NCBI GenBank assembly: GCA_015057435.1
Contig: SVEJ01000003.1
Location: forward strand, 38,393-102,392
DNA length: 64,000 bases
Reading direction: 5' to 3'
Source of the DNA: Lachnospiraceae bacterium
Lineage (GTDB): Bacteria > Bacillota > Clostridia > Lachnospirales > Lachnospiraceae
The notes below the pieces were generated by a model. The model saw only the letters and a program-made list of their open reading frames with translations, was not told the origin of the DNA and did no database searches. Positions 1 through 64,000 of the stretch are shown in pieces. The stretch's first letter is position 1. Every line of letters starts with the position of its first letter. The translations under genes were made by a program, and so were the position numbers.

Positions 1-20
1 AAAAGGCGGGTGAGTAAGAT

Positions 21-239
21 ATGTTGGCCTTATCAAGAAAAGAGAATGAATCAATCATGATTGGTAATGATATTGAAATTACCATCTTAGAAGTAAAGGG
101 TGAGCAGGTTAAGATAGGTATTACTGCACCGAAATCTGTGCCGATTTATCGTGAAGAAGTGTATGCGCAGATTAAGGAAGCGAACAAGGAAGCAGCATCA
201 GATACTGCACAGGATACATTGAAGAACCTATTTCAATAA
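21..239 (+). CDS. csrA: Carbon storage regulator CsrA
   Basis: A 72-residue RNA-binding regulator starting [11 protein letters not shown], the usual CsrA start and length. The conserved RNA-contact regions are visible: SRK near the N-terminus and the YREEV motif around residues 43-47. In Firmicutes, CsrA blocks flagellin translation and is antagonised by FliW, whose gene normally lies just upstream. Here that would be outside the window. An SD-like ggcgggtgag precedes the ATG. It is the first gene of the filament cluster and is closed by its own terminator. Both flagellin leaders below carry candidate CsrA sites, which supports a local regulatory role. Confidence 0.96.
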
Positions 240-265
240 TTAAAAGTTTTGCATATGTGCTTATT

Positions 266-305
266 GACAGCAGGGAAGCGTATTTGTTCCCTGCTGTCGT
301 TTTCT
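266..305 (+). terminator. Rho-independent terminator after csrA
   Basis: GACAGCAGGGA pairs with TCCCTGCTGTC across an 11-nt loop and is followed by a T-rich run. It separates csrA from flaG. Confidence 0.85.
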
Positions 306-348
306 CTTTCACAGGAATTTTCATTGAGATTTATAAAATATAAAAAAA

Positions 349-401
349 TTTACAAATTTTTATAAAAAAGATATAATGTATTAGTACGGATGTACCGATA
401 C
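349..401 (+). promoter_or_regulatory. Overlapping sigmaA and possible sigma28 promoter of flaG operon
   Basis: TTTACA (349-354), a 17-nt spacer and TATAAT (372-377) form a near-consensus sigmaA promoter. Just downstream, TAAT-N16-ACCGATAC (374-401) resembles the sigma28 consensus TAAA-N15-GCCGATAT. The second match is weaker. Dual control of flaG-fliD-fliS is an inference. Confidence 0.6.
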
Positions 402-450
402 ACTAATTGAAGTATCAGAAGTTTTTGAATTTCACATGGAGGTGGAAAGA

Positions 451-864
451 ATGGCAATTGAAGGTATTAAGTCAAATGTAATGAGTCAGATGAATAGAGT
501 AAGTGAACCGGTTGTTGTAGAGCGACCAGAAGCAATACAGGTTACAGCTCAGCAGACAGCGCCGGTAGTTGCTAGAGAATCTGGCTACGATCAGCAAGAT
601 GGACAGGGAAAAGACGAAGGGAAAAACCTACACGAGGTTTCTCCTGAAAAGGTGAAGGAAGCAATTGGTGAAATTAATCAGAAGATTCGTCCAACGAATA
701 CACAGTGCGAATTTAAATATCACGAAAAGACGAATAGAATTTCTATTACAGTAAGAGATAGAGTGACCGATGAAGTGATTCGTGAGATTCCACCGGAGAA
801 GACTTTGGATATGATTGCAAAGACGCTTGAGTTGGCCGGAATCTTAGTAGATGAGAAACGATAA
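451..864 (+). CDS. flaG: FlaG family flagellar protein
   Basis: A 137-residue protein with a variable N-terminus and the conserved FlaG C-terminal domain (about residues 70-137, with YHEKTNRISITVRD and VIREIPPEKTLDMIAK). FlaG proteins influence filament length. The ORF track starts at 436, but that ATG lies inside the Shine-Dalgarno (ATGGAGGTGG), so the ATG at 451 (MAIEGIKSN) is preferred. The gene sits directly before fliD, the standard arrangement, with 12 nt between them. Confidence 0.92.
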   Translation: MAIEGIKSNVMSQMNRVSEPVVVERPEAIQVTAQQTAPVVARESGYDQQDGQGKDEGKNLHEVSPEKVKEAIGEINQKIRPTNTQCEFKYHEKTNRISITVRDRVTDEVIREIPPEKTLDMIAKTLELAGILVDEKR

Positions 865-876
865 GGAGGGGTAGAT

Positions 877-2817
877 ATGGCAGGAGTAAGAATGACAGGT
901 CTTGTTTCAGGACTTGATACAGAAAGCCTTGTAGCCCAGTTATCGGATGCGCATAAGATTAAGGTGAATAATGTTCAGAAACAAAAGACGAAGTTGGAGT
1001 GGAAGAAGGAAGCATGGGCTTCGCTTAACACAAAGTTGATGGATTTTTACAAAGGATCTTTGTCAACATTTAAGAGTATATCTACTTATAATGCCAAAGC
1101 TATTACAGGTGATTTGTCCGGTGTGAAGATTACAGCGGGTGCGAATGCTGCAATCGGAACACATAAGGTTCAGGTTACGCAGACAGCCAGTTCACAGATG
1201 TGGACAGGTAAGAAAGTGAATAAGTCTACATATACAGCAACTTCTTATGAGAATGCAGACACAAACATGAAATTATCTGACCTTAAGGATTCTGCAGGTC
1301 ATGATATCGGTGCAAGTCTCAGCGGTGCAAGTTTCACGGTTGGTACAGGAGAGAATGCAAAAGAAGTGATTGTATCTGTGGGAATGGATGCAACGGTGCA
1401 GGATGCACTTGATAATATTAACAGCCAGTTAGTAGGAACCGGTGTGGAAGCAACATTTAAGGATGGCAAGCTTGCTTTGTCGAATGTTACTTCGACAGAG
1501 ACGAAGGAGACCGTAGACGGTAAGGAAACAACGAAGTACGAAGGCGGCGAATCAGTTGTGATTACAACAGATGATGAGCTTAGTGCGAAAGTGTTTGGAC
1601 TGAAGCAGAATGAAGAGGTTACATTGAAGGCGAAGTCTGAAGATGAGAAGGCGAGCGGAACTGCAAGCACAGAAGGTTTTTATAAGAAGGTAGAGACAAC
1701 AGGAAGTTCTGTGACGGGAGCGACTAAGCTTACTGATCTTGGAATCGCAGAGGGAACCGTGATTAAGGTTAATGGTAAAGATATTACTGTTTCAGCTACG
1801 ATGACAATGAGCGGTCTTGCAAAGGAAATGGCAGGAACGGGTATTAATGCGAATTATGATGAGAAACAGGGTAGATTTTACTTGAGCTCGAAAGCATCCG
1901 GTGTAGAGAATGCATTTACTGTAGAAGCAGATGATGCAACACTTGCAGCATTAGGTCTTGATTTGAAAGAAGGCGATGAAGGCTATATTGCAGCACAGGA
2001 TGCAAAAGTAATCTACAATGGCGTGGAATATACGCAAAGCTCTAACTCGTTTGCAATTAACGGACTTACGATTGATGCAACAGAAGTTGGAAAAGAGCAG
2101 AGTTTCAATGTGAATAATGATGTGGATGGTGTCTATGACAAGATTAAGGAATTTGTGAAGTCTTATAACTCCTTGATTGAAGAGATGAACACATTATACA
2201 GCGCAGAACGTGTAAAAGATTATGAGCCACTTACGGATGAAGAAAAAGAGGCGATGAGTGATGACCAGATTGAGAAATGGGAAGGCATCATTAAAAAGTC
2301 ACTTCTTCGTAAGGATGACACAATCAGTTCTTTGCTTTCAACAATGCGTACAGTATTGAATAAGCAAGTATCTGTTACGAATGCAGACGGGACAACAACG
2401 AATTATGCATTAGCATCATTTGGTATCGAAACAGGTATCTATTCAGAAAAAGGAAAGCTTCACATTTTAGGCAATCCGGATGATGCAGACTATGCAGATA
2501 AAGCAGACAAGTTAAAAGCAGCACTTGCAAGTAATCCGGATGCATTAGCAAAGACATTTAATGAGATTGGTACGGAGTTGTATTCAAGATTCCAGACTGC
2601 AATGAAGAGTACAGAGATGAGTAGTGCATTGACGTTCTATAATGATAAGCAGATTGATGATGAGCTAGAAGAATTCGATGAAAGAATCGGAACATTAGAA
2701 GATAAGCTCCTCAAGGAAGAAGATAAGTACTATAAGCAGTTTGCGGCGATGGAAGCAGCAATGGCAAAGTTACAATCCCAGCAATCTTATGTCGCACAGT
2801 TATTCGGTGGACAGTAA
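877..2817 (+). CDS. fliD: Flagellar filament cap protein FliD (hook-associated protein 2)
   Basis: A 646-residue protein with the FliD N-terminal domain (TGLVSGLDTESLVAQL at residues 7-22, THKVQVTQTASSQ near 90-105) and a C-terminal FliD domain (VYDKIKEFVKSYNSLIEEMN near 425-445). It ends in a coiled region rich in Glu and Lys, then QSYVAQLFGGQ. The cap assembles at the filament tip and folds incoming flagellin. A strong AAGGAGG precedes the ATG. The middle is long and Thr/Ser/Gly-rich, as in the variable outer domains of larger FliD proteins. It is followed by fliS, which makes a standard late-filament operon. Confidence 0.97.
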   Translation: MAGVRMTGLVSGLDTESLVAQLSDAHKIKVNNVQKQKTKLEWKKEAWASLNTKLMDFYKGSLSTFKSISTYNAKAITGDLSGVKITAGANAAIGTHKVQVTQTASSQMWTGKKVNKSTYTATSYENADTNMKLSDLKDSAGHDIGASLSGASFTVGTGENAKEVIVSVGMDATVQDALDNINSQLVGTGVEATFKDGKLALSNVTSTETKETVDGKETTKYEGGESVVITTDDELSAKVFGLKQNEEVTLKAKSEDEKASGTASTEGFYKKVETTGSSVTGATKLTDLGIAEGTVIKVNGKDITVSATMTMSGLAKEMAGTGINANYDEKQGRFYLSSKASGVENAFTVEADDATLAALGLDLKEGDEGYIAAQDAKVIYNGVEYTQSSNSFAINGLTIDATEVGKEQSFNVNNDVDGVYDKIKEFVKSYNSLIEEMNTLYSAERVKDYEPLTDEEKEAMSDDQIEKWEGIIKKSLLRKDDTISSLLSTMRTVLNKQVSVTNADGTTTNYALASFGIETGIYSEKGKLHILGNPDDADYADKADKLKAALASNPDALAKTFNEIGTELYSRFQTAMKSTEMSSALTFYNDKQIDDELEEFDERIGTLEDKLLKEEDKYYKQFAAMEAAMAKLQSQQSYVAQLFGGQ

Positions 2818-2834
2818 TATAAGAATATGAATAG

Positions 2835-2866
2835 AGAAGCAGCTGTTATCTAATGGCTGCTTCTTG
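2835..2866 (+). terminator. Intercistronic hairpin between fliD and fliS
   Basis: AGAAGCAGC pairs with GCTGCTTCT across a 12-nt loop. There is only a short T run, so it may attenuate transcription or stabilise mRNA rather than fully terminate. Confidence 0.45.
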
Positions 2867-2890
2867 AATACAAAAGTAAGAGGTGACGTT

Positions 2891-3271
2891 ATGGCATATA
2901 ATCCGATGGCAGCATATGGAACCAATAAAGTTACAACGGCAACGCCGGCAGAGTTGACATTGATGTTGTATGAAGGTGCAATCAAGTTTTGTAATATTGC
3001 ACAGATGGCGATAGAGAAGAATGATTATGAAAAAGCGCATATCAATATCCAAAAAGCAAGGAATATTATTGTAGAATTGCAGTCTACATTGAATTTTGAC
3101 TATCCCGTTGCGAAGGATTTTGATGTGTTATATACATTTATTTTTGATAAATTAGTTGCTGCGAATGTCCAAAAAGACGCAGCAATCTTAGATGAAGTGT
3201 TAGTGGAGCTTCGGGAGATTCGTGATATCTGGAAGCAGATTATGAAGACGACAAAGGACCCTAGATTTTGA
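2891..3271 (+). CDS. fliS: Flagellin export chaperone FliS
   Basis: A 126-residue helical chaperone starting MAYNPMAAYGTNKVTTATPAELTLMLYEGAIKF, the typical FliS N-terminus with the Y-x-TPAELxLMLY motif. FliS binds the flagellin C-terminus in the cytoplasm, prevents premature polymerisation and hands flagellin to the export gate. The track start at 2864 would lie inside the upstream hairpin. The ATG at 2891 has an AGAGGTG SD at good spacing. It lies between fliD and a second chaperone-like gene. Confidence 0.96.
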   Translation: MAYNPMAAYGTNKVTTATPAELTLMLYEGAIKFCNIAQMAIEKNDYEKAHINIQKARNIIVELQSTLNFDYPVAKDFDVLYTFIFDKLVAANVQKDAAILDEVLVELREIRDIWKQIMKTTKDPRF

Positions 3272-3289
3272 TAGATAAGGATGAAGTGT

Positions 3290-3772
3290 ATGGGTGAGAA
3301 TCAAAGATATGTCGGCATTTTGTTAGACACATTAGAAAAGAAGCAAGGCGTTTTGCGAGACATCTTATTGCTGACACAGGATCAGGAGCAGGTGTGCAAG
3401 CAGGATGATTATAATGAGGAACGCATGTCCGAACTTATGAACAAGAAGGAAGTGCAGATTGCAAAGCTGAATGAATTAGACGATGGATTTGACAGAGTGT
3501 ACAGCAGAGTAAGATTAGAGGTTCGTGATCATAAGGAAGAATATAAGGAAGAGATTCTTAAGATGCAGGAATATATTCGTACATGTACGGACCTTGGTAA
3601 TGCGATTATGGTATTAGAGGATCGCAATCGCAGTAGAATTGAACAGTTCTTTATGGGAAAGAAAAGTGAATATAAGATGTCGCGTGCGAAGACGGCTGTT
3701 GCAAGTAATTATCTAAAAACAATGAATAATACAAAAGTCATGAGTGCATATTTTGTAGATAAGAAGAAGTAG
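3290..3772 (+). CDS. FlgN/FliT-like flagellar chaperone (putative)
   Basis: A 160-residue, strongly helical protein of high charge with coiled-coil character (ILLDTLEKKQGVLRDIL, MNKKEVQIAKLNELDDGF). There is no enzymatic motif. Position right after fliS, size and helical pattern fit the FlgN/FliT group of filament-substrate chaperones, which diverge too far for confident naming by eye. The ATG at 3290 (MGENQRYVG) has better SD spacing (AAGG, about 9 nt) than the track start at 3281. The last 20 residues are basic. An unrelated flagellar accessory protein cannot be excluded. Confidence 0.6.
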   Translation: MGENQRYVGILLDTLEKKQGVLRDILLLTQDQEQVCKQDDYNEERMSELMNKKEVQIAKLNELDDGFDRVYSRVRLEVRDHKEEYKEEILKMQEYIRTCTDLGNAIMVLEDRNRSRIEQFFMGKKSEYKMSRAKTAVASNYLKTMNNTKVMSAYFVDKKK

Positions 3773-3834
3773 ACAACTATATCTATGGCTTGCAAAATTT
3801 TCTGAAAAATATTATAATTTTTTTATAAAAACTA

Positions 3835-3861
3835 TTAACTTTTAAAAATAATGGTCGATAT
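3835..3861 (+). promoter_or_regulatory. Sigma28 (FliA/SigD) promoter of flagellin 1
   Basis: TTAA-N15-GTCGATAT matches the sigma28 consensus TAAA-N15-GCCGATAT apart from one base in each box. It lies 138 nt upstream of the flagellin ATG, leaving a long structured leader. Confidence 0.8.
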
Positions 3862-3956
3862 ATATAGTGTAACAAACAATTACATATTGAAGTGCAGATA
3901 ATAACTCCGGCAGGAGATATTATATATACCATTAACGGTAGCGTTGCTACTAGTAC

Positions 3957-3991
3957 ATGTCGCAAGGAAGCGACATTATATTCAAGGAGGA
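3957..3991 (+). promoter_or_regulatory. Candidate CsrA-binding leader of flagellin 1
   Basis: ATGTCGC-AAGGAA-GCGACAT forms a 7-bp perfect stem with AAGGAA in the loop (GGA at 3966-3968). The SD sequence TCAAGGAGGA starts 20 nt downstream and carries further GGA motifs. A loop GGA plus an SD GGA at this spacing is the known arrangement for a CsrA dimer in the Bacillus hag leader. Another hairpin, GTAGC-GTT-GCTAC, lies at 3938-3950. Confidence 0.75.
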
Positions 3992-3998
3992 ATTTATT

Positions 3999-4811
3999 AT
4001 GGTAGTACAACACAACATGCAAGCAGTAAACACAAACAGAATGTTAGGTCAGAACGTTAAGGCAGTAGCTAAGAACACAGAGAAGTTGGCTTCTGGTTAC
4101 AAAGTTAACAGAGCTGGCGACGATGCAGCAGGTCTTTCAATTTCTGAGAAGATGAGAAATCAGATTCGTGGTTTGAATCAGGCTGTTAAGAACTCTGAAG
4201 AAGGTATTTCTTTGATTCAGACAGCTGAAGGTAACATGAACGAGATTCACTCTATCCTTCAGAGAATGGGTGAGTTAGCTGTTAAGGCTCGTAACGATGT
4301 TAACGCAACTGAAGATCGTCAGACTATCCAGGATGAGATTACTCAGTTGAAGGAAGAGATTACTTCTATTACTAACAAGGCTGAGTTCAACGGAACTAAG
4401 CTTTTGGATGGTAACCTTTCTGGCAAGTTATTGCAGGTTGGAGCTAACGTAGGTGAGACGATGTCAATCTCTATCAGTGGTACATCACTTTCTACATTAG
4501 GTCTTACAACAACTTCTGTAGGTACAGGTGGAGCTGCATCTGCTGCAATCAGTGCAATTCAGGGAGCTATTAAGGCTGTATCTGCTCAGCGTTCTAAGTT
4601 AGGTGCTGTTCAGAACCGTCTTGAGTACACAATCAACAACTTGGAGAACTACTCTGAGAACTTAACATCTGCTGAGTCTGGTATCCGTGATACAGACATG
4701 GCTGAAGAGATGGTTTCTTATAGCAAGAACAACATCTTACAGCAGGCTGCTCAGTCTATGCTTGCACAAGCTAACCAGTCTAACCAGGGTGTATTATCAT
4801 TACTTCAGTAA
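3999..4811 (+). CDS. fliC: Flagellin 1
   Basis: A 270-residue flagellin with the conserved D0/D1 N-terminus (NTNRMLGQNVKAVAKNTEKLASG), the LQRMGELAVKARND segment near residues 88-101 and a C-terminal D1/D0 (SGIRDTDMAEEMV, NNILQQAAQSMLAQANQ). The central domain is very short and Gly/Ser/Thr-rich, so this is a small filament protein without outer D2/D3 domains. The track start at 3957 includes the CsrA hairpin and SD. The true start is the ATG at 3999 (MVVQHNMQ). Codons are more biased to GCT, TCT and AAC than in flagellin 2, as for a very highly expressed gene. Likely a substrate of the glycosylation island downstream. Confidence 0.97.
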   Translation: MVVQHNMQAVNTNRMLGQNVKAVAKNTEKLASGYKVNRAGDDAAGLSISEKMRNQIRGLNQAVKNSEEGISLIQTAEGNMNEIHSILQRMGELAVKARNDVNATEDRQTIQDEITQLKEEITSITNKAEFNGTKLLDGNLSGKLLQVGANVGETMSISISGTSLSTLGLTTTSVGTGGAASAAISAIQGAIKAVSAQRSKLGAVQNRLEYTINNLENYSENLTSAESGIRDTDMAEEMVSYSKNNILQQAAQSMLAQANQSNQGVLSLLQ

Positions 4812-4832
4812 TTGTATAATTGCCGAGGTAAG

Positions 4833-4859
4833 AGGCAGGTCCTTATGGACCTGCCTTTT
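4833..4859 (+). terminator. Terminator of flagellin 1
   Basis: AGGCAGGTCC-TTAT-GGACCTGCCT is a perfect stem with a 4-nt loop followed by a T run. Confidence 0.93.
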
Positions 4860-4880
4860 GACTTTTATAAAAGGTTTTGT

Positions 4881-4909
4881 TTGTTATTTCCTTCTATCTA
4901 TGCTACAAT
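4881..4909 (+). promoter_or_regulatory. SigmaA promoter of pilZ gene
   Basis: TTGTTA, a 17-nt spacer and TACAAT, ending 30 nt upstream of the PilZ start. Confidence 0.6.
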
Positions 4910-4939
4910 GAAGCAAATGTGTACGGACGGAGGTTGCAT

Positions 4940-5293
4940 ATGGAAGAAAAGAGAAAGTATAGAAGATTACCGATTAGTTTGAAGTTAGAAGTATCAGAAG
5001 TATTTAAGCAGGATAATGATGTGATTCGTGATTTGAATGCTGAGATAGAGGTGTTTGATATTTCGAAGAATGGAATTGGTTTTAAGACAACAACTTTGAT
5101 TCCGGAAGGATACTATTTCAATGCGACGATGACATTAGAAAGCTCTGAACAGAAGCTGATGACGGTTGTTAAGATTTTGCATCGTTTTGAATTGCCGGAT
5201 GGATATTACAGATACGGATGTGAATTCACCGGTATGGCCGGAATTTTTGATTTCGTATTCAATGGTTATGAAGATTTGATTGATAAGCAGTAA
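4940..5293 (+). CDS. PilZ domain protein (c-di-GMP binding)
   Basis: A 117-residue single-domain PilZ protein. The two c-di-GMP contact motifs are present: the basic RKYRR (residues 5-9, RxxxR type) and DISKNG (near residue 41, DxSxxG type). Such proteins sense cyclic di-GMP and often alter motor function or exopolysaccharide output. It has its own promoter and terminator, so it is a single-gene unit in the filament locus. The start at 4940 (MEEKRKYRR) is chosen over 4877 because an ACGGAGG SD lies just before it. An HD-GYP c-di-GMP hydrolase is encoded elsewhere in this window. Confidence 0.9.
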   Translation: MEEKRKYRRLPISLKLEVSEVFKQDNDVIRDLNAEIEVFDISKNGIGFKTTTLIPEGYYFNATMTLESSEQKLMTVVKILHRFELPDGYYRYGCEFTGMAGIFDFVFNGYEDLIDKQ

Positions 5294-5294
5294 G

Positions 5295-5329
5295 AAAATG
5301 CCATGTAGGAAACTCTACATGGCATTTTT
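5295..5329. terminator. Bidirectional terminator between pilZ and amidase
   Basis: A 14-bp stem (AAAATGCCATGTAG with its complement) and a 6-nt loop, flanked by A and T tracts. It serves both converging genes. Confidence 0.9.
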
Positions 5330-5358
5330 GTGTGAAGTATGTGTTGATTCAGAAAGAC

Positions 5359-6615
5359 TTATTGGTGGGATGGAGACAGAAAGACAATATGCTTGCGTGT
5401 GCGCAAATGTTCCCTAATTCCTTCTGTAATGTGATGCGTTCTAATAGGAGAAATTGTAGTCTGTTCCGCGATTGTAAGATCTGCCTCCGTACTATATGGA
5501 AACGTGTTTAACCAATCACATTTTCCGTATCCTACAAGTGTTCCGTTATAACGATTGTATCCTGCATCAAAACCGACCTTGTTATATAGACCAACATATG
5601 CTAGTTGGTAGTCCCCGGGTTCTAGATGAGAAGGAAAGTAAGTGGTAATGTTCGCAGCTCCTGCTAATAGTGGTTCTTCTAAGTTGGCATATATTGTAAA
5701 AGACGTTCCGTCTGTGATGTTTTTGTAGACAAGATAGATGGTAGTAATTCCGATGTCGTCCGTAACTTCGATTTCGTAAGTGGCGACACCGGGTGACTTG
5801 CCATCATATTCTGTAAGTGCAACGCTTTCTAACCTTGGAGCTTCATAGTAATTCATTTCTACTGCTTTCGTAGTTGCGCCGAATACGGCAGCATGTTTTG
5901 GTGAAGGTGCTTCTTCTCCTTTTTTGTGTAGATTGTAGTATGCAGCAATGGCAGTGGCGTCAGCGATGGCAAGCTTTCTTAAACCTTCTTCGGTAGAAAA
6001 ATAAGGTTTATCAATTTCTGAATCCATATAGCAATGTTCTACAATCATAGCGGGAATCCCCTGGTTATATGCATGTCGCAGAACGCCGTAATAATCATCA
6101 AAACTCCCATCGGTTCTTCGCCCGTTCATCTGGGTAACTCTTGCAAACATTCCGGCATTTGATAAACCAATCGCTTCGAATTCGCCTAAAAAACTATCGC
6201 CTAATCGCATCAGTTCATCTTTGTGATAGGCACCGGTACTAAGGTAGATAGATGCACCGTTGCTTGTATGTGATACACTTGCGTTAAAATGTAAGCTTAT
6301 CAGCATATTGGCATGTTGTTCAGATGCACGCTTGCCACGTTCAAAAAGGGAAACTTCTTCGTCCTCTGTTCTGGTAAGAATTGTGGTTACTCCTTCATAT
6401 TCTTCTAATTCTTCTAATAGCATGCGTGCTAACGATAGATTCAGATTTTTTTCCTCTAATCCGTAATAAGTAGCCCCGGTTTCTTCGCCACCATGTCCAG
6501 GATCTAATGCAATGATAAGATTGTTCGTAGTGTGAGCAGTGGCTGAGACGTCAATAGAATTTAGGAAAACCAAGATTATAATTATATATATAATAATAAA
6601 AGTCTTTTTATTCAT
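5359..6615 (-). CDS. Secreted N-acetylmuramoyl-L-alanine amidase (Amidase_3)
   Basis: A 418-residue protein with an N-terminal signal sequence (hydrophobic IIIYIIIILVFL, cleavage near VSATA), then an Amidase_3 domain (about residues 32-232). Zinc-site motifs are visible: LDPGHGG (His), the Glu in YGLEEKNLNL, SLHFNAS (His), and the catalytic Glu in MIVEHCYMDSEID. It cleaves the lactyl amide bond in peptidoglycan. The C-terminal 180 residues form a probable beta-rich, Ig-like region (TYEIEVTDDIGITTIYLVY) that I cannot name. The position between flagellin genes may be chance, or it may help filament or cell separation. Confidence 0.9.
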   Translation of the reverse strand: MNKKTFIIIYIIIILVFLNSIDVSATAHTTNNLIIALDPGHGGEETGATYYGLEEKNLNLSLARMLLEELEEYEGVTTILTRTEDEEVSLFERGKRASEQHANMLISLHFNASVSHTSNGASIYLSTGAYHKDELMRLGDSFLGEFEAIGLSNAGMFARVTQMNGRRTDGSFDDYYGVLRHAYNQGIPAMIVEHCYMDSEIDKPYFSTEEGLRKLAIADATAIAAYYNLHKKGEEAPSPKHAAVFGATTKAVEMNYYEAPRLESVALTEYDGKSPGVATYEIEVTDDIGITTIYLVYKNITDGTSFTIYANLEEPLLAGAANITTYFPSHLEPGDYQLAYVGLYNKVGFDAGYNRYNGTLVGYGKCDWLNTFPYSTEADLTIAEQTTISPIRTHHITEGIREHLRTRKHIVFLSPSHQ

Positions 6616-6788
6616 TGCTCGTAGTGTATCCTTTCTTCAAAGCATTTTGTGAATATCTTTTCTTATTATAGCATTTTTTTCTTTTATTTGCTGCATATTC
6701 GTGATATGATGTTTCCATTGTGTAGATAATGCATATATGCAAAATCTGAAAGAGGTTTTGGAGAAAAAATGAAAAGTGAGGATTTATT

Positions 6789-8147
6789 ATGAAACAGAAG
6801 AAAGACAACTTTTCCAGCAGGCTTGGATTTGTCCTTGCAGCAGCAGGTTCTGCAGTAGGCTTGGGAAATCTATGGCGTTTTCCGTATCTTGCGGCAAAGT
6901 ATGGTGGAGGTAGTTTTTTGTTAATCTACCTTATTCTGGCAGTTACATTTGGTTTTGCGTTACTTACTACCGAGATTGCGCTTGGTAGAAAGACCGGAAA
7001 GAGCGCACTATATGCGTTTGGAAAGTTGAACGAAAAATGGAGCTTTATTGGTGTATTGGCAAGTGCGGTTCCTATCATTATTATGCCATATTACTGTGTA
7101 ATAGGTGGTTGGGTAATTAAGTATGCATGGGTATACATCGCCGGAAGTGGTGCAGCCGCTGCCGGAGATGATTTTTTTACCGGATTTATTTCACAACCGG
7201 TCGAACCGATAGCCTGGCTTGTTGTTTTTATTCTTGCATCGATGGCGATTATCTTGTTAGGTGTCAACAAGGGAATTGAGAACATGAGTAAGGTTCTTAT
7301 GCCATTGCTTGTTGTGCTATCTGTTGTGATTGCGATTTTTGTAATTACAAGACCGGGTGCGACAGCGGGACTTGTATATTATTTCAAGCCTGATTTATCG
7401 AAAATGTCAGCAAATGCATTTCTTGCGGCACTTGGACAGTTGTTCTATTCTATGTCGTTAGCGATGGGTATTATGATAACGTATGGTTCTTATATGAAAA
7501 AAGAAGATGACATAGAAGCAAGTGTGCGTAACGTAGAGATTTTTGATACGGGAATTGCGTTTTTAGCTGGTTTGATGATTGTACCGGCTGTGTTTGTTTT
7601 CAATAATGGCGATACCGAAGCTTTGAAAGCAGGACCGACATTAATGTTCATTACGCTTCCGAAGGTATTTGACAGTATGGCAGGAGGTCATATAATAGGT
7701 GCTGTATTCTTTATCCTAGTGTTCTTTGCGGCGCTTACATCTGCAATTTCTTTGATGGAAACAGTTGTATCAATTTTCGTTGAGAAAACAGGGAAGAGCC
7801 GTAAGTTTATTACGATTTGTGTGACAATCTATACAATTCTTATGGCAGTTCCTTCTTCGTTAGGATTTGGAATATGGAGTCATATATCAATAAAGGGACT
7901 AAGTATCCTTGATATGTGGGATTTCCTTTCTAACAGCGTATTGATGCCGATTGTTGCATTGCTTACTTGTATCTTTGTTGGATATGTTGTGAAGACCAAT
8001 ATAGTTACGGATGAGGTGAAGGCTTCGACGGACAAGTTTAAGAGTGAGAAGTTATATGTTGTGTTAATTAAGTATTTTTCTCCGATTCTAATCGTACTGA
8101 TTTTAATTAGTTCAATTTTGAATACATTTGGAATTATTACATTATAA
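6789..8147 (+). CDS. Sodium-dependent neurotransmitter-symporter family transporter (SNF/NSS)
   Basis: A 452-residue membrane protein with about 11 hydrophobic segments. The N-terminus carries the NSS signature GSAVGLGNLWRFPYLAAKYG, including the unwound TM1 that binds Na+ and substrate. Bacterial members of this length (MhsT/LeuT type) import amino acids with Na+. The substrate cannot be read from sequence; tryptophan or other hydrophobic amino acids are typical. The SD is GTGAGGA upstream of the ATG. It is a single gene between a divergent amidase and flagellin 2. Confidence 0.93.
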   Translation: MKQKKDNFSSRLGFVLAAAGSAVGLGNLWRFPYLAAKYGGGSFLLIYLILAVTFGFALLTTEIALGRKTGKSALYAFGKLNEKWSFIGVLASAVPIIIMPYYCVIGGWVIKYAWVYIAGSGAAAAGDDFFTGFISQPVEPIAWLVVFILASMAIILLGVNKGIENMSKVLMPLLVVLSVVIAIFVITRPGATAGLVYYFKPDLSKMSANAFLAALGQLFYSMSLAMGIMITYGSYMKKEDDIEASVRNVEIFDTGIAFLAGLMIVPAVFVFNNGDTEALKAGPTLMFITLPKVFDSMAGGHIIGAVFFILVFFAALTSAISLMETVVSIFVEKTGKSRKFITICVTIYTILMAVPSSLGFGIWSHISIKGLSILDMWDFLSNSVLMPIVALLTCIFVGYVVKTNIVTDEVKASTDKFKSEKLYVVLIKYFSPILIVLILISSILNTFGIITL

Positions 8148-8164
8148 ATAATAATTGACTTAAG

Positions 8165-8212
8165 AAGGTGGTATTTTTTGGCGCACAGGTGCGAAAGATA
8201 CCATCTTTTTAA
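8165..8212 (+). terminator. Terminator after SNF transporter
   Basis: AAGGTGGTAT pairs with ATACCATCTT (one G-U). An inner CGCA/TGCG hairpin follows, then a T-rich tail. Confidence 0.8.
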
Positions 8213-8240
8213 TTTTTTTAAAAATTTTTTAAAAAAGGTA

Positions 8241-8267
8241 TAAAGTTATCGATTAGGGTGTCGATAT
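8241..8267 (+). promoter_or_regulatory. Sigma28 promoter of flagellin 2
   Basis: TAAA-N15-GTCGATAT is a near-perfect sigma28 promoter, about 100 nt upstream of the start codon. Confidence 0.9.
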
Positions 8268-8331
8268 ATAAGGTGTAAGGAACAAAAAAGGATTTGAGTT
8301 CACTTAGAAAAAAATAAATTTAGAGGAATAG

Positions 8332-8358
8332 ATCAAAAGGATTTGATATCAAGGAGGA
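8332..8358 (+). promoter_or_regulatory. Candidate CsrA-binding leader of flagellin 2
   Basis: ATCAAA-AGGA-TTTGAT forms a 6-bp stem presenting AGGA in the loop (8338-8341). The SD AAGGAGGA follows 14 nt downstream. Additional GGA motifs occur upstream in the leader (AAGGAACA, AAAGGATT, AGAGGAAT). The design matches flagellin 1 although the stem sequences differ. Confidence 0.7.
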
Positions 8359-8365
8359 ATGAATT

Positions 8366-9187
8366 ATGGTAGTACAGCACAATATGCAAGCAGTTAACAC
8401 AAACAGAATGTTAGGACAGAACGTGAAGGCAGTAGCGAAGAACACAGAGAAGTTATCATCAGGTTACAAGGTAAACCGAGCAGCAGATGATGCAGCTGGT
8501 CTTTCTATTTCTGAAAAGATGAGAAATCAGATTCGTGGTTTGAATCAGGCTGTTAAGAATTCAGAGGAAGGAATTTCACTTATTCAGACAGCAGAAGGTA
8601 ACATGAATGAGATTCACTCAATCCTTCAAAGAATGGGTGAGTTGGCGGTTAAGGCTCGTAATGATGTTAACGCAACAGAAGATCGTCAGACAATTCAGGA
8701 TGAGATTGTTCAGTTGAAGGAAGAGATTACATCTATTACGAACAAGGCAGAGTTCAATGGAACAAAGCTTTTAGATGGTTCGATGAGCACAGGTGCTGCT
8801 AAGTTATTGCAGGTTGGTGCGAATGTTGGAGAGACAATGTCAGTTTCTATCAGTGGTACATCACTTTCCACATTGGGTCTTACAGATGTATCTGTAGGAA
8901 CAGGTGAAGCTGCTTCTGCTGCAATTTCTGCAATTCAGACAGCAATTAAGCATGTATCAGCACAGCGTTCTAAGTTGGGTGCTGTTCAGAATCGTCTTGA
9001 GTATACAATTAACAACTTAGAGAACTACTCTGAGAACTTAACATCTGCTGAGTCAGGAATCAGAGATACTGATATGGCTACAGAGATGGTTGCATACAGC
9101 AAGAATAACATCTTGCAGCAGGCAGCACAGTCAATGCTTTCACAGGCTAATCAGTCTACACAGGGTGTTCTTAACTTATTACAGTAA
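8366..9187 (+). CDS. fliC: Flagellin 2
   Basis: A 273-residue flagellin, nearly identical to flagellin 1 in the N- and C-terminal D0/D1 regions. It differs mainly around the short centre (GSMSTGAAKLL, TDVSVGTGEAAS) and near the C-terminus (TQGVLNLLQ). The codons differ widely where the protein is identical, so the duplication is not recent or the codons have been reshaped. An AAGGAGG SD precedes the ATG. It is the gene closest to the glycosylation island and probably one of its protein substrates. Ser and Thr residues in the centre are plausible O-glycan sites. Confidence 0.97.
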   Translation: MVVQHNMQAVNTNRMLGQNVKAVAKNTEKLSSGYKVNRAADDAAGLSISEKMRNQIRGLNQAVKNSEEGISLIQTAEGNMNEIHSILQRMGELAVKARNDVNATEDRQTIQDEIVQLKEEITSITNKAEFNGTKLLDGSMSTGAAKLLQVGANVGETMSVSISGTSLSTLGLTDVSVGTGEAASAAISAIQTAIKHVSAQRSKLGAVQNRLEYTINNLENYSENLTSAESGIRDTDMATEMVAYSKNNILQQAAQSMLSQANQSTQGVLNLLQ

Positions 9188-9224
9188 TCTATCTAATTTC
9201 ATAGAATACGATAAGAACTTTTCA

Positions 9225-9258
9225 CAAGGGCTGGCCAAGACGGCCAGCCCTTGTTTTT
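9225..9258 (+). terminator. Terminator of flagellin 2
   Basis: CAAGGGCTGGCC pairs perfectly with GGCCAGCCCTTG over a 5-nt loop, followed by TTTTT. Confidence 0.93.
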
Positions 9259-9297
9259 AGTATATTAAGGTGAATGATTATATTGCAGGAGGTCATT

Positions 9298-9546
9298 ATG
9301 GAAGAAATACGTGCAGAGATAGAGAGAATTGCGAAATTGTTATATCAGGAAAAAAAAGATGATGCATATGCAGGAATTAGTAGCCTCGTTCCTGAATTGG
9401 TTGCATATACAGGAGGTATAGAAGATACAGAGAAGCAGCAAAAGCTGACAGAAGTTTTAGGAAATGCGCTTGGCGCAATGGAAGAGGAAGATTTGACACT
9501 TTTGGCAGATATCTTACAATATGACTTAATGGATGAATTGGTATAA
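9298..9546 (+). CDS. Small helical protein upstream of Maf, unknown function
   Basis: An 82-residue acidic, helical protein (MEEIRAEIERIAKLLYQEKKDD...LLADILQYDLMDELV). I do not recognise a named family. The start at 9298 has a GCAGGAGG SD; the track start at 9274 does not. The final helix resembles the N-terminal region of the second Maf protein (YVLIADLLELQIIPWL) and the 121-residue protein at 55837 (QVAACLEEDFLPFL). It may be a small domain linked to Maf or flagellin handling. It lies 14 nt before the maf gene, so the two are likely co-translated. Confidence 0.65.
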   Translation: MEEIRAEIERIAKLLYQEKKDDAYAGISSLVPELVAYTGGIEDTEKQQKLTEVLGNALGAMEEEDLTLLADILQYDLMDELV

Positions 9547-9560
9547 TTGGAGTAGAAAGT

Positions 9561-11435
9561 ATGACGATTAGAGAAAAAAACATTGAAGCAATCAAAATTA
9601 AAAATAAAAAGCTGTATGAAAATCTGATAAAGTTGGATGGCGTACCTTCATCGGAACTTGAAGTGATGATAGAAGATGCGAAAGATGGTAGTCAAATTAT
9701 TAGCGTGGTAAAAGATGATAAAAAAACTCCTCTTAATAGTACATACCGTCCAAGAGGAGAGGCAGAGAAATTTGTCCAGAAGTATGATGAATTGGTATCA
9801 GGGGCAATTCTTGTTTTTCTCGGATTAGGAAACGGAATTGTGTTAGAGGAATTGTTGAAAAAAACACAAGAAGATAATGCTATATTTATATATGAGCCAT
9901 CCTTAGAGATTTTTCTAACCGCGATTGAACATTTTGATTTTTCTGAAATCCTTAAGATTGATGGAGTGGAACTGTTTGTTAAAGGGTTGAATGATAGCGA
10001 AATCGGATTGTATCTTAGTGCGAACATGAATCATATGAATGTATATCTTACTTTCATTGAAAGTTTGCCAAAGTACAAAGAATTATTCCCAAGAGAATAT
10101 ATCGAGTTGTACCATATATATGAGGATAAGAAAAGATTTGTATTCATGGATATTAATACAAGAATTAAGGTGCGTAATGAATTCATGATTAATCCGATTC
10201 GAAATCTGGAATATGCGTTTCATAGCAAATCAGCACATGATTTTAAAAAGATATTTAATCCGGATATGCCGGCAATTCTTGTGGCAGCAGGTCCGTCGTT
10301 AGAGAAAAATATCGAACAGTTAAAAGAGGCAAAAGGAAAAGCTTTTATATTTGCAGTAGACAGAGCAGCGAAATATCTGCTTAATCATGGAATAGAGCCT
10401 GATATGGTGGCTGCGATTGATTATCTAAAGCCGATAGAGTTTTTTGATGATGATAGAATGAAAAAGATTCCGTTGGTCATTCTTACAGATTTCAATCATA
10501 AAGCAATGGAGTTGTTAGATGGGAATGATTTCATTTATGGATCAACGGATTTGAAGTTATATAGGGATTTCTTTGCGGAATTTGATAATACAATTATCGG
10601 ATTGCCACAAGGAGGATCTGTGGCAACATATGTATTTGCCCTGTTACAATATTGGAACTTTAAGAAGATTATACTTGTGGGACAAGATCTTGCCTTGGCT
10701 GGTGAAAAGCACCATGCAGGTGAAGGGACAATTAAGAGAGAGGATATTAAGAGAGAGATCATAGAAGTTCCGGGTAATGTAGAAGATGTTGTATATACAA
10801 CGCCGGACTTTTATGCATATCTTCGTTGGTTTGAGATGGCAGTTGAACATTATTATCCGTCCGGTGAAGTGATTAATGCGACAGAGGGTGGAGCGAAGAT
10901 TAACGGAATGAAAGTGATGCCGTTAAAAGAAGCGCTGTTATTATATTGTGACGGAGAAACATATGATTACAAAAAGTTATTTGAGCGTGTTCCGTATTTC
11001 TTGACAGAAGAAAGATATCAGGAAGCATATGCATATTTGTATGAGTATTTGTTGCAGATGAACAAACTGAAAGGGAAATTGAAGGACGCAAAGAGTGCTG
11101 CCGAAAGAGCAGTGACTTTGGTCGAAAGAAAAGATATTGCAGGAAAAGAATTCAAGAAACTGAATCAGACTTTGGACTCTGTATTTAAAGCATATGACGG
11201 AACAGCAATCGCAGAGATAATATCTAAGGTTTCTGCGGATACAGAAATATCATCCATTGTTGATCTATATGTGGGAAAAGATGACGAACAGGAAGAATTG
11301 TTACGTCTATATAAGAAGCTTAAGATGAATTATGAAAGCTATTATACACACATTGATGAATTGATTGCATTGTATGAAGAGGTGATGGAGAAAATCCGTG
11401 TAAAATATCAATTGAAAAATTGTGATTTGTCATAA
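9561..11435 (+). CDS. maf: Maf-type flagellin glycosyltransferase (DUF115 / MptE-like domain)
   Basis: A 624-residue motility-associated factor. The central MptE-like domain contains the hallmark ILVAAGPSLEKNIEQL (near residue 235) and AVDRAAKYLLNHGIEPDMVAAID, then GGSVATYVFALLQYWNFKKIILVGQDLALA. Maf proteins transfer nonulosonic acids such as pseudaminic acid from CMP donors to Ser/Thr of flagellin in the cytoplasm before export. The N-terminal 200 residues carry the usual Maf N-domain and the C-terminus is helical. It is followed directly by pseB, and a second Maf lies at 27615. Two copies could modify different sites or donors. Confidence 0.9.
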   Translation: MTIREKNIEAIKIKNKKLYENLIKLDGVPSSELEVMIEDAKDGSQIISVVKDDKKTPLNSTYRPRGEAEKFVQKYDELVSGAILVFLGLGNGIVLEELLKKTQEDNAIFIYEPSLEIFLTAIEHFDFSEILKIDGVELFVKGLNDSEIGLYLSANMNHMNVYLTFIESLPKYKELFPREYIELYHIYEDKKRFVFMDINTRIKVRNEFMINPIRNLEYAFHSKSAHDFKKIFNPDMPAILVAAGPSLEKNIEQLKEAKGKAFIFAVDRAAKYLLNHGIEPDMVAAIDYLKPIEFFDDDRMKKIPLVILTDFNHKAMELLDGNDFIYGSTDLKLYRDFFAEFDNTIIGLPQGGSVATYVFALLQYWNFKKIILVGQDLALAGEKHHAGEGTIKREDIKREIIEVPGNVEDVVYTTPDFYAYLRWFEMAVEHYYPSGEVINATEGGAKINGMKVMPLKEALLLYCDGETYDYKKLFERVPYFLTEERYQEAYAYLYEYLLQMNKLKGKLKDAKSAAERAVTLVERKDIAGKEFKKLNQTLDSVFKAYDGTAIAEIISKVSADTEISSIVDLYVGKDDEQEELLRLYKKLKMNYESYYTHIDELIALYEEVMEKIRVKYQLKNCDLS

Positions 11436-11495
11436 TTTGTATTATAATGTAGAAAAGTGATTTTTGAGGTAGGTTACGAATACGGAGGGACAAGG

Positions 11496-12491
11496 ATGTT
11501 AAATGACAAAGTGATTTTGATTACCGGGGGTACGGGTTCTTTTGGTAAGAAGTTTTTGGAAATGATTTTTCAAAAGTATAATCCAAAGAAGGTTATCATT
11601 TATTCCAGAGATGAGTACAAGCAAAGTGTTATGCAAGCAGAATATAAAGATAAGATTGATATGAGTAAGGTACGTTTCTTTATCGGAGATGTAAGAGATA
11701 AGGATCGCTTATATCGTGCGTTCGATGGCGTGGATTATGTAATTCATGCGGCAGCAATGAAACAGGTTCCTACGTGTGAATACAATCCATTTGAAGCAAT
11801 TAAGACCAATATTCATGGTGCGCAGAATATTATTGATGCAGCACTTGATCGAGGTGTGAAGAAGGTTGTGGCATTATCTACTGATAAGGCGGTGAATCCG
11901 ATTAATCTGTACGGTGGAACCAAGCTTGTATCAGATAAGTTATTTATTGCAGCAAATGCATACAGAGGCAACAATTACAATACAATTTTTTCGGTTGTTC
12001 GTTATGGTAATGTGGCAGGAAGTCGTGGTTCTGTAATCCCGATTTGGAAAAATATTATTGACCAGGGTGGTACAACATTAGGTGTGACGGATATGCGAAT
12101 GACGCGTTTTTGGATTACCTTAGAAGAAGGTGTGGAACTTGTGTTCAAAGCCTTACAGGAATCAAAAGGCGGAGAAACCTATATTTCTAAGATTCCTTCG
12201 TTCCATATTGGTGATTTGGCAAAGGCGATGTTGCCGGATTGTACGATTGATGAGTTTGGTATTCGTGAAGGAGAGAAACTCCATGAAGTAATGGTAACGA
12301 AAGATGATTCCTGGACAACCTATGAATATGACAAGCATTATATTATCTATCCGCATATGAATTGGTGTAATCTGTCGGAGAATGTACAGCCGGGAGGAAA
12401 GCTTGTAGAACCGGGATTTGAATATAATTCAGGAACCAACAAGGAATGGTTGTCCGTTGAACAATTAAGAGAAGCATTAAAAAATATTTAA
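11496..12491 (+). CDS. pseB: UDP-N-acetylglucosamine 4,6-dehydratase (inverting), PseB
   Basis: A 331-residue extended SDR enzyme. It has the NAD-binding ITGGTGSFGKKF at the N-terminus, HAAAMKQVP, and the active-site stretch ALSTDKAVNPINLYGGTKLVSDKLF. These are typical of PseB/FlaA1 dehydratases that turn UDP-GlcNAc into UDP-2-acetamido-2,6-dideoxy-L-arabino-hexos-4-ulose, step 1 of pseudaminic acid synthesis. The start at 11496 (MLNDKVILITGG) has a GGAGGGACAAGG leader; the track start at 11457 is too far upstream. The legionaminic acid dehydratase is a distant alternative, but PseC, PseG, PseH and PseI in the same island favour PseB. Confidence 0.94.
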   Translation: MLNDKVILITGGTGSFGKKFLEMIFQKYNPKKVIIYSRDEYKQSVMQAEYKDKIDMSKVRFFIGDVRDKDRLYRAFDGVDYVIHAAAMKQVPTCEYNPFEAIKTNIHGAQNIIDAALDRGVKKVVALSTDKAVNPINLYGGTKLVSDKLFIAANAYRGNNYNTIFSVVRYGNVAGSRGSVIPIWKNIIDQGGTTLGVTDMRMTRFWITLEEGVELVFKALQESKGGETYISKIPSFHIGDLAKAMLPDCTIDEFGIREGEKLHEVMVTKDDSWTTYEYDKHYIIYPHMNWCNLSENVQPGGKLVEPGFEYNSGTNKEWLSVEQLREALKNI

Positions 12492-12496
12492 GTAGA

Positions 12497-12529
12497 AAGA
12501 AGAAGGCGAAATATTTTCGCCTTTTTCTT
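12497..12529 (+). terminator. Attenuator-like hairpin between pseB and pseF
   Basis: AAGGCGAAA pairs with TTTCGCCTT across 3 nt, extended by outer pairs and a T-rich 3' arm. It would cap pseB transcripts partially while still allowing read-through to pseF. Confidence 0.7.
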
Positions 12530-12550
12530 ACAACAAGGAGATAGAAGATT

Positions 12551-13237
12551 ATGAGCCGAAAGATAGCAGTGATTACAGCCAGGGGTGGAAGTAAAAGAAT
12601 TCCCAAAAAGAATATCAAGGAATTTTGTGGTAAGCCTATATTGGCTTATTCTATTAAAGCTGCATTAGAATCAAATATATTTGATGAAGTAATGGTGTCT
12701 ACGGATAGTAGAGAAATCGCAGAAATTGCAATTGAGTACGGAGCAAATGTACCTTTTATGAGAAGTGACGAGACGGCGAATGACTATGCAACGACCAACG
12801 ATGTATTGAAAGAAGTGTTTTCAGAATATGAGAAAAAAGGACAGAAATTTGACGTGGCAGTATGTATATATCCAACGGCACCATTTATTACTGCAGAGAA
12901 ATTAAGAGAAGCGGTAGCGTTAATGGAACAAGAAGGAGTGGATGCAGTAACGCCGGTCGTTCGTTTTTCTTTTCCGCCCCAGAGGGCATTCGTTATTCGT
13001 GATGGAGCGATACAATATCAATTTCCGGAAAATGCTGTAAAGCGTTCGCAGGATTTGGAACCCATCTATCATGATTGTGGGCAGTTTTATGTAATGAGGA
13101 TTGAAAATGTAATAAATGGTGTAGGACCGAAACGGGCAGTGCCTTATATATTACCGGAGACAGAAGTCCAGGATATTGATACGCAAGAAGACTGGGAAAT
13201 AGCAGAGATGAAATATAGGATGATGAAACATGATTAG
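12551..13237 (+). CDS. pseF: CMP-pseudaminic acid cytidylyltransferase PseF
   Basis: A 228-residue nucleotidyltransferase of the NeuA/PseF family. The N-terminus holds the CTP-binding motif ITARGGSKRIPKKNIKEFCGKP, followed by VSTDSREIAEIA and the donor-site stretch CIYPTAPFITAEKL. The RFSFPPQRAFVI and HDCGQFYVM segments are PseF-like rather than NeuA-like. It activates pseudaminic acid to CMP-Pse, the Maf substrate. An ACAAGGAG SD precedes the ATG. The 3' end overlaps the next gene by 8 nt. Confidence 0.93.
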   Translation: MSRKIAVITARGGSKRIPKKNIKEFCGKPILAYSIKAALESNIFDEVMVSTDSREIAEIAIEYGANVPFMRSDETANDYATTNDVLKEVFSEYEKKGQKFDVAVCIYPTAPFITAEKLREAVALMEQEGVDAVTPVVRFSFPPQRAFVIRDGAIQYQFPENAVKRSQDLEPIYHDCGQFYVMRIENVINGVGPKRAVPYILPETEVQDIDTQEDWEIAEMKYRMMKHD

Positions 13238-13910
13238 TAAGTATGAAATAGACGGAACAAAGATATATAAATTCGTATTGGATGCGATTCGTTCTAATAT
13301 GTACATTATGATAAGACATAACGTTGCATGTATTATTGACCCTCATATCTGTGAAGAGGCAGATGCGTTGTTGAAGAGAGAGTCGATTAATAAGATATGG
13401 GTTTTGTTAACTCACGAACACTATGATCATATCTTAGGTGTTAACCATTTTAGAGAACAATATGAATGTGTTGTAATCGGAAGTGACAGTGCAAAAAAGA
13501 ATACACCATATCCGGTAAAAAATTTATCTGCCTATTACAAAGCATTGTTGATTACGCAAGATGAAGAGACAATCCACAAAGCTGAGCAGATTTTCTCGGA
13601 GGATTATAGTTGTCAGGTGGATGTTGGGTTTGATAAGGAATATGTACTTGATTTTGAGGGGATGCATCTTAAATTGATATCTACACCGGGACATTCGAAA
13701 GGTAGCATTTGTATTGTTGCAAATGATGAGTATGTATTTACTGGTGATAGTCTGGTGGATGGAAAGGAAATTATTACCAGATTACCGGGAGGTAGTAAGA
13801 AGGAATATCAAAGCATTACCAAGCCGTTTCTCGAAAGTTTATCGAAAGATACGATTGTATTTCCGGGACACGGAGAAGAAGGTGAAATAAGCCGATTTGA
13901 AATTGTATAA
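13230..13910 (+). CDS. MBL-fold metallohydrolase (glyoxalase II-like)
   Basis: A 226-residue metallo-beta-lactamase-fold protein with the complete metal-ligand set: LTHEHYDHILG (HxHxDH), TPGHSKGS, FTGDSL and FPGHGEEG. The pattern is closest to hydroxyacylglutathione-hydrolase-like thioester hydrolases. It overlaps pseF by 8 nt and precedes pseI, so it is embedded in the sugar operon. No MBL enzyme is part of the standard pseudaminic pathway. A thioesterase that edits or releases acyl groups from a carrier would fit the ACP and KAS genes nearby, but this is inference. Confidence 0.85.
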   Translation: MISKYEIDGTKIYKFVLDAIRSNMYIMIRHNVACIIDPHICEEADALLKRESINKIWVLLTHEHYDHILGVNHFREQYECVVIGSDSAKKNTPYPVKNLSAYYKALLITQDEETIHKAEQIFSEDYSCQVDVGFDKEYVLDFEGMHLKLISTPGHSKGSICIVANDEYVFTGDSLVDGKEIITRLPGGSKKEYQSITKPFLESLSKDTIVFPGHGEEGEISRFEIV

Positions 13911-13934
13911 TGTGAATGAGAAGGAGGTGCTGTA

Positions 13935-14984
13935 GTGAATAAAGAAATATATATTGGTGACAGATTAATCAGTGATAATGCGCCGGCATATATTATTGCG
14001 GAAATGTCAGCGAATCATCTGATGGATTTTGACAGAGCAAAAAAGATCATATATGAATTAAGAGACTGCGGAATTGATGCAGTGAAGCTACAGACATATA
14101 CGGCGGATACCATTACAATCGATTGTGACAATGAGGAATTTCAACTTCACGGTGGTTTGTGGGATGGAGAGACATTGTATTCGCTTTATCAAAAGGCATA
14201 TACCCCATGGGAGTGGCAAGGAGAATTAGTAGAGTATGCGAATGATTTGGGTTTGACATGTTTCTCATCGCCCTTCGATTTAACTGCGGTTGATTTTATG
14301 GAAGAGATAGGAATGCCGGCTTATAAGGTGGCATCGTATGAAATAAATGATATCCCCCTGATTCGAAAGATTGCAAGAAAGGGTAAGCCGATTATTATTT
14401 CAACCGGTACGGCTTATCTTGAAGACATAGAAAGAGCTTTGAGAGTCTGTAAAGAAGAGGGGAATGATAATGTTATCTTGTTAAAATGCACATCGGCATA
14501 TCCATGTCCTTATGAGGATATGAATATCAACGTCATTCCGCTGATGCATCGTACGTTTGATTGTATGGTTGGTTTGTCCGATCATACATTGGGTAATGAG
14601 GTTGTGTTGGGTTCTATTGCATTAGGAGCAAGAGTAATTGAAAAGCATGTTACTTTGAAAAGAGCAGATGGTGGACCGGATGCAGCATTTTCTATGGAGA
14701 TAGAAGAATTCAAAGATATGGTGAGACAGATAAGAAATCTGGAGAAGGCACTTGGAAGAGCAACATTTGAATTGACAGAAAAACAGAAATTTGCGCGTTA
14801 CGGTACACGTTCATTATATGTCGTGAAAGATATTAAGGCAGGAGAGAAGATAACGTCTGATAATGTTCGTTCTATTCGACCGGGACTTGGTTTGCACACT
14901 ATGTATTACGAGGATGTGTTAGGTAAAGTTGCGATAAAGAATTTAAAAAAGGGAACACCGCTATCATGGAATATGATGGAATAG
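13935..14984 (+). CDS. pseI: Pseudaminic acid synthase PseI
   Basis: A 349-residue NeuB-family synthase that condenses PEP with 2,4-diacetamido-2,4,6-trideoxy-L-altrose. The barrel carries IIAEMSANHLMDFDRAKKI, AVKLQTYTADTITID, CFSSPFDLTAVDF, KVASYEIND, ISTGTAYLEDIE, KCTSAYPCP and VGLSDHTLG. The C-terminal SAF domain (about 285-349, RSLYVVKDIKAGEKIT) caps the partner active site in the dimer. PseI-like features include the TYTADTITID motif and FQLHGGLW. It begins with GTG at 13935, 8 nt after AAGGAGG. Confidence 0.95.
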   Translation: MNKEIYIGDRLISDNAPAYIIAEMSANHLMDFDRAKKIIYELRDCGIDAVKLQTYTADTITIDCDNEEFQLHGGLWDGETLYSLYQKAYTPWEWQGELVEYANDLGLTCFSSPFDLTAVDFMEEIGMPAYKVASYEINDIPLIRKIARKGKPIIISTGTAYLEDIERALRVCKEEGNDNVILLKCTSAYPCPYEDMNINVIPLMHRTFDCMVGLSDHTLGNEVVLGSIALGARVIEKHVTLKRADGGPDAAFSMEIEEFKDMVRQIRNLEKALGRATFELTEKQKFARYGTRSLYVVKDIKAGEKITSDNVRSIRPGLGLHTMYYEDVLGKVAIKNLKKGTPLSWNMME

Positions 14985-15000
14985 AAAATGTGAGGTGTGT

Positions 15001-16071
15001 ATGAAAGCAGTATTTAAGGGAAAGAAAATATCAGGAATATTAGGGATTTTGCCGGATGAAGTAAGTTACTTTGATGACGAAGTCGATAATTATGCATTTC
15101 CGCCAAAACAGACATTACGTCTCAAAAAAGTGATGGGTTTTGAAAAACACAGACTTGCAAAAGCAGATAGTACAGTTTCTGATTTTTGTATTTTTGGTTT
15201 AAAGCATTTGTTGGCAGAGGGCAAGGTTAAGAAAGAGGAGATTGGTGCAATTGTTGTAGTGACATTGTCTCCGGATTATTTTGTGCCGCATGTAAGTAAC
15301 ATTATTCATGGAGAATGTGAATTGCCGGAGGATGTACTTTGCATGGATATTGCACAAGGATGTTGTGGTTATCTGTTAGGGCTTATGCAATCTTTCATGT
15401 TGTTGGATGTATTGAAAGATAAGAAAGTTGTATTGTTTAATACGGATGTGCTAAGCCACAAAGTATCTAAGCAAGACAGGAACGATTATCCATTGATTGG
15501 AGATGCAACGAGCATTAGTGTTATAGAAAATGATGTTAATGCTGATGATATTTATTTTGAATTGCATACAAATGGCGGACAACGAAATGCTTTGATAATA
15601 CCTGCGGGTGGATTTGCTATGCCGTCTACATCAGAAACGGCTGTTATGAAAGAGATGGAGGATGGAAATCGTCGTTCGTTAGATCATCTGCATATGGACG
15701 GAGCAGAGGTTTTTAACTTTGTTCAGACGAAGATTCCGCCTATGCTCGAAGAAACATTTCAGTCGTTGAATATTCGAAAAGAAGATATAGATTATTACTT
15801 GTTCCATCAGCCGAATAAGTTTATGTTGAAAAAATTAGCGGATAAGATTGGTGTACCATACGAAAAAATGTTTATGAACGTGGTGGAGAATTTTGGTAAT
15901 CCGAGTGGAGCGTCTATACCGATGAATATAGTATACAATATAAGAAGTTTGTTGATAGATAATAACTTTACTTGCTGTTTGTCGGCGTTTGGCTCGGGAT
16001 TGACTTGGGGAATTATGGTAATGAAATTAGGTGGTTTTGATTTTTGTGATCTTATAGAATCACCATATTGA
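15001..16071 (+). CDS. 3-oxoacyl-ACP synthase III-like protein 1 (KAS III / FabH family)
   Basis: A 356-residue thiolase-fold synthase. The catalytic triad is visible: Cys in DIAQGCCGYLLG (near residue 120), His in YLFHQPNKFML and Asn in ENFGNPSGASIP. These residues support Claisen condensation of an acyl-CoA with malonyl-ACP, but the rest is diverged from FabH. It follows pseI and precedes a formyltransferase, so it is a glycan-tailoring gene and not part of a fatty acid operon. The GTG at 14995 is possible, but the ATG at 15001 with GTGAGG upstream is preferred. A second paralogue is encoded on the other strand. Confidence 0.88.
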   Translation: MKAVFKGKKISGILGILPDEVSYFDDEVDNYAFPPKQTLRLKKVMGFEKHRLAKADSTVSDFCIFGLKHLLAEGKVKKEEIGAIVVVTLSPDYFVPHVSNIIHGECELPEDVLCMDIAQGCCGYLLGLMQSFMLLDVLKDKKVVLFNTDVLSHKVSKQDRNDYPLIGDATSISVIENDVNADDIYFELHTNGGQRNALIIPAGGFAMPSTSETAVMKEMEDGNRRSLDHLHMDGAEVFNFVQTKIPPMLEETFQSLNIRKEDIDYYLFHQPNKFMLKKLADKIGVPYEKMFMNVVENFGNPSGASIPMNIVYNIRSLLIDNNFTCCLSAFGSGLTWGIMVMKLGGFDFCDLIESPY

Positions 16072-16090
16072 ATTTGGTCAGGAGGGCATT

Positions 16091-16963
16091 ATGCGTTTTA
16101 CAAAAGTGATTTTGGTCGGATCTGGCAAAATTGCATGTGATTGTCTAAGATACATGATAACAATAGTAGCTATTAAAGATATCGTTGTATTAGAGTCACA
16201 GAACAACCAATTGTCAATGCTTGCCAACGTGTGTAAAAAGGAAAATATAAGTTATTCTGTGTTGGAAAATAAGAAAGATATTGAACAATTTATGCTTGCA
16301 CACGTTGAGAATGAAAGAACGTTAATTGTTAGTGCAAATAACAGATTCATTTTTACGCCACAAATTATCCAAAAGGAATACGTTGAAATTATAAATTTTC
16401 ATTACGCGTTATTACCTAGGTATAGGGGGATGAATATACCCACATGGGTTATATATAACGGAGAAAAGGAAACGGGTATAACTTGGCATTTTGTAACAGA
16501 GCAAGTGGATAAAGGAAAGATAATTGCGCAACGGACTATTCCGATTAACGATATGACTAATGCGTTGGAAGTAACAAGAAAGGGAATGCTTTTAGGAATA
16601 GAAGCATTTGAGAGTTTTATAGCGGAATTGCTAGATAATAAGATGGACGGAATGGATGTATTGTATCCTGAAGAGGATGTCATTTATTATAACTCACAAT
16701 TACCGATGGCAGGTGTGATTGACTTAAATCAATCCATAGAGGATATAAGTCGTCTGCTTAGAAGTTTTGATTATGGGGGAATGAAAGTTATTCCGTATTT
16801 GCGATTGTATTACAATAATAATTGCTATGAAGTTCAAAGATATAAATTAAGAAAACTATCAACTGTAAAAAAAAGAATGATAGAATACAAAGAAGATACA
16901 GTGTTTGTGAAAGACGTGGATGGAGAGATTGAATTATATTTAAAACCATTTCGGAATGATTAA
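16091..16963 (+). CDS. Formyltransferase-family protein (sugar N-formyltransferase-like)
   Basis: A 290-residue protein with a formyltransferase core: ILVGSGKIACDCLRYM at the start, then INFHYALLPRYRGMNIPTWV (near residues 102-121, the N-x-H motif of folate-dependent formyltransferases), ITWHFVTEQVDKGKIIAQ with the catalytic Asp, and a C-terminal domain. Methionyl-tRNA formyltransferase is unlikely because of the sugar-island context. Sugar N-formyltransferases place formyl groups on amino sugars. N-formyl groups are known on nonulosonic acids. The coding region is visibly more AT-rich than pseB or pseF, which hints at a separate acquisition. Confidence 0.8.
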   Translation: MRFTKVILVGSGKIACDCLRYMITIVAIKDIVVLESQNNQLSMLANVCKKENISYSVLENKKDIEQFMLAHVENERTLIVSANNRFIFTPQIIQKEYVEIINFHYALLPRYRGMNIPTWVIYNGEKETGITWHFVTEQVDKGKIIAQRTIPINDMTNALEVTRKGMLLGIEAFESFIAELLDNKMDGMDVLYPEEDVIYYNSQLPMAGVIDLNQSIEDISRLLRSFDYGGMKVIPYLRLYYNNNCYEVQRYKLRKLSTVKKRMIEYKEDTVFVKDVDGEIELYLKPFRND

Positions 16964-17009
16964 TCATAGATGAATGTAAAAATAAATTGATATTTGGGAG
17001 ATTTCAATT

Positions 17010-17668
17010 ATGGTGGAAGATTTGAAAGGAAAAAAGGTAAGTATATGGGGAACCGGAATGGGTGGAAAAAAGATGTATACTTTTTGAAAAACCATGCCGA
17101 GATAGAATGTTTCTACGATAGCGATGAAAGAAAAAGTGGAATGTTACTATATGATGTACCAATTAGAAAATGGTCACCATTGGTAGATGTATTATATTTA
17201 TTTGTAGTAGAGGAAGATAAATCTATTTTTTCGTTTCAGCAGCGGTTATCCATGGTTCGAGAAGGGGTGAAAGAGTATAATAATGTATTGGTAATACCAA
17301 GTGGTGATTTTATGATTTCAACACTGACTTTTCCGGGATATTTCATGAAGGACAATCCTGCTAGGGCATGTTATGATACGTTTCTGGATTTGAAAATCTT
17401 CGCACATTATGTGGCGCCTGCGTTTGGTATTGAAAGTAGGTTTGTAGGATGTGAACCTTTTGATAAGGTAACAGCACAGTACAATCATGATATGAAAATT
17501 ATCTTACAGGCTCAAGGAATTATGGTGATTGAAATTCCACGAAAAGAAGTGGAAGGGCAAGTCATTAGTGCTACTGTGGTGAGGAAATTGTTAATGGATA
17601 AAGATTGGACTAAATTAGAGAGATTTGTTCCGGCATCCACGCTTGAGATTTTAAAATTAAATAAATGA
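17010..17668 (+). pseudogene. Broken nucleotidyltransferase related to [citrate lyase] ligase C-terminal domain
   Basis: Reading from the ATG at 17010 (SD TTGGGAG) gives VSIWGTGMGGKKMYTF and then TGA at 17085. One extra T in the TTTTT tract at 17081-17085 would continue it in frame as LKNHAEIECFYDSDERKSG, the frame of the track ORF at 16994. The joined product has a Rossmann-like sugar or nucleotide domain followed by the citrate-lyase-ligase-type cytidylyl/adenylyltransferase core (VLYLFVVEEDKSIFSF, VIPSGDFMISTLTFP, CEPFDKVTAQYNHDMK, ISATVVRKLL). The nucleotide-binding NPFTxGH segment expected just before VLYLFVVEEDKS is missing. Two lesions suggest a real pseudogene and not only a sequencing error. 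Confidence 0.75.
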
Positions 17669-17677
17669 TAAATGTTT

Positions 17678-17710
17678 AAAAATCCGATGAGGGAATTTCA
17701 TCGGATTTTT
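17678..17710. terminator. Bidirectional terminator between convergent operons
   Basis: AAAAATCCGATGA pairs with TCATCGGATTTTT over a 7-nt loop. It stands between the pseI-side operon (+) and the SDR-KAS-ACP-PseH operon (-). Confidence 0.93.
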
Positions 17711-17740
17711 GACATTTATATAGAACAATTATAATTGCAA

Positions 17741-18505
17741 TCAACCGAGCCCAGAACCGCCATCAGCATGTAATGCACGACCGGTAATACAAGATGAAGC
17801 GTCGCTTAATAGGAACATACAAGCATTGGCTATTTCGTAAGGGGAAGAAGCACCTAACAACTGATGTTCCAATGTCTCGTTAACGATATCATTAGAACCT
17901 GTATAATCAATGTTAAAGGCAGAATCAAACATAGGTGTTTTGACAAAGCCTGGCATTATAGTGTTAATTCGAATGTTTTTAGGAGCTAGTTCTGGAGCTA
18001 AGGACTCTATGGATGCATTCATGGCAGCTTTGGTTGCAGAATAGATAGTTTGGCATTTGCCAGGGGATACCGCAGCAATAGAAGAAATTCCTACAATACT
18101 TCCGCCATTACTATATTTCTTTTTTGAAAATAGTCGTACTAATTCTAGAAAAGCATAATAATTCACGTGCATTTGAGCATCTATTCTTTTGGACGATAGC
18201 ATTTGAATTGATTCCACACTTGATATGCCTGCACAATGTACAAGTCCATCAAGTTTTTTTCCATCCGAAACAATTGTTTTAAATTCTTCTGTTAAATCTT
18301 TGTTTTGGGAGAGGTCTACGCATATTTTTATATGGTTATTCCCCTGCATTTGTGATAAGGTATCGTTTATTTTATCCTCGTTTCGTGCAATCATAGCAAC
18401 AGTAGCTCCTTGTTTTGATAGAGCGATAGATAATGTTTGACCAATACCAGAGGATGCTCCGGTAACAAGTATTTTCTTTTCTGTAAAATCAAATGGATTA
18501 TACAT
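17741..18505 (-). CDS. SDR-family 3-oxoacyl-ACP reductase-like protein
   Basis: A 254-residue classical short-chain dehydrogenase. Cofactor site TGASSGIG near residue 16, HCAGISS (NAG-like), catalytic Ser in VGISSIAAVS and YSATKAA (YxxxK) are all present. The length and motifs fit FabG-type NAD(P)H reductases of 3-oxoacyl groups. It is the last gene of the reverse operon PseH-ACP-KASIII-SDR, with 14 nt to the KAS gene and a GGAGG SD. Following a KAS III and an ACP, the expected reaction is reduction of the new beta-keto group to a beta-hydroxyacyl group. A sugar reductase remains possible. Confidence 0.87.
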   Translation of the reverse strand: MYNPFDFTEKKILVTGASSGIGQTLSIALSKQGATVAMIARNEDKINDTLSQMQGNNHIKICVDLSQNKDLTEEFKTIVSDGKKLDGLVHCAGISSVESIQMLSSKRIDAQMHVNYYAFLELVRLFSKKKYSNGGSIVGISSIAAVSPGKCQTIYSATKAAMNASIESLAPELAPKNIRINTIMPGFVKTPMFDSAFNIDYTGSNDIVNETLEHQLLGASSPYEIANACMFLLSDASSCITGRALHADGGSGLG

Positions 18506-18519
18506 ATAGGCCTCCGTTT

Positions 18520-19617
18520 CTATTTTCCTTCATTTTGTTTTTGATGAATATGTTCCAAGAAACCTTCCTCGAAATATTCATTGGTGTGGATGATAGGTAA
18601 AATGTCATTTTTGTCAATTTCAAAAGTAGCAATACCCCAATTTAGTCCGATGCCAAAAGCAGAGGTAATAAATTTGATTCTATTAGGTACATTTTCTCTT
18701 TCACATAAATCTGCAATTGTCATTAACACGGAGGCACCATCGGTATTACCGTATCGTTCAATGGAACGTGGGACTTTTTCTTTAGGTAATTTTAGTTTCT
18801 TTTCGATATGATCAAGAATCATTTTATTTGCTTGATGAAATACAAAGTAGTCATAATTATCAGGTGAACAACGGTGTTCTTTATAAAAGTCATTGAATAA
18901 TTTTGGGACTTTTGTAATAGTAAATAAGAATACGTCGCTGCCATCCATATAGTGTCTGTACTGGTTTGTATCTAGATTATCTGCATCAAAATAAAATCTT
19001 CCATTTTCTGTTGGACCAGGAGTGATAATTGCATCATAACCGTTTCCATCAGATTTGATACTTGTTATGATATTGGAATCACCTTCTTCAATAATGCATG
19101 CTGAACAAGCATCACCAGTTAACATGGTGTCATGTGTAAGGCTAGCGTTTGAGGAAATGTTGTGATTATGAGCATCTCCGATTAAAAGCAGTGCGCGCTT
19201 AATTGCTCCGCTTTTAATCATAGAGGCGATAGTACAAATTCCTGTTGGAAGAGAAGAACAGCCTAAATTTATATCATAGACAATACAGTCGTGTTTTAAA
19301 TTTAATCTTTTGTGAAGGACATATGAAGTTGCAGGAATGATATAATCCGGAGTTTGTGTCATTAAAATGAGTGCGTCAATATCTTCGCCGGTGTAATTTT
19401 TGTGTTCCATTAATTTTTTTGCGGCTACATAACAAAGATCAGAAGCAGTCTGCTCTTTGATTGAATAACAGCGGGATTTGATTCCCGAAGTTTTGATAAA
19501 TTGATCAATTTCTTTTTGGTCAAAGTATTTACTAAAATATTGCGTGTCTACAAGGTTATCCGGAACGGCACAGGCAATCCCGCTGATTTTTACATTTTCA
19601 AATATAGTACTTGGCAT
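18520..19617 (-). CDS. 3-oxoacyl-ACP synthase III-like protein 2 (KAS III / FabH family)
   Basis: A 365-residue KAS III paralogue with the catalytic Cys in DINLGCSSLPTGI (near residue 115), His in YFVFHQANKMIL and Asn in RYGNTDGASVLM. It would form a beta-ketoacyl-ACP from an acyl-CoA and malonyl-ACP. The start at 19617 (MPSTIFENVKIS) has GGAGAAAAACT upstream; the track start at 19635 lacks this spacing. It lies between an ACP and an SDR reductase, so the operon holds carrier, condensation and reduction functions together. The gene is AT-rich. It is clearly separate from KAS III-like protein 1, with low visible identity outside the active site. Confidence 0.9.
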   Translation of the reverse strand: MPSTIFENVKISGIACAVPDNLVDTQYFSKYFDQKEIDQFIKTSGIKSRCYSIKEQTASDLCYVAAKKLMEHKNYTGEDIDALILMTQTPDYIIPATSYVLHKRLNLKHDCIVYDINLGCSSLPTGICTIASMIKSGAIKRALLLIGDAHNHNISSNASLTHDTMLTGDACSACIIEEGDSNIITSIKSDGNGYDAIITPGPTENGRFYFDADNLDTNQYRHYMDGSDVFLFTITKVPKLFNDFYKEHRCSPDNYDYFVFHQANKMILDHIEKKLKLPKEKVPRSIERYGNTDGASVLMTIADLCERENVPNRIKFITSAFGIGLNWGIATFEIDKNDILPIIHTNEYFEEGFLEHIHQKQNEGK

Positions 19618-19650
19618 AGTTTTTCTCCATTTCAATGTGATTGTATATAC

Positions 19651-19682
19651 AAAAACCGAATAGCATACGCTTATTCGGTTTT
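19651..19682 (-). terminator. Attenuator hairpin between ACP and KAS III genes
   Basis: On the minus strand AAAACCGAATA pairs with TATTCGGTTTT, followed by a T. It could give higher ACP than KAS III mRNA, a common need for a carrier protein. Confidence 0.7.
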
Positions 19683-19695
19683 CTCGTTCGTTGAA

Positions 19696-19914
19696 TTATT
19701 CCATTACGGCAATTGCGTCCTGTACAGTAACAAATGCTTTGATTTCAGAACCCTTAATTGTTTTCTCAAAGTGTTCGTCCATAGCGGCGATAAATGAGAG
19801 AATTGCAACAGAGTCCCATTCGTCAATATCTTCCAGTATGGAATCCAAAGATAAAGTTCCTTCGTCCAAATCCATGATTTCCTCTAATAAAGCAATTTTT
19901 TCTTGTTCTGACAT
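19696..19914 (-). CDS. Acyl carrier protein 1
   Basis: A 72-residue acidic four-helix carrier. The phosphopantetheine attachment Ser lies in EWDSVAILSFIAAM (DSV in place of DSL), followed by the acidic recognition helix. The C-terminal FVTVQDAIAVME is typical of modification-island ACPs rather than fatty-acid AcpP. The SD is AAGGAGG. It sits between the PseH-like N-acyltransferase and KAS III, with an attenuator after it. The expected role is to carry the acyl chain that the acyltransferase uses. The PPTase that would activate it is not in this window. Confidence 0.9.
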   Translation of the reverse strand: MSEQEKIALLEEIMDLDEGTLSLDSILEDIDEWDSVAILSFIAAMDEHFEKTIKGSEIKAFVTVQDAIAVME

Positions 19915-19970
19915 GTGAATAACCTCCTTGTTTTGTATAATAATATTTTCATATACTCTATAAAATTATA

Positions 19971-20561
19971 TCAATAGAGTACACAATTTTCAATGTTTTC
20001 TTGTTGTACAACATTATATATTAGCTTTTTGTACCACTCAGGTCGATTAAGGAAATATTCTTTTGTATATTTCACTTGATATACATCATGGTATTCCCCA
20101 TCTATACATACATGATCTTTTAAAACACCAGCAATCAAATTGCCTTTTTTGCATGTAGATATTAGTTTTTTGTTTGTATCAAGTATTTCACTGAGTTCGT
20201 AATCTGCTTTTATGATTTGAAATATAATAGATTTGATGATGTATGCAACTACTTCTCCATATCCTTCGTATTTGAAGTTTTCATTAGTTAAATAATGACT
20301 ACCTGTTACATGATTTGTTTTTCTATGTAATACATAGTGGAAGACTGCAACAGGTTCATCGTCGAAATAGATGACATACAGTCCCCGGTTAGAATCGCCC
20401 TGAATTCTTTGGATAAATGATGTATGTTCTTCGGGCGTAATAATATGTCTTGTAAAAGACATTTCTCTAACAAAATCTGCATTTCTCCATTCGCGAATTT
20501 GACCAATCGTTTTTTCGTCCAAATATTTTAATTCAACTGCTTTGAATTTCTTTTTTTCCAT
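19971..20561 (-). CDS. pseH: GNAT N-acyltransferase, PseH-like
   Basis: A 196-residue GNAT-fold enzyme. The start at 20561 (MEKKKFKAVELKYL) follows a GAGG SD; the track start at 20597 has none. Features match PseH-type transferases: REWRNADFVREMSFTRHIITPEEHTSFI at the N-terminus, YVIYFDDEPVAVFHYV for strands 4-5, and a later EGYGEVVAYIIKSIIF helix for the donor. PseH acetylates UDP-4-amino-4,6-dideoxy-AltNAc at N4. It is the only GNAT in the island, so it fills that step. It leads an operon with ACP, KAS III and SDR, so its donor may be a carrier-bound acyl group and not acetyl-CoA. Confidence 0.8.
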   Translation of the reverse strand: MEKKKFKAVELKYLDEKTIGQIREWRNADFVREMSFTRHIITPEEHTSFIQRIQGDSNRGLYVIYFDDEPVAVFHYVLHRKTNHVTGSHYLTNENFKYEGYGEVVAYIIKSIIFQIIKADYELSEILDTNKKLISTCKKGNLIAGVLKDHVCIDGEYHDVYQVKYTKEYFLNRPEWYKKLIYNVVQQENIENCVLY

Positions 20562-20603
20562 ATTTGTAACCTCGTTAGAATAGATTTGTACCATCAATTA
20601 ATT

Positions 20604-20631
20604 ATATCGGCTTTTCTATGTATAAAGTTTA
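20604..20631 (-). promoter_or_regulatory. Sigma28 promoter of PseH-ACP-KASIII-SDR operon
   Basis: On the minus strand TAAA-N16-GCCGATAT (exact -35 and -10 consensus, spacer one longer than ideal). The -10 box ends 42 nt upstream of the pseH ATG. Confidence 0.82.
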
Positions 20632-20649
20632 GATGTTTTAGGCCGATAT
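20623..20649 (+). promoter_or_regulatory. Sigma28 promoter of ACP-ligase-PseC operon
   Basis: TAAA-N15-GCCGATAT is a perfect sigma28 consensus on the plus strand. It overlaps the minus-strand sigma28 promoter by 9 bp, so the two polymerases would compete. Confidence 0.88.
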
Positions 20650-20687
20650 TTATAGTAGTAAGCTAATGCCATACTTTTTGTTTTGCG

Positions 20688-20716
20688 TTGCGAAAAGTTT
20701 AGAATAATACTATAAT
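20688..20716 (+). promoter_or_regulatory. SigmaA promoter of ACP-ligase-PseC operon
   Basis: TTGCGA, 17-nt spacer, TATAAT, 36 nt upstream of the ACP start. It would give sigma28-independent basal expression. Confidence 0.65.
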
Positions 20717-20751
20717 AAAATGGTCAGAAAAAGGTGAAGGAGAGTAGATGT

Positions 20752-20985
20752 ATGGAGCAGTTATACAGGATGTTAGAAGAATTAAGACCGGAATTTGATT
20801 TTAGAGAAGACGTTAATTATATTGAAGAAGGTATGTTGGATTCATTTGATATCATCTCGTTAGTAGACGAAATAGAAGAAAAATATTCTATTAAAATTGA
20901 TGGGTTAGATATTATTCCAGACAATTTTGAAACAATAGAGAAGATTTCTACTTTGATTGTTCGTAGCGGTGGCGTAATAGAATGA
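20752..20985 (+). CDS. Acyl carrier protein 2 (DltC-like)
   Basis: A 77-residue acidic carrier protein with the phosphopantetheine Ser in EGMLDSFDIISLVDEIEEKY. Size and the LDSFDI motif resemble D-alanyl carrier protein DltC more than AcpP. The start at 20752 (MEQLYRMLEEL) is preferred since GAAGGAG lies 9 nt upstream; the track start at 20734 is a GTG before the SD. It is followed 21 nt later by a DltA-like adenylating ligase, the natural partner. No dltB or dltD is present, so lipoteichoic acid alanylation is unlikely. Confidence 0.88.
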   Translation: MEQLYRMLEELRPEFDFREDVNYIEEGMLDSFDIISLVDEIEEKYSIKIDGLDIIPDNFETIEKISTLIVRSGGVIE

Positions 20986-21006
20986 TAATGCAGAAAGGGT
21001 ACATAT

Positions 21007-22527
21007 ATGCAAAATACAGTAATATCTTATCTTGAAAATACAGTTGGACAATATCCTGATAAGGTTGCGGTACAGGATAAGGAGAGCGCATGCACATTTG
21101 AAGAATTAAGAAAGGCGGCATTATGTATCAGCACTGCTATTTTTCGAAGAATTCAAATGACAAAACAACCGATATTTGTTTACTTACCAAAGAGTGTAAG
21201 GAGTATACAGGCATTTATGGGAGTACTTTATAGTGGTAATTTTTATACTCCGACAGACGTTAATTTTCCTTTTGAAAAAGCGAATAGTATTATTAAGTGC
21301 TTACAACCAGCTCTTATATTATCTGATACAAAGCACGCAAGTATTTTGGAGTCTAATGGAGTGGATTCAGAGCGCATATTGAATTTAGACGAGATATCAT
21401 TCGACGCAGAGAATGAGGACTTTGTCTGCACGGATATTATAGATACAGATGTGGCTTACATATTGTTTACATCTGGCTCGACAGGTGTACCGAAGGGTGT
21501 TGTGATTTCACATCGTAGTATTATCGATTATATTGATTGGGCGAAGGAATGTTTTCGCGTTAACGAGAAAGATACGATAGGTAATCAAGCTCCGTTTTAT
21601 TTTGATAATTCGACATTAGATATATATTTGATGTTGAGTACAGGAGCAACTCTTCAGATAGTACCTGAAGGTTTATTTGCATTTCCTGCGAAATTGATGG
21701 AATATGTTCGGACGATGGAGATTAATACTATTTTTTGGGTTCCTTCAGTTTTTATTAATGTAGCTAATATGGATATCTTGAGTCGAATAGATTGCTCGTG
21801 TTTGAAGAAGATTTTGTTTGCCGGGGAAGTTATGCCTAACAAGCATTTGAATTATTGGAGAAAGCATATAAAGGATGCATTATATGCCAATTTATATGGA
21901 CCGACAGAGATTACTGTCGATTGTACATACTATCTGGTGGATAGAGAATTTGCGGATGATGAACCGTTACCGATTGGTGTCCCTTGTGTGAATTCCAATG
22001 TTATGTTGTTGGATGATGAAGGAAGGCTGATAGAAGAAGCGAATGTGACAGGAGAGCTTTGTGTCAGAGGAACATCATTGGCTTTGGGATATTGGAATAA
22101 TTGGGAAAAAACCAATGAAGTTTTTGTGCAAAACCCTATGAATAAAGCATATCCGGAAAAAATATATTGTACAGGAGACTTGGCACACTATAATGAATTT
22201 GGTGAAATTATGTTTGATGGAAGAAAAGATTTTCAAATTAAACATATGGGATATCGAATAGAATTAGGCGAGATAGAAACGATGGTGTTAGGGTTAGAAG
22301 AAATCAAGGAAGCTTGCGTTTTATATGATTCCGATAACAGGGAAATTGTATTGTGTTATGTGGGATTAGAAACGGCAAACAAGCAGTATCTTAGAAGATG
22401 TTTGATGAATAAACTTCCGAAGTACATGATTCCGACAAAGTATATTCAGATGGAAGTGTTACCTAAGAATGATAATGGAAAGATAAATCGAAAAGAATTG
22501 CAGAAATGCATCATGGAAAAAGCATGA
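21007..22527 (+). CDS. DltA-like adenylating ligase (amino acid or carboxylate--carrier protein ligase)
   Basis: A 506-residue ANL-superfamily enzyme, the same length as DltA. Core motifs are intact: LFTSGSTGVPKG (A3, P-loop), NLYGPTEITVD (A5), YCTGDLAHYNEFGEIMFDGRKDFQIK (A7-A8) and NDNGKINRKEL with the catalytic Lys (A10). NQAPFYFDNSTLDIY is strongly DltA-like. It would form an acyl-adenylate, probably D-alanine, and load it onto carrier protein 2. Its place between that carrier and pseC suggests aminoacylation of an island sugar. Substrate choice is inference. Confidence 0.87.
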   Translation: MQNTVISYLENTVGQYPDKVAVQDKESACTFEELRKAALCISTAIFRRIQMTKQPIFVYLPKSVRSIQAFMGVLYSGNFYTPTDVNFPFEKANSIIKCLQPALILSDTKHASILESNGVDSERILNLDEISFDAENEDFVCTDIIDTDVAYILFTSGSTGVPKGVVISHRSIIDYIDWAKECFRVNEKDTIGNQAPFYFDNSTLDIYLMLSTGATLQIVPEGLFAFPAKLMEYVRTMEINTIFWVPSVFINVANMDILSRIDCSCLKKILFAGEVMPNKHLNYWRKHIKDALYANLYGPTEITVDCTYYLVDREFADDEPLPIGVPCVNSNVMLLDDEGRLIEEANVTGELCVRGTSLALGYWNNWEKTNEVFVQNPMNKAYPEKIYCTGDLAHYNEFGEIMFDGRKDFQIKHMGYRIELGEIETMVLGLEEIKEACVLYDSDNREIVLCYVGLETANKQYLRRCLMNKLPKYMIPTKYIQMEVLPKNDNGKINRKELQKCIMEKA

Positions 22528-22573
22528 AATGATAATGTTTTTATTTAGCAATGTGGATTCGGGGGGGTTGGTT

Positions 22574-23710
22574 ATGTTCATACCATACGGAAGACAATCA
22601 ATTAGTGAAGAAGATATACAAGAAGTAGTAAATGTATTGCGTTCTGATTATTTGACAACCGGACCGGCTGTTGCAGAGTTTGAACGTCAGGTGGCAGAAT
22701 ACGTAGGTGCAAAATATGCAGTAGCGGTTTCTAACGGAACGGCTGCGCTTCATATTGCCTGTTTGGCAGCGGGAATTGGAAAAGGCGATGAGGTAATAAC
22801 ATCGCCTATTACTTTTGCTGCCTCTGCGAACTGTGTGTTGTATTGTGGCGGCACACCGATATTTGCAGATATCAAAGAAGATACGTACAACATTGATCCG
22901 GAGGATATTGAAAGAAAAATTACACCAAGAACAAAGGCGATTATTCCAGTACATTACACAGGGCAACCTTGTGAGATGGATGCAATTAATGAAATTGCAA
23001 GAAAGCATAATCTCATTGTGATTGAAGATGGTGCACAGGTGATTAGTGGAGAATACAAGGGGCAAAAGGTCGGTTCTATTTCGGATATGACCACATTTAG
23101 TTTTCATCCTGTAAAGCCTTTGACTACAGGTGAAGGTGGAATGGTTACCACCAATAGCAAGGAGCTATATGAGAAATTAAAACTATTCCATACCCATGGA
23201 ATTACAAGAGAAGAATCATTGATGCAAGGTAATGACGGCCCTTGGTATTATGAGCAGTTGGAACTAGGATATAATTATCGTATTACAGATATCCAATGCG
23301 CACTTGGTATTTCGCAATTGAAGCGACTAGATGACTTTGCAACGCATCGCAGAATGTTAGCGGCACGATATGATAAAGGATTTGAAGGTGTTAAGAATAT
23401 TGTGACACCTTATCAACATCCGGATTGTCTAAGTAGCTATCATTTATATATGATTCAAGTACCGGCAGCTATTCGCAAGGAAGTGTTCGAAGAGCTTAGA
23501 AAAGTAGGGATTGGGGTCAATGTACATTATATTCCGGTCTACAAACATCCATATTATCAGGCAAATGGATATCAGGATGTATGCTGTCCGAATGCAGAGA
23601 AGTTCTATGCAGGAGCGATTACATTACCGTTGTTTGCTGATATGACATTAGAGCAGGTGGATTATGTGGTGGAGAAGACGATAGAAATTGTCATAAAGTT
23701 AATGGGATAG
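22574..23710 (+). CDS. pseC: UDP-4-keto-6-deoxy-sugar aminotransferase PseC
   Basis: A 378-residue DegT/DnrJ/EryC1 PLP aminotransferase. It has MFIPYGRQSISEEDIQEVVNVLRSDYLTTGP at the start, VSNGTAALHIACLAAGI, VIEDGAQVISGEYKGQKVG and the PLP Lys in TFSFHPVKPLTTGEGG. The C-terminus GVNVHYIPVYKHPYYQ is PseC-like. It aminates the PseB product at C4. The start at 22574 has a G-rich SD-like tract (GGGGGGG); the track start at 22529 adds 15 residues not seen in the family. It supplies the amine acylated by the PseH-like enzyme. Confidence 0.94.
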   Translation: MFIPYGRQSISEEDIQEVVNVLRSDYLTTGPAVAEFERQVAEYVGAKYAVAVSNGTAALHIACLAAGIGKGDEVITSPITFAASANCVLYCGGTPIFADIKEDTYNIDPEDIERKITPRTKAIIPVHYTGQPCEMDAINEIARKHNLIVIEDGAQVISGEYKGQKVGSISDMTTFSFHPVKPLTTGEGGMVTTNSKELYEKLKLFHTHGITREESLMQGNDGPWYYEQLELGYNYRITDIQCALGISQLKRLDDFATHRRMLAARYDKGFEGVKNIVTPYQHPDCLSSYHLYMIQVPAAIRKEVFEELRKVGIGVNVHYIPVYKHPYYQANGYQDVCCPNAEKFYAGAITLPLFADMTLEQVDYVVEKTIEIVIKLMG

Positions 23711-23773
23711 ATGAAATGTTATTAATGATCCGATGTAAGAATAACGGATAGTGAAAAGGAAATGGTGTGAGAT

Positions 23774-24949
23774 ATGGAAAAGAAAATCCTGATAGTAAAA
23801 GGAGAATCTCAATACAATGTGTTAAGAATCGCAACGGATGAGATTGCAAAGGGTTTTGCGAATAAAGGGTATTACGTAGAAGTCTTAGATATGCTTAATC
23901 CAAAAGAAAAGATATTGATACATAAGAAAATGACGAGTGAGAGTTATGCATTTATATTCTCTTGTCAAGCATTGAGATTTGAAGACTTGCAAAATGATGG
24001 AACACCATTTTTGGAGAGTGTGAAATCTCCTTATTTTACATGGATATTCGATGATTTGTTACATCATTTACACAAGGTGCAGAATCAAGTGTATGATCAT
24101 ACCTATATGCTTTCGGTAGATGAACAAATGCAGGATATTGCATCTGCGATGTACCCACATTTGAAGAATATTGCAGGACTCATACATGGAGGATTTTGTG
24201 GTGAGGAAAATGCGGTACGCAAGGATATCGAAGTTTTGTTTCCTGGTACTTTAAGCAAAGTTCCGGTAATAGAGGATATTATTGAAGAACCAATACCGGT
24301 TGAAAGATTGATAGCAGACAAGACAATAAAGCAGATAGAAGAGATGCCGTGGTTGTCTGTTCGCAAAGCATTGGAACGAGTGATGAACACATTAGGAGAG
24401 GAAATGAGCGGTGATTTGTTGTTAGAATTATCAGGTGTCATTTTGTATGTGGATCTCTATATTCGCTATCAATGCAGATATCGTATGATGAAAGCCTTAC
24501 TTGAAAGTGGTGTGAAGTTGCATGTGGTTGGTTCCGGAACCAATGATTTATTAGAGCAGTATAAAGATAACATAACTGTATGCGGAGCAAAAGATATAAC
24601 AGAAGTTGTAAAGCTGATTCAACGTTCTAAGGTTGTAATCAATCCGTTTCCGGTCATTTTCTACAAAGGTGCGCATGAGAGGATTTTTACTGCACTGTTG
24701 AATAAGGCAGTATGTTTTACACCGTATTCAGAGTATTTGGATGATTTGTTAGGCAATAGAGTACAATTCATTGACTTGAAGAATCTGGATAATATGGTAA
24801 AGGATGTAAACAAAGTATTAGAATTATATGATGGAGAAGTGATGCAGAATCTATTGGAGGATAACTATAGATATGCATTAGAGAACCATACATGGGAGAT
24901 TCGTGGAAAAGAAATTGCGGAATTTTATGAAAGTATTTATGGGGAATAA
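23774..24949 (+). CDS. CgeB-like GT-B glycosyltransferase
   Basis: A 391-residue GT-B protein. The N-terminus has ILIVKGESQYNVLRIATDEIAKGF and SPYFTWIFDDLLHH; the C-terminal half has a Glyco_trans_1_2 type donor domain (LHVVGSGTNDLLEQY, VVINPFPVIFYKGAHERIFTALLNKAVCFTPYSEYL), the pattern of CgeB-type transferases. It may add or extend a sugar on flagellin, or use CMP-Pse. Located between PseC and PseG, so it is dedicated to the island. Acceptor and donor cannot be read from the sequence. Confidence 0.82.
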   Translation: MEKKILIVKGESQYNVLRIATDEIAKGFANKGYYVEVLDMLNPKEKILIHKKMTSESYAFIFSCQALRFEDLQNDGTPFLESVKSPYFTWIFDDLLHHLHKVQNQVYDHTYMLSVDEQMQDIASAMYPHLKNIAGLIHGGFCGEENAVRKDIEVLFPGTLSKVPVIEDIIEEPIPVERLIADKTIKQIEEMPWLSVRKALERVMNTLGEEMSGDLLLELSGVILYVDLYIRYQCRYRMMKALLESGVKLHVVGSGTNDLLEQYKDNITVCGAKDITEVVKLIQRSKVVINPFPVIFYKGAHERIFTALLNKAVCFTPYSEYLDDLLGNRVQFIDLKNLDNMVKDVNKVLELYDGEVMQNLLEDNYRYALENHTWEIRGKEIAEFYESIYGE

Positions 24950-24972
24950 GAAACACATATTGGAGAGAATAA

Positions 24973-26007
24973 ATGAAACAGATACATATACGTGTAGATG
25001 GAAATGAAATAATAGCAACAGGACATGTGATGCGTTGTTTGTCTATTGCGGAACAGCTTCGAATATTGGGGGCACAGGTAACATTTGTGCTCGCAGATGA
25101 CAGACCGAGAGAGCTAATTGAATGTAGAGGTTTTTTGGTGGACGTGTTAGATACGGTTTGGGATGATCTTGACCAAGAGATAGATATTTTTCAGAACTAT
25201 ATCAAAGAGAATGGTGTAAAGGTTGTTTTGCTTGATTCGTACTATGTGACATCAGAATATATGCAGATGATAGCTGATGTTACGAAGCTTATCTATATTG
25301 ATGATATGGCTAGGTTTTTGTATCCTGCAAATACACTAGTTTCATATGGTGCTTTTATTGATGAGAAAGCATATAGAGCTCCTTATATGATGCAGAAGAC
25401 AGATACAACATTTTTGTTAGGAAGTCAATACGTTCCTCTTAGAGAGGAATTTTCATATATTCCTTTTGTGGTTCGCGATGAGGTAGAAAGTGTTCTTATA
25501 ACGACCGGTGGGACTGACCAACTAAATGTTGCAGGCAAACTGCTTCGCCGATTAATGAATCACACTATGTGTTGTGATTTGGATTATCATGTTATTGTTG
25601 GTTGTTTTAATCAAAACAAGGCAGAACTGTTGTCTTTGCAAGCACAATATAGCAATATTCACTTACACGAAAATGTTACCAACATGTCTGAGTGGATGCG
25701 TGCGTGTGATGTCGCAATTTCTGCAGCGGGAACAACTACTTATGAACTTTGTGCATGTGGAATACCAACGATATGCTTAGAGATTGCAGATAATCAGGAG
25801 GGTGCAGTTTGTTGGCAAGAGAAAGGCTATATGCAATATGCCGGAAATGCATATAAAGATATGGATGAATGTCTGAATAACTGTGAAGTTACATTAATAA
25901 ATTATCAATCGAACTTGGAAAAGAGGCAAACAGTGTCAAAGCGTATGCAGAGCTTGGTGGATGGAAAAGGTGCGATAAGAATTGCAGAGCACATTTTTAA
26001 TTGTTGA
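24973..26007 (+). CDS. pseG: UDP-2,4-diacetamido-2,4,6-trideoxy-L-altrose hydrolase PseG
   Basis: A 344-residue GT-B-fold hydrolase related to MurG. It contains IRVDGNEIIATGHVMRCLSIAEQL (the PseG N-terminus with G-x-GHVMRC), LLDSYYVTSEY, ITTGGTDQLNVAGKLL and VAISAAGTTTYELCACGIP. It removes UDP from the PseH product to give free 6-deoxy-AltdiNAc for PseI. The SD is TTGGAGAG. The active-site His of the family is present (GHVMR). An operon member, following the CgeB-like transferase by 23 nt. Confidence 0.94.
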   Translation: MKQIHIRVDGNEIIATGHVMRCLSIAEQLRILGAQVTFVLADDRPRELIECRGFLVDVLDTVWDDLDQEIDIFQNYIKENGVKVVLLDSYYVTSEYMQMIADVTKLIYIDDMARFLYPANTLVSYGAFIDEKAYRAPYMMQKTDTTFLLGSQYVPLREEFSYIPFVVRDEVESVLITTGGTDQLNVAGKLLRRLMNHTMCCDLDYHVIVGCFNQNKAELLSLQAQYSNIHLHENVTNMSEWMRACDVAISAAGTTTYELCACGIPTICLEIADNQEGAVCWQEKGYMQYAGNAYKDMDECLNNCEVTLINYQSNLEKRQTVSKRMQSLVDGKGAIRIAEHIFNC

Positions 26008-26042
26008 AATAGGTTATGTTTGTGCATGAATGGAGGAATAAA

Positions 26043-27608
26043 ATGGTTGCTGTAGAACAAGTAATAGAACAGATAGAGAATTTTCGCGATGGAAAAGTTA
26101 CGGATATGCAAGCGCTTAATAATCTGTTTAATGTGTACATGCAAAATGATGTAACGTATCGAAAAGATAACGCACAGATATTGATTACAAAGGTAAAAGA
26201 ATGTATGGTGACAGAAAAACCGTTTATCAAAACGTTCTACTATTATTTGTTTTCTTTTGCTTTTCGTGCGACAAGAAGTATTGAAATGTATAAGGAATTT
26301 TTGCGTTCTTGCATGAATGATACGTCGCTTACGAAAGAAAACCGATTTTTTTTATACAATCAATGTGTACGGATTAATTTTTTGGAAGCTGATTTGGTAG
26401 ATAATGAAATTAGAGCGTTAATGGATGAGTTGTATACGAACGTGTTGGGGTTGTTTTTGTCGGAAGTACAAGAAGACTTGTGCTATATTTCAAAAGAAGA
26501 TAGGAACAAGGATTTAGTAGTTGTCCTATCTACGCAGGTATTAAATGTCGGACATGCACCAACAAAAACATTAATTGACAGATGTGCGGTGTTAGAGCGA
26601 GTACTTCATAAGAATGTATTTATTATTAATACTGCAGAATTTGTTTCTCTATATGGAATGGTTCATTTTTTTCAGACATTTCAGCCGACTTACATTGAAC
26701 AGTATAGTAACATGAGCACATTGCCAATAGCAAACTACGAGTTTAGCTATTTTCAATGTCCAAATCAGATGCCGCAGGTTCCGATTATCAGGGAAATTAT
26801 AGATGTTATAAAAAGTGAAAAACCATATTTTATTCTTACTATTGGTGGTAATAGCATTGTAAGCGATATTTGTAGTAAGATTGTTCCGACAATTACGATA
26901 GGCACGGTATTTTCAGGCAGAGCGGTGACACGTGGCCAGTTCCAGACAATTGGAAGAAGAATAAATGACTACGACAGAGAATGGTTGTCGTGTAACGGTT
27001 ATGATGAAGAACATATCATTGAAAGTTTATTTACATTTGTTTTTAAGGAACAACAACATACATATACAAGGGAACATCTTGGATTTCCAAAAGAGCGGTT
27101 TGTGATTGCATTAATCGGTGCCAGATTAGGAGATGAAGTAGACGACACGTGTACAAAGCTGTTACTAAGATTAATTGAAAAGGGTGCGTTTATCACTTTT
27201 ATAGGATGTTTTGATGCGTATGAACAATATATTAAAAAATACGCATTGATGGCCAATAATAGCAATTATCTCGGCTTTCAGGATGATGTACTTGCCGTTT
27301 TAGAGAACTGTGATTTGTATATTAACCCAAAAAGAAATGGCGGCGGTTCTTCAGCCGCGGAAGCACTATATAAAGGGGTACCGGTAGTTAGTATGAATTA
27401 TGGTGACGTATCAGTAGCGGTTGGACCTGAATTCTGTGTGTCCGATTGGGATGAAATGTATGAAAAGTGTGTTCAATATATGGATGACAAAGATTATTAT
27501 GAAAAAATGAGTCAAAAAGCAAAGGAAAGAGCAGCGCTCTTAACAGATAGCGATACAGCATTTGTAAAGATTATAGAGGAAGCGGAGAAGCGGAAAGGAT
27601 TTCAATAG
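26043..27608 (+). CDS. GT-B glycosyltransferase with helical N-terminal region
   Basis: A 521-residue protein. The first 150 residues are helical and repeat-like with no named domain; the rest is GT-B. The donor half shows LGFPKERFVIALIGARLGDEVD, FIGCFDAYEQYI and YINPKRNGGGSSAAEALYKGVPVVSM, where GGGSSAAEAL is the nucleotide-sugar loop of GT1/GT4-like enzymes. The start at 26043 follows ATGGAGGA; the track start at 26016 is before that SD. It is followed 6 nt later by the second maf. A flagellin glycosyltransferase is likely but the donor is unknown. Confidence 0.78.
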   Translation: MVAVEQVIEQIENFRDGKVTDMQALNNLFNVYMQNDVTYRKDNAQILITKVKECMVTEKPFIKTFYYYLFSFAFRATRSIEMYKEFLRSCMNDTSLTKENRFFLYNQCVRINFLEADLVDNEIRALMDELYTNVLGLFLSEVQEDLCYISKEDRNKDLVVVLSTQVLNVGHAPTKTLIDRCAVLERVLHKNVFIINTAEFVSLYGMVHFFQTFQPTYIEQYSNMSTLPIANYEFSYFQCPNQMPQVPIIREIIDVIKSEKPYFILTIGGNSIVSDICSKIVPTITIGTVFSGRAVTRGQFQTIGRRINDYDREWLSCNGYDEEHIIESLFTFVFKEQQHTYTREHLGFPKERFVIALIGARLGDEVDDTCTKLLLRLIEKGAFITFIGCFDAYEQYIKKYALMANNSNYLGFQDDVLAVLENCDLYINPKRNGGGSSAAEALYKGVPVVSMNYGDVSVAVGPEFCVSDWDEMYEKCVQYMDDKDYYEKMSQKAKERAALLTDSDTAFVKIIEEAEKRKGFQ

Positions 27609-27614
27609 CATAAT

Positions 27615-29273
27615 ATGATATTAGAAATGATCAAACACATCACCCATAACTTAATATTAGCCAACGAGACTATCCGACATTTCAGACGGCAGAATCTTCA
27701 TGCGGCGTTGGGGACTATGCAAACGCTGACCAAAGGCCTCATTACCGTTGTGCAAAGCTTTATGAATGAAGAAGAGTTGCAGGCGTATGAGTTAGACATG
27801 GATAATTTTACTGTCCTTCTATCCGGTGTAATGAATGCACAGGAAAATGAAGACTATGTATTGATTGCTGACTTATTAGAACTACAGATTATTCCGTGGC
27901 TACAACAGGTGCAGGAATTGTTGATTGCGAATGCGACATTTGGTATGGATGAAGAACAGGCCAATTACAATCTCGAAGGAATCAGAAGATGCGATGCTTC
28001 TTTGGCGGCTAAGTTAGAAACGCATGTGATGCCGCAGGAATATGTGATTGAACCGACATCATCCGGATTATTTACGTTACAGGTAACAGACGCAACAGGT
28101 TCCTATTATTTTCATTCGAATAACAACCCTGTATTGGAGGGGAAGCTTTTTGCAGAGCAGTATTATTCGATTGATTATGATCATTATGTCGTGTTTGGAT
28201 TAGGCCTTGGTTATCATATTGAGGCGCTTTTGGAGTTGGATGACGGAATTTCTGTGACGATAGTGGAGCCGGATATCAATGTGATCTGTGCGGCAGTTTG
28301 TTTTGGTGATTTGTCATGGCTGCATGATAATCCGAGAGTTCATTTATTGTATGATAAAGATTATACGAAGCTGTTGAATCTGTTAGATGAGGAGATTTCC
28401 CTGGTTATCCATAATCCGTCGCTTCGTCATGTGGCAAAGCCGGAGATTAAGATACAGTTGGAAAAATTCTTCATCAGCGACAGTGGAAAGCGAAATATGC
28501 GAATACAGTTTCAGAACAATTTCCGTGATAATGTGAAAAACTGTACAAGATATATCGATGAGATACGAGAAGAATTTGAAGGTAAAAATGCAATTATTAT
28601 AGCAGCGGGACCATCGCTTGATAAAAATGTGGAATTGCTGCGGAATAAGCCGGATGGCACAGTTGTTGTGGCGGTCGGAACGGTCTTTAGCAAATTAGTT
28701 GCATTAGATATCTTGCCGGACTATGTTGTTTTTTTGGATGCGCAACCGCGTCTTTATCAACAAATTCAAGGAATAGAAACGTGTCAGGTGCCGATTATCT
28801 GTGCATCTACAGCATGTAAGCGCATTGCGCAAATGTATCAAGGAGAAAAATTCCTGATTTGCCAGGATGGTTATGATCGTGCGGAGGAATATGCGAACCG
28901 AAATGGCTACATGCTATATAAAACCGGTGGTTCTGTATCAACCATTGCGCTTGATATGTGTATTCGACTTGGTTGCAAGGAGATTGCATTTATCGGATTA
29001 GATCTTGCTTATACAGGTAATCAGTCGCATGCAAGTGACACGGCTGATGCACACGGAACGGATGCGGATGATAAGATAGAGATTCCGGCGGTTGACGGTA
29101 AAACGGTTCTTGCCAGTCGTTTGTTTGTGATGTACAGAGAGTGGATAGAGAGACGGGTTGCAGAGGAAAAAGGCAAGGTTACAGTGATTGATGCAACGGA
29201 AGGCGGTGCGTTGAAAAAAGGTATGTCTGTTATGAAACTAGAGGATGTTTTCAAACACTGGACTATGCTATAA
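27615..29273 (+). CDS. maf: Second Maf-type flagellin glycosyltransferase (DUF115)
   Basis: A 552-residue Maf paralogue. The MptE-like core has NAIIIAAGPSLDKNVELL (near residue 320), VVAVGTVFSKLVALDILPDYVVFLDAQPRL and GGSVSTIALDMCIRLGCKEIAFIGLDLAYTG. The N-terminal 115 residues form a helical region resembling the small proteins at 9298 and 55837. It is shorter at the C-terminus than the first Maf. Start is weakly supported: the ATG at 27615 has only a distant AAAGGA, so coupling to the upstream gene 6 nt away is likely. Last glycosylation gene of the operon. Confidence 0.88.
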   Translation: MILEMIKHITHNLILANETIRHFRRQNLHAALGTMQTLTKGLITVVQSFMNEEELQAYELDMDNFTVLLSGVMNAQENEDYVLIADLLELQIIPWLQQVQELLIANATFGMDEEQANYNLEGIRRCDASLAAKLETHVMPQEYVIEPTSSGLFTLQVTDATGSYYFHSNNNPVLEGKLFAEQYYSIDYDHYVVFGLGLGYHIEALLELDDGISVTIVEPDINVICAAVCFGDLSWLHDNPRVHLLYDKDYTKLLNLLDEEISLVIHNPSLRHVAKPEIKIQLEKFFISDSGKRNMRIQFQNNFRDNVKNCTRYIDEIREEFEGKNAIIIAAGPSLDKNVELLRNKPDGTVVVAVGTVFSKLVALDILPDYVVFLDAQPRLYQQIQGIETCQVPIICASTACKRIAQMYQGEKFLICQDGYDRAEEYANRNGYMLYKTGGSVSTIALDMCIRLGCKEIAFIGLDLAYTGNQSHASDTADAHGTDADDKIEIPAVDGKTVLASRLFVMYREWIERRVAEEKGKVTVIDATEGGALKKGMSVMKLEDVFKHWTML

Positions 29274-29308
29274 TGCCGGATATGCATATGAGATAAAGGA
29301 GAAACAGT

Positions 29309-30091
29309 ATGAATCAATCACAAGTTGTTAACGTATTAAAAGACCTGGCAATACAAGCAGGACAAGTAATCATGGATATCTATGACACCGATTTTTCGGT
29401 TGATTATAAGGATGATTCTTCGCCGCTTACGATGGCAGATAAACAAGCGAATGCTTTGATTGTGGAAGGATTGAAAAAGCACTTTCCGCATGCTGCGATT
29501 CTTTCAGAAGAGGTGAAAGATGATAAGAGCAGAAGAGAGAATGACTACTGTTTTATCGTGGATCCGTTAGATGGAACGAAGGAATTTGTGAAACGCAACG
29601 GACAATTTACTGTCAATATTGCGTTGGTGTATCAGCAAAGACCGATTGTGGGGGTTATCTATGTTCCGGTGACGAAGGATTTGTATTATGCGACAAAAGA
29701 AGCCGGCGCATTTAAACAGGATGGTGCTACGGGCACAATCAACGAATTGAAAGTTTCAGATAAGACGGATTCTATTATCTGGGTTGGAAGCAAGTCTCAT
29801 TCTACAGAAAAAGAGGCTGCGTTAATTGAAGCACACAAAGCTCAGATTACAGAGACAATTTCTGCGGGAAGTTCGTTGAAAGGTTGTCTTGTGGCAGAGC
29901 AAAAAGCGGATGTCTATTATCGGTTTGGTCTTACATGTGAGTGGGATACGGCGGCAATGCATTGTATTGCCGAAACTGCAGGAGCGGTAATTTGCCAGAT
30001 GGACAATACGGAGCTTCTTTATAATCGCGAAGATACACTCAATGACAAAGGATTCTATATTGTGAATTGTCCGGAGAATGTGTGGGTGTAA
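29309..30091 (+). CDS. cysQ: 3'(2'),5'-bisphosphate nucleotidase CysQ / inositol monophosphatase family
   Basis: A 260-residue Mg2+-dependent phosphatase. The family motifs are clear: LSEEV for the first metal Glu, IVDPLDGTKEFVKRNGQFTVNIAL (DPLDGT with metal Asp residues) and CEWDTAAMHCIAETAGAV (WDxAA). GTKEFVKR is typical of CysQ, which recycles adenosine 3',5'-bisphosphate (PAP). PAP is released when an ACP or carrier protein receives phosphopantetheine, so its place right after two carrier-protein operons is suggestive. It could equally be a housekeeping sulfur gene. Confidence 0.88.
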   Translation: MNQSQVVNVLKDLAIQAGQVIMDIYDTDFSVDYKDDSSPLTMADKQANALIVEGLKKHFPHAAILSEEVKDDKSRRENDYCFIVDPLDGTKEFVKRNGQFTVNIALVYQQRPIVGVIYVPVTKDLYYATKEAGAFKQDGATGTINELKVSDKTDSIIWVGSKSHSTEKEAALIEAHKAQITETISAGSSLKGCLVAEQKADVYYRFGLTCEWDTAAMHCIAETAGAVICQMDNTELLYNREDTLNDKGFYIVNCPENVWV

Positions 30092-30130
30092 TGTGATTTT
30101 TCAGACACATGTCTATAATTATAAAATCTC

Positions 30131-30178
30131 TTGAAAGAGCATAAAGAATAGTGTATAGTAACTAGTTGACAAGTCAAC
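30131..30178 (+). promoter_or_regulatory. SigmaA promoter with palindromic operator before acyl-CoA carboxylase
   Basis: TTGAAA-N17-TATAGT (30131-30159) is followed at once by GTTGAC-AA-GTCAAC (30165-30178), a perfect 6-bp inverted repeat at the expected transcription start. This is MarR-type operator architecture; the regulator is not identified. Confidence 0.65.
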
Positions 30179-30212
30179 AACTTTGGATTCGTACTTTTAG
30201 GAGGTAAGAATT

Positions 30213-31757
30213 TTGAATTGGAATGAAGCGATTGAAGAATTGGAAAGCCGTCGGGAAAAAGCACGTCTAGGCGGTGGACAGACTGCAATTGATAAGCAGC
30301 ATGAAAAAGGAAAATTAACAGCGAGAGAAAGACTTGATATATTATTTGACGAGGGAACTTTTGTTGAGATTAACGATTTGGCAGAGTCAAGAATTGATGA
30401 CTTTGGTTTGGACAAGAAGCGTGTTCCCGGAGATGGTGTCATTACAGGATATGGTAAGATTAATGGTAGAACTGTCTTTGCATCATCAGAAGATTTCACT
30501 GTAATCGGAGGAAGTCTTGGTGAGTATCATTCTCGTAAGATTGTACACATTCAGGATATGGCAATCAAGATGAAATGTCCGATTGTGACAATTAACGATA
30601 GTGGCGGAGCCCGTATTGAAGAAGGAATCGATTCTCTTAGTGGATATTCCGGAATTTTTGAGAGAAATACCATCGCATCCGGTGTGATTCCACAGATTGC
30701 AGTAATCTTAGGACCATGTTCAGGCGGAGCATGTTATTCTCCGGCTATCTGTGATTATATTTTTGTGGTAGACGAGATTAGCAAAATGTTTATCACAGGA
30801 CCACAGGTTGTAAAGACTGTTATAGGTGAAGAGTTAACAGCTGAGGAATTAGGTGGTGCGGTAACGCATGCACAGCGCTCGGGTGTTGCGCATTTCTTAT
30901 ATAAGAGTGAGAAGAACTGTCTTGGTGGTGTTAGAGAGTTACTTTCTTACTTGCCACAGAATAATTTGGATGAACTTCCGGTAAAAGAGGGAAGAATGGT
31001 TGATAATTGCAGTTGTCTAACCAATATTGTGCCGGATAATAAGAAAAAATGTTACGATGTACATGATGTAATCAATGCAATGGTAGATAGAGAGAGCTTT
31101 TTCGAAGTGCAAAAGCATTGGGCAAAAAATGCTGTCGTAGGATTTGCAAGAATGGATGGCAATCCGGTTGGATTTGTCTGCAATCAGCCTAATTTTAAGG
31201 GTGGTTCTTTGGATATTGATGCCTCTGACAAGATGGCCAGATTTATTCGATTCTGTGATTGCTTTAATATTCCATTGGTATCTTTGATTGATGTACCTGC
31301 ATTTTTGCCGGGTTCAGAGCAGGAACACAACGGAATTATTCGTCATGGTGCGAAGATCTTGTACGCATATTCAGAAGCGACAGTACCGAAGATTTCGCTT
31401 ATTATGCGTAAAGCATACGGTGGTGCATATATTGCCATGAACTCTAAGCACATGGGAGCGGATATTGTATATGCGTGGCCGATAGCTGAGATAGCAGTTA
31501 TGGGTGCAGAGGGCGCCATTAACATTATCGGTAGAAAGCAGATTCAGGAAGCTGAAGATCCGGAAGCAAAGAGAGCAGAATTAATTGAGGAATACGAAAA
31601 GAAATTCCTTAATCCATATACAGCAGCAAAACGTGGTTTCGTAGATGAAGTGATTCGTCCGGATGAAACCAGAACCAGAATTGTTGCTGCACTTGATGCC
31701 TTAAAAACAAAACAAATCAAACGTCCGTATAAGAAGCACGGAAACATGCCGTTATAA
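30213..31757 (+). CDS. Acyl-CoA carboxylase carboxyltransferase subunit (PccB/MmdA-like)
   Basis: A 514-residue two-domain crotonase-fold carboxyltransferase. Typical motifs are KLTARERLDILFDEGTF, GGSLGEYHSRKI, INDSGGARIEEGI, GPCSGGACYSPAICDY and VPAFLPGSEQEHNGIIRHGAKILYAYSEATVPKI. It moves CO2 between biotin and an acyl-CoA, either in propionyl-CoA/acetyl-CoA carboxylation or in methylmalonyl-CoA decarboxylation. No biotin carrier or decarboxylase membrane subunit is adjacent. It starts with TTG at 30213, with a TAGGAGGT SD. The stop codon lies inside an inverted-repeat arm shared with downstream repeats. Confidence 0.9.
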   Translation: MNWNEAIEELESRREKARLGGGQTAIDKQHEKGKLTARERLDILFDEGTFVEINDLAESRIDDFGLDKKRVPGDGVITGYGKINGRTVFASSEDFTVIGGSLGEYHSRKIVHIQDMAIKMKCPIVTINDSGGARIEEGIDSLSGYSGIFERNTIASGVIPQIAVILGPCSGGACYSPAICDYIFVVDEISKMFITGPQVVKTVIGEELTAEELGGAVTHAQRSGVAHFLYKSEKNCLGGVRELLSYLPQNNLDELPVKEGRMVDNCSCLTNIVPDNKKKCYDVHDVINAMVDRESFFEVQKHWAKNAVVGFARMDGNPVGFVCNQPNFKGGSLDIDASDKMARFIRFCDCFNIPLVSLIDVPAFLPGSEQEHNGIIRHGAKILYAYSEATVPKISLIMRKAYGGAYIAMNSKHMGADIVYAWPIAEIAVMGAEGAINIIGRKQIQEAEDPEAKRAELIEEYEKKFLNPYTAAKRGFVDEVIRPDETRTRIVAALDALKTKQIKRPYKKHGNMPL

Positions 31758-31891
31758 ACAGCGAATGCAATTTTCATAAAGGGATACATCTTGCTTGCAA
31801 GGATGTATCCCTTTTGAAAATTATATGAGTGTAAACGTCACCGACATGAAGCGAAGCGGAATGGAGGTGCATTTGCTGTTTATAACGGCAT
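31746..31891. repeat. Long inverted repeat around the pccB-like stop codon
   Basis: A 24-nt arm at 31746-31769 (starting ATGCCGTTATAAACAGC) is matched on the opposite strand with one mismatch by 31868-31891. The left arm contains the last codons and stop of the carboxyltransferase gene. A terminator hairpin lies between the arms. TTATAACGGC from the arm recurs in the tandem repeats downstream. Confidence 0.8.
31778..31815 (+). terminator. Terminator of carboxyltransferase gene
   Basis: AAAGGGATACAT pairs with ATGTATCCCTTT. An inner CTTGC-TT-GCAAG stem and a one-nt bulge form the top. A T tract follows. Confidence 0.9.
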
Positions 31892-31917
31892 AAATTTGAC
31901 GAACGCAAGTTACAAAT

Positions 31918-31957
31918 AAAAGTACACATCCTGCTTGCAGGAATGTGTACTTTTTTT
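31918..31957 (+). terminator. Second terminator of the same architecture
   Basis: AAAAGTACACAT pairs with ATGTGTACTTTT, with inner CCTGC-TT-GCAGG and a one-nt bulge at the same place as in the preceding hairpin, then TTTTTTT. It is probably a duplicated and diverged palindromic element. Confidence 0.88.
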
Positions 31958-31969
31958 GTGACTCATGTG

Positions 31970-32180
31970 AGTGCAAACGACACTGAGCGATTGCGAAGCA
32001 ATTGCGATGTGCGTTCGTGGCTTATAACGGCAAAGTTGAAGTCGCCAAGTGCAAACGACACTGAGCAAGCTATGCTTGCGATGTGCGTTCGTGGCTTATA
32101 ACGGCAAAGTTGAAGTCGCCAAGTGCAAACGACACTGAGCAAGCTATGCTTGCGATGTGTTCGTCGCTTATAATGGTAAA
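31970..32180. repeat. Three tandem copies of a 74-78 bp palindromic intergenic repeat
   Basis: Copies start at 31970, 32048 and 32122 with AGTGCAAACGACACTGAGC and end near CGTGGCTTATAACGGC (the last is degenerate). Each carries a short hairpin core that varies while staying palindromic: GATTGCGAAGCAATT in copy 1 and AAGCTATGCTT in copies 2 and 3. The flank GCGATGTGCGTTCG is constant. No ORF of note. The region from 31758 to 32200 otherwise holds only terminators. Confidence 0.85.
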
Positions 32181-32202
32181 AGTAGAAAAAATTAAAAAAG
32201 TA

Positions 32203-32240
32203 TTGACAGATGGTGTGATTGGGTGTATATATACACTATA
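32203..32240 (+). promoter_or_regulatory. SigmaA promoter and GntR operator of the gntR-ABC operon
   Basis: TTGACA-N17-TATATA (32203-32231) overlaps the perfect palindrome GTGTATATATACAC (32224-32237), followed by a second TATACAC half. YtrA-type GntR regulators bind such sites in their own promoters, so autorepression is likely. Confidence 0.75.
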
Positions 32241-32276
32241 CACACTCGAGAGTTTAAAATGAAGAAAGGTATACCT

Positions 32277-32657
32277 ATGAATATTATTATTAGTAACACA
32301 AGTAGTGTTCCGATCTATGAACAGATTGAACAACAGATTAAGAACATGATTGTTTCCGGCACGTTGCAGGAAGGTGAAATGCTGCCGTCTATGCGTTTTT
32401 TGGCCAAGGAACTTCGTATCAGCCTGATAACGACCAAGCGTGCTTATGAGGAATTAGAGCGCGATGGCTTTATTGAGACGCGCGTTGGTATCGGATGTTT
32501 TGTGAAAGCAAAGAATCAGGGATTTATTCGCGAAAAAGTTATGTGTGAGATAGAAGACTATTTCGAAAATGCCGTAACAAGAGCGAAGGTTTGTGATGTT
32601 CCGTTAGAGGAACTTGTTGAAATTCTGTCCATTATATATCAGGATCACGCAAAGTAA
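32277..32657 (+). CDS. GntR family transcriptional regulator, YtrA type
   Basis: A 126-residue regulator: N-terminal winged helix (VPIYEQIEQQIKNMIVSGTLQEGEMLPSMRFLAKELRISLITTKRAYEELERDGFIETRVGIGCFV) and a short helical C-terminus with no large ligand domain, which defines the YtrA subfamily. These usually repress an adjacent ABC transporter gene set. The start at 32277 is preferred (AAAGGT SD 6 nt upstream); 32259 is possible. It precedes the ABC genes by 33 nt. Confidence 0.92.
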   Translation: MNIIISNTSSVPIYEQIEQQIKNMIVSGTLQEGEMLPSMRFLAKELRISLITTKRAYEELERDGFIETRVGIGCFVKAKNQGFIREKVMCEIEDYFENAVTRAKVCDVPLEELVEILSIIYQDHAK

Positions 32658-32690
32658 CAGGCATATAGTTACATGCACGGAGGAAAGAAT

Positions 32691-33569
32691 ATGGCATTAG
32701 ATTATGCAGTAGAAAATGCGATAGAAATTACGAATCTTAACAAAAGTTATAAGGATTTTTCATTAAAAGATGTAACCTTCAACGTACCAAGCGGACAGGT
32801 AACCGGTTTTATCGGACAAAATGGTGCCGGAAAGTCAACCACGATTAGAGCAATCCTTAATATGCTTAAGACAGACAGCGGAAAGATATCGGTCTTTGGG
32901 GCAGATAATTTGGAAGAAGAATTTGACATTAAGGAGAATGTGGGTGTTGTGTTTGATGACATCGGTTTTCATCCGAATCTTAAGCCGAAGCATATCGACA
33001 AGATATTAAAAGGTATGTACAAGAATTGGGATTCAGAAGTCTTCTTTGACTATCTTGATAAGTTGGGACTTCCACGCAATAAGAAAGTAAAGGATTATTC
33101 TCGTGGTATGCAGATGAAGCTTCAGATTGCAACAGCCCTTTCGCATCATGCAAAGCTTCTGGTTATGGATGAACCCACAGGAGGTCTTGATCCGATTGTT
33201 CGTAATGAGATATTAGATATATTTATGGAGTTTATCCAAGACAGTGAACATACGGTATTCTTGTCATCTCACATTATTACAGATCTTGAACGAATTGCAG
33301 ATAATATTGTGTTTATCCACAAAGGGAAGATTCTTCTTGCTGAGGCTAAGGATCAGGTAGCAGAACGCCATGGTATTTTGAAATGTTCAAAAGAGCAGTT
33401 TGCTACGGTTGATGAAGCGGATGTAATCGGGTACAGAAAGTCTTCTTTCGGTATTGAAGCACTAGTAGGAGATTTGGAAACATGTCAGACAAAGTATAAG
33501 GGAATGTTTTGTGAAAAGACTTCGCTTGAAGAAATTATGTTGTTCTATGTAAACAACACCGAAATCTAG
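32691..33569 (+). CDS. ABC transporter ATP-binding protein
   Basis: A 292-residue ABC ATPase with Walker A GQNGAGKST, signature YSRGMQMKLQIA (LSGGQ-equivalent), Walker B LLVMDEPTGGLDP and the switch His in SSHI. The C-terminal extension is typical of drug or lantibiotic-type ABC-2 exporters. The start at 32691 (MALDYAVENAIEI) follows ACGGAGGAAAG; the track start at 32673 lies before the SD. It partners the two permeases downstream. Confidence 0.93.
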   Translation: MALDYAVENAIEITNLNKSYKDFSLKDVTFNVPSGQVTGFIGQNGAGKSTTIRAILNMLKTDSGKISVFGADNLEEEFDIKENVGVVFDDIGFHPNLKPKHIDKILKGMYKNWDSEVFFDYLDKLGLPRNKKVKDYSRGMQMKLQIATALSHHAKLLVMDEPTGGLDPIVRNEILDIFMEFIQDSEHTVFLSSHIITDLERIADNIVFIHKGKILLAEAKDQVAERHGILKCSKEQFATVDEADVIGYRKSSFGIEALVGDLETCQTKYKGMFCEKTSLEEIMLFYVNNTEI

Positions 33570-33581
33570 GAGGTGGAGTTT

Positions 33582-34292
33582 GTGTCAGGATTACTCTATA
33601 AAGATTTTATCCTTATTAGAAAAAATATAATTGTTGGATTGGTATCCATTGCAGGTGGAGTGCTATTTGCAATTATATTTATACTTGGTATGAATATTGG
33701 TAATTTTCAGGAATTTAAGGAATTGCCGGATGTATATAATCTCTTTTTTAAAGGAACCATTTTTACGCTTTGTTTAGGTGGAATTAGCGTGGCTTTAACC
33801 AGTTCTTCCTCGATAGAACAGGATCATAAAGCAGAGTGGTACAAGGTACTTTATTCATCGCCAATTAATATATGGAAGGAGATTTTTTCGAGATATATAA
33901 TGGCGTTTTTAGTGAATACGCTTATGTGTACCTGGGCAGGAGTTTTGCTTCCGTTCGTATATATGGTGGGAAATGAAAAGTTTGGATTCGTTGAGTTTAA
34001 AACAGTCATATACTGTTGGATTATTGGAATCCTTGTTATTTTAATTCGGTTACCAATCGATATTGTTTTTTCTGCAAGAATGAGTGTTGTGATATCTTGC
34101 TCCTTGATGTTCATTTTTTTGGTTGCATTTATGGTTTGGTTAACCGGTTTACAGGAAATGGAACAGATGATTATAACAGCCGTTGGTTGGATTGATTGGA
34201 TTTATAATCATGCAGTACTGCTTGTGACAGCGGTGGTTGTGGCGTCCTTTGCTTTCTCGTATTTTGGAAAGAAAAATAGGAGGTGGGCATAA
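33582..34292 (+). CDS. ABC-2 type permease 1
   Basis: A 236-residue membrane protein with about six hydrophobic segments. It starts with GTG at 33582 (MSGLLYKDFILIRKN), 8 nt after AGGAGG. The opening GLLYKDF is shared with the next gene, so the two are paralogous half-permeases. TAA at 34290-34292 overlaps the next ATG (TAATG). Substrate unknown; regulators of this type often respond to cell-wall antibiotics. Confidence 0.85.
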   Translation: MSGLLYKDFILIRKNIIVGLVSIAGGVLFAIIFILGMNIGNFQEFKELPDVYNLFFKGTIFTLCLGGISVALTSSSSIEQDHKAEWYKVLYSSPINIWKEIFSRYIMAFLVNTLMCTWAGVLLPFVYMVGNEKFGFVEFKTVIYCWIIGILVILIRLPIDIVFSARMSVVISCSLMFIFLVAFMVWLTGLQEMEQMIITAVGWIDWIYNHAVLLVTAVVVASFAFSYFGKKNRRWA

Positions 34293-35050
34293 TGAAAGGA
34301 TTACTTTATAAAGATTTTGTGAATGCCAGGGCATATATAGCGATTGTGGTGTTTTATTTGTTCTATGTGTTTGCAATGGTTGAGGCTGTAGCATGGGATT
34401 TTACCAATGCAACCGGACTGGAGGATAAGCTTGCCATCTTGTCTGAAAATTTTATGATTCTGTTATCATGCATTGTGGTAGCTTGTCTGATCCCAACTGC
34501 TATGGCTATGACAATTTGTACCTTGGACGGCAAGACAAAATGGACAAACTATGCGCTGGCACTTCCGGGTGGATATAAGGCAGTGATTACAGAAAAATAT
34601 GTCATTAGTCTTATTGGTGATGTGGTTGCTATTATCGCAAGTTTGGCTACAGTGGCTATTGTTAAGCACTATTTTGAGGTGGAAGTAGATGGTGTGCTGA
34701 TTGAGGATGTAGGTACGGATATATTTATTGTGCTTATGCTATTGTCAGTAGGAGTGAGCCTTTTAGGCAATTCAGTTCTTCTTCCGATTATATGTAGAAG
34801 CAAAGAAAACTGGATTTATATAATCTTTTTAGTTTGTCTGGTGGTTATTATGTATGTTGGGTTTGCATATCTGAGCTTGGGAGATATCTCTTTCTTTCAA
34901 CAGGACAACCTAATGGAGAAGATTATTATGTGGATTGCAACCCATGAGAAGGAAGTATGGAGCATAAGCTATGGATTTGTAGGAGTCGGTATCGTGGCAC
35001 AGATTGCATCCTACATTGTGACGGTAAAGACATATTTAAAATATGTGTGA
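34292..35050 (+). CDS. ABC-2 type permease 2
   Basis: A 252-residue membrane protein with about six hydrophobic segments, starting MKGLLYKDFVNARAYI, paralogous to permease 1. It begins within the stop codon of that gene, a sign of translational coupling. The sequence TMAMTICTLDGKTKWTNYALALP resembles ABC-2 permeases of the YtrC/D-like type. It ends the gntR-ABC operon. Confidence 0.85.
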   Translation: MKGLLYKDFVNARAYIAIVVFYLFYVFAMVEAVAWDFTNATGLEDKLAILSENFMILLSCIVVACLIPTAMAMTICTLDGKTKWTNYALALPGGYKAVITEKYVISLIGDVVAIIASLATVAIVKHYFEVEVDGVLIEDVGTDIFIVLMLLSVGVSLLGNSVLLPIICRSKENWIYIIFLVCLVVIMYVGFAYLSLGDISFFQQDNLMEKIIMWIATHEKEVWSISYGFVGVGIVAQIASYIVTVKTYLKYV

Positions 35051-35063
35051 AACTTTTCACGTG

Positions 35064-35092
35064 TTGTAATTGTTAAGTAATTGGTTTATAAT
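35064..35092 (+). promoter_or_regulatory. SigmaA promoter of sppA
   Basis: TTGTAA, 17-nt spacer, TATAAT; 33 nt upstream of the sppA start. Confidence 0.7.
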
Positions 35093-35124
35093 TTACCGTA
35101 TCACAGTATAAAAGGAGAGGAACT

Positions 35125-36153
35125 ATGAGTAAGAAACAGAACAATGGCTTAATTGTGGCAGCCGTGATTTTTGTGATAGTAGGAATCATCAGTGTGATTA
35201 CGAACACGATTTCTTCAAAATCATCCAAGCAATCAGAAGCTACAGATATTAACAAAATGATGGAAAGTCTTTACGGTACGTCGAATCAGGCGCTGTCAGG
35301 TATGCCGACGACAGAGGACTTTATCGCTGTTATGCCGATTGAAGGAACAATTCAGGCGACGGTAGCAGATAGTGGTATGTATGGAACAACACAGACATAT
35401 AACCATGACATGTTGATGGAATATGTGAATCTTTTGATCAAGAATGATCATAACAAAGGTATTGTTTTACGTTTCAACACACCGGGTGGTTCTGTCTATG
35501 AAGCAGATGAGTTATATCTAAAGCTTATGGAATATAAAGAGAAGACCGGTCGTCCAATCTGGGCTTACATGGAAAGCCAGTGTTGTTCGGGAGGCGTATA
35601 TCTTGCTGCAGCAGCAGACGAGCAATATGCGAACAGAATTACAACAACGGGTTCAATCGGTGTAATCATGTCTACATATGATATGTCAGGACTTTACGAG
35701 AAGTTGGGTATCAAAGAAGTGAATATTGTATCCGCTAAGAATAAGGATATGGGAACAGCTGCGAAGCCGATGTCTTCAGAGCAAAAAGCGATTTATCAGG
35801 CATTTGTGGATGAATACTACAATCAGTTTGTAGAGATTGTTGCCAAGGGAAGAGATATGTCTATAGATGAGGTGAAAGCGATTGCTGACGGACGTATCTA
35901 CACAGCATCCCAGGCTGTAGAGAATGGATTGATTGATGGAATTAAGTCATCAGAAGAATTTGATGCTTATGTCAAGGAAAAAAGTGGTGTAGATAACTTC
36001 TATGAGCCTTCTAAGGAGACAAACCCATTTGCGGAATTGTTCGGAATGGTATCACAGAGTAAGGAAAAATCAGAAGCAGAGGTACTGGTTGAATTAATGA
36101 ATAATTTGGGAAGTGGGGTGCCAATGTATTATGCAGAACCAATTGGAAAATAG
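35125..36153 (+). CDS. sppA: Signal peptide peptidase SppA (S49 family)
   Basis: A 342-residue S49 protease with one N-terminal membrane helix (LIVAAVIFVIVGIISVIT). LRFNTPGGSVYEADELY, then ESQCCSGGVYLAAAADE carries the nucleophile Ser, followed by TTTGSIGVIM. The general-base Lys probably lies in VSAKNKDMGTAAKPMSSEQKA. It degrades remnant signal peptides in the membrane. The CCSGG context is unusual next to the commoner MAASGG. It overlaps the RDD gene by about 23 nt. Confidence 0.9.
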   Translation: MSKKQNNGLIVAAVIFVIVGIISVITNTISSKSSKQSEATDINKMMESLYGTSNQALSGMPTTEDFIAVMPIEGTIQATVADSGMYGTTQTYNHDMLMEYVNLLIKNDHNKGIVLRFNTPGGSVYEADELYLKLMEYKEKTGRPIWAYMESQCCSGGVYLAAAADEQYANRITTTGSIGVIMSTYDMSGLYEKLGIKEVNIVSAKNKDMGTAAKPMSSEQKAIYQAFVDEYYNQFVEIVAKGRDMSIDEVKAIADGRIYTASQAVENGLIDGIKSSEEFDAYVKEKSGVDNFYEPSKETNPFAELFGMVSQSKEKSEAEVLVELMNNLGSGVPMYYAEPIGK

Positions 36154-36826
36154 AGCAAATGCAGGTTTTTTGATTCGATTCATCGCGTTTGCAATAGACT
36201 GTCTGATTGCTGCATGTGTGGTATCTACGATTAAGACTCCATTTACAATGGCATCAGCAGCCGGAGTTAAGATATTTGATGCGAACTTTTTGTTTCAGTA
36301 TTCGTTTTTAGATGTGTTGGATTATGTAGGAACTGCAGCATACTTTACAATTCTTACATATACATCGCATACGACACTCGGAAAAATGTTAGTGGGAATA
36401 GAAGTTGTATCAGAAAAAGAATGGACCTTGTTGAATGTAATCTATAGGGAAACAATCGGCCGTTTCTTTTCTTCGCTTATGTGCATTGGATACTTTGCAG
36501 TAATTGTGACGAAGAACAAGCAAGGTTTTCATGATATGTTATGTGATACAAGAGTGGTATATAAGAATCTTTCGCCACGCAAGAAGGAAGAATCGGACGT
36601 GATGTCGAATGAGGCACCTATTCCGACAGCAATTTTGGATGATGAAATCATTGATGATGAGGACGCACCATTCGAGCCGATGAGTCGGGAATCACATGAG
36701 GAAATGATTCATGAACCGGTTGAAACATTAAAAGAAGAGATTGTGAAACCGCAGATCGAAGAAAAGCAGGAATATAAAGCACCGACATATTATGCGATGC
36801 AGCCAACTGATAAAACAGAAGAATAG
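36131..36826 (+). CDS. RDD family membrane protein
   Basis: A 231-residue protein with an RDD domain (ANAGFLIRFIAFAIDCLIAACVV, TLGKMLVGIEVV, RETIGRFFSS) and about three membrane helices, then a charged cytoplasmic tail of 90 residues rich in Glu and Asp (DDEIIDDEDAPFEPM). Function is not known for this type. The start at 36131 is chosen because 36113 lies far into sppA. It overlaps the sppA 3' end by 23 nt, so coupled translation is likely. Confidence 0.8.
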   Translation: MQNQLENRANAGFLIRFIAFAIDCLIAACVVSTIKTPFTMASAAGVKIFDANFLFQYSFLDVLDYVGTAAYFTILTYTSHTTLGKMLVGIEVVSEKEWTLLNVIYRETIGRFFSSLMCIGYFAVIVTKNKQGFHDMLCDTRVVYKNLSPRKKEESDVMSNEAPIPTAILDDEIIDDEDAPFEPMSRESHEEMIHEPVETLKEEIVKPQIEEKQEYKAPTYYAMQPTDKTEE

Positions 36827-36841
36827 TAATGCATAAAAAAT

Positions 36842-36893
36842 AAAATGCCGTCAATCCTATTGATATCAATAATAGGATTGGGGGCATTTTTTT
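36842..36893 (+). terminator. Terminator after RDD gene
   Basis: AAATGCC and CAATCCTATT pair with AATAGGATTG and GGCATTT, with a small internal GT/GG loop, then a T run. Confidence 0.9.
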
Positions 36894-37050
36894 GACAAAA
36901 AAAGTGAAGATTAGTTTTTTGGTATTGGTGTGGGGGATTGTGATTTTGCAACTCTATGTTAATTATAAAGACAATGAAAAACTAACGAATGTGAAAGAAG
37001 AAAAAATTTCTGTACAAATTATTGAGAATGATGACATAGTATGTCCATAG
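36892..37050 (+). CDS. Possible small single-span membrane peptide (52 aa)
   Basis: An ORF too short for the track. It starts with TTG at 36892 (or GTG at 36904) and reads VKISFLVLVWGIVILQLYVNYKD, a plausible signal or membrane anchor, then a polar tail ending DDIVCP. The SD is poor (GGGGG, partly within the terminator). Function unknown; it may be a remnant. Confidence 0.35.
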   Translation: MTKKVKISFLVLVWGIVILQLYVNYKDNEKLTNVKEEKISVQIIENDDIVCP

Positions 37051-37119
37051 TAGATGTTATCCTATTAACAGAATGAAACACGAAGTAACAACGTGATAAG
37101 AAAGGATAAGGTGATAACT

Positions 37120-37227
37120 ATGGAAAAGAAAGTAAAAGCAATACAAGAGGCAATGGCAGTTGGTACATGTCTGGTGTCAACAGTTATTCTGTTTGCAAAG
37201 GTGTTTGATTGGATGTTATACGTATAA
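37120..37227 (+). CDS. Possible 35-aa membrane peptide
   Basis: ATG at 37120 follows AAGGATAAGGTG, an acceptable SD. The peptide MEKKVKAIQEAMAVGTCLVSTVIL... has a charged start and a hydrophobic helix (VGTCLVSTVILFAKVFDWMLYV). Its stop codon is inside the strong terminator that follows. It could be a small regulatory membrane protein or toxin-like peptide. No family is recognised. Confidence 0.45.
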   Translation: MEKKVKAIQEAMAVGTCLVSTVILFAKVFDWMLYV

Positions 37228-37256
37228 AAGGTTCCCGAAAGGGAACCTTTTATACG
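37221..37256. terminator. Bidirectional terminator
   Basis: A perfect 16-bp stem around GAAA: CGTATAAAAGGTTCCC-GAAA-GGGAACC and so on. It ends the small ORF and the convergent PRTase gene. Confidence 0.95.
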
Positions 37257-37266
37257 TTGAAAAACT

Positions 37267-37914
37267 CTATAGTTTTGAATATCCGTAGCTGTTAACAATG
37301 GCTTCGAGCTTCTTGCCGGCCTGACAACATGGACACTGTGTGTGTGGATAGGTATTATATTCCGGAATATCAGCGAGACGGAATAATGTATGTATTGGTT
37401 GTCCTGCGATTACTTCGTTAGCAGAGAAGATAGCAGAAATACCTGCAACGATTCCGCCGTAGTATGAAAGACATTCTAAGCTACGTTCTACAGTACGTCC
37501 TGTTGTTGCAGAAGCTAATAAGAATAATACGTGCTTTCCGCGAATCATTGGCTGTAAGTTATCTCTAAAGATCATCTGACCTACTGAGTTGAATTCCGGG
37601 GTAACAACATAGATTGCCTGATGTTGATTCATAGATTGAATACCGGAATGTGTTAATTCTTCTGCAAGGTAAGAACCAATTACTTCTGTTCCATCCATAC
37701 ATACAATTGTATCTACGACTGTTGAACCGACATATTCGTTCGCAATAGACTTCGCAGCAGCTCTTGCCATGCTCTGGCGTGTCTTTAAAACAGTCATATC
37801 AATATAATGTGTTATATGTGAATGGTTGGTTGCAAAATGTCCGGGAATTACCTTAATCTGCACACTGTTGTTGTAACTGGAATTGATTGTTAATGCTTGT
37901 TGTTCAAATGTCAT
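37267..37914 (-). CDS. Orotate phosphoribosyltransferase-like protein
   Basis: A 215-residue class I PRTase. VDTIVCMDGTEVIGSYLAEEL near residue 68 and a PRPP-type loop VLFLLASATTGRTVERSLECL near 130 support the fold. The C-terminus carries CPCCQAGKKLEAIV, a possible metal-binding Cys cluster not needed for the fold. Authentic PyrE has a VVDDVxTTG-like PRPP motif; here the acidic pair is replaced by LLASA, so activity on orotate is doubtful. The SD is AGGAGGT on the minus strand. It is a single gene. Confidence 0.7.
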   Translation of the reverse strand: MTFEQQALTINSSYNNSVQIKVIPGHFATNHSHITHYIDMTVLKTRQSMARAAAKSIANEYVGSTVVDTIVCMDGTEVIGSYLAEELTHSGIQSMNQHQAIYVVTPEFNSVGQMIFRDNLQPMIRGKHVLFLLASATTGRTVERSLECLSYYGGIVAGISAIFSANEVIAGQPIHTLFRLADIPEYNTYPHTQCPCCQAGKKLEAIVNSYGYSKL

Positions 37915-38027
37915 TATGAAACCTCCTCTTTTTGTTCTATATTACTATTATTTTATCTTTTTTTTGTACATATTGCAAGTATTATGCATATCTAAAACTC
38001 GTTATAATTATTTTAGCGGATTTCATA

Positions 38028-38231
38028 AGATAATTGCGAAACCTTTACTTGTTTCATCCTGGTTGCCTCGCTTTAACAAACCAACGCAGGACGTTCGCAC
38101 TTGCGACAATGCGTAGCAGTACTAAGTTCGACTTCGTCTCACTAAGTGCTGACGGATTGTCAGCACCTGCTTATGGTATGTGTTAAACCGATGCAACATA
38201 GATTACATTTTTGAAGGTTTCGCAATTATCT
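38028..38231. repeat. 204-bp element with 18-bp perfect terminal inverted repeats (MITE-like)
   Basis: AGATAATTGCGAAACCTT (38028-38045) is exactly complementary to AAGGTTTCGCAATTATCT (38214-38231). An internal GTGCTGAC-GGATT-GTCAGCAC hairpin lies at 38146-38166. No ORF of note, GC richer than surroundings. No clear target-site duplication. TAATTGCGAAAC also occurs at 51401, as a half only. Confidence 0.75.
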
Positions 38232-38263
38232 AGCGATACTTAAATAGAAAAGGAGATTAGGAT

Positions 38264-38896
38264 ATGCCAAAAAAGAAGTTTTATGAGAATCAGGCGAAGA
38301 CAATTATTGAGAACATGGTTGCAAGAAAGATGGAAGGTTATTACTGTCCGGATAAGGAGAGTGCCAAGGCTAAGGTTATGGAATTGATTGGCGATGGAGA
38401 AAAGCTTGTAACGTATGGCGGTTCGGTTACGTTAGATGAGATTGGAATCAAGGAAGAAGTAGTAAAAGCGGGCCATAATCTTTTGGTGAGAGAGAACTGT
38501 ACAACAGATGAAGAGAAAGCACAGTGTTTTGCAAAGCAGGTGACAGCAGATGTATATATGATGAGTACCAACGCAATAACGCTAGATGGAGAGTTGGTTA
38601 ATGTAGACGGAGCGGGCAATCGAGTAGCATGTCTCATCTACGGACCAAAAGATGTGATTGTTGTTGCAGGAATGAATAAAGTTGTAACGAATGTAGAAGA
38701 AGGAATTAACAGAGTCAAGACAGCGGCTGCTCCGCCGAATACTGTGCGTTTGTCTTGTAAGACGCCATGTGCAGTGACCGGACGATGTGGTGATTGTCTG
38801 AATAATACAATCTGTTGTCATACAGTTATTACACGCGCATCCAGAATACCGGGAAGAATTAAGGTTATTTTGGTGGGAGAAGAACTTGGCTACTAA
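38264..38896 (+). CDS. LUD domain protein (LutC/YkgG-like)
   Basis: A 210-residue LUD-domain protein: EKLVTYGGSVTLDEIGIKEEVV, VYMMSTNAITLDGELVNVDGAGNRVACLIYGPKDVIVVAGMNKVV, and a late Cys-rich stretch (CKTPCAVTGRCGDCLNNTICCH) that could bind metal. LutC takes part in lactate oxidation with LutAB, but no lutA or lutB is adjacent, so the role here is unclear. The SD is AAAGGAG. It lies 32 nt after the MITE-like element. Confidence 0.85.
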   Translation: MPKKKFYENQAKTIIENMVARKMEGYYCPDKESAKAKVMELIGDGEKLVTYGGSVTLDEIGIKEEVVKAGHNLLVRENCTTDEEKAQCFAKQVTADVYMMSTNAITLDGELVNVDGAGNRVACLIYGPKDVIVVAGMNKVVTNVEEGINRVKTAAAPPNTVRLSCKTPCAVTGRCGDCLNNTICCHTVITRASRIPGRIKVILVGEELGY

Positions 38897-39092
38897 ATGT
38901 TGTGTGATTTTGGGAAGAATACACAATTTTTAAATTATTTTTAATTTCGTTAAGGCGTTTCGTATGAAAACTTATCGACGTGATGTAATAAAAATGTAAC
39001 AAATACGACAAAAAAGGGCATTGAAATTGTGTGTTTTGGTAGAAAATGACAAGGAAATAGAGTTGTCAGTTTACATAAAAGAATAATTGCGG

Positions 39093-39120
39093 TTGACATA
39101 ACGGAAAATTCATGTAATAA
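39093..39120 (+). promoter_or_regulatory. Probable sigmaA promoter of sleB-like gene
   Basis: TTGACA, 16-nt spacer, TAATAA. The leader of about 105 nt includes AATTTCC/GGAAATT complementarity just before the start. The rest of 38897-39193 shows no gene. Confidence 0.5.
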
Positions 39121-39229
39121 TGTTACGAAATTGTTACAAAAGCATTTAGAAATGGTTTCGTGCTGTTTGTGGCAATGAAAAAAGAAAAGGAGAGTGGGAA
39201 TTTCCCTAATAAGGAAATTTCGATGTATC

Positions 39230-39832
39230 ATGAATTTGAAAAGATTAGTAACCGTAATTGTAGCAGGAATGGTATTATGCCTTATGATAGGTATGCCGAC
39301 ACATGCAGCAGCTACAACCAAAGCTACTACAAAAGCGACGATATCAACATATTTAGAGAATAGTGCAGATCAACTTTCGAAGAGTGCAAAAAAGAAGGCT
39401 AAGAAAAAGGCGAAGAAGAAAGCAAAGAAAAAGTACACGAAAAAAGATCTTCGTTACATGACATCTATTATTTTTTGTGAAGCGCAAGGTGAAGGTTATC
39501 AGGGACAAAAGGCAGTCGGAATAGTTGTTATGAACCGTGTTCGAAGCAGTAAGTTTCCGGATTCTGTAAAGAGTGTAATATATCAAAGTGGTCAATTTTC
39601 GCCTGTCAGAAACGGGAGTATGCAACGAGCCCTCAATCAATATGATAAGTATGATAAGAAGGGGCAATTCAAAGGTGCAATGAAGTCTTGTTATAAGGCG
39701 GCAAAGGCTGTTTTGGAGGGTTCGACGACGATAAAGGTAAAAGGAAAGAATAAGGAAATGAAAAGTTATCTATTCTTTTCACGATATGTTTCGGGTGCGA
39801 AATTCCAATTGGGTAATCATCAATTTAAGTAA
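39230..39832 (+). CDS. Secreted SleB-type cell wall hydrolase
   Basis: A 200-residue protein. Signal peptide (LVTVIVAGMVLCLMIGMPTHA), then a Thr/Lys-rich linker with an unusual basic tract (KKAKKKAKKKAKKKYTKKD, residues near 61-80), then a Hydrolase_2 domain (YMTSIIFCEAQGEGYQGQKAVGIVVMNRVRSSKFPDSVKSVIYQ, with the catalytic Glu in CEAQGEG). SleB domains are lytic for peptidoglycan; some are spore cortex enzymes and some vegetative. The ATG at 39230 is selected because 39194 is a GTG at poor SD distance. Confidence 0.85.
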   Translation: MNLKRLVTVIVAGMVLCLMIGMPTHAAATTKATTKATISTYLENSADQLSKSAKKKAKKKAKKKAKKKYTKKDLRYMTSIIFCEAQGEGYQGQKAVGIVVMNRVRSSKFPDSVKSVIYQSGQFSPVRNGSMQRALNQYDKYDKKGQFKGAMKSCYKAAKAVLEGSTTIKVKGKNKEMKSYLFFSRYVSGAKFQLGNHQFK

Positions 39833-39840
39833 GATGGATA

Positions 39841-39875
39841 GGGAGTATACCTTACAAGGTATATTCCCTTTTTTT
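39841..39875 (+). terminator. Terminator of sleB-like gene
   Basis: GGGAGTATACCTT pairs with AAGGTATATTCCC (one G-U), then TTTTTTT. Confidence 0.88.
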
Positions 39876-39919
39876 GTACATAGTATTTATAAAACAGATG
39901 TCATGTGAAAGGATGCGGA

Positions 39920-40336
39920 TTGAAGAAATATAATAAAATAATTACATTTTGCATGTTGTTATTTGTCATGGTTGTTTTGGTCGGATGTAAGTTAGAAGAG
40001 ACGACAGAAGAAAAAATAAAAGATTTGGATTATACCATCTGTGATGAAGGAAAAGTGCCAAAAGGACTTTATGCGTTGATAGAACAAAAAAAGAAGGAAC
40101 CATTTAAACTAACATACACTGTTAAGGATTATATGTATATTGTAATTGGGTATGGTGCACAAGACAGGATGGATCTTTCTATTCAGCTAAAGGAACTGTA
40201 TTTGTCAGAAAATGCAATCTTTGTGCGCACACAACTTGTATCAGAACGAGAAGAACACTTAGGAAAAGACAAGGTCGCCTATCCGGTGATTGTTGTTAAA
40301 TGTGAACGTCATGACGTGGCGGTCATATTCAAATGA
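39920..40336 (+). CDS. PrcB-like lipoprotein
   Basis: A 138-residue putative lipoprotein: TTG start at 39920 (SD GAAAGG), hydrophobic region FCMLLFVMVVL, lipobox VVLVGC (lipid Cys near residue 24). The C-terminal part (YMYIVIGYGAQDRMDLSIQLKELYLSENAIFVRTQLVSE...AYPVIVVKC) resembles the PrcB C-terminal domain of protease-complex proteins. A track start at 39905 (GTG) is also possible. Function not established. It precedes the DUF3794-LysM gene by 52 nt. Confidence 0.65.
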   Translation: MKKYNKIITFCMLLFVMVVLVGCKLEETTEEKIKDLDYTICDEGKVPKGLYALIEQKKKEPFKLTYTVKDYMYIVIGYGAQDRMDLSIQLKELYLSENAIFVRTQLVSEREEHLGKDKVAYPVIVVKCERHDVAVIFK

Positions 40337-40388
40337 TTGTCTGCATATAATGAAGGAGAGAGAAATCTGTTTTGTGGTAGGAGGCTGT

Positions 40389-41936
40389 ATGGAATTAGTT
40401 AAGCATGAAATTAAAAACTGTGCATGGAAGATAAAAAATGCAATGCAATTTACAATGGATGATGTGATTAATGTTTCAGATAATCTTATGGATATGGAAC
40501 GTCTTGTTTTAGTGAAGGGAAATATAGTGATCGAGGAAGCTGTAGCGATGACGGACCGTTTTCATGTTAAGGGGAGCTTACATTACCAGATTCTTTATTG
40601 CGCTGATAAAGAAGGAACTGTGTTTGACAGTTTGGAAGGGAAAATTCCGTTTGTGGAGTACATCAATGCAGATGGAGCCAAAGAAGGCGATTACATAGAA
40701 GTGCATGCAAGCCTCAACGATTTGACGGTGACGATGTTACACTCAAGAAAGCTTAGTATGAAATCGTTAGTTGGATTGGATTATCAGGTGAAGGAAAATG
40801 AAATATTTGACGCCGTAACAGAAATACTTGATGCGCCAAAGACGCAGATGCTTCGTAGAGAGGTATCTATGATGAGTCTTCAACAACAGGAAAAAAGAGA
40901 AATGCAGGTCAAAGAACAGGTGGAAATTCCGGCGAACAAACCAAACATATATCAATTGATATGGAAAAGTGTATCGGTGTCAGGTGTTCAGATTAAGCCG
41001 GGCGATGGATATATGATAATAACCGGCGATATGCGAGTATTCCTAGTTTACACGGGTGAAGAGGAGAATATGCCGATTCAGTATCTGACAATGGAAATAC
41101 CATTTGAAGAGCGTGTGATGGAAGAAATGTGTGTGGAGGAAATGATATCGGGTAGCTTTCTTGCACTTAATGATTACCACATTACGGTTATGCCGGATGA
41201 AAATGGAGAAGACCGTGTACTTTCTTTAGTGGCTGATTTTACTTTGGAGACGAAGCTGTACGGGGAGGATCGAATGGAACTTGTACAGGATGCGTATGCG
41301 CTTGATATGGATTTAAAGCCACAATGGAAAGCATTTCATATCCAGCATTTATTGGTACGCAACTGTGCAAAGACAAAGGTGAGTGATGTAGTTGAAATGC
41401 CAAAGAATCAGGCAGTGGCGCAGATATGTAACGTAGAAGGTTCTGTTTCGATAGATGACACGGAGCGCACATCAAAAGGAATTCTTGTAGAAGGTGTTGT
41501 CGGAACACAAATCACATATCTGTCTCGAGAAAATGCAGGTTTGTCATCTGCGACATTTGACATTCCGTTTTCTTACGAAATTGAGGTGGATGGTATGACG
41601 GATGATATTACCTATTCTATTGTACCGTTTTTTGACCAGATACAGGGGCAGTTGCTAAATGAAAATGAAGTAGAGTTAAAAGCAGAAATTTCTTTGGAAG
41701 TATTGGCATTTAATAATGAAGTGGTGCATGCTGTTTTGGATGTAGAGATGGTGGCGCCTGATGATGAAAAGAAAAAAATGATGCCGGGTATTGTTGGATA
41801 TATCGCAAAACAAGGTGATACGCTTTGGTCTGTGGCAAAAGAATACAGAACGACAGTGGAACGGCTCTGTCAGATGAATAATTTGGAAAAACAGGAAATT
41901 AAGATTGGAGACAAATTGATTGTTGTAAAAGAATAA
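40389..41936 (+). CDS. DUF3794 and LysM domain protein (SpoVID/SafA-like)
   Basis: A 515-residue protein with several DUF3794-type beta segments and a C-terminal LysM domain (GYIAKQGDTLWSVAKEYRTTVERLCQMNN, near residues 465-513). Proteins of this organisation sit on the spore or cell envelope and bind peptidoglycan through LysM. The start at 40389 (MELVKHEIKN) has a strong GGAGG SD; the track start at 40290 is inside the preceding gene. It lacks a signal peptide, as do spore-coat relatives. In a non-sporing Lachnospiraceae it would be a remnant of the sporulation programme. Confidence 0.82.
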   Translation: MELVKHEIKNCAWKIKNAMQFTMDDVINVSDNLMDMERLVLVKGNIVIEEAVAMTDRFHVKGSLHYQILYCADKEGTVFDSLEGKIPFVEYINADGAKEGDYIEVHASLNDLTVTMLHSRKLSMKSLVGLDYQVKENEIFDAVTEILDAPKTQMLRREVSMMSLQQQEKREMQVKEQVEIPANKPNIYQLIWKSVSVSGVQIKPGDGYMIITGDMRVFLVYTGEEENMPIQYLTMEIPFEERVMEEMCVEEMISGSFLALNDYHITVMPDENGEDRVLSLVADFTLETKLYGEDRMELVQDAYALDMDLKPQWKAFHIQHLLVRNCAKTKVSDVVEMPKNQAVAQICNVEGSVSIDDTERTSKGILVEGVVGTQITYLSRENAGLSSATFDIPFSYEIEVDGMTDDITYSIVPFFDQIQGQLLNENEVELKAEISLEVLAFNNEVVHAVLDVEMVAPDDEKKKMMPGIVGYIAKQGDTLWSVAKEYRTTVERLCQMNNLEKQEIKIGDKLIVVKE

Positions 41937-41950
41937 ATGCGTGCAGATAA

Positions 41951-41985
41951 AAAGAAGCGATATGTAGATAACGTATCGCTTCTTT
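41951..41985. terminator. Bidirectional terminator between LysM and HD-GYP genes
   Basis: AAAGAAGCGATA pairs with TATCGCTTCTTT over an 11-nt loop; the right arm overlaps the stop codon of the minus-strand gene. Confidence 0.85.
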
Positions 41986-43069
41986 ATAAGATTGCAACGA
42001 TTTTTAATTCCGGATGATGTGTAAGGTCAATGTAGGATGTTCCTGACATAATACTTGGTCTTGAAACATGATGCTTGTTGGTCATTATGATTTCGCCTTT
42101 TCTTCCGTCACTTAGTAATACAGTGTTATGAAGGTATGTATCAGAAATGCCTTGTAAAAATGGAAGAAGATACTTAGGATCGTACTTCGTATATCCTTCA
42201 TCTTCAAACATTCGAATTACGTCAAAAGGACAAAGACCTGCACGATAGCAGCGGTTGGCAGTCATTGCTTCATAGATATCCACGATTGTGATAATCTTGG
42301 CAACGTCGTGGATTTTTTCTGTTTTCAAGCCGATTGGATAACCGGAACCATCGCATTTTTCATGGTGTAAGAGTGCTGCCCGACAGATGAGTTCATCTAC
42401 ATTCTTGGCTTTTAGAAGTTGGTATCCCTTGAAAGGATGTGTCTTGATGACAGCATACTCTTCCGGAGTTAATGCACCCGGTTTTTTGATAATCTCGGGA
42501 GGCATTAATACTTTACCGATGTCGTGTAACATGCCCGCAACTGTTAGAATCTTCAAATCTTCTTCGCTCATATGTAACCAACGTCCGAAGATGTTGGCAA
42601 GCATTGCAACATTTAACGAGTGGGCATAGGTCGAATCGTCGAAATAACGGATATTACTTAGGATATCCATCAAGTGATAGGTGTTTGTTTCTCCTGCCAT
42701 GATTTCGTTTGCAGATTCAAACAGGCTGTCGATGTCGACATCACCGTTCTTGGTTGCAATATCTGTTAATGTATAGGAAAAATCTTCTGTAGATTCTTGA
42801 AATTGTTCCTCGAAAATCTTGAAAGGCTCGCTTTCACGAATGCGTTCGGAATGTGTCTGCTTTGGCGGTTCCACGGATGGTGTGGCGGATGCATTCATAT
42901 CTTTTCCGTACACTGCTACAGATACGATAGATGAGTAACGAAGAATATTCAGCACTTCGTTATCTATTACGGTCCCCTTTTGAATAAGAAGTTGGGTACC
43001 CTTATATACATCTTCAGCCAAAGTCATACCGAGAGTCACTTTGTGAAGCATAATCTGTATTACGTTCAT
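41984..43069 (-). CDS. HD-GYP domain protein (c-di-GMP phosphodiesterase)
   Basis: A 361-residue protein. An N-terminal DUF3391-like part (residues 1-45, VTLGMTLAEDVYKGTQLLIQKG) precedes a full HD-GYP domain (about 140-310): LHDIGKVLMPPEI, KTHPFKGYQLL, ALLHHEKCDGSGYPIGLK and IVDIYEAMTANRCYRAG. All metal-binding and GYP-motif residues are present, so it should hydrolyse c-di-GMP. With the PilZ protein, it gives this window both a sensor and a degrader of c-di-GMP. Encoded divergently from the SAM riboswitch. Confidence 0.92.
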   Translation of the reverse strand: MNVIQIMLHKVTLGMTLAEDVYKGTQLLIQKGTVIDNEVLNILRYSSIVSVAVYGKDMNASATPSVEPPKQTHSERIRESEPFKIFEEQFQESTEDFSYTLTDIATKNGDVDIDSLFESANEIMAGETNTYHLMDILSNIRYFDDSTYAHSLNVAMLANIFGRWLHMSEEDLKILTVAGMLHDIGKVLMPPEIIKKPGALTPEEYAVIKTHPFKGYQLLKAKNVDELICRAALLHHEKCDGSGYPIGLKTEKIHDVAKIITIVDIYEAMTANRCYRAGLCPFDVIRMFEDEGYTKYDPKYLLPFLQGISDTYLHNTVLLSDGRKGEIIMTNKHHVSRPSIMSGTSYIDLTHHPELKIVAIL

Positions 43070-43134
43070 AAACTGGCTCCTTTCTGTCGTATAAAATAAT
43101 TATAAAAAAATCGCCATACAAAGTCAATCTGTTC

Positions 43135-43163
43135 TTGACCTTTAAGCGTTGATAGAGTATGAT
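43135..43163 (+). promoter_or_regulatory. SigmaA promoter of the SAM riboswitch-metK unit
   Basis: TTGACC, 17-nt spacer, TATGAT, ending 27 nt before riboswitch stem P1. Confidence 0.85.
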
Positions 43164-43190
43164 GATAGCGAAAACGAATAAATGAAACTT

Positions 43191-43353
43191 CTCTTATTCA
43201 GAGTGGTGGAGTCAGAAGGGACTGTGAAGCCACGGCAACCCCATGTTTTATGGAAGGTGCCGACCTGAGGCGGACAAGCAATTGTACCGGTCAATAAGAG
43301 GATTTGATAATAGTGAACACACCAACTTCAAATCCTCGTGATTTGAAGTTTTT
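43191..43353 (+). ncRNA. SAM-I (S-box) riboswitch with terminator/antiterminator
   Basis: P1 is CTCTTATT (43191-43198) with AATAAGAG (43293-43300). Core conserved blocks are seen: GTGGAG, GAAGCC, CGGCAACC and GGTGCC. The antiterminator is GAGGATTTGA (43298-43307) with TCAAATCCTC (43328-43337). The terminator is AACTTCAAATC with GATTTGAAGTT, then TTTTT. P1's 3' strand overlaps the antiterminator, so SAM binding favours termination and lowers metK expression. Confidence 0.93.
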
Positions 43354-43533
43354 GTGTTATAGGGTCTGTCAAGCGAAGATGTTTTTTGCAAGCTTGCTTG
43401 TAAGAAAGCATCTTCATTTGACAGACTAAGCATCATGAGCATGTAGACTGATAAGTCGGAATGTGAATGATGTCAAGCGATTGTGAGAGTGCAAAGCACG
43501 GAGCAATCGATTATATAACAGAGTTTTTGTGTT
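43347..43533. repeat. Palindromic insert flanked by 12-bp direct repeats
   Basis: AGTTTTTGTGTT occurs at 43347-43358 and 43522-43533. The 163 bp in between contain a long imperfect hairpin (TCTGTCAA ... TTGACAGA, 43364-43426), then GAGTGCAAAGCACGGAGCAATCG, which recalls the AGTGCAAACGACACTGAGC repeat. It looks like an insertion into the riboswitch tail, between the terminator and metK. Confidence 0.7.
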
Positions 43534-43560
43534 TTGTACTAGAATTACGGAGGAATTACA

Positions 43561-44748
43561 ATGGAAAAATTACTATTTACATCAGAGTCGGTGACAGAAG
43601 GACATCCTGATAAGATTTGCGACCAGATTTCTGATGCGGTTTTAGACGCACTTATGGAGCAGGATCCGAACAGCCGTGTGGCATGTGAGACATCTGTAAC
43701 AACAGGTCTTGTGTTAGTTATGGGAGAGATTACAACGAAGGGATATGTAGATATCCAAAAGATCGTAAGAGAGACAATTCGTGAGATTGGATATGATCGT
43801 GCAAAATATGGTTTTGATTGTGATACATGCGGTGTTATTACGGCAATTGATGAGCAGTCAAGTGATATTGCAATGGGTGTTGATAAGGCACTTGAAACAA
43901 AAGAAAATCAGATGAGCGATGAGGAGATTGAAGCAATCGGTGCCGGAGATCAGGGTATGATGTTTGGATTTGCATCGAATGAAACGGAAGAATATATGCC
44001 ATATCCGATTTCACTTGCACATAAGCTTGCATTGAAATTAACGGAAGTTCGTAAGAATGGTACATTGCCATATCTTAGACCGGACGGAAAAACGCAGGTT
44101 TCTGTAGAGTATGATGCGGCTGGAAAGCCTGTTCGTCTTGAAGCAGTGGTTCTTTCTACACAGCATGATGCTGAAGTTACACAGGAACAGATTCATGAAG
44201 ATATTAAGAAGTATGTATTTGATGCAGTGCTTCCGGCAGATATGGTTGACGCAGATACCAAGTTCTTTATCAATCCAACCGGACGTTTTGTTATTGGTGG
44301 ACCGAATGGTGACTCTGGTCTTACAGGACGTAAGATTATCGTAGATACCTATGGTGGCTATGCCCGTCACGGTGGTGGAGCATTCTCCGGTAAAGATTGT
44401 ACCAAGGTAGACCGTTCGGCAGCTTACGCGGCAAGATATGTAGCAAAGAATATTGTTGCAGCCGGTCTTGCGGATAAATGTGAGATTCAGTTATCTTATG
44501 CTATCGGTGTGGCTCGTCCGACATCTGTTCGTGTAGATACTTTTGGAACAGGAAAGTTAGATGAATTAAAACTTGTAGAAATTGTTCGTGAGAATTTTGA
44601 TCTTCGTCCGGCAGGTATTATTAAGATGTTAGACCTTCGTCGTCCGATTTATAAACAGACGGCAGCGTATGGACATTTTGGACGTACAGATCTTGATCTT
44701 CCATGGGAAAAGCTTGACATGGTAGATAAGTTAAAGACATATTTGTAA
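43561..44748 (+). CDS. metK: S-adenosylmethionine synthetase MetK
   Basis: A 395-residue methionine adenosyltransferase. Typical motifs are [36 protein letters not shown] (the hexapeptide signature), [30 protein letters not shown] and [10 protein letters not shown] (second signature, P-loop-like). It makes SAM from methionine and ATP. The SAM-I riboswitch upstream gives product feedback. SD ACGGAGG before the ATG. Full length. A 208-nt gap lies between the riboswitch terminator and the start codon. Confidence 0.97.
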
Positions 44749-44753
44749 GAATA

Positions 44754-44799
44754 AAAAACCGGAGAATATGGATAGCATTCTATATTCTTCGGTTTTTTT
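44754..44799 (+). terminator. Terminator of metK
   Basis: AAAAACCG and AGAATAT pair with ATATTCT and CGGTTTTT (one bulge), followed by T tract. Confidence 0.87.
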
Positions 44800-44859
44800 G
44801 CTTTAATAACATATAGTTAATGTAAGAAATTTGTCAAAAATAAATCATAAAATAAATGC

Positions 44860-44913
44860 TTGACATGTGAGGTCTAACGTGTTAGACTACAAACAGGTCG
44901 AGCGCGTTAGACC
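44860..44913 (+). promoter_or_regulatory. Promoter with two BlaI operators
   Basis: TTGACA-N17-TAGACT (44860-44888). Operator 1, GTCTAAC-GT-GTTAGAC (44872-44887), covers the spacer and -10. Operator 2, GGTCGAGCGCGTTAGACC (44896-44913), is a degenerate copy spaced one to two helical turns downstream. This is standard BlaI/MecI autoregulation. Confidence 0.85.
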
Positions 44914-44939
44914 TATCAGCTGATTATTGGAGGATTCAT

Positions 44940-45302
44940 ATGGAAACACCAAAGATTTATGAAAGTGAATATCGTTTTTGTCTTATTTTATGGAAGCATG
45001 AGCCTGTTAAGAGCACAGAGCTTGTCAAGCTTTGTGAGGAAGAACTTGGTTGGAAGAAGGCGACTACGTATACCGTGATTAAGAGGTTATCTGAGCGTGG
45101 TATTGTAAAGAGTGAGAATGCAGTGGTTACCTCTCTTGTTTCTAAGCAGGAGGCGCAGGTTGCAGAGATAGACGAGTTGGTAGAGAGAACATTTGAAGGT
45201 TCGCTCCCGGCATTTATTGCAGCATTTTCTAAGAGCAAGAAGTTAAGCAGGGAAGAGATAGATGAAATCAGGAATATGATTGATTCATATCAGGAAGGAT
45301 GA
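44940..45302 (+). CDS. BlaI/MecI family repressor
   Basis: A 120-residue penicillinase-repressor-type winged-helix protein (ESEYRFCLILWKHEPVKSTELVKLCEEELGWKKATTYTVIKRLSERGIVKSENAVV). The C-terminal helical dimer region includes EIDELVERTFEGSLPAFIAAF. The cleavage site typical of BlaI (N-F in the helix) is not obvious here. It binds the two operators upstream and shares an ATGA overlap with the sensor gene, so they form one regulatory unit. Confidence 0.92.
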   Translation: METPKIYESEYRFCLILWKHEPVKSTELVKLCEEELGWKKATTYTVIKRLSERGIVKSENAVVTSLVSKQEAQVAEIDELVERTFEGSLPAFIAAFSKSKKLSREEIDEIRNMIDSYQEG

Positions 45303-46786
45303 AGGAAATGATGGATTTGTTTTTACGTCTGTTTAATATGAGTGTAACGGCATCCTGGTTGATTCTTGCGATTTTGATTATGCGTCCGTTTCTTGCTAAG
45401 GCACCAAAGTGGATACGAGGTATTCTCTGGGGCCTGGTGGGAATCCGTTTGGCGATACCAATTTCGTTTGAAAGTGTCTTTAGTCTGATACCGGTGAAGG
45501 AATTGATTGTTCCAAGTACAGTGGAAGGTGTTGCACCTACATTTGCTTCGGGAATTGAAGCGGTTGATGTGTCGGTCAATGCATATCTACAGCAACAAGC
45601 TTCGGTTGAAGCGGTAGCACTTGCTCGTAATGCTATCGCGCTTGAAACAATCTATTTAGGTATATGGATGTTGGGCGTTTTTGGATTGGTGCTTTATAGT
45701 GTTGCATCCTATATGCGATTGCGTAAAATCTTGCAAGATGCAGTCATATATCAGGGGAATGTTTATCAAAGTGACAAGATTTCTTCGCCATTTGTGCTGG
45801 GAATTTTGAAACCAAGAATTTATGTGCCATATCATCTGGGTGAAGAAGCGTTAGAGTGTGTGATAGCTCATGAGAATGCACATATTTTGCGAAAGGATTA
45901 CTTAATTAAACCGTTTGCTTTTATGTTAGCGTCTGTTTATTGGTTTAATCTAATTGTATGGGTAGCATATTACTATCTGTGTCAGGATATTGAGCTTGCA
46001 TGTGACGAAAAGGTGATTCACGAGTTAGGATTTGACAAAAAGAAAGTGTATTCTGAAACATTGCTCGAGTGTAGCATAGAGCGACATTTTGTGAGAGCAT
46101 GTCCGGTTGCATTTGGAGAGATAGGAGTTGGAAAACGAGTGAAGAACATATTAGAAATGAAAAAGGCTAAAGTAGGAATGGTTGTTGGTGCTTTGTTGGT
46201 TTGCGTGGTTGTGGCAGTTTGTTTCCTGAGCAATCCAAAGAGCGAACAAAAAGATGTTGCAGTGAACGAGAGTACGGCCGCTAGTGCGGGTCAGAAAGAA
46301 GAAGAGAATCATGTAGAAGCCGCAAATGCATTAGAAACCCAAAAAGAAACTGAGCAGCAGGAAAAGGATGAAGAAGTAGTTGTTGATGTAAACTGTATGC
46401 CTTTTAAGGAAGGGACAGAGTATTATGTCACGGCTGTTGCTTATGATTCGCATGAATCGGAGAAAGAAGCAAGCAATGTTGAAGAGGGTGAGGAACTACA
46501 TATCAGTATTGAGTTTCTCGCAGAGTCAGAATCAGAAATTATCGCTTGTGCTTCAGGTGTCGTAAAGGAAGTAAGTTCCAATACAGAAAAAGGTAACTAT
46601 ATCGTGATTGAAGATGAAAAAGGCTATGTGTGGAAATACATGCACTTAGAGACAAGTAATGTGAAACAGGGTGATAAGGTTTCTGTTGGAAGTGTGATTG
46701 GAACGGTTGGTAATACCGGAGATAGTGCAGAACCGAATTTGTATCTTGAAACAACTTGTCCGGATTTTATAGATTCAGCAACTTGA
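45299..46786 (+). CDS. BlaR1-like M56 peptidase sensor with degenerate M23 domain
   Basis: A 495-residue membrane protein. N-terminal part (residues 1-300): several membrane helices and the M56 zinc motif CVIAHENAHILRKDY (HExxH form). After the last helix (near 300-315) and a charged linker comes an M23-like fold (residues 400-495): ASGVVKEVSSNTEKGNYIVIEDEKGYVWKYMHL, VGSVIGTVGNTGDSAEPNLYLE. M23 enzymes need HxxxD and HxH; here the HLHFE segment is NLYLE and the HxxxD motif is not visible, so this end is probably a binding domain. It replaces the penicillin-binding domain of classic BlaR1. Confidence 0.85.
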   Translation: MKEMMDLFLRLFNMSVTASWLILAILIMRPFLAKAPKWIRGILWGLVGIRLAIPISFESVFSLIPVKELIVPSTVEGVAPTFASGIEAVDVSVNAYLQQQASVEAVALARNAIALETIYLGIWMLGVFGLVLYSVASYMRLRKILQDAVIYQGNVYQSDKISSPFVLGILKPRIYVPYHLGEEALECVIAHENAHILRKDYLIKPFAFMLASVYWFNLIVWVAYYYLCQDIELACDEKVIHELGFDKKKVYSETLLECSIERHFVRACPVAFGEIGVGKRVKNILEMKKAKVGMVVGALLVCVVVAVCFLSNPKSEQKDVAVNESTAASAGQKEEENHVEAANALETQKETEQQEKDEEVVVDVNCMPFKEGTEYYVTAVAYDSHESEKEASNVEEGEELHISIEFLAESESEIIACASGVVKEVSSNTEKGNYIVIEDEKGYVWKYMHLETSNVKQGDKVSVGSVIGTVGNTGDSAEPNLYLETTCPDFIDSAT

Positions 46787-46802
46787 TATGGATTATAGAA
46801 AC

Positions 46803-46832
46803 AAAAAAGAACCAATTTGTTGGTTCTTTTTT
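46803..46832. terminator. Bidirectional terminator between BlaR1-like and degV genes
   Basis: AAAAAAGAACCAA-TTTG-TTGGTTCTTTTTT, perfect 13-bp stem. Confidence 0.93.
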
Positions 46833-46844
46833 GTTATAGAATGT

Positions 46845-47732
46845 TTATTCATTATCTGTGTCGCCCCAGTAGCAAAGAACAACTGCGCCGGGACCGGTGT
46901 GACTACCGATAACTGTACCGATATTGGAAATCTCTACAGGACCGTTGAGATTCGGGAATGTTTCTTCAACCATAGCAGCCAAAGCTTTGGCATCTTCTAA
47001 AGAATCAGAGTGGCTGATGAAACATTTGCCGCTGTAGTCTGTGCCGCCAACTGCGGTTTCTTTCATTCTTTCAAGCTGTGTCTTTAATGCTTTCTTCTTA
47101 GTACGAACTTTCTCGCGCACATTTAACTTACCTTCTGCATCGAACTCAATTAATGGACAGATGTTAAGAAGATTACCGATTGCACCGGAAGCCTTTGAAA
47201 CACGACCGCCTCGAACAAGATATGTGAGGTCGGAAACCATAAGCCATAACTTCATCTTCAAGCGGTTGTCCAATAACCACTGATTCAAAGCATGTACATC
47301 CATGCCTTCTGCTTGTTTCATGCGAGCCGTTTCAACCAACAAACCGTAACCAACGGAACCGGTCAAGGAATCAATTACATATACTGTACGATCAGGAAAT
47401 TCTTCTTTTAACATATCCTGTGCAATACAAGCTGAATTGTATGTTCCGGAAATACCGGAAGAAAGGGTGATATGTATAACGTCTTTTCCGTCTTCAAGGT
47501 AAGGACGAAGCATGTCAACATAGCTTTCTGCATTAACCTGTGAAGTACGTGTCATTGCACCGTCGCGCATCTTTTGGTAAAATACCGCAAAGTCCATAGA
47601 TTTTCCGATGTTGTCTTCATACATTACATCATCAACAAAAAATTGGAAGCAAGCATATGGAATCTTGTGTTCATCGTAATAACTCTGATTGAGGTCTGCT
47701 GTAGAACAGCAAGAAATAATATAATTACTCAT
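46845..47732 (-). CDS. DegV family fatty-acid-binding protein
   Basis: A 295-residue DegV/FakB-type protein. Conserved features are YIISCCSTADL at the N-terminus, MTRTSQVNAESYVDML, ITLSSGISGTYNSACIA and SHTGPGAVVLCYWG near the C-terminus. DegV/FakB proteins bind a fatty acid and present it to FakA kinase; no fakA is nearby. The SD is AGGAGG on the minus strand. Single gene. Confidence 0.9.
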   Translation of the reverse strand: MSNYIISCCSTADLNQSYYDEHKIPYACFQFFVDDVMYEDNIGKSMDFAVFYQKMRDGAMTRTSQVNAESYVDMLRPYLEDGKDVIHITLSSGISGTYNSACIAQDMLKEEFPDRTVYVIDSLTGSVGYGLLVETARMKQAEGMDVHALNQWLLDNRLKMKLWLMVSDLTYLVRGGRVSKASGAIGNLLNICPLIEFDAEGKLNVREKVRTKKKALKTQLERMKETAVGGTDYSGKCFISHSDSLEDAKALAAMVEETFPNLNGPVEISNIGTVIGSHTGPGAVVLCYWGDTDNE

Positions 47733-47913
47733 GTGTATCCTCCTGAAATCTTAAGTAAAGTACTGATAACATTATAAACCCAATATGCTGTAAATAAAAG
47801 TAAAACCAAAAAATGTTATCACAAAAAACATTATAACACAGAAAGATATAATAATCTAGTATTAAAAACTATGTCTTGCATTAAGTAAGACTTTATAATT
47901 TTGAAAAAAGGTA

Positions 47914-47941
47914 TTGCGTATTTCTAAAAAAGTGTTATAAT
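47914..47941 (+). promoter_or_regulatory. SigmaA promoter of rubrerythrin
   Basis: TTGCGT, 16-nt spacer, TATAAT, 57 nt upstream of the start. No convincing PerR operator was seen. Confidence 0.6.
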
Positions 47942-47997
47942 AAAATAGTAATCATTCCTATTTTGGAAATAAAATTGATAATTTGGAGGGCTATATT

Positions 47998-48540
47998 ATG
48001 GCAGAATTGAAGGGAAGCAGAACAGAGGCTAATTTGATGGCAGCATTTGCAGGTGAATCACAGGCACGTAATAAGTACACATATTATGCAAGTAAGGCAA
48101 AGAAAGATGGTTATAACCAGATTGCAGATATTTTTTTAGAGACAGCGAATAATGAGAAAGAACATGCCAAGATGTGGTTTAAGTTATTACATGGCGGTGC
48201 TGTTCCAAGTACAATTGATAATTTGATAGATGCAGCGGAAGGTGAGAATTACGAGTGGACAGATATGTATGCCGAATTCGCTAAAGTTGCAAGAGAAGAA
48301 GGATTTGAAGAGATTGCGAACTCATTTGAATTAGTTGCAGCAATTGAGAAGGCGCATGAGGAGAGATATCGTAAGCTTTTAGAAAATGTACAGGGCGGAT
48401 TGGTGTTCTCAAGAGATGGTGAGATGATTTGGGAATGTGCAAACTGTGGTCATATTCATATCGGAAAGGCTGCTCCGGAGGTTTGTCCAACGTGTGATCA
48501 CCCGCAAAGTTATTTTAAGTTGAAAGCAGAAAATTATTAA
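47998..48540 (+). CDS. rbr: Rubrerythrin
   Basis: A 180-residue rubrerythrin: diiron ferritin-like domain ([63 protein letters not shown]) and a C-terminal rubredoxin domain ([10 protein letters not shown]...[11 protein letters not shown]) with both CxxC pairs. It reduces H2O2 in anaerobes. The start at 47998 (MAELKGSR) has a TTGGAGGG SD. This fits an obligate anaerobe with brief oxygen exposure. Single gene with its own terminator. Confidence 0.96.
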
Positions 48541-48558
48541 AATTTAGAATCTTAAGTG

Positions 48559-48595
48559 AAGAGCTGTTGTACCGATGGTGCACAGCTCTTTTTTT
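48559..48595 (+). terminator. Terminator of rubrerythrin
   Basis: AAGAGCTGT pairs with ACAGCTCTT over a structured loop, then a T tract. Confidence 0.85.
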
Positions 48596-48765
48596 CTTTC
48601 TATATTAATTTACGAAAAGACTTGCTTTTTTCTTATTCTTTTATAAAATAGTATATGGAACAGATGACTAATTCGTCTGACATTTTTTGTGATATATAAT
48701 GTGGTATGAAAAGAAGGCTTTCGTACAAGCGAAACAGGGAATGTTGAGACAGATAGGAGAAAGGC

Positions 48766-49602
48766 ATGAATAAGTTAGAATTACAAAAAAATGCAAATGA
48801 AGTCAGAAAAAGTATTGTAACTGCTGTACATGCGGCGAAGTGTGGACATCCGGGCGGATCGTTATCAGCAGCTGATGTTATGACTTATTTGTACTTTGAG
48901 GAGATGAATGTAGACCCTCAAGACCCTAAGAAAGCAGACAGAGACCGTTTTGTGTTATCAAAGGGACATGTTGCACCGGCTCTTTATAGTGTTCTTGCTG
49001 AGAGAGGCTATTTTAAGAAAGAAGAATTATTGAAGCTTCGTAAAACGGGAGCAATGTTACAGGGTCATCCTGATATGAAAGGAACACCTGGTGTAGATAT
49101 GTCAGCAGGTTCCTTGGGACAAGGTATTTCAGTTGCAGTGGGTATGGCGCTTTCTGCAAAACTTTCCGGTGAAGATTATCGTGTATATACAATGTTAGGT
49201 GACGGTGAGATTCAGGAAGGACAGGTTTGGGAAGCAGCGATGTTCGCAGGTCACCGTAATTTGGATAATCTTGTAGTGATTGTAGATAACAATAATCTCC
49301 AGATTGACGGAAGTATTGATCAGGTATGTTCACCTTATCCGATTGGAGAGAAGTTTGCAGCATTCAACTTCAATGTAGTTGAGATAGATGGTCATGATTT
49401 TGACGCAATTGATGAAGCGTTCAAGAAAGCAAAAGAGACGAAGGGTATGCCAACAGCAATTATCGCAAAGACTGTAAAAGGTAAGAGTGTATCCTTCATG
49501 GAAAACCAGGCATCATGGCATGGTGCTGCTCCGAACGATGAACAGTTCGCAGTAGCAATGGCAGATTTAGAGAAAGTAGGTGAAGCATTATGTCAGAAGT
49601 AA
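48766..49602 (+). CDS. Transketolase, N-terminal (TPP-binding) subunit
   Basis: A 278-residue half-transketolase with TPP pyrophosphate motif GDGEIQEGQVWEAAMFAGHRNLDNLVVIVDNNN (near residues 145-177), GHPGGSLSAADVM and SAGSLGQGISVAVGMAL. It works with the C-terminal subunit encoded next. The two ORFs overlap by 13 nt. Split transketolases are common in Clostridia. Sequence 48600-48765 contains a weak TTGCTT-N16-TAAAAT promoter and no other gene. Confidence 0.94.
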   Translation: MNKLELQKNANEVRKSIVTAVHAAKCGHPGGSLSAADVMTYLYFEEMNVDPQDPKKADRDRFVLSKGHVAPALYSVLAERGYFKKEELLKLRKTGAMLQGHPDMKGTPGVDMSAGSLGQGISVAVGMALSAKLSGEDYRVYTMLGDGEIQEGQVWEAAMFAGHRNLDNLVVIVDNNNLQIDGSIDQVCSPYPIGEKFAAFNFNVVEIDGHDFDAIDEAFKKAKETKGMPTAIIAKTVKGKSVSFMENQASWHGAAPNDEQFAVAMADLEKVGEALCQK

Positions 49603-50528
49603 AAAAGATTGCAACACGTGACAGCTACGGTAATGCTTTGGTTGAATTAGGTAAAGAGTTTGATAATGTAGTTGTATTAGATGCAGATTTGGCTGCAGCT
49701 ACGAAGACAGGAACGTTTAAGAAAGAGTTCCCTGAAAGACATATTGATTGTGGTATTGCTGAATGTAACATGGTAGGTATTGCAGCAGGTATGGCTACAA
49801 CAGGTAAAGTTCCATTTGCATCAAGCTTTGCTATGTTTGCGGCAGGTCGTGCATTTGAACAGGTTCGTAATTCAGTGGGATATCCAAAGCTGAATGTGAA
49901 GATTGGTGCGACACACGCAGGTATTTCTGTAGGTGAAGATGGTGCATCTCATCAGTGTAATGAGGATATTGCATTGATGCGTACAATTCCGGGAATGGTA
50001 ATTATCAATCCTTCGGATGATGTGGAAGCAAAAGCAGCTGTAAGAGCAGCATATGAGCATTATGGACCGGTTTATCTTAGATTTGGTCGTCTTGCAGCAC
50101 CGGTTATCAATGATACACCGGATTATAAGTTTGAGATTGGCAAGGGTGTAACCGTAAGAGACGGTAAGGATATTACGATTGTTGCAACAGGCTTAGAGGT
50201 TGGTTTTGCAATCGAGGCAGCGAAGATGTTAGAGGCTGACGGAATTGATGCAAGAGTAATTAATATCCATACAATCAAGCCATTAGATGAAGAGATTATT
50301 GTGAAGGCTGCAAAAGAGACAAAGAAGATTTTCACAGTAGAAGAACATTCAATTATTGGCGGACTTGGTTCTGCTGTATGTGATGTGCTTTGTGAGAAGT
50401 GTCCTGCACCGGTTTATAAGATTGGTATGCGTGATAAGTTTGGCGAGTCAGGTCCTGCACTTGACTTGCTTCACAAGTATGAATTGGATGCAGAAGGTAT
50501 CTATAAGCAGATTAAGGGAAACATGTGA
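49590..50528 (+). CDS. Transketolase, C-terminal subunit
   Basis: A 312-residue second half of transketolase: pyrimidine-binding domain (IDCGIAECNMVGIAAGMA, with the catalytic Glu) and C-terminal domain (FTVEEHSIIGGLGSAVCDVL). It interconverts sugar phosphates in the pentose phosphate pathway with the partner subunit. AGGTGAAGCATT precedes the ATG inside the upstream ORF. The stop codon is 34 nt before a very long hairpin. Confidence 0.95.
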   Translation: MSEVKKIATRDSYGNALVELGKEFDNVVVLDADLAAATKTGTFKKEFPERHIDCGIAECNMVGIAAGMATTGKVPFASSFAMFAAGRAFEQVRNSVGYPKLNVKIGATHAGISVGEDGASHQCNEDIALMRTIPGMVIINPSDDVEAKAAVRAAYEHYGPVYLRFGRLAAPVINDTPDYKFEIGKGVTVRDGKDITIVATGLEVGFAIEAAKMLEADGIDARVINIHTIKPLDEEIIVKAAKETKKIFTVEEHSIIGGLGSAVCDVLCEKCPAPVYKIGMRDKFGESGPALDLLHKYELDAEGIYKQIKGNM

Positions 50529-50561
50529 AAACAGTGAGCCATGCGGAACCACGTAGTGGGG

Positions 50562-50631
50562 CCGCAATATAAAGAAGAGACAGGTTCTGAAATGCTTGCA
50601 TTTCAGAACCTGTCTCTTCTTTATATTGTGG
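50562..50631. repeat. Very long perfect hairpin after transketolase
   Basis: Arms 50562-50595 and 50598-50631 pair over 34 bp with one G-U, leaving a TT apex within TGCTTGCA. It is longer than a typical terminator and has no T run directly after it. It may end tkt mRNA, but its size and shared apex point to a palindromic element. Confidence 0.85.
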
Positions 50632-50828
50632 AAACGCGATAGCGGTTCCATATGGCGATTGTCCATCACTGAGCGATTGCTTGCAATTGCGATGTGCGAT
50701 ATTGGAGAGCAAGCAAAGCTTGCGATGTGAATTAATGCGAGCGATTGCTTGCAATTGCGATGTGTGGAAACGCGATAGCGGTTCCATATGGCGATTGTCC
50801 ATCACTGAGCAAGCAGAGCTTGCGATGT
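50628..50828. repeat. 47-bp direct repeats and GAGC/GCGATG palindromic repeats
   Basis: A 47-bp unit, starting GTGGAAACGCGATAGCGGTT and ending CACTGAGC, is repeated exactly at 50628-50674 and 50764-50810. Each copy is followed by a variable hairpin core then GCGATGT. Between are two more GAGC...GCGATGT units. The last copy directly abuts the stop codon of the minus-strand nitroreductase. The frame CACTGAGC/GCGATGTG matches the repeat at 31970-32160. Confidence 0.82.
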
Positions 50829-51370
50829 TAAATGTAATTCACTAATTCTTCTACTGTTTTTCTCTTAGGTGCTTCGCATTCTTGATCAGGATAGCCCATT
50901 GCAATAAGTGCTGCAACCTTTTGTCCGTCAGGAAGAGAGATTGCTTTTGCAACCTTTTCTTCATCAAAGATACCAAGAATAACGGTTCCGACACCCATGT
51001 CATGTGCAGCTAAGCAAAATGTCTGAGATGCAATTCCTGCATCGTACATTTCCCAACGGTCTTCCTTAGAAGTAGAAAAACTGCCATCTCTTTCGTAACC
51101 GCAACGTTTCTCAATCATGCTCACTACAACTAATTGAGGTGCGCGGTTAATTGTCTTTTGGTTGAATTCAAAATCTAACACACAATTGTCGGCAATCTCC
51201 TTTTTGATATCCGCATTTTCTACGATGTGATATCTGCTAATCTGTGTGTTTTTCCATGAAGGAGCCATACTTGCCGCCTCAATAATTGCATTGATTGTGT
51301 CGTGAGATACAGCCTCTTCCTTAAATTTACGAATACTACGTCTTGTCTTGATACATTCTAACGCTTCCAT
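50828..51370 (-). CDS. Nitroreductase family protein
   Basis: A 180-residue FMN-dependent nitroreductase-like enzyme: CIKTRRSIRKFKEEAVSHDTINAIIEAASMAPSWKNTQISRYH at the N-terminus (FMN-binding RRSIRKF), DAGIASQTFCLAAHDMGVGTVILG in the centre and IAMGYPDQECEAPKRKTVEELV at the end. Substrate unknown. SD GAGAGGG on the minus strand. The 3' end borders the palindromic repeat. The divergent 51371-51495 region contains ATAATTGCGAAACTC, shared in part with the MITE-like terminal repeat at 38028. Confidence 0.9.
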   Translation of the reverse strand: MEALECIKTRRSIRKFKEEAVSHDTINAIIEAASMAPSWKNTQISRYHIVENADIKKEIADNCVLDFEFNQKTINRAPQLVVVSMIEKRCGYERDGSFSTSKEDRWEMYDAGIASQTFCLAAHDMGVGTVILGIFDEEKVAKAISLPDGQKVAALIAMGYPDQECEAPKRKTVEELVNYI

Positions 51371-51495
51371 GTTATGCCCTCTCTTTCTTGTTTTTTCTCA
51401 TAATTGCGAAACTCTCATAACGTTGCTTCTATTGTATCATGAATGGATGAAAATGCATATTATAATTATAAATAAAAAGTGCGTGGTGATGTGAG

Positions 51496-51798
51496 GTGGC
51501 GTTTGAGCATATTAATATAAGAAAAATATTAGGAGTGGCACTTTCGAACAATGCAATTATTGTAGATGTGAGAAGTAAAGAGGATTTTTTGAATGGTCAT
51601 ATTCCGATGGCGATTAATGTTCCGTTTGATGCTATTGAAGGAAGAAGAGTAAGATTACCGAAAGGGAATATGCTGATTGTTTATTGTGAGAATGGGATAA
51701 CAAGTATGCGGGCGGCAAGAATTTTGGATGAATTGGGCTATGAAGTGGTTAATTGTGTCGGCGGGATGAAGAATTATAACGGTTCTTTGACAAAGTAA
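51496..51798 (+). CDS. Rhodanese-like domain protein
   Basis: A 100-residue single rhodanese domain. The active-site Cys loop is VYCENGITSMRAARILDELGY (CxxGxxS-type), with VDVRSKEDFLNGHIPMAINVPF upstream. It begins with GTG at 51496 and has a GGTGATG SD-like sequence. Likely a sulfur-carrier or thiol-handling protein. Single gene. Confidence 0.87.
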   Translation: MAFEHINIRKILGVALSNNAIIVDVRSKEDFLNGHIPMAINVPFDAIEGRRVRLPKGNMLIVYCENGITSMRAARILDELGYEVVNCVGGMKNYNGSLTK

Positions 51799-51909
51799 TG
51801 TATAATTTAGATGAAATATATGGGATAATCTGTTATACTAAGTTCGAAAAAGAATATGAAAAAGAAACGATTCCCTTTTGGGGATAAGAATAAATGTGGA
51901 GATGAATGT

Positions 51910-53070
51910 ATGCAGGAATTAGAATTCATTGCACCTTGTCATTTTGGACTTGAGGCGGTGCTTAAGAGAGAGATTACAGATTTGGGATATGAGATTGTGG
52001 CAGTAGAGGATGGACGTATCACTTTTAAAGGGGATGTGAGTGCCATAGCGAAAGCGAATATTTTCATCCGGACTGCTGAAAGAATTATGGTGAAAGTAGG
52101 AGGATTTACCGCAACCACGTTTGATGAGTTGTTTGAAAGGACAAAGGCTTTACCATGGGATGCGTATCTTCCGAAGGATGCGAAGTTCTGGGTGACGAAG
52201 GCTACAACGAATAAATCAAAGTTGTTTTCCGGTTCGGATATCCAGTCGATTGTAAAGAAAGCAATTGTGGACAAGTTAAAGGGAATTTATCACATTAACT
52301 GGTTTGAAGAGAACGGGGCAGAGTATCCGATTCGTGTTTTTATTCTGAAAGACGTGGTGACAATTGCATTAGATACGTCCGGTGTTTCTTTGCATAAGCG
52401 TGGTTATCGTCAATTAGTAGGTAAAGCGCCGATTTCCGAGACTTTGGCAGCAGCTTTAATTATGCTTACGCCATGGAATAAAGACAGAATTCTTGTTGAT
52501 CCGTTTTGCGGAAGCGGAACATTTCCGATTGAAGCGGCATTAATCGGAGCGAATATTGCACCGGGAATGAATCGCGAATTTACTGCAGAGAATTGGAAAA
52601 ACATTGCACCGAAAAAGATATGGTATGATGCGGTGACGGAAGCAGAGGATCTGATTATCCGCGATGTTAAGATGAATATTCAAGGTTATGATCTTGATCC
52701 CGGCATTGTAAAATGCGCAATGCAAAACGCAAGAGAAGCAGGGGTAGAAGAACACATTCATTTTCAACAGCGTGATATGCGAGAGCTTTCCAGTCCGAAG
52801 AAGTATGGATTTATTATTACCAATCCTCCGTATGGTGAGCGTTTGGAGGATAAGGCTGATTTACCAAAGCTATACAGAGAAATCGGGCAGACATTTGATA
52901 AGCTTGACACATGGTCTAAGTTTATCATTACTTCGTATGAGGATGCGGAGCGCTATCTTGGAAGAAAGGCGACCAAGAACAGAAAGATATATAACGGTAT
53001 GATTAAGTCCTATTTTTATCAGTATATGGGACCGAAACCGCCTAAGAGACAGAATGACAATCAAGAATAA
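51910..53070 (+). CDS. rlmL: THUMP-domain RNA methyltransferase (RlmL/YpsC-like)
   Basis: A 386-residue SAM-dependent rRNA guanine methyltransferase. It has an N-terminal THUMP region (residues 40-160) and a Rossmann methyltransferase with VDPFCGSGTFPIEAALIGANIAPG (motif I region) and FIITNPPYGERLE (motif IV, NPPY). This fits RlmL/YpsC, which modify 23S rRNA G2445. It lacks the second RlmK domain of the gammaproteobacterial fusion. The start at 51910 (MQELEFIAPCHFG) with GGAGATGA upstream is preferred over 51856. Confidence 0.9.
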   Translation: MQELEFIAPCHFGLEAVLKREITDLGYEIVAVEDGRITFKGDVSAIAKANIFIRTAERIMVKVGGFTATTFDELFERTKALPWDAYLPKDAKFWVTKATTNKSKLFSGSDIQSIVKKAIVDKLKGIYHINWFEENGAEYPIRVFILKDVVTIALDTSGVSLHKRGYRQLVGKAPISETLAAALIMLTPWNKDRILVDPFCGSGTFPIEAALIGANIAPGMNREFTAENWKNIAPKKIWYDAVTEAEDLIIRDVKMNIQGYDLDPGIVKCAMQNAREAGVEEHIHFQQRDMRELSSPKKYGFIITNPPYGERLEDKADLPKLYREIGQTFDKLDTWSKFIITSYEDAERYLGRKATKNRKIYNGMIKSYFYQYMGPKPPKRQNDNQE

Positions 53071-53128
53071 TTTGACATAAGGTGAACAATAGCTAAGAGA
53101 AAAACTGGTTGAATCAAGGAGATAGATG

Positions 53129-53710
53129 ATGAAGAAATTGATATTTGCAACAGGCAATGAAGGTAAGATGAAAGAAATACGCATGATTTTGGGTGATTTG
53201 GACTATGAGATTCTTTCTATGAAGGAAGCCGGAATCGATGTGGACATTGTGGAAGATGGTAAGACATTTGAAGAAAATGCAATAATTAAAGCGACGGAAA
53301 TCAGCAAGATTGCAGGATGCATCGTGTTGGCAGATGACTCCGGCTTGGAAGTGGATGCGATGGACAAGATGCCGGGCATTTATTCGGCAAGATATCTTGG
53401 TGAAGATACACCGTATTCCATCAAGAATCAGACGATTATTGATAATCTGGCCGGATTGCCGGATGAAAAACGTACAGCAAGGTTCGTATGTGCGATTGCA
53501 GCAGCCTTTCCGGATGGAAGTGTTGTGACGAAAAGAGGAACAATCGAAGGAATTATCGGATATGAAGAACGCGGAGAGAATGGATTTGGTTATGATCCGA
53601 TTTTCTTCGTTCCGGAATATGGAAAGACAACAGCAGAGCTTTCTCCTGAGGAAAAAAATGCGATTAGTCATCGTGGGAAAGCTCTGGAGATGATAAAAGA
53701 AGTGTTGTAA
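53129..53710 (+). CDS. rdgB: XTP/dITP pyrophosphatase RdgB (HAM1)
   Basis: A 193-residue HAM1/RdgB protein: LIFATGNEGKMKEIRMIL (nucleotide-binding SxNxxK-like), VLADDSGLEVDAM, GFGYDPIFFVPEYGKTTAEL and ISHRGKALEMI. It hydrolyses non-canonical purine triphosphates to protect DNA and RNA. AAGGAG lies 7 nt before ATG 53129; an ATG at 53126 is also possible. Neighbours RlmL-like, YfcE and RlmD are on the same strand and may form a loose operon. Confidence 0.94.
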   Translation: MKKLIFATGNEGKMKEIRMILGDLDYEILSMKEAGIDVDIVEDGKTFEENAIIKATEISKIAGCIVLADDSGLEVDAMDKMPGIYSARYLGEDTPYSIKNQTIIDNLAGLPDEKRTARFVCAIAAAFPDGSVVTKRGTIEGIIGYEERGENGFGYDPIFFVPEYGKTTAELSPEEKNAISHRGKALEMIKEVL

Positions 53711-53766
53711 CAGCCTATGGGCGAATATTATGATACATTCAAGTTGGCAGGAAGGGATAAGCAACG

Positions 53767-54285
53767 ATGCGAATACTGGTAATTAGTGATTCTCACGGAA
53801 AAAATGATGACGTAAAGCGAGTGATAGAACAAGTGGGTGAGATTGACATGTTCATTCACCTGGGTGATGTTGAGAAAAATGTTGATTATGTCCGTGAATT
53901 AGCTGGATGTGAAACACACATGGTTCTTGGTAATAATGATTTCTTTCTTGATCTGCCGCACCAAGACAGTTTTGAAATTGCGGGAAAGAAAGTTTTTATT
54001 ACGCATGGTCATCGCTTCTACGTCGCATATGGTGTGGATAAGTTAAGAGAATATGCGTTGGAAAATGGATATGATATTGTGATGTTTGGTCATACGCACA
54101 GACCATATCTTGAAATTGGAGAAAAGGTTACCATTTTGAATCCGGGAAGTATTTCGTATCCGAGACAGGATGGAAGGAAATGCACGTACATGCTCATAGA
54201 AGTAGACAGAGAAGGAGAACTGCATTATTCAAGAGGAATTCTAAAGTCTTCTCTTGGTATGTTTTATGAAGAATTATTCAAATGA
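53767..54285 (+). CDS. YfcE/MJ0936-type metallophosphoesterase
   Basis: A 172-residue calcineurin-like phosphoesterase with all metal motifs: ISDSHGKNDD, IHLGDVEKN, VLGNNDFF, ITHGHRFYV and FGHTHRP. YfcE enzymes hydrolyse phosphodiesters with Mn2+; the in vivo substrate is unknown. The rdgB-yfcE pair is commonly adjacent in Firmicutes. Confidence 0.93.
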   Translation: MRILVISDSHGKNDDVKRVIEQVGEIDMFIHLGDVEKNVDYVRELAGCETHMVLGNNDFFLDLPHQDSFEIAGKKVFITHGHRFYVAYGVDKLREYALENGYDIVMFGHTHRPYLEIGEKVTILNPGSISYPRQDGRKCTYMLIEVDREGELHYSRGILKSSLGMFYEELFK

Positions 54286-54359
54286 CGCCAATATAGCTTG
54301 TGTTGTAATGTTTACGTAAATGTATCGGAATATAGATAAAAAGAAAAGGGATTGACGAG

Positions 54360-55820
54360 ATGAAAAAAGGTCAGGTATTGGAAGGTGTAGTAGAACGCTA
54401 TGCTTTTCCGAACAAAGGATATGTGAATATAGAGGGAAGAACGATTAGTGTCAAAGGTGCAATGGAAGGTCAAAAGATTCGATTTTCCGTTAAGAAGCTT
54501 CGAAAAGGAGGCGGAGAGGGCAGACTTTTAGAAGTGCTTGAACGGGCTCCGTATGAGACGAAGGAACCTGCCTGTCCACATTTTGGTATGTGTGGCGGAT
54601 GTGCCTATCAGACACTTTCGTATGAGGAACAGCTTCGAATTAAAGAGGCACAGGTTAAGGCATTGTTGGATAGTGTTTTGCCGGAAGGTTCCTATGTATG
54701 GGATGGAATTAAAGGAAGTCCGGTACAAGAGGCTTACCGTAATAAGATGGAGTTTTCGTTCGGCGATGCGTATAAGGATGGTCCGTTGGCACTTGGTATG
54801 CATAAGAAGGGCAGTTTTCATGATATTGTAACGGTTGATTCCTGTACGATAGTTGACTCGGATTATAATCAGATCTTGCGTACGATTTTGGATTTTTATA
54901 CAGAGAAAAAGATTCCGTTTTATAAGAAAATGCAGCATGTAGGTGTGCTTCGTCACTTGGTGGTTCGCCAAAGTGCATCGAATAAGGATATTCTTGTGAA
55001 TCTGGTTACAACGACACAGAGCGGACTTTCCGGTCAGCATTTGGCACAGGATGAACTGGAAAAAAGCTTGTTCTTAGATGAGCTGATAGAAAAATTATTG
55101 TCCTTGTCGCTTCATGGTAAGATTGCAGGAATTCTCCATACACATAATGACAGTCTTTCGGATGCAGTCATTCCGGAAAAGATTGTGACATTGTATGGCC
55201 AAGATTACATATACGAGAATATTCTCGGATTGACGTTTAAGATTTCTCCGTTTTCATTTTTTCAGACTAATTCTAAGGGTGCAGAAGTGCTCTATGAAAG
55301 TGCCCGTTCTTATGTAGGTGAGACGAAGGATAAGGTGATATTTGACCTGTATAGCGGAACCGGAACGATTGCACAGATGTTGGCACCGGTAGCTAAGAAA
55401 GTGATTGGCGTTGAGATTGTGGAAGAAGCAGTAGAGGCTGCCAGAGAAAATGCAGCCCTTAATGGTCTTTCGAATTGTGAATTTATTGCCGGAGATGTAT
55501 TGAAGGTGATTGATGATATTGCGGACAAGCCGGACATTATTGTGCTTGACCCGCCAAGAGACGGAATTCATCCAAAGGCAATTGAGAAGATTATAGCCTA
55601 TGGTGTGGATGAGATGGTTTATATTTCGTGTAAGCCAACGAGCCTTGTTCGTGACCTGGAGATTTTGCAGGCAAGAGGATATCAGGTGGTTCGCGGATGC
55701 GCAATTGATCAGTTTGTCAATACATTGCATTGTGAGTCGATTGTTCATTTGCGAAAGGTAAAAAGCGGTTATGTTGGGAATGAACCTGAGATAGAATCAT
55801 GTGAATGTATCTACGGATAG
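54360..55820 (+). CDS. rlmD: 23S rRNA (uracil-C5) methyltransferase RlmD/TrmA family
   Basis: A 486-residue RNA m5U methyltransferase. It has an N-terminal TRAM domain, a 4Fe-4S cluster site (CPHFGMCGGC, residues about 71-80), the SAM site FDLYSGTGTIAQMLA and the DPPRDGIHPKAIEKI motif, and the catalytic Cys near YISCKPTSLVRDL. It methylates U1939 (RlmD) or related uridines. The SD is poor (GGGATTGACGAG). The 3' end is 16 nt from the next small gene. Confidence 0.94.
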   Translation: MKKGQVLEGVVERYAFPNKGYVNIEGRTISVKGAMEGQKIRFSVKKLRKGGGEGRLLEVLERAPYETKEPACPHFGMCGGCAYQTLSYEEQLRIKEAQVKALLDSVLPEGSYVWDGIKGSPVQEAYRNKMEFSFGDAYKDGPLALGMHKKGSFHDIVTVDSCTIVDSDYNQILRTILDFYTEKKIPFYKKMQHVGVLRHLVVRQSASNKDILVNLVTTTQSGLSGQHLAQDELEKSLFLDELIEKLLSLSLHGKIAGILHTHNDSLSDAVIPEKIVTLYGQDYIYENILGLTFKISPFSFFQTNSKGAEVLYESARSYVGETKDKVIFDLYSGTGTIAQMLAPVAKKVIGVEIVEEAVEAARENAALNGLSNCEFIAGDVLKVIDDIADKPDIIVLDPPRDGIHPKAIEKIIAYGVDEMVYISCKPTSLVRDLEILQARGYQVVRGCAIDQFVNTLHCESIVHLRKVKSGYVGNEPEIESCECIYG

Positions 55821-55836
55821 GAAGGAGAAGGAAGAT

Positions 55837-56202
55837 ATGGATGAAAGAGAACAGTTGCAATTAGAAGTATTGCAAGAATTAATCAAGTATAGTGAAAAAT
55901 TAATTCCGGCAGTTTCTGCCATGATTGAAGAATTGCGTGGGAATGAACAATCAGACACAGGTGAATTTCTCAATGAAATTATCAATGGAATCAACTGGGA
56001 GATTGAAGTGTATAACCAATGTGCACCATTGTTGAGTGCGAGTAGCAGTTATATCGACCGTAAGGCAATGATAACAGCGGTTACGAATCTAGGACAGTCT
56101 CTTGGAAGTGGTAACAATCAGCAGGTTGCTGCTTGTTTGGAAGAGGATTTTCTGCCGTTTTTGAATAATCTTACACTCGCCGCCAAGGTGGTAGTGGGGT
56201 AA
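55837..56202 (+). CDS. Small helical protein, unknown
   Basis: A 121-residue acidic helical protein (MDEREQLQLEVLQELIKYSEKLIPAV ...). The start at 55837 has GGAAGGAG upstream; the track start at 55801 is inside rlmD. The last third (NQQVAACLEEDFLPFLNNLTLAAK) resembles the small protein before Maf 1 and the N-terminus of Maf 2. No transmembrane or catalytic motif. It may be a Maf-associated or flagellar accessory domain encoded at a distance. Named family not recognised. Confidence 0.6.
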   Translation: MDEREQLQLEVLQELIKYSEKLIPAVSAMIEELRGNEQSDTGEFLNEIINGINWEIEVYNQCAPLLSASSSYIDRKAMITAVTNLGQSLGSGNNQQVAACLEEDFLPFLNNLTLAAKVVVG

Positions 56203-56239
56203 GGGATATATTGTATGGCATGCAAAGGCAGAGATTGAT

Positions 56240-57025
56240 TTATTTGTAGTGGATGTTCGGCATCTGCACATCCAACGTTGTTGCAGCCATCTGCATCCAT
56301 TCCGGATTGGAAATCCAACGATCTCCTTTTTTCAGTACGTAGAATGGAGTATCCTGTTTTTCACTAACTGCAATTCTTACAATTGCAATTACGTCGCATA
56401 CAATAATGAATCCTAAAAATATCAAAGTAAGAACGATATTTTCCATGAACAAGCAAAAGTCGAAGAAGCCATGCTGTAACATTGGGAATAGTAATGCGAA
56501 AAATGTCCATAGCCAACATTTTCCGACCTGTCCTTTTACTTCGAATAATTTGGCATTTCCTAAGAAATATCCCATGAAAATTGCGAATGTACAGTGTCCC
56601 GGAACGGAAATGATAGCACGGGCAATTCCGGTTCCGAATCCGCTTTGTAATACATACAGAATATTCTCAAGCAAGGCAAATCCAAGAGAGGAAGCTACGC
56701 AATATACGATAGCATCGAAGCGGTAGTTGAATGCTTTGTTTTTCCAGATGAACAGACGAACCATGACCAATTTCCAAAATTCTTCTATTAATGCAACACC
56801 GAAAAATGCGTCAATGAATTTGTAAAGCACGCTTCCTTGCGGAATGATTAAGTCCATTCCTGCAGTTGCAAGTAGCTCACAGATGACAGTCGGAATGACG
56901 GAGAGCATGCCGAGTGCCATGACGCCTAGTACTAATCCGATTGGTTCCTTTTCAATTCGGTCACATTTGTATATTACAAACATTAAAAAAATAGCCGGTA
57001 AAATGGCGATGATAAGTAAATGCAT
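56240..57025 (-). CDS. prsW: PrsW family intramembrane protease
   Basis: A 261-residue multi-pass CPBP/PrsW-like protease. Motifs: VALIEEFWKLVMVRLFI (EExxK, near residues 92-108), FDAIVYCVASSLGFALLENILYV (FxxxxxxxxGxxxxEN) and HCTFAIFMGYFLGNAK (HxxF...G). PrsW site-1 proteases cut anti-sigma factors such as RsiW. The ECF sigma/anti-sigma pair at 62-64 kb is a possible client, but the link is inference. Confidence 0.88.
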   Translation of the reverse strand: MHLLIIAILPAIFLMFVIYKCDRIEKEPIGLVLGVMALGMLSVIPTVICELLATAGMDLIIPQGSVLYKFIDAFFGVALIEEFWKLVMVRLFIWKNKAFNYRFDAIVYCVASSLGFALLENILYVLQSGFGTGIARAIISVPGHCTFAIFMGYFLGNAKLFEVKGQVGKCWLWTFFALLFPMLQHGFFDFCLFMENIVLTLIFLGFIIVCDVIAIVRIAVSEKQDTPFYVLKKGDRWISNPEWMQMAATTLDVQMPNIHYK

Positions 57026-57248
57026 ATAGAATCTCCTCTTTTGTAATATTTAATCTTTCTGATGTCTATTATAGAATTAATTAATTTTATTCGCAAGAAT
57101 CGTTTCACATTTATTTCATGATATTTTAAAATAATATAAATCATTTGAATGTGCATCTTTATTTTGCCGAAAACTGTGTTATAATAGATGATTAGGTATA
57201 GATGAAGGAATATGCACAATAAGGTTATTTAATAAGTAGGAGGATACT

Positions 57249-58604
57249 ATGAAGATTATTATCGTTGGTTGTGGAAAGGTAGGATATACACTTGCACAAC
57301 AATTAGATGAAGAAGGTCATGATATTACAATTGTCGATACAAATGGTGCTAAGATTGAGAAGGCGATTTCTACGTTGGACGTGCAAGGTGTCGAGGGGAA
57401 TGGAACAACATTTAATGCATTAGATGAGGCCGGCATTAAGATGGCTGATTTGTTAATTGCAGTAACGGCACAGGACGAAGTGAATCTATTATGTTGTTTG
57501 ATGGCAAAAAAGACAGGTAATTGTAATACGATTGCGAGAGTTCGTAATCCGGAATATGTAAACGAGATGGATTATTTGCGAGAGGGATTGGGACTATCCA
57601 TGGTGATTAATCCGGAATTGACATGTGCGAGAGGCATTGCGAATCTGATAGAAGTTCCAAGTGCGTTGGATTTTACAACTTTCGGAAAAGGAAGAGCCAA
57701 TCTGATTAAGTTATCGCTTCCGGAAGACTTTGCGATGGATAACATGACTGTTATCGAATTTTCGAAAAAAGTACATGGGAAGACGCTTATATGTGCGATT
57801 GAACGAGACCGTGAAGTTATCATTCCGGATGGTAATACTGTTTTGAAAGCAAAAGATAAGATGTATGTTGTATTGCCACCGTCGGAACTTCATTCATTGT
57901 TGTCGAAGATTGGAATCAAAGCGAAACCGATTAAGAATGTTATGGTGATTGGTGGTAGCCGAATTGCGTACTACCTTGCTAAGAAACTAGAAGAGTCGAG
58001 AATTCGAGTGAAGATTATAGAAAGAGATTTCAAGCATTGTGAAAAAATGAGTGAGTTATTGCCACATACGTTGATAATCAATGGCGATGCGACAGATCGA
58101 CAGGTCTTGTTGGAGGAAGGAATTGACGAGGTAGATGCATTTGTTTCTTTGACCAATATGGATGAGGAGAATCTTGTGTTATCGCTATTTGCCAATAAAG
58201 TAAGCAAAGCAAAGATTGTTACGAAAGTGGATAAAGTTGCTTTTGAAGAGGTGATTGGCGAACTGCCGGTTGGAACAATTGCTTGTCCGAAGAATATTAC
58301 GTCGAAGTCGATTATACAGTATGTTCGCGGTTTGCAGAACTCATTTGGAAGCAATATTGAAACCTTGTATAGAATTATTGATGACCAGGTTGAAGTGATT
58401 GAATTCAAGGTGAATCAGGATTCCAAGGTCGTAGGTGTACCTTTGATGGATTTGAATCTGAAGAAGAACTTGTTGGTGGGTGCTATTTTCCGAAAGGGTA
58501 AGATTATTACACCAAGTGGTAAAGACAGGATTGAATCCGGAGACCGTGTTTTGATTATAACAACGCTAAAAGGTTTGGCGAATCTTTCAGATATTTTAGT
58601 ATAA
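57249..58604 (+). CDS. trkA: Trk potassium uptake regulatory subunit TrkA
   Basis: A 451-residue TrkA with two RCK modules: IIIVGCGKVGYTLAQQLDEEGHDITIVD near the start and VMVIGGSRIAYYLAKKLEESRIRVKIIERD near residue 235, each with an NAD-binding glycine loop and a TrkA_C domain. It gates TrkH in response to nucleotides. TAGGAGGAT SD. It is followed by trkH with 36 nt between them. The 57026-57248 gap is divergent with prsW and contains a TATAAT at 57180 with a weak -35. Confidence 0.95.
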   Translation: MKIIIVGCGKVGYTLAQQLDEEGHDITIVDTNGAKIEKAISTLDVQGVEGNGTTFNALDEAGIKMADLLIAVTAQDEVNLLCCLMAKKTGNCNTIARVRNPEYVNEMDYLREGLGLSMVINPELTCARGIANLIEVPSALDFTTFGKGRANLIKLSLPEDFAMDNMTVIEFSKKVHGKTLICAIERDREVIIPDGNTVLKAKDKMYVVLPPSELHSLLSKIGIKAKPIKNVMVIGGSRIAYYLAKKLEESRIRVKIIERDFKHCEKMSELLPHTLIINGDATDRQVLLEEGIDEVDAFVSLTNMDEENLVLSLFANKVSKAKIVTKVDKVAFEEVIGELPVGTIACPKNITSKSIIQYVRGLQNSFGSNIETLYRIIDDQVEVIEFKVNQDSKVVGVPLMDLNLKKNLLVGAIFRKGKIITPSGKDRIESGDRVLIITTLKGLANLSDILV

Positions 58605-58640
58605 ATGATGCAGATGATTTCGGAGGAATAATAGACAACA

Positions 58641-60080
58641 ATGAATACGAGAATGATAGTTTATATGTTGGGATGGATATTGAATACGGTGGCTGCTATG
58701 ATGTTAGTTCCGTTTATGGTTTCTATCTATTATCATGAAGATAGTGGAAAGTATTTTCTTGCGTGTGCACTTGCGATGTTTACGATTGGTGTTTTGCTGA
58801 TTGCAAAGAAACCGGAGGATCGAGCGATATATGCAAGAGAAGGATATGTGATTACAGCATTGAGCTGGTTGTTGCTTTCGGTCTGTGGCTGTCTTCCGTT
58901 TTACTTGAGCAAGGAGATACCAGGCTTTACGAATTCTATATTTGAGTGTATTTCCGGTTTTACAACAACGGGAGCATCTATTCTTAGTAGTGTTGAGGAT
59001 TTGTCGCATTGTATGAATTTTTGGCGTTGTTTTATCCAGTTGATTGGTGGTATGGGTGTACTGGTTTTTATGTTGGCACTTATTCCGTTAACGGGCGGAC
59101 AGGATTTACATTTGATGAGAGCAGAAAGCCCGGGACCAAGTGTCGGAAAACTTGCTCCTAAAGTTCAAAAGACAGCGTATTATCTGTATGCGATATATTT
59201 TTCTCTTACAGCATTAGAAATCGTATGTCTGGTGATAGCGGGTATGCCGTTATATGATGCTGTCTGTACGGCATTTACAACCACGAGTACAGGAGGATTT
59301 GGCGTTAGGAATACTTCTATAGGGGGATATTCGCCGGCAATTCAGTATGTTGTATCAGTATTCTTGTTTTTTGCGGGAATTAACTACAATTTCTTTTTCT
59401 TTTTGATTATACGACGATTGAAAGATGCCTTCTCTATTCAAGAGGTAAAAATGTATGTGTTGATATTTGTAACTTCTACATTGGTGATTACATGTAATTT
59501 GAAGGGAAGTGGTCTTGCATTAGAAGAAAGCTTTCGCTATGCATTTCATCAGGTTGGTTCTATTATAACAACAGCTGGATTTTCTACAGCAGATTTTGAT
59601 ATATGGCCGGCATTGTCGAAGACGATACTTGTTCTTTTGATGTTTATCGGTGGTTGTGCAGGTAGTACAAGTGGTGGTATTAAGGTTTCGCGTATATTGA
59701 TTTATTTAAAGACATTTAAAAAGGAAATGAGTCAATTGTGTCATCCAAGAAATGTGAAGATTATAAAGGTGGATGACAAACCGTTGGCACATAATGTGTT
59801 GCGTTCGGCGAATGTATTCCTTACTGCATACTTGTTAGTGTTTGTGGTATCGCTCTTGCTAGTCAGTGTGGATGGATATGATTTTACAACCAATTTCACA
59901 GCAGTTGCGTCAGCGGTAGGCAATATTGGTCCGGGATTAGCTGAAGTGGGTCCGACGAAGAATTTTGATTTGTTTTCAGATTTTTCAAAATACGTATTAA
60001 TGTTTGATATGCTGGCAGGACGTTTGGAAATATTCCCGTTACTTGTATTAATGAATCCTGCAACTTGGAGAAAACAGTAG
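58641..60080 (+). CDS. trkH: Potassium uptake protein TrkH
   Basis: A 479-residue membrane channel of the Trk/Ktr family. The four selectivity-filter repeats are visible: FTTTGASIL, FTTTSTGGFG, ITTAGFST and AVGNIGPGL, plus the intramembrane loop CAGSTSGGIKVSRIL. It imports K+ with TrkA. SD CGGAGGA. It ends at a strong terminator. Confidence 0.95.
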   Translation: MNTRMIVYMLGWILNTVAAMMLVPFMVSIYYHEDSGKYFLACALAMFTIGVLLIAKKPEDRAIYAREGYVITALSWLLLSVCGCLPFYLSKEIPGFTNSIFECISGFTTTGASILSSVEDLSHCMNFWRCFIQLIGGMGVLVFMLALIPLTGGQDLHLMRAESPGPSVGKLAPKVQKTAYYLYAIYFSLTALEIVCLVIAGMPLYDAVCTAFTTTSTGGFGVRNTSIGGYSPAIQYVVSVFLFFAGINYNFFFFLIIRRLKDAFSIQEVKMYVLIFVTSTLVITCNLKGSGLALEESFRYAFHQVGSIITTAGFSTADFDIWPALSKTILVLLMFIGGCAGSTSGGIKVSRILIYLKTFKKEMSQLCHPRNVKIIKVDDKPLAHNVLRSANVFLTAYLLVFVVSLLLVSVDGYDFTTNFTAVASAVGNIGPGLAEVGPTKNFDLFSDFSKYVLMFDMLAGRLEIFPLLVLMNPATWRKQ

Positions 60081-60086
60081 AATGAT

Positions 60087-60126
60087 AAAAGAGGCGTGCA
60101 AAATGTGATTTTTGCACGCCTCTTTT
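60087..60126. terminator. Bidirectional terminator between trkH and FliD-like gene
   Basis: A 17-bp perfect stem (AAAAGAGGCGTGCAAAA with its complement), loop ATGTGAT region, flanked by A and T tracts. Confidence 0.93.
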
Positions 60127-60150
60127 CATAAAATGAATGTTGAAGAAGCA

Positions 60151-61410
60151 TTATGAATAATCGTTAAACAGTAATCCGGAATACTTCGATGGGTAATATG
60201 GGTTTGGATAATTCGTGTTCGTATTCGGATATGTAACAACTACTTTATCGATATAATGTAATGGATTCAGTGTCATCTTCTCTGTTGTTCTCGCAATATC
60301 TTTTCGGAATGACGAATTCTTCTCGTCGAATAATTCCTGAAGCTTTAGCGGATTGACATCTTGTTCCTGTGCCAGATAACCATCCTCGGTAATTGTAAGA
60401 CCTGCCGCTTCAATCTCGTTCTTGTGTCTGTTTGCAATTCCTGTTATATCACGGAACAGCTTGGTTGCTCCTTTTTGGTTTCCGTTGCGAGCAATATCAA
60501 CTAATTGATTATAGCTGTCTAAGAAGGTCTTAATCTGGTCAGCGGCTTTTCTTTCGTCCGGAACCAATCGAACTTGAATCGGTTCGTCACTCTTGGCAAG
60601 CAAGTCGATATCCACTGCGTGATTCAGTGAGATTCTATTACTGATTGAACTATGCAATGTATCATTAATATAAAATTCAGCGTTGGTCGGAAGTGATTCA
60701 ATGTGATCTATACCAAGCAAAGAAGTGATATCATCTTCTAAATAAGCTTCATCAAATTGGAAAAATAGGTCACCGTTATTCGGTTTTCCGATTGCTTCTG
60801 AGTGTAATACTAATGCGGTTGTGCCTTCAGATCGATTGTTACGTAATGCAGCTCTGATGCCGATATTGTTTTCATTGATAGAGCCTGCCAGATTGCGTAA
60901 CAGTTGTTGGTTAGTATCACCTTCGTTGACCTTCAATCGGAAGGTGTATTGATTGCGTCCTACTGCAATACCGAAGGAATAATCACCTTTTGGAATGGAT
61001 GCTTCATTCGAAGGGAAGTAGGTACCAACATTCGTCTGCGGTGTTGCGAGCGAGTCTACCTGAATCGATAGCTGTTCCGGCAAATCGCCGTAATTAGAAT
61101 TAACTAGGGATGCTGATACAACATGTTCGTTATCTGATACAGCTTTCATATGCGTCTGTTGCTCAGAACCCTCGCTAAGAAGTCGGCTTTCGGATTCTAA
61201 TGCCAAAGCTGCTTCTTTGATTCCAATGGCAAATGCCTGGTTCGCGTCAGAGAAGGTAAACTTATAGAATGGTGAATTCTGATTCTCTTTTACCATATTG
61301 TTATATACAGTTTTTAGATCGTTGCGTTTGTTCGCTTGAACACGCTGATTGTTGCGCGTTTGCGTAATCTGACTACTATAATAGTTGTACACATGATTCA
61401 GATTCAGCAT
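60151..61410 (-). CDS. Orphan FliD-related protein
   Basis: A 419-residue protein with a FliD-like layout: a helical N-terminus, a FliD_N-like part (LPEQLSIQVDSLATPQTNVGTYF), a middle domain (IRAALRNNRSEGTTALVLHSEAIG) and a FliD_C-like part (AADQIKTFLDSYNQLVDIARN). It ends with an unusual Asn/Pro/Tyr-rich tail (NTNTNYPNPYYPSKYSGLL). It is much shorter than FliD at 877 and lacks its coiled C-terminus. It is a lone gene 58 kb away from the filament operon, with its own terminator and promoter. A specialised cap or another extracellular filament protein is possible. Confidence 0.72.
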   Translation of the reverse strand: MLNLNHVYNYYSSQITQTRNNQRVQANKRNDLKTVYNNMVKENQNSPFYKFTFSDANQAFAIGIKEAALALESESRLLSEGSEQQTHMKAVSDNEHVVSASLVNSNYGDLPEQLSIQVDSLATPQTNVGTYFPSNEASIPKGDYSFGIAVGRNQYTFRLKVNEGDTNQQLLRNLAGSINENNIGIRAALRNNRSEGTTALVLHSEAIGKPNNGDLFFQFDEAYLEDDITSLLGIDHIESLPTNAEFYINDTLHSSISNRISLNHAVDIDLLAKSDEPIQVRLVPDERKAADQIKTFLDSYNQLVDIARNGNQKGATKLFRDITGIANRHKNEIEAAGLTITEDGYLAQEQDVNPLKLQELFDEKNSSFRKDIARTTEKMTLNPLHYIDKVVVTYPNTNTNYPNPYYPSKYSGLLFNDYS

Positions 61411-61513
61411 ATCATCTACCTCCTTCCTTGGATAATGAACAGCATCTTTGAAATCGTGGAGTAGAAACAGTCCATTGAGTCTACTAACCCATGATTAAGA
61501 TATAATTACATAT

Positions 61514-61542
61514 ATTATAGTATATCGATAGACACCTGTCTA
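61514..61542 (-). promoter_or_regulatory. Promoter and palindromic operator of FliD-like gene
   Basis: On the minus strand TAGACA-N17-TATAAT. The -35 is inside the perfect inverted repeat TAGACA-CC-TGTCTA (61529-61542), a likely operator. A CGATAT sits nearby but without a TAAA at sigma28 spacing. Confidence 0.65.
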
Positions 61543-61618
61543 TTAGCAATATGGATAAAATGTAATTACAGTTTTTGGAAAAAATATGCAAAAAAGTGCA
61601 TAAATATAAGAAAAATAG

Positions 61619-61655
61619 AAAAAGGGTAGGAACTATGCAGTTCCTTACCCTTTTT
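61619..61655 (-). terminator. Terminator of DUF4234 gene
   Basis: AAAAAGGGTA and GGAAC pair with GTTCC and TACCCTTTTT with a one-nt bulge; functions for the minus-strand gene ending at 61670. Confidence 0.87.
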
Positions 61656-61669
61656 AGCTCGTCATTATA

Positions 61670-62014
61670 TTATTGTGCCATCTTGTTAAGATCATTTTGC
61701 ATCAGTGCATAAGATACAATTCCTAAGCCGAAGAATGTAAGAATGATGTAAATGATACCGCTGTTGCCGTTTGTCGGAATTCCTCTTGAAGCCTTGGCAG
61801 ATTCTAATTTCTCACCTTGCTTATACATCCAGTAATATAAGTAAATGCTACATGTAACAAGCGATAGTAGGAATGCCATTCCTCCGGTTGTTCCTGTCGA
61901 GCGGGATGCATTATTCGTCTCGTCTGTTAAGCAGATGAACCAATAGATACCGTACAAACCGCATGTCAGAATAGTGAACAAGATGCAAAGTGCAATATTA
62001 CGTTCTTTTACCAT
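61670..62014 (-). CDS. DUF4234 family membrane protein
   Basis: A 114-residue membrane protein with about three hydrophobic helices: IALCILFTILTCGLYGIYWFICL, MAFLLSLVTCSIYLYYWMYKQG, SGIIYIILTFFGLGIVSYALMQNDLN. The repeated CGLYGIYW / CSIYLYYW pattern marks DUF4234. Function unknown. The start at 62014 (MVKERNIAL) has an AAGGAGG SD; the track start at 62095 does not. Confidence 0.88.
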   Translation of the reverse strand: MVKERNIALCILFTILTCGLYGIYWFICLTDETNNASRSTGTTGGMAFLLSLVTCSIYLYYWMYKQGEKLESAKASRGIPTNGNSGIIYIILTFFGLGIVSYALMQNDLNKMAQ

Positions 62015-62155
62015 GATAAGTCCTCCTTTTGTGATGTGTTTTGGTGTATTATATAGACATTTTCTTTTGTTGTCTATTAGAAATACAGATTGCACATTGC
62101 AAAAGTTGCATGATAAAAAGTTGGATTTCTGAACATAGTTTTCACTATAGTGTTT

Positions 62156-63220
62156 TTATTTTTCGTTTGGAATAGTTTCGATACGAATAACCTCATCAAT
62201 TGTGTAGTCCGGTTTTGCCGGCATGTCTCCGGAAAAGAGTACGCCAATCAAGTCTCCGGTTTTGACATTTTTAAAGTCATCTGCCGTCGTTCCATCTTCT
62301 GTTTTCTTGGAGACATAGATTTTATCTGAAATGTTCCTTATCCAATACTTTATCTGAGGTTCTATGATCATGTAGTCAGCATTCGTTTCTATAATGCTTC
62401 CCTCAAAATACTTCGATGGTGCGTATTCATAATATCCTTCACAAATCTCATTTCCGTTGAAATTCCAAGTGATGTATTTTCCAATATTATCATATTGAAT
62501 TGTAATTTCTTCATCATCTATTCCGATACCGTATTCCTGGGAACTATCGTCCAAATAGATAATTTCCTTGACGTATTCCGGAATATCTTCTTTTCCGTTT
62601 TCTTCTTTCGACCATATCGTCTTTCCTGCAAAAGAAATTGTTTCAGTATCCTGATCTATTTCAATCCAATCAATATCTGTCGACCCGATACCCTCAACAG
62701 AGGTAAGAACTGTTCGCTTCATGTTGGCACTTAAAACAGTGTTGCCTCCATCTTTTTCGATTTGCATTTTCCACTGCATAGGTCCTGAGTAAGCCTTGTA
62801 TTGCTTGAATACAAAAAATAGGAATGTTTTATCCTTCTTCTCTATCTTGTATGCTGCCTGAATCTCCATCGCCTCACTATCTTTGATTGGAACAATTGGT
62901 ATATAAAGCAAAACATATCCGACTAGAACAACAAGCGCACATGATAAAAGCGCAACAAAAAATGTCTGAATATTTTGTTTCTTTTTAATATGATGTTTCA
63001 TAATATTAAACTTAGATTTGGTAATTGTTTTATCTGTTTTTTCCTGTGGTAATTCAGCGCATAGTTCTTCATATTCCCGTGTACAGTCTGCACATGTTTC
63101 AAGATGTTGTTCAACGGCCTCCTTTGTCACCGCATTTACAACATCATCATGATAAAGAGGAAGTAAATCTTGAACTATTTCGCATTGTAATTCCTTAACA
63201 GTATCCATTTCCTTTTTCAT
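62156..63220 (-). CDS. Anti-sigma factor with zinc finger and extracytoplasmic domain
   Basis: A 354-residue membrane protein. The N-terminal zinc-finger-like HC2 motif (AVEQHLETCADCTREYEEL, H-x3-C-x2-C) marks an anti-sigma factor of the ZAS type. One membrane helix (FFVALLSCALVVLVGYVLLYI) is followed by an extracellular domain of about 240 residues of unknown fold. The start at 63220 (MKKEMDTVKEL) overlaps the sigma gene stop by 4 nt (ATGA), the usual coupling. It should hold the upstream ECF sigma inactive until an envelope signal leads to release. Confidence 0.88.
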   Translation of the reverse strand: MKKEMDTVKELQCEIVQDLLPLYHDDVVNAVTKEAVEQHLETCADCTREYEELCAELPQEKTDKTITKSKFNIMKHHIKKKQNIQTFFVALLSCALVVLVGYVLLYIPIVPIKDSEAMEIQAAYKIEKKDKTFLFFVFKQYKAYSGPMQWKMQIEKDGGNTVLSANMKRTVLTSVEGIGSTDIDWIEIDQDTETISFAGKTIWSKEENGKEDIPEYVKEIIYLDDSSQEYGIGIDDEEITIQYDNIGKYITWNFNGNEICEGYYEYAPSKYFEGSIIETNADYMIIEPQIKYWIRNISDKIYVSKKTEDGTTADDFKNVKTGDLIGVLFSGDMPAKPDYTIDEVIRIETIPNEK

Positions 63221-63747
63221 AACCATCCGTCCTTCCTTAACTGTTCTGTTATCATTTTCTTTGCTCGGTGATACGTCACTCTTGCCCAACTTTCCGTTTT
63301 TGAAAAGAGATTAGCAATATCTGCAAAGGGCAATTCTCCAAAGACTCGTAGGGAAAACACTTCTTTATAAGGTTCATCCAAGGTGTGTAGCACGAAGTGG
63401 ATTTTTTTTGAGAAATCCTTTTCTGTAATCATTTGTTCAATCGTCTTGCCCGGAGATGATATATCTGCCATTTTCTCATCTTCCAAAACCTCGCGGTTTG
63501 ATTTCTTGCATTTATTAATCCAAAGATGTTTCAGTATAGTGCAAAGCCATGTATACAAGCTGCTTTTACCTTCAAACCGGTCTGATGCCTGTATTGCTTT
63601 TAAAAAGGTTTCCTGTGTAAGGTCTTGTGCCTCCGTATCATTTTGGCAAATGGACAATGCATATCGGTAAACCGCTTCGTACTCTGCCAGTAAAATATCC
63701 TCTGTCATTCCTTTGTTTGTTTTCACCTTACGCAAGTCATTCACCAC
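63217..63747 (-). CDS. ECF sigma factor (sigma-70 family)
   Basis: A 176-residue two-domain ECF sigma: sigma2 (AVYRYALSICQNDTEAQDLTQETFLKAIQASDRF...SSLYTWLCTILKHLWIN, region 2.2-2.4) and sigma4 (TLDEPYKEVFSLRVFGELPFADIANLFSKTESWARVTYHRAKKMI, helix-turn-helix). The SD is AAAGGTGG. It forms an operon with the anti-sigma. A self-type promoter is visible upstream. Confidence 0.95.
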   Translation of the reverse strand: MVNDLRKVKTNKGMTEDILLAEYEAVYRYALSICQNDTEAQDLTQETFLKAIQASDRFEGKSSLYTWLCTILKHLWINKCKKSNREVLEDEKMADISSPGKTIEQMITEKDFSKKIHFVLHTLDEPYKEVFSLRVFGELPFADIANLFSKTESWARVTYHRAKKMITEQLRKDGWL

Positions 63748-63770
63748 CTTTCTTTTGTCCTTTCAAACTG

Positions 63771-63799
63771 TTAGACAATCCAGTTAAAGAAACGTTACA
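63771..63799 (-). promoter_or_regulatory. ECF-type autoregulatory promoter
   Basis: On the minus strand TGTAAC-N17-GTCTAA. TGTAAC/TGAAAC with a GTC-type -10 at this spacing matches ECF sigma promoters, so the sigma gene probably activates itself. Starts about 24 nt upstream of the coding region. The remaining 63800-64000 stretch shows no supported gene. Confidence 0.6.
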
Positions 63800-64000
63800 A
63801 GTTTTTCTTCCTTACTATAAACCGATTTTCTGATAAAGTATAGGAAAATCATCTGTAGAGTATATTTTTTAGATATTAATTGAAAGAAATGTATATTAGT
63901 CAATGATGTGATACCACATTCTCAAAAATAGAAAAGTTGGTATGATACTATAAAAGTTAATGGATGAACAGATGACTGTTAGTCCTAATTCTTATTCCGC

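Follow-up and report, generated by a model that had tools for sequence, protein, structure and literature searches.

The acyl genes embedded in this flagellar pseudaminic acid (Pse) locus probably provide a carrier-bound hydroxyacyl group for the sugar, with reduction by an SDR, transfer by a PseH-like GNAT and completion by PseG, PseI, PseF and Maf. Our fuller reading, which we favour by a narrow margin over its negation, is that a flagellum-regulated set of enzymes builds an amino-acid-primed, N-formylated hydroxyacyl chain on carriers for N7 of Pse; the evidence for amino acid priming and formylation, taken as a separate element, is about evenly balanced. The window is the whole stretch of DNA analysed (64,000 nucleotides), and its features are listed in Table 1. 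Likely true start codons, placed from alignments and ribosome-binding sites, lie a few codons inside the listed open reading frames.

Table 1. Features of the Pse locus and its acyl genes, in window coordinates
Feature	Position	Strand	Remarks
Sigma-28-type promoter	8241..8267	+	2 mismatches; upstream of flagellin
Flagellin	8366..9187	+	76-89% identical to flagellins adjoining the same module in genomes G010 and G002
Maf/PseD-like flagellin Pse transferase	9561..11435	+	NF050051 112 bits, under cut-off
pseB	11457..12491	+	TIGR03589 526 bits, cut-off 408
pseF, CMP-Pse synthetase	12551..13237	+	TIGR03584 288 bits, cut-off 206
MBL-fold hydrolase, glyoxalase-II-like	13230..13910	+
pseI, Pse synthase	13935..14984	+	TIGR03586 478 bits, cut-off 340
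KAS-a, KAS III of adenylation-domain module	14995..16071	+	Cys123-His271-Asn302; likely start ATG 15001
N-formyltransferase	16091..16963	+	PF00551; Asn102-His104-Asp140
CitC-like fragment	16994..17668	+	without NPFTxGH motif
Hairpin terminator	17676..17712		17 pairs; separates convergent genes
SDR ketoreductase	17741..18505	-	catalytic Ser142-Tyr155-Lys159 kept
KAS-b, KAS III	18520..19635	-	Cys126-His267-Asn297; likely start ATG 19617
ACP-b, carrier	19696..19914	-	Ser35
PseH-like GNAT, proposed acyl-ACP:UDP-4-amino-sugar N-acyltransferase	19971..20597	-	likely start ATG 20561
Sigma-28-type promoter	20623..20649	+	TAAAGTTT-N11-GCCGATAT, exact; divergent gap
ACP-a, DltC-like carrier, adenylation-domain partner	20734..20985	+	likely start ATG 20752
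Stand-alone amino-acid adenylation domain	21007..22527	+	code DNLWLALVDK; TIGR01733 324.8 bits, cut-off 317.4
pseC, aminotransferase	22529..23710	+	TIGR03588 505 bits
pseG, UDP-sugar hydrolase	24973..26007	+	TIGR03590 199.5 bits; sole copy in genome
Second Maf/PseD-like flagellin Pse transferase	27615-29273		NF050051 85 bits, under cut-off

Flagellin Pse is usually depicted as a diacetylated sugar. In the window, PseB, PseC, PseF, PseG and PseI all passed their curated NCBIfam cut-offs, and by these family assignments the Pse operon next to the flagellin gene is a complete pathway. The divergent gap within the acyl genes contains an exact 16-base sigma-28 consensus, and the runner-up match of the window lies upstream of flagellin. 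A second -10-like GCCGATAT is found in the same gap on the minus strand (20611-20604). This putative sigma-28-type promoter ties the acyl gene set to flagella.

The inverted cassette and its acyltransferase

All four minus-strand genes named in the preliminary description were found in the order given there: PseH-like GNAT, ACP, KAS III and SDR. The span it assigned (17741-23710) holds this cassette, but its reasoning left out three plus-strand genes (ACP-a, the adenylation domain and pseC), and the span ends before the formyltransferase (16091-16963), so that the module is bigger than first read. The KAS-b catalytic triad (C126/H267/N297) was invariant in our alignment. Neither KAS III of the window reached the TIGR00747 FabH cut-off of 292 bits (149.9 and 168.7 bits), a separate housekeeping FabH is encoded on contig C5 of the genome, and KAS-a and KAS-b are predicted to be two dedicated KAS III enzymes besides it. 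Beyond the terminator, the CitC-like fragment has probably decayed, and a role as ACP acetylase was ruled out by the absence of the NPFTxGH motif. Inverted repeats around 17741-20597 are just short, AT-rich, chance-like pairs and thus give no sign of phase inversion of the cassette.

Known PseH is an acetyl-CoA enzyme. The cassette GNAT is the sole PseH-like gene of the genome; its best and only NCBIfam match is TIGR03585 PseH, at 65.7 bits against a cut-off of 93.1, and its predicted fold (pLDDT 89.9) has Helicobacter pylori PseH (4ri1) as top match (E 2.9e-13). It thus shares fold and pathway position with the PseH of H. pylori and Campylobacter jejuni (4xpk), but differs in its sub-threshold score and 18% identity; it also carries a C-terminal extension, and an ACP gene lies next to it. 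In each of the five genus genomes, ACP-b adjoins the GNAT. In a tree of PseH-like proteins, all 12 ACP-adjacent GNATs fell in one group of 15 rows (support 92/90), ACP adjacency required 4 label changes versus 10.0 in shuffles (0/500 as low), and the window GNAT grouped with its four genus relatives (98/92). The sole PseH-like gene, the constant ACP-b neighbour and the ACP-adjacent clade favour a carrier-bound acyl donor, as had been proposed. Loss of the P-loop as proof of ACP use was ruled out, as the GxG loop is retained; this loop could still bind acyl-CoA, which counts against our reading.

A neighbourhood search, suggested in the preliminary description, recovered the GNAT-ACP-KAS-SDR order beside pse genes in four further genomes from the genus; of 76 additional Pse loci sampled across the family, none had it. 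Because the gene set recurs in this setting, the cassette is not a chance arrangement; it is kept in the five genus genomes though the proteins are just 30-58% identical to those of the window. Gene orders around the pse genes vary within the genus, and the linkage to pse recurs. Given the GNAT context, the intact KAS III and SDR residues and the sigma-28-type promoter, the best reading is that a carrier-bound, hydroxylated acyl group would be placed on the nonulosonic acid.

The adenylation-domain module and the formyltransferase

The further KAS III reported behind pseI is indeed present, directly after that gene. Among 80 loci with a KAS-a-type KAS III, the adenylation domain was found in 75 and ACP-a in 77, and by gene content the combination of adenylation domain, carrier and KAS III is a widespread module of glycan loci. 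A single-protein KAS-b scan of genome contigs gave no match, whereas a search with the KAS-a alignment gave matches. Equivalents of Asp235 and Lys517 were kept in all 72 aligned adenylation domains, and the KAS-a triad was invariant, also across Bacteroidota, Helicobacter and Paenibacillus. The best NCBIfam match of KAS-a was PRK12880; DltA and DltC identities were rejected for the adenylation domain (312.7 vs cut-off 559.9) and for ACP-a (31.4 vs cut-off 68). MBL genes lie close to KAS-a in 24 of the 80 loci, and the hydrolase of the window is a possible editing thioesterase. In some module loci an acyl-CoA carboxyltransferase is encoded, which probably supplies a malonyl-type extender.

Loci with KAS-a and the adenylation domain usually also carry a formyl- or acetyltransferase. 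Formyltransferase genes touch the module core in 68% of copies and double-GNAT genes in 75%, compared with 6% for unclassified genes, and where a gene lies between two core genes, it belongs to one of these two kinds in 16 of 21 cases. The window formyltransferase, with its triad (N102, H104, D140) invariant, falls inside a clade of KAS-module formyltransferases (support 100/99) that includes loci with other sugars and from other phyla. Pse-only formyltransferases form a separate clade (100/100); the one compared with solved structures matched PseJ (PDB 6ci2) at 153 bits, versus 31 bits for the window enzyme. Clade and score rule out PseJ, likewise a formyltransferase of Pse loci, and by its phylogeny the window enzyme belongs with the adenylation-domain module. 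The solved structures nearest to it are of enzymes with nucleotide-sugar substrates (5vys, 73 bits), which counts against this reading.

The hydroxylated acyl group of the preliminary description is upheld by the intact KAS III and SDR residues. Its plain 3-hydroxybutyryl group from acetyl and malonyl units lacks support in that form, because an adenylation domain, a second carrier, a second KAS III and a formyltransferase are left over. The conserved module together with the formyltransferase points to an amino-acid-derived, formylated chain.

A proposed assembly line and its alternatives

In the proposed pathway, the adenylation domain would activate an alpha-amino acid, probably a small one, and load it onto ACP-a, in keeping with its Asp235 and Lys517. 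The formyltransferase, judged by its slot and clade, would formylate the carrier-bound amine in the manner of the LgrA formylation domain. KAS-a, which has the C-H-N triad, would take this starter onto its cysteine and condense it with malonyl-ACP-b, the SDR would reduce the ketone to a hydroxyl, and KAS-b with the SDR may add a further two-carbon unit or begin a chain from acetyl-CoA. The PseH-like GNAT would then move the completed chain from ACP-b to the C4 amine of UDP-4-amino-4,6-dideoxy-AltNAc, and PseG, PseI, PseF and Maf would finish CMP-Pse and glycosylate flagellin with a Pse bearing an unusual N7 substituent where acetyl is customary. The MBL hydrolase may act to free carriers on which synthesis has stalled.

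More tentatively, and with somewhat less than even confidence, we suggest that the window is the Pse/flagellin case of an unnamed module in several phyla, consisting of a stand-alone adenylation domain, two carriers, a KAS III, a formyl- or acetyl-capping enzyme and an optional ketoreductase, which makes amino-acid-primed, polyketide-like chains for varied surface sugars and swaps only the final N-acyltransferase. Also counted against the proposed pathway are AAC(3)-like proteins in 23 module loci, which it does not explain, and the absence of the SDR from modules of marine Bacteroidota (L106, L110), where KAS-a might be a transacylase or make an unreduced ketone.

The main rival, which we consider unlikely but take seriously, is that plain 3-hydroxybutyryl (or, with two KAS III, 3,5-dihydroxyhexanoyl) is made on ACP-b from acetyl-CoA and malonyl units and moved by the GNAT, and that a different modification employs the adenylation domain, ACP-a and formyltransferase. 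It has precedents in Pseudomonas syringae, where N-3-hydroxybutyryl viosamine is the product of vioS/acp/vioR/vioB and the acyl group is lost when vioR is mutated (PMC3927599), and in the Flavobacterium psychrophilum O-polysaccharide genes wfpC-wfpG, whose two KAS, ACP, ketoreductase (SDR) and acyltransferase have been assigned the synthesis of 3,5-dihydroxyhexanoyl (PMC6519341). The two halves lie on opposite strands in the window. Genome G020 (locus L047) has GNAT-ACP-KAS-SDR-KAS without KAS-a or an adenylation domain, so that the halves can act apart, which counts against the preferred reading. The halves nevertheless form one same-strand run in G009, G010 and G002, 75-77 of the 80 loci pair KAS-a with the adenylation domain and ACP-a, and the window offers no other evident amine or acceptor for the adenylation half.

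Less probable still is the amino acid as a linker, with the amine of aminoacyl-ACP-a capped by a 3-hydroxyacyl group drawn from ACP-b, or by formyl, and the N-acyl-aminoacyl unit passed to the sugar. Hydroxybutyryl-alanyl amino sugars are known and provide a model. Such capping would predict the observed adjacency of formyl- and acetyltransferases to the adenylation domain and ACP-a, and SDR-less modules would require no ketone reduction. Against it, the sugar acyltransferase adjoins ACP-b, not ACP-a, in each of the five genus genomes, in other Pse loci the neighbour of this GNAT group is an ACP accompanied by a HAD-domain loader, and the conserved C-H-N triads favour carbon-carbon condensation.

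PseJ, the N-formyltransferase of Pse synthesis, acts on the sugar amine, and Pse5(3-hydroxybutyryl)7Fo is a sugar of the Pseudomonas aeruginosa O-antigen and pilin. A PseJ-like action of the window enzyme, with the hydroxyacyl chain on the other nitrogen, agrees with its best PDB relatives and with the presence of PseJ in other Pse loci of the family; we regard it as improbable given the enzyme's clade and PseJ score, and a chain at N5 would need removal of the GlcNAc acetyl, for which domain and family searches recognised no deacetylase family in the cluster. Very improbable is a role in an unrelated lipid or small molecule, with the acyl genes as mere neighbours of the Pse operon: KAS-a modules do occur in many non-Pse surface-glycan loci, but there the module again adjoins sugar N-acyltransferases (LbH in 29 loci), and here the recurring pse linkage despite altered gene orders, the sigma-28-type promoter, the sole PseH-like gene within the cassette and the separate housekeeping FabH argue against it.

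If the preferred reading is right, the flagellin of some gut and rumen Lachnospiraceae bears an acyl group of mixed amino-acid and polyketide character, produced by its own assembly line, and phages and host receptors would meet an altered surface. The same reading would account for a set of genes present in numerous surface-glycan loci across Bacillota, Bacteroidota and Campylobacterota, and would provide a rule, readable from genomes, for predicting which N-acyl groups are carried by nonulosonic acids and by other amino sugars.

Comparison with known systems

The claim that Firmicutes have no described operon of this kind held within the open-access literature searched, but the general principle has already been published for other sugars. 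Acyl modules for sugars are known in principle; none that combines an amino-acid loader with a formyl-capping enzyme was found described in that literature. In the C. jejuni flagellin region Cj1299-Cj1308, Pse genes are presumably accompanied by ACPs, a KAS III and an enzyme that activates amino acids, and we take it as a lead. Acyl carrier, adenylation and formyl terms are all absent from a 2026 survey of Pse flagellin loci in Clostridium (PMC13317340).

A close parallel in gene content is the viosamine island of P. syringae (PMC3927599), a flagellin glycosylation island with the KAS III, ACP, ketoreductase and sugar N-acyltransferase also met in the flagellin glycan locus of the window, and its hydroxyacyl amide on an amino sugar resembles the proposed product. 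Its sugar is viosamine, not Pse, and an adenylation domain, second carrier and second KAS III are absent among its seven named genes. The wfpC-wfpG genes of F. psychrophilum share with the window two KAS, an ACP, a ketoreductase and an acyltransferase for a polyketide-like N-acyl group, but serve Qui4N of LPS with a PglD-type transferase, and no amino-acid loader or formyltransferase is reported (PMC6519341). Flagellin islands of Aeromonas group II (PMC7874193) and of enterobacteria (PMC4875605) include genes for an ACP, a ketoreductase and an AMP-dependent ligase, which in Aeromonas lie between pse genes as in the window; they differ in having luxC/luxE and no KAS III in the gene lists given.

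For the chemistry, there is a likeness to the LgrA initiation module, which formylates a carrier-bound amino acid as proposed here. That module joins formylation, adenylation and carrier domains in one peptide-synthetase polypeptide, whereas in the window separate proteins would feed a KAS III.

Carrier and condensing enzymes within the pseudaminic acid locus

The window (38% GC, contig C48) contains a flagellin gene, two Maf-like genes and a complete pseudaminic acid (Pse) pathway, with pseB, pseF, pseI, pseC and pseG all passing curated cut-offs. As the preliminary description stated, a minus-strand cassette of PseH-like GNAT, carrier (ACP-b), KAS III (KAS-b) and SDR lies inside this gene set, and the second KAS III behind pseI (KAS-a) was confirmed on the opposite strand. 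The plus strand also encodes a formyltransferase, a DltC-like carrier (ACP-a), an amino-acid adenylation domain and an MBL-fold hydrolase. The housekeeping FabH is separate (contig C5 of the same genome), and the genome contained no Pse-type PseH besides the cassette GNAT.

Features of the window
Feature	Position	Strand	Remark
KAS-a	14995-16071	plus	behind pseI
Formyltransferase	16091-16963	plus	
CitC-like ORF	16994-17668	plus	NPFTxGH motif missing
Hairpin terminator	17676-17712		strong; between convergent genes
GNAT-ACP-KAS-SDR cassette	17741-20597	minus	
KAS-b	18520-19635	minus	
TAAAGTTT-N11-GCCGATAT	20623-20649		exact match
Acyl-CoA carboxyltransferase	30213-31757		downstream of flagellin-glycan genes

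Catalytic residues were retained in the SDR (Ser-Tyr-Lys and TGxxxGxG), in both carriers (phosphopantetheine serine), in the formyltransferase (Asn102-His104-Asp140) and in the adenylation domain, where the Asp binding the alpha-amino group and the catalytic Lys occur in all 72 sequences examined. Both KAS III proteins keep Cys-His-Asn, the triad of decarboxylating condensing enzymes, which by analogy with known KAS III chemistry argues for carbon-carbon bond formation. The carboxyltransferase, similar to genes found within KAS-a modules elsewhere, is a possible source of malonyl or methylmalonyl units. The first residues of the CitC-like ORF seem out of frame relative to a Rossmann-like start (IWGTGMGG, another frame), and a full-length relative with NPFTLGH occurs in another Pse locus (L147, 297-1820); gene decay or faulty assembly probably accounts for this ORF.

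The exact match in the table lies within the 136 bases that separate the two divergent operons and corresponds to the sigma-28 (FliA/SigD) consensus. Allowing up to three mismatches gave three matches in the window, the second best immediately before flagellin, and the looser pattern TAAA-N14-16-CCGATAW matched once against 0.25 expected. Among other genomes of the genus, similar sites precede pseF in G009 and a flagellin gene in G010 and G002. The cassette lies on the same strand as the remaining genes in these three genomes, so its minus-strand placement in the window looks like an inversion.

The acyl donor of the PseH-like GNAT

The GNAT was previously proposed to use a carrier-bound acyl group, longer or hydroxylated, made by the neighboring enzymes. 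A neighborhood search recovered the GNAT-ACP-KAS-SDR set in four other genomes of the genus (G002, G009, G010 and G020), with an extra SDR in between in G010; in 76 further Pse loci of the family, collected via PseI, neither KAS-a nor KAS-b was present. In a tree of 32 PseH-like GNATs near pse genes, which has long branches, all 12 ACP-adjacent proteins fell into one 15-row group (support 92/90), and the adjacency label required 4 changes versus 10.0 in shuffles (0/500 as low). A structure model of the window GNAT (pLDDT 89.9) best matched H. pylori PseH. Transfer from acyl-ACP is thus supported by the tree and the recurrence within the genus, but falls short of proof because the GNAT still has its nucleotide-binding loop. 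In G010, an ordinary acetyl-CoA-type GNAT (L037, 8895-9365) directly precedes the ACP-type GNAT, and the two might either be in competition or differ in their substrates.

The ACP-adjacent group comprises the KAS-fed kind of the window's genus and a second kind (L142, L143, L159, L162 and L196), in which a large protein of about 545 aa, its middle matching an acid-phosphatase/HAD domain and recalling FkbH-type loaders, is followed by an ACP, the GNAT and pseI (L143, 6956-9387).

A putative amino-acid-loading module in other genomes

Scanning 84,980 species genomes with a KAS-a alignment gave 207 confirmed relatives, of which the 80 top-scoring loci, not a random sample, were studied. In the relatives, genes were taken as automatically called ORFs and identified by their BLAST matches to proteins of the window; many of these genomes are MAGs, and their labels may be wrong. 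Within 6 kb of KAS-a, these best 80 contained ACP-a (77), the adenylation domain (75), ACP-b (64), SDR (53) and KAS-b (24), several loci without a core gene being short contigs. Genes for a formyltransferase (24 in all) or for a double-GNAT protein (55 in all) were their usual companions; these touched a core gene in 68% and 75% of cases versus 6% for unclassified neighbors and made up 16 of the 21 genes between two core genes. Either could occupy the slot between adenylation domain and ACP-a-KAS-a, each order being seen in Bacillota and Bacteroidota. The simplest account of this pattern is that the slot enzyme caps the amine of a carrier-bound amino acid. Adenylation codes grouped into a small number of distinct types (DIFWWALLDK 24; DNLWLALVDK 21, the window's among them; DMLWLGMGTK 5; DIQWMGVVNK 4), whose tryptophans suggest a small substrate. 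Among the same 80 loci, 11 contained an acyl-CoA carboxyltransferase, and the last sugar acyltransferase varied, being a PseH-like GNAT in the window's genus and a PglD-like left-handed helix protein in 29 others.

In 23 of the best 80 loci, the SDR is followed by an AAC(3)-like (Antibiotic_NAT) protein (e.g., L053, 9129-9983; L060, 6487-7347), which judging by its context does not serve resistance. Marine Bacteroidota isolates (L106, L110, L118, L120, L130) have a minimal adenylation domain-ACP-a-KAS-a-ACP-b module, usually then a left-handed helix protein, with no reductase; on chemical reasoning the products of these modules could be cyclic acyl groups, for example hydroxy-oxoprolines, which occur in marine polysaccharides. 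L051 (JAMPFJ010000011.1), titled a Bacteroidales MAG, has the same genes as contig C2 of G009, and its label or binning is probably wrong.

In a formyltransferase tree, also with long branches, the window protein fell within the clade of module-linked enzymes (100/99), including one of Helicobacter labetoulli, whereas those of Pse loci free of KAS-a (L163, L180, L208) formed their own clade (100/100), and the PseJ match (PDB 6ci2) was 31 bits for the window protein versus 153 for L180. The enzyme therefore appears to travel with the acyl module rather than the sugar, although its nearest solved relatives act on nucleotide-sugars. In those three family relatives the PseJ-like enzyme occupies the PseH position (L163, 10537-11124; L180, 10375-11010; L208, from 7136), predicting N-formyl Pse.

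From the observed families and residues we infer the substrates of every step in the following pathway. An amino acid would be loaded onto ACP-a, N-formylated there and condensed by KAS-a with malonyl-ACP-b; after ketone reduction and an optional second extension by KAS-b, the GNAT would transfer the chain from ACP-b to the UDP-4-amino sugar, with PseG, PseI, PseF and Maf acting last.

Comparison with known glycan systems

No description of an amino-acid-loading, formyl-capped version was found in the open-access papers searched; the likeliest prior example, C. jejuni Cj1299-1308, lay outside the comparison. A survey of flagellin Pse loci in Clostridium, published in 2026, makes no mention of carriers, adenylation or formylation (PMC13317340). 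C. jejuni carries di-O-methylglyceroyl Pse (PMC3068675), and the HAD-type loci are perhaps, by analogy, a glyceroyl-Pse route. ACP, reductase and AMP-ligase genes occur in Aeromonas and enterobacterial islands (PMC7874193, PMC4875605), and in F. psychrophilum two KAS, an ACP, a ketoreductase and an acyltransferase were assigned to 3,5-dihydroxyhexanoyl (PMC6519341). The principle of the window cassette is already known from the similar P. syringae viosamine island, in which KAS III, ACP, ketoreductase and acyltransferase give an N-3-hydroxybutyryl sugar on flagellin, with evidence from a vioR mutant (PMC3927599).
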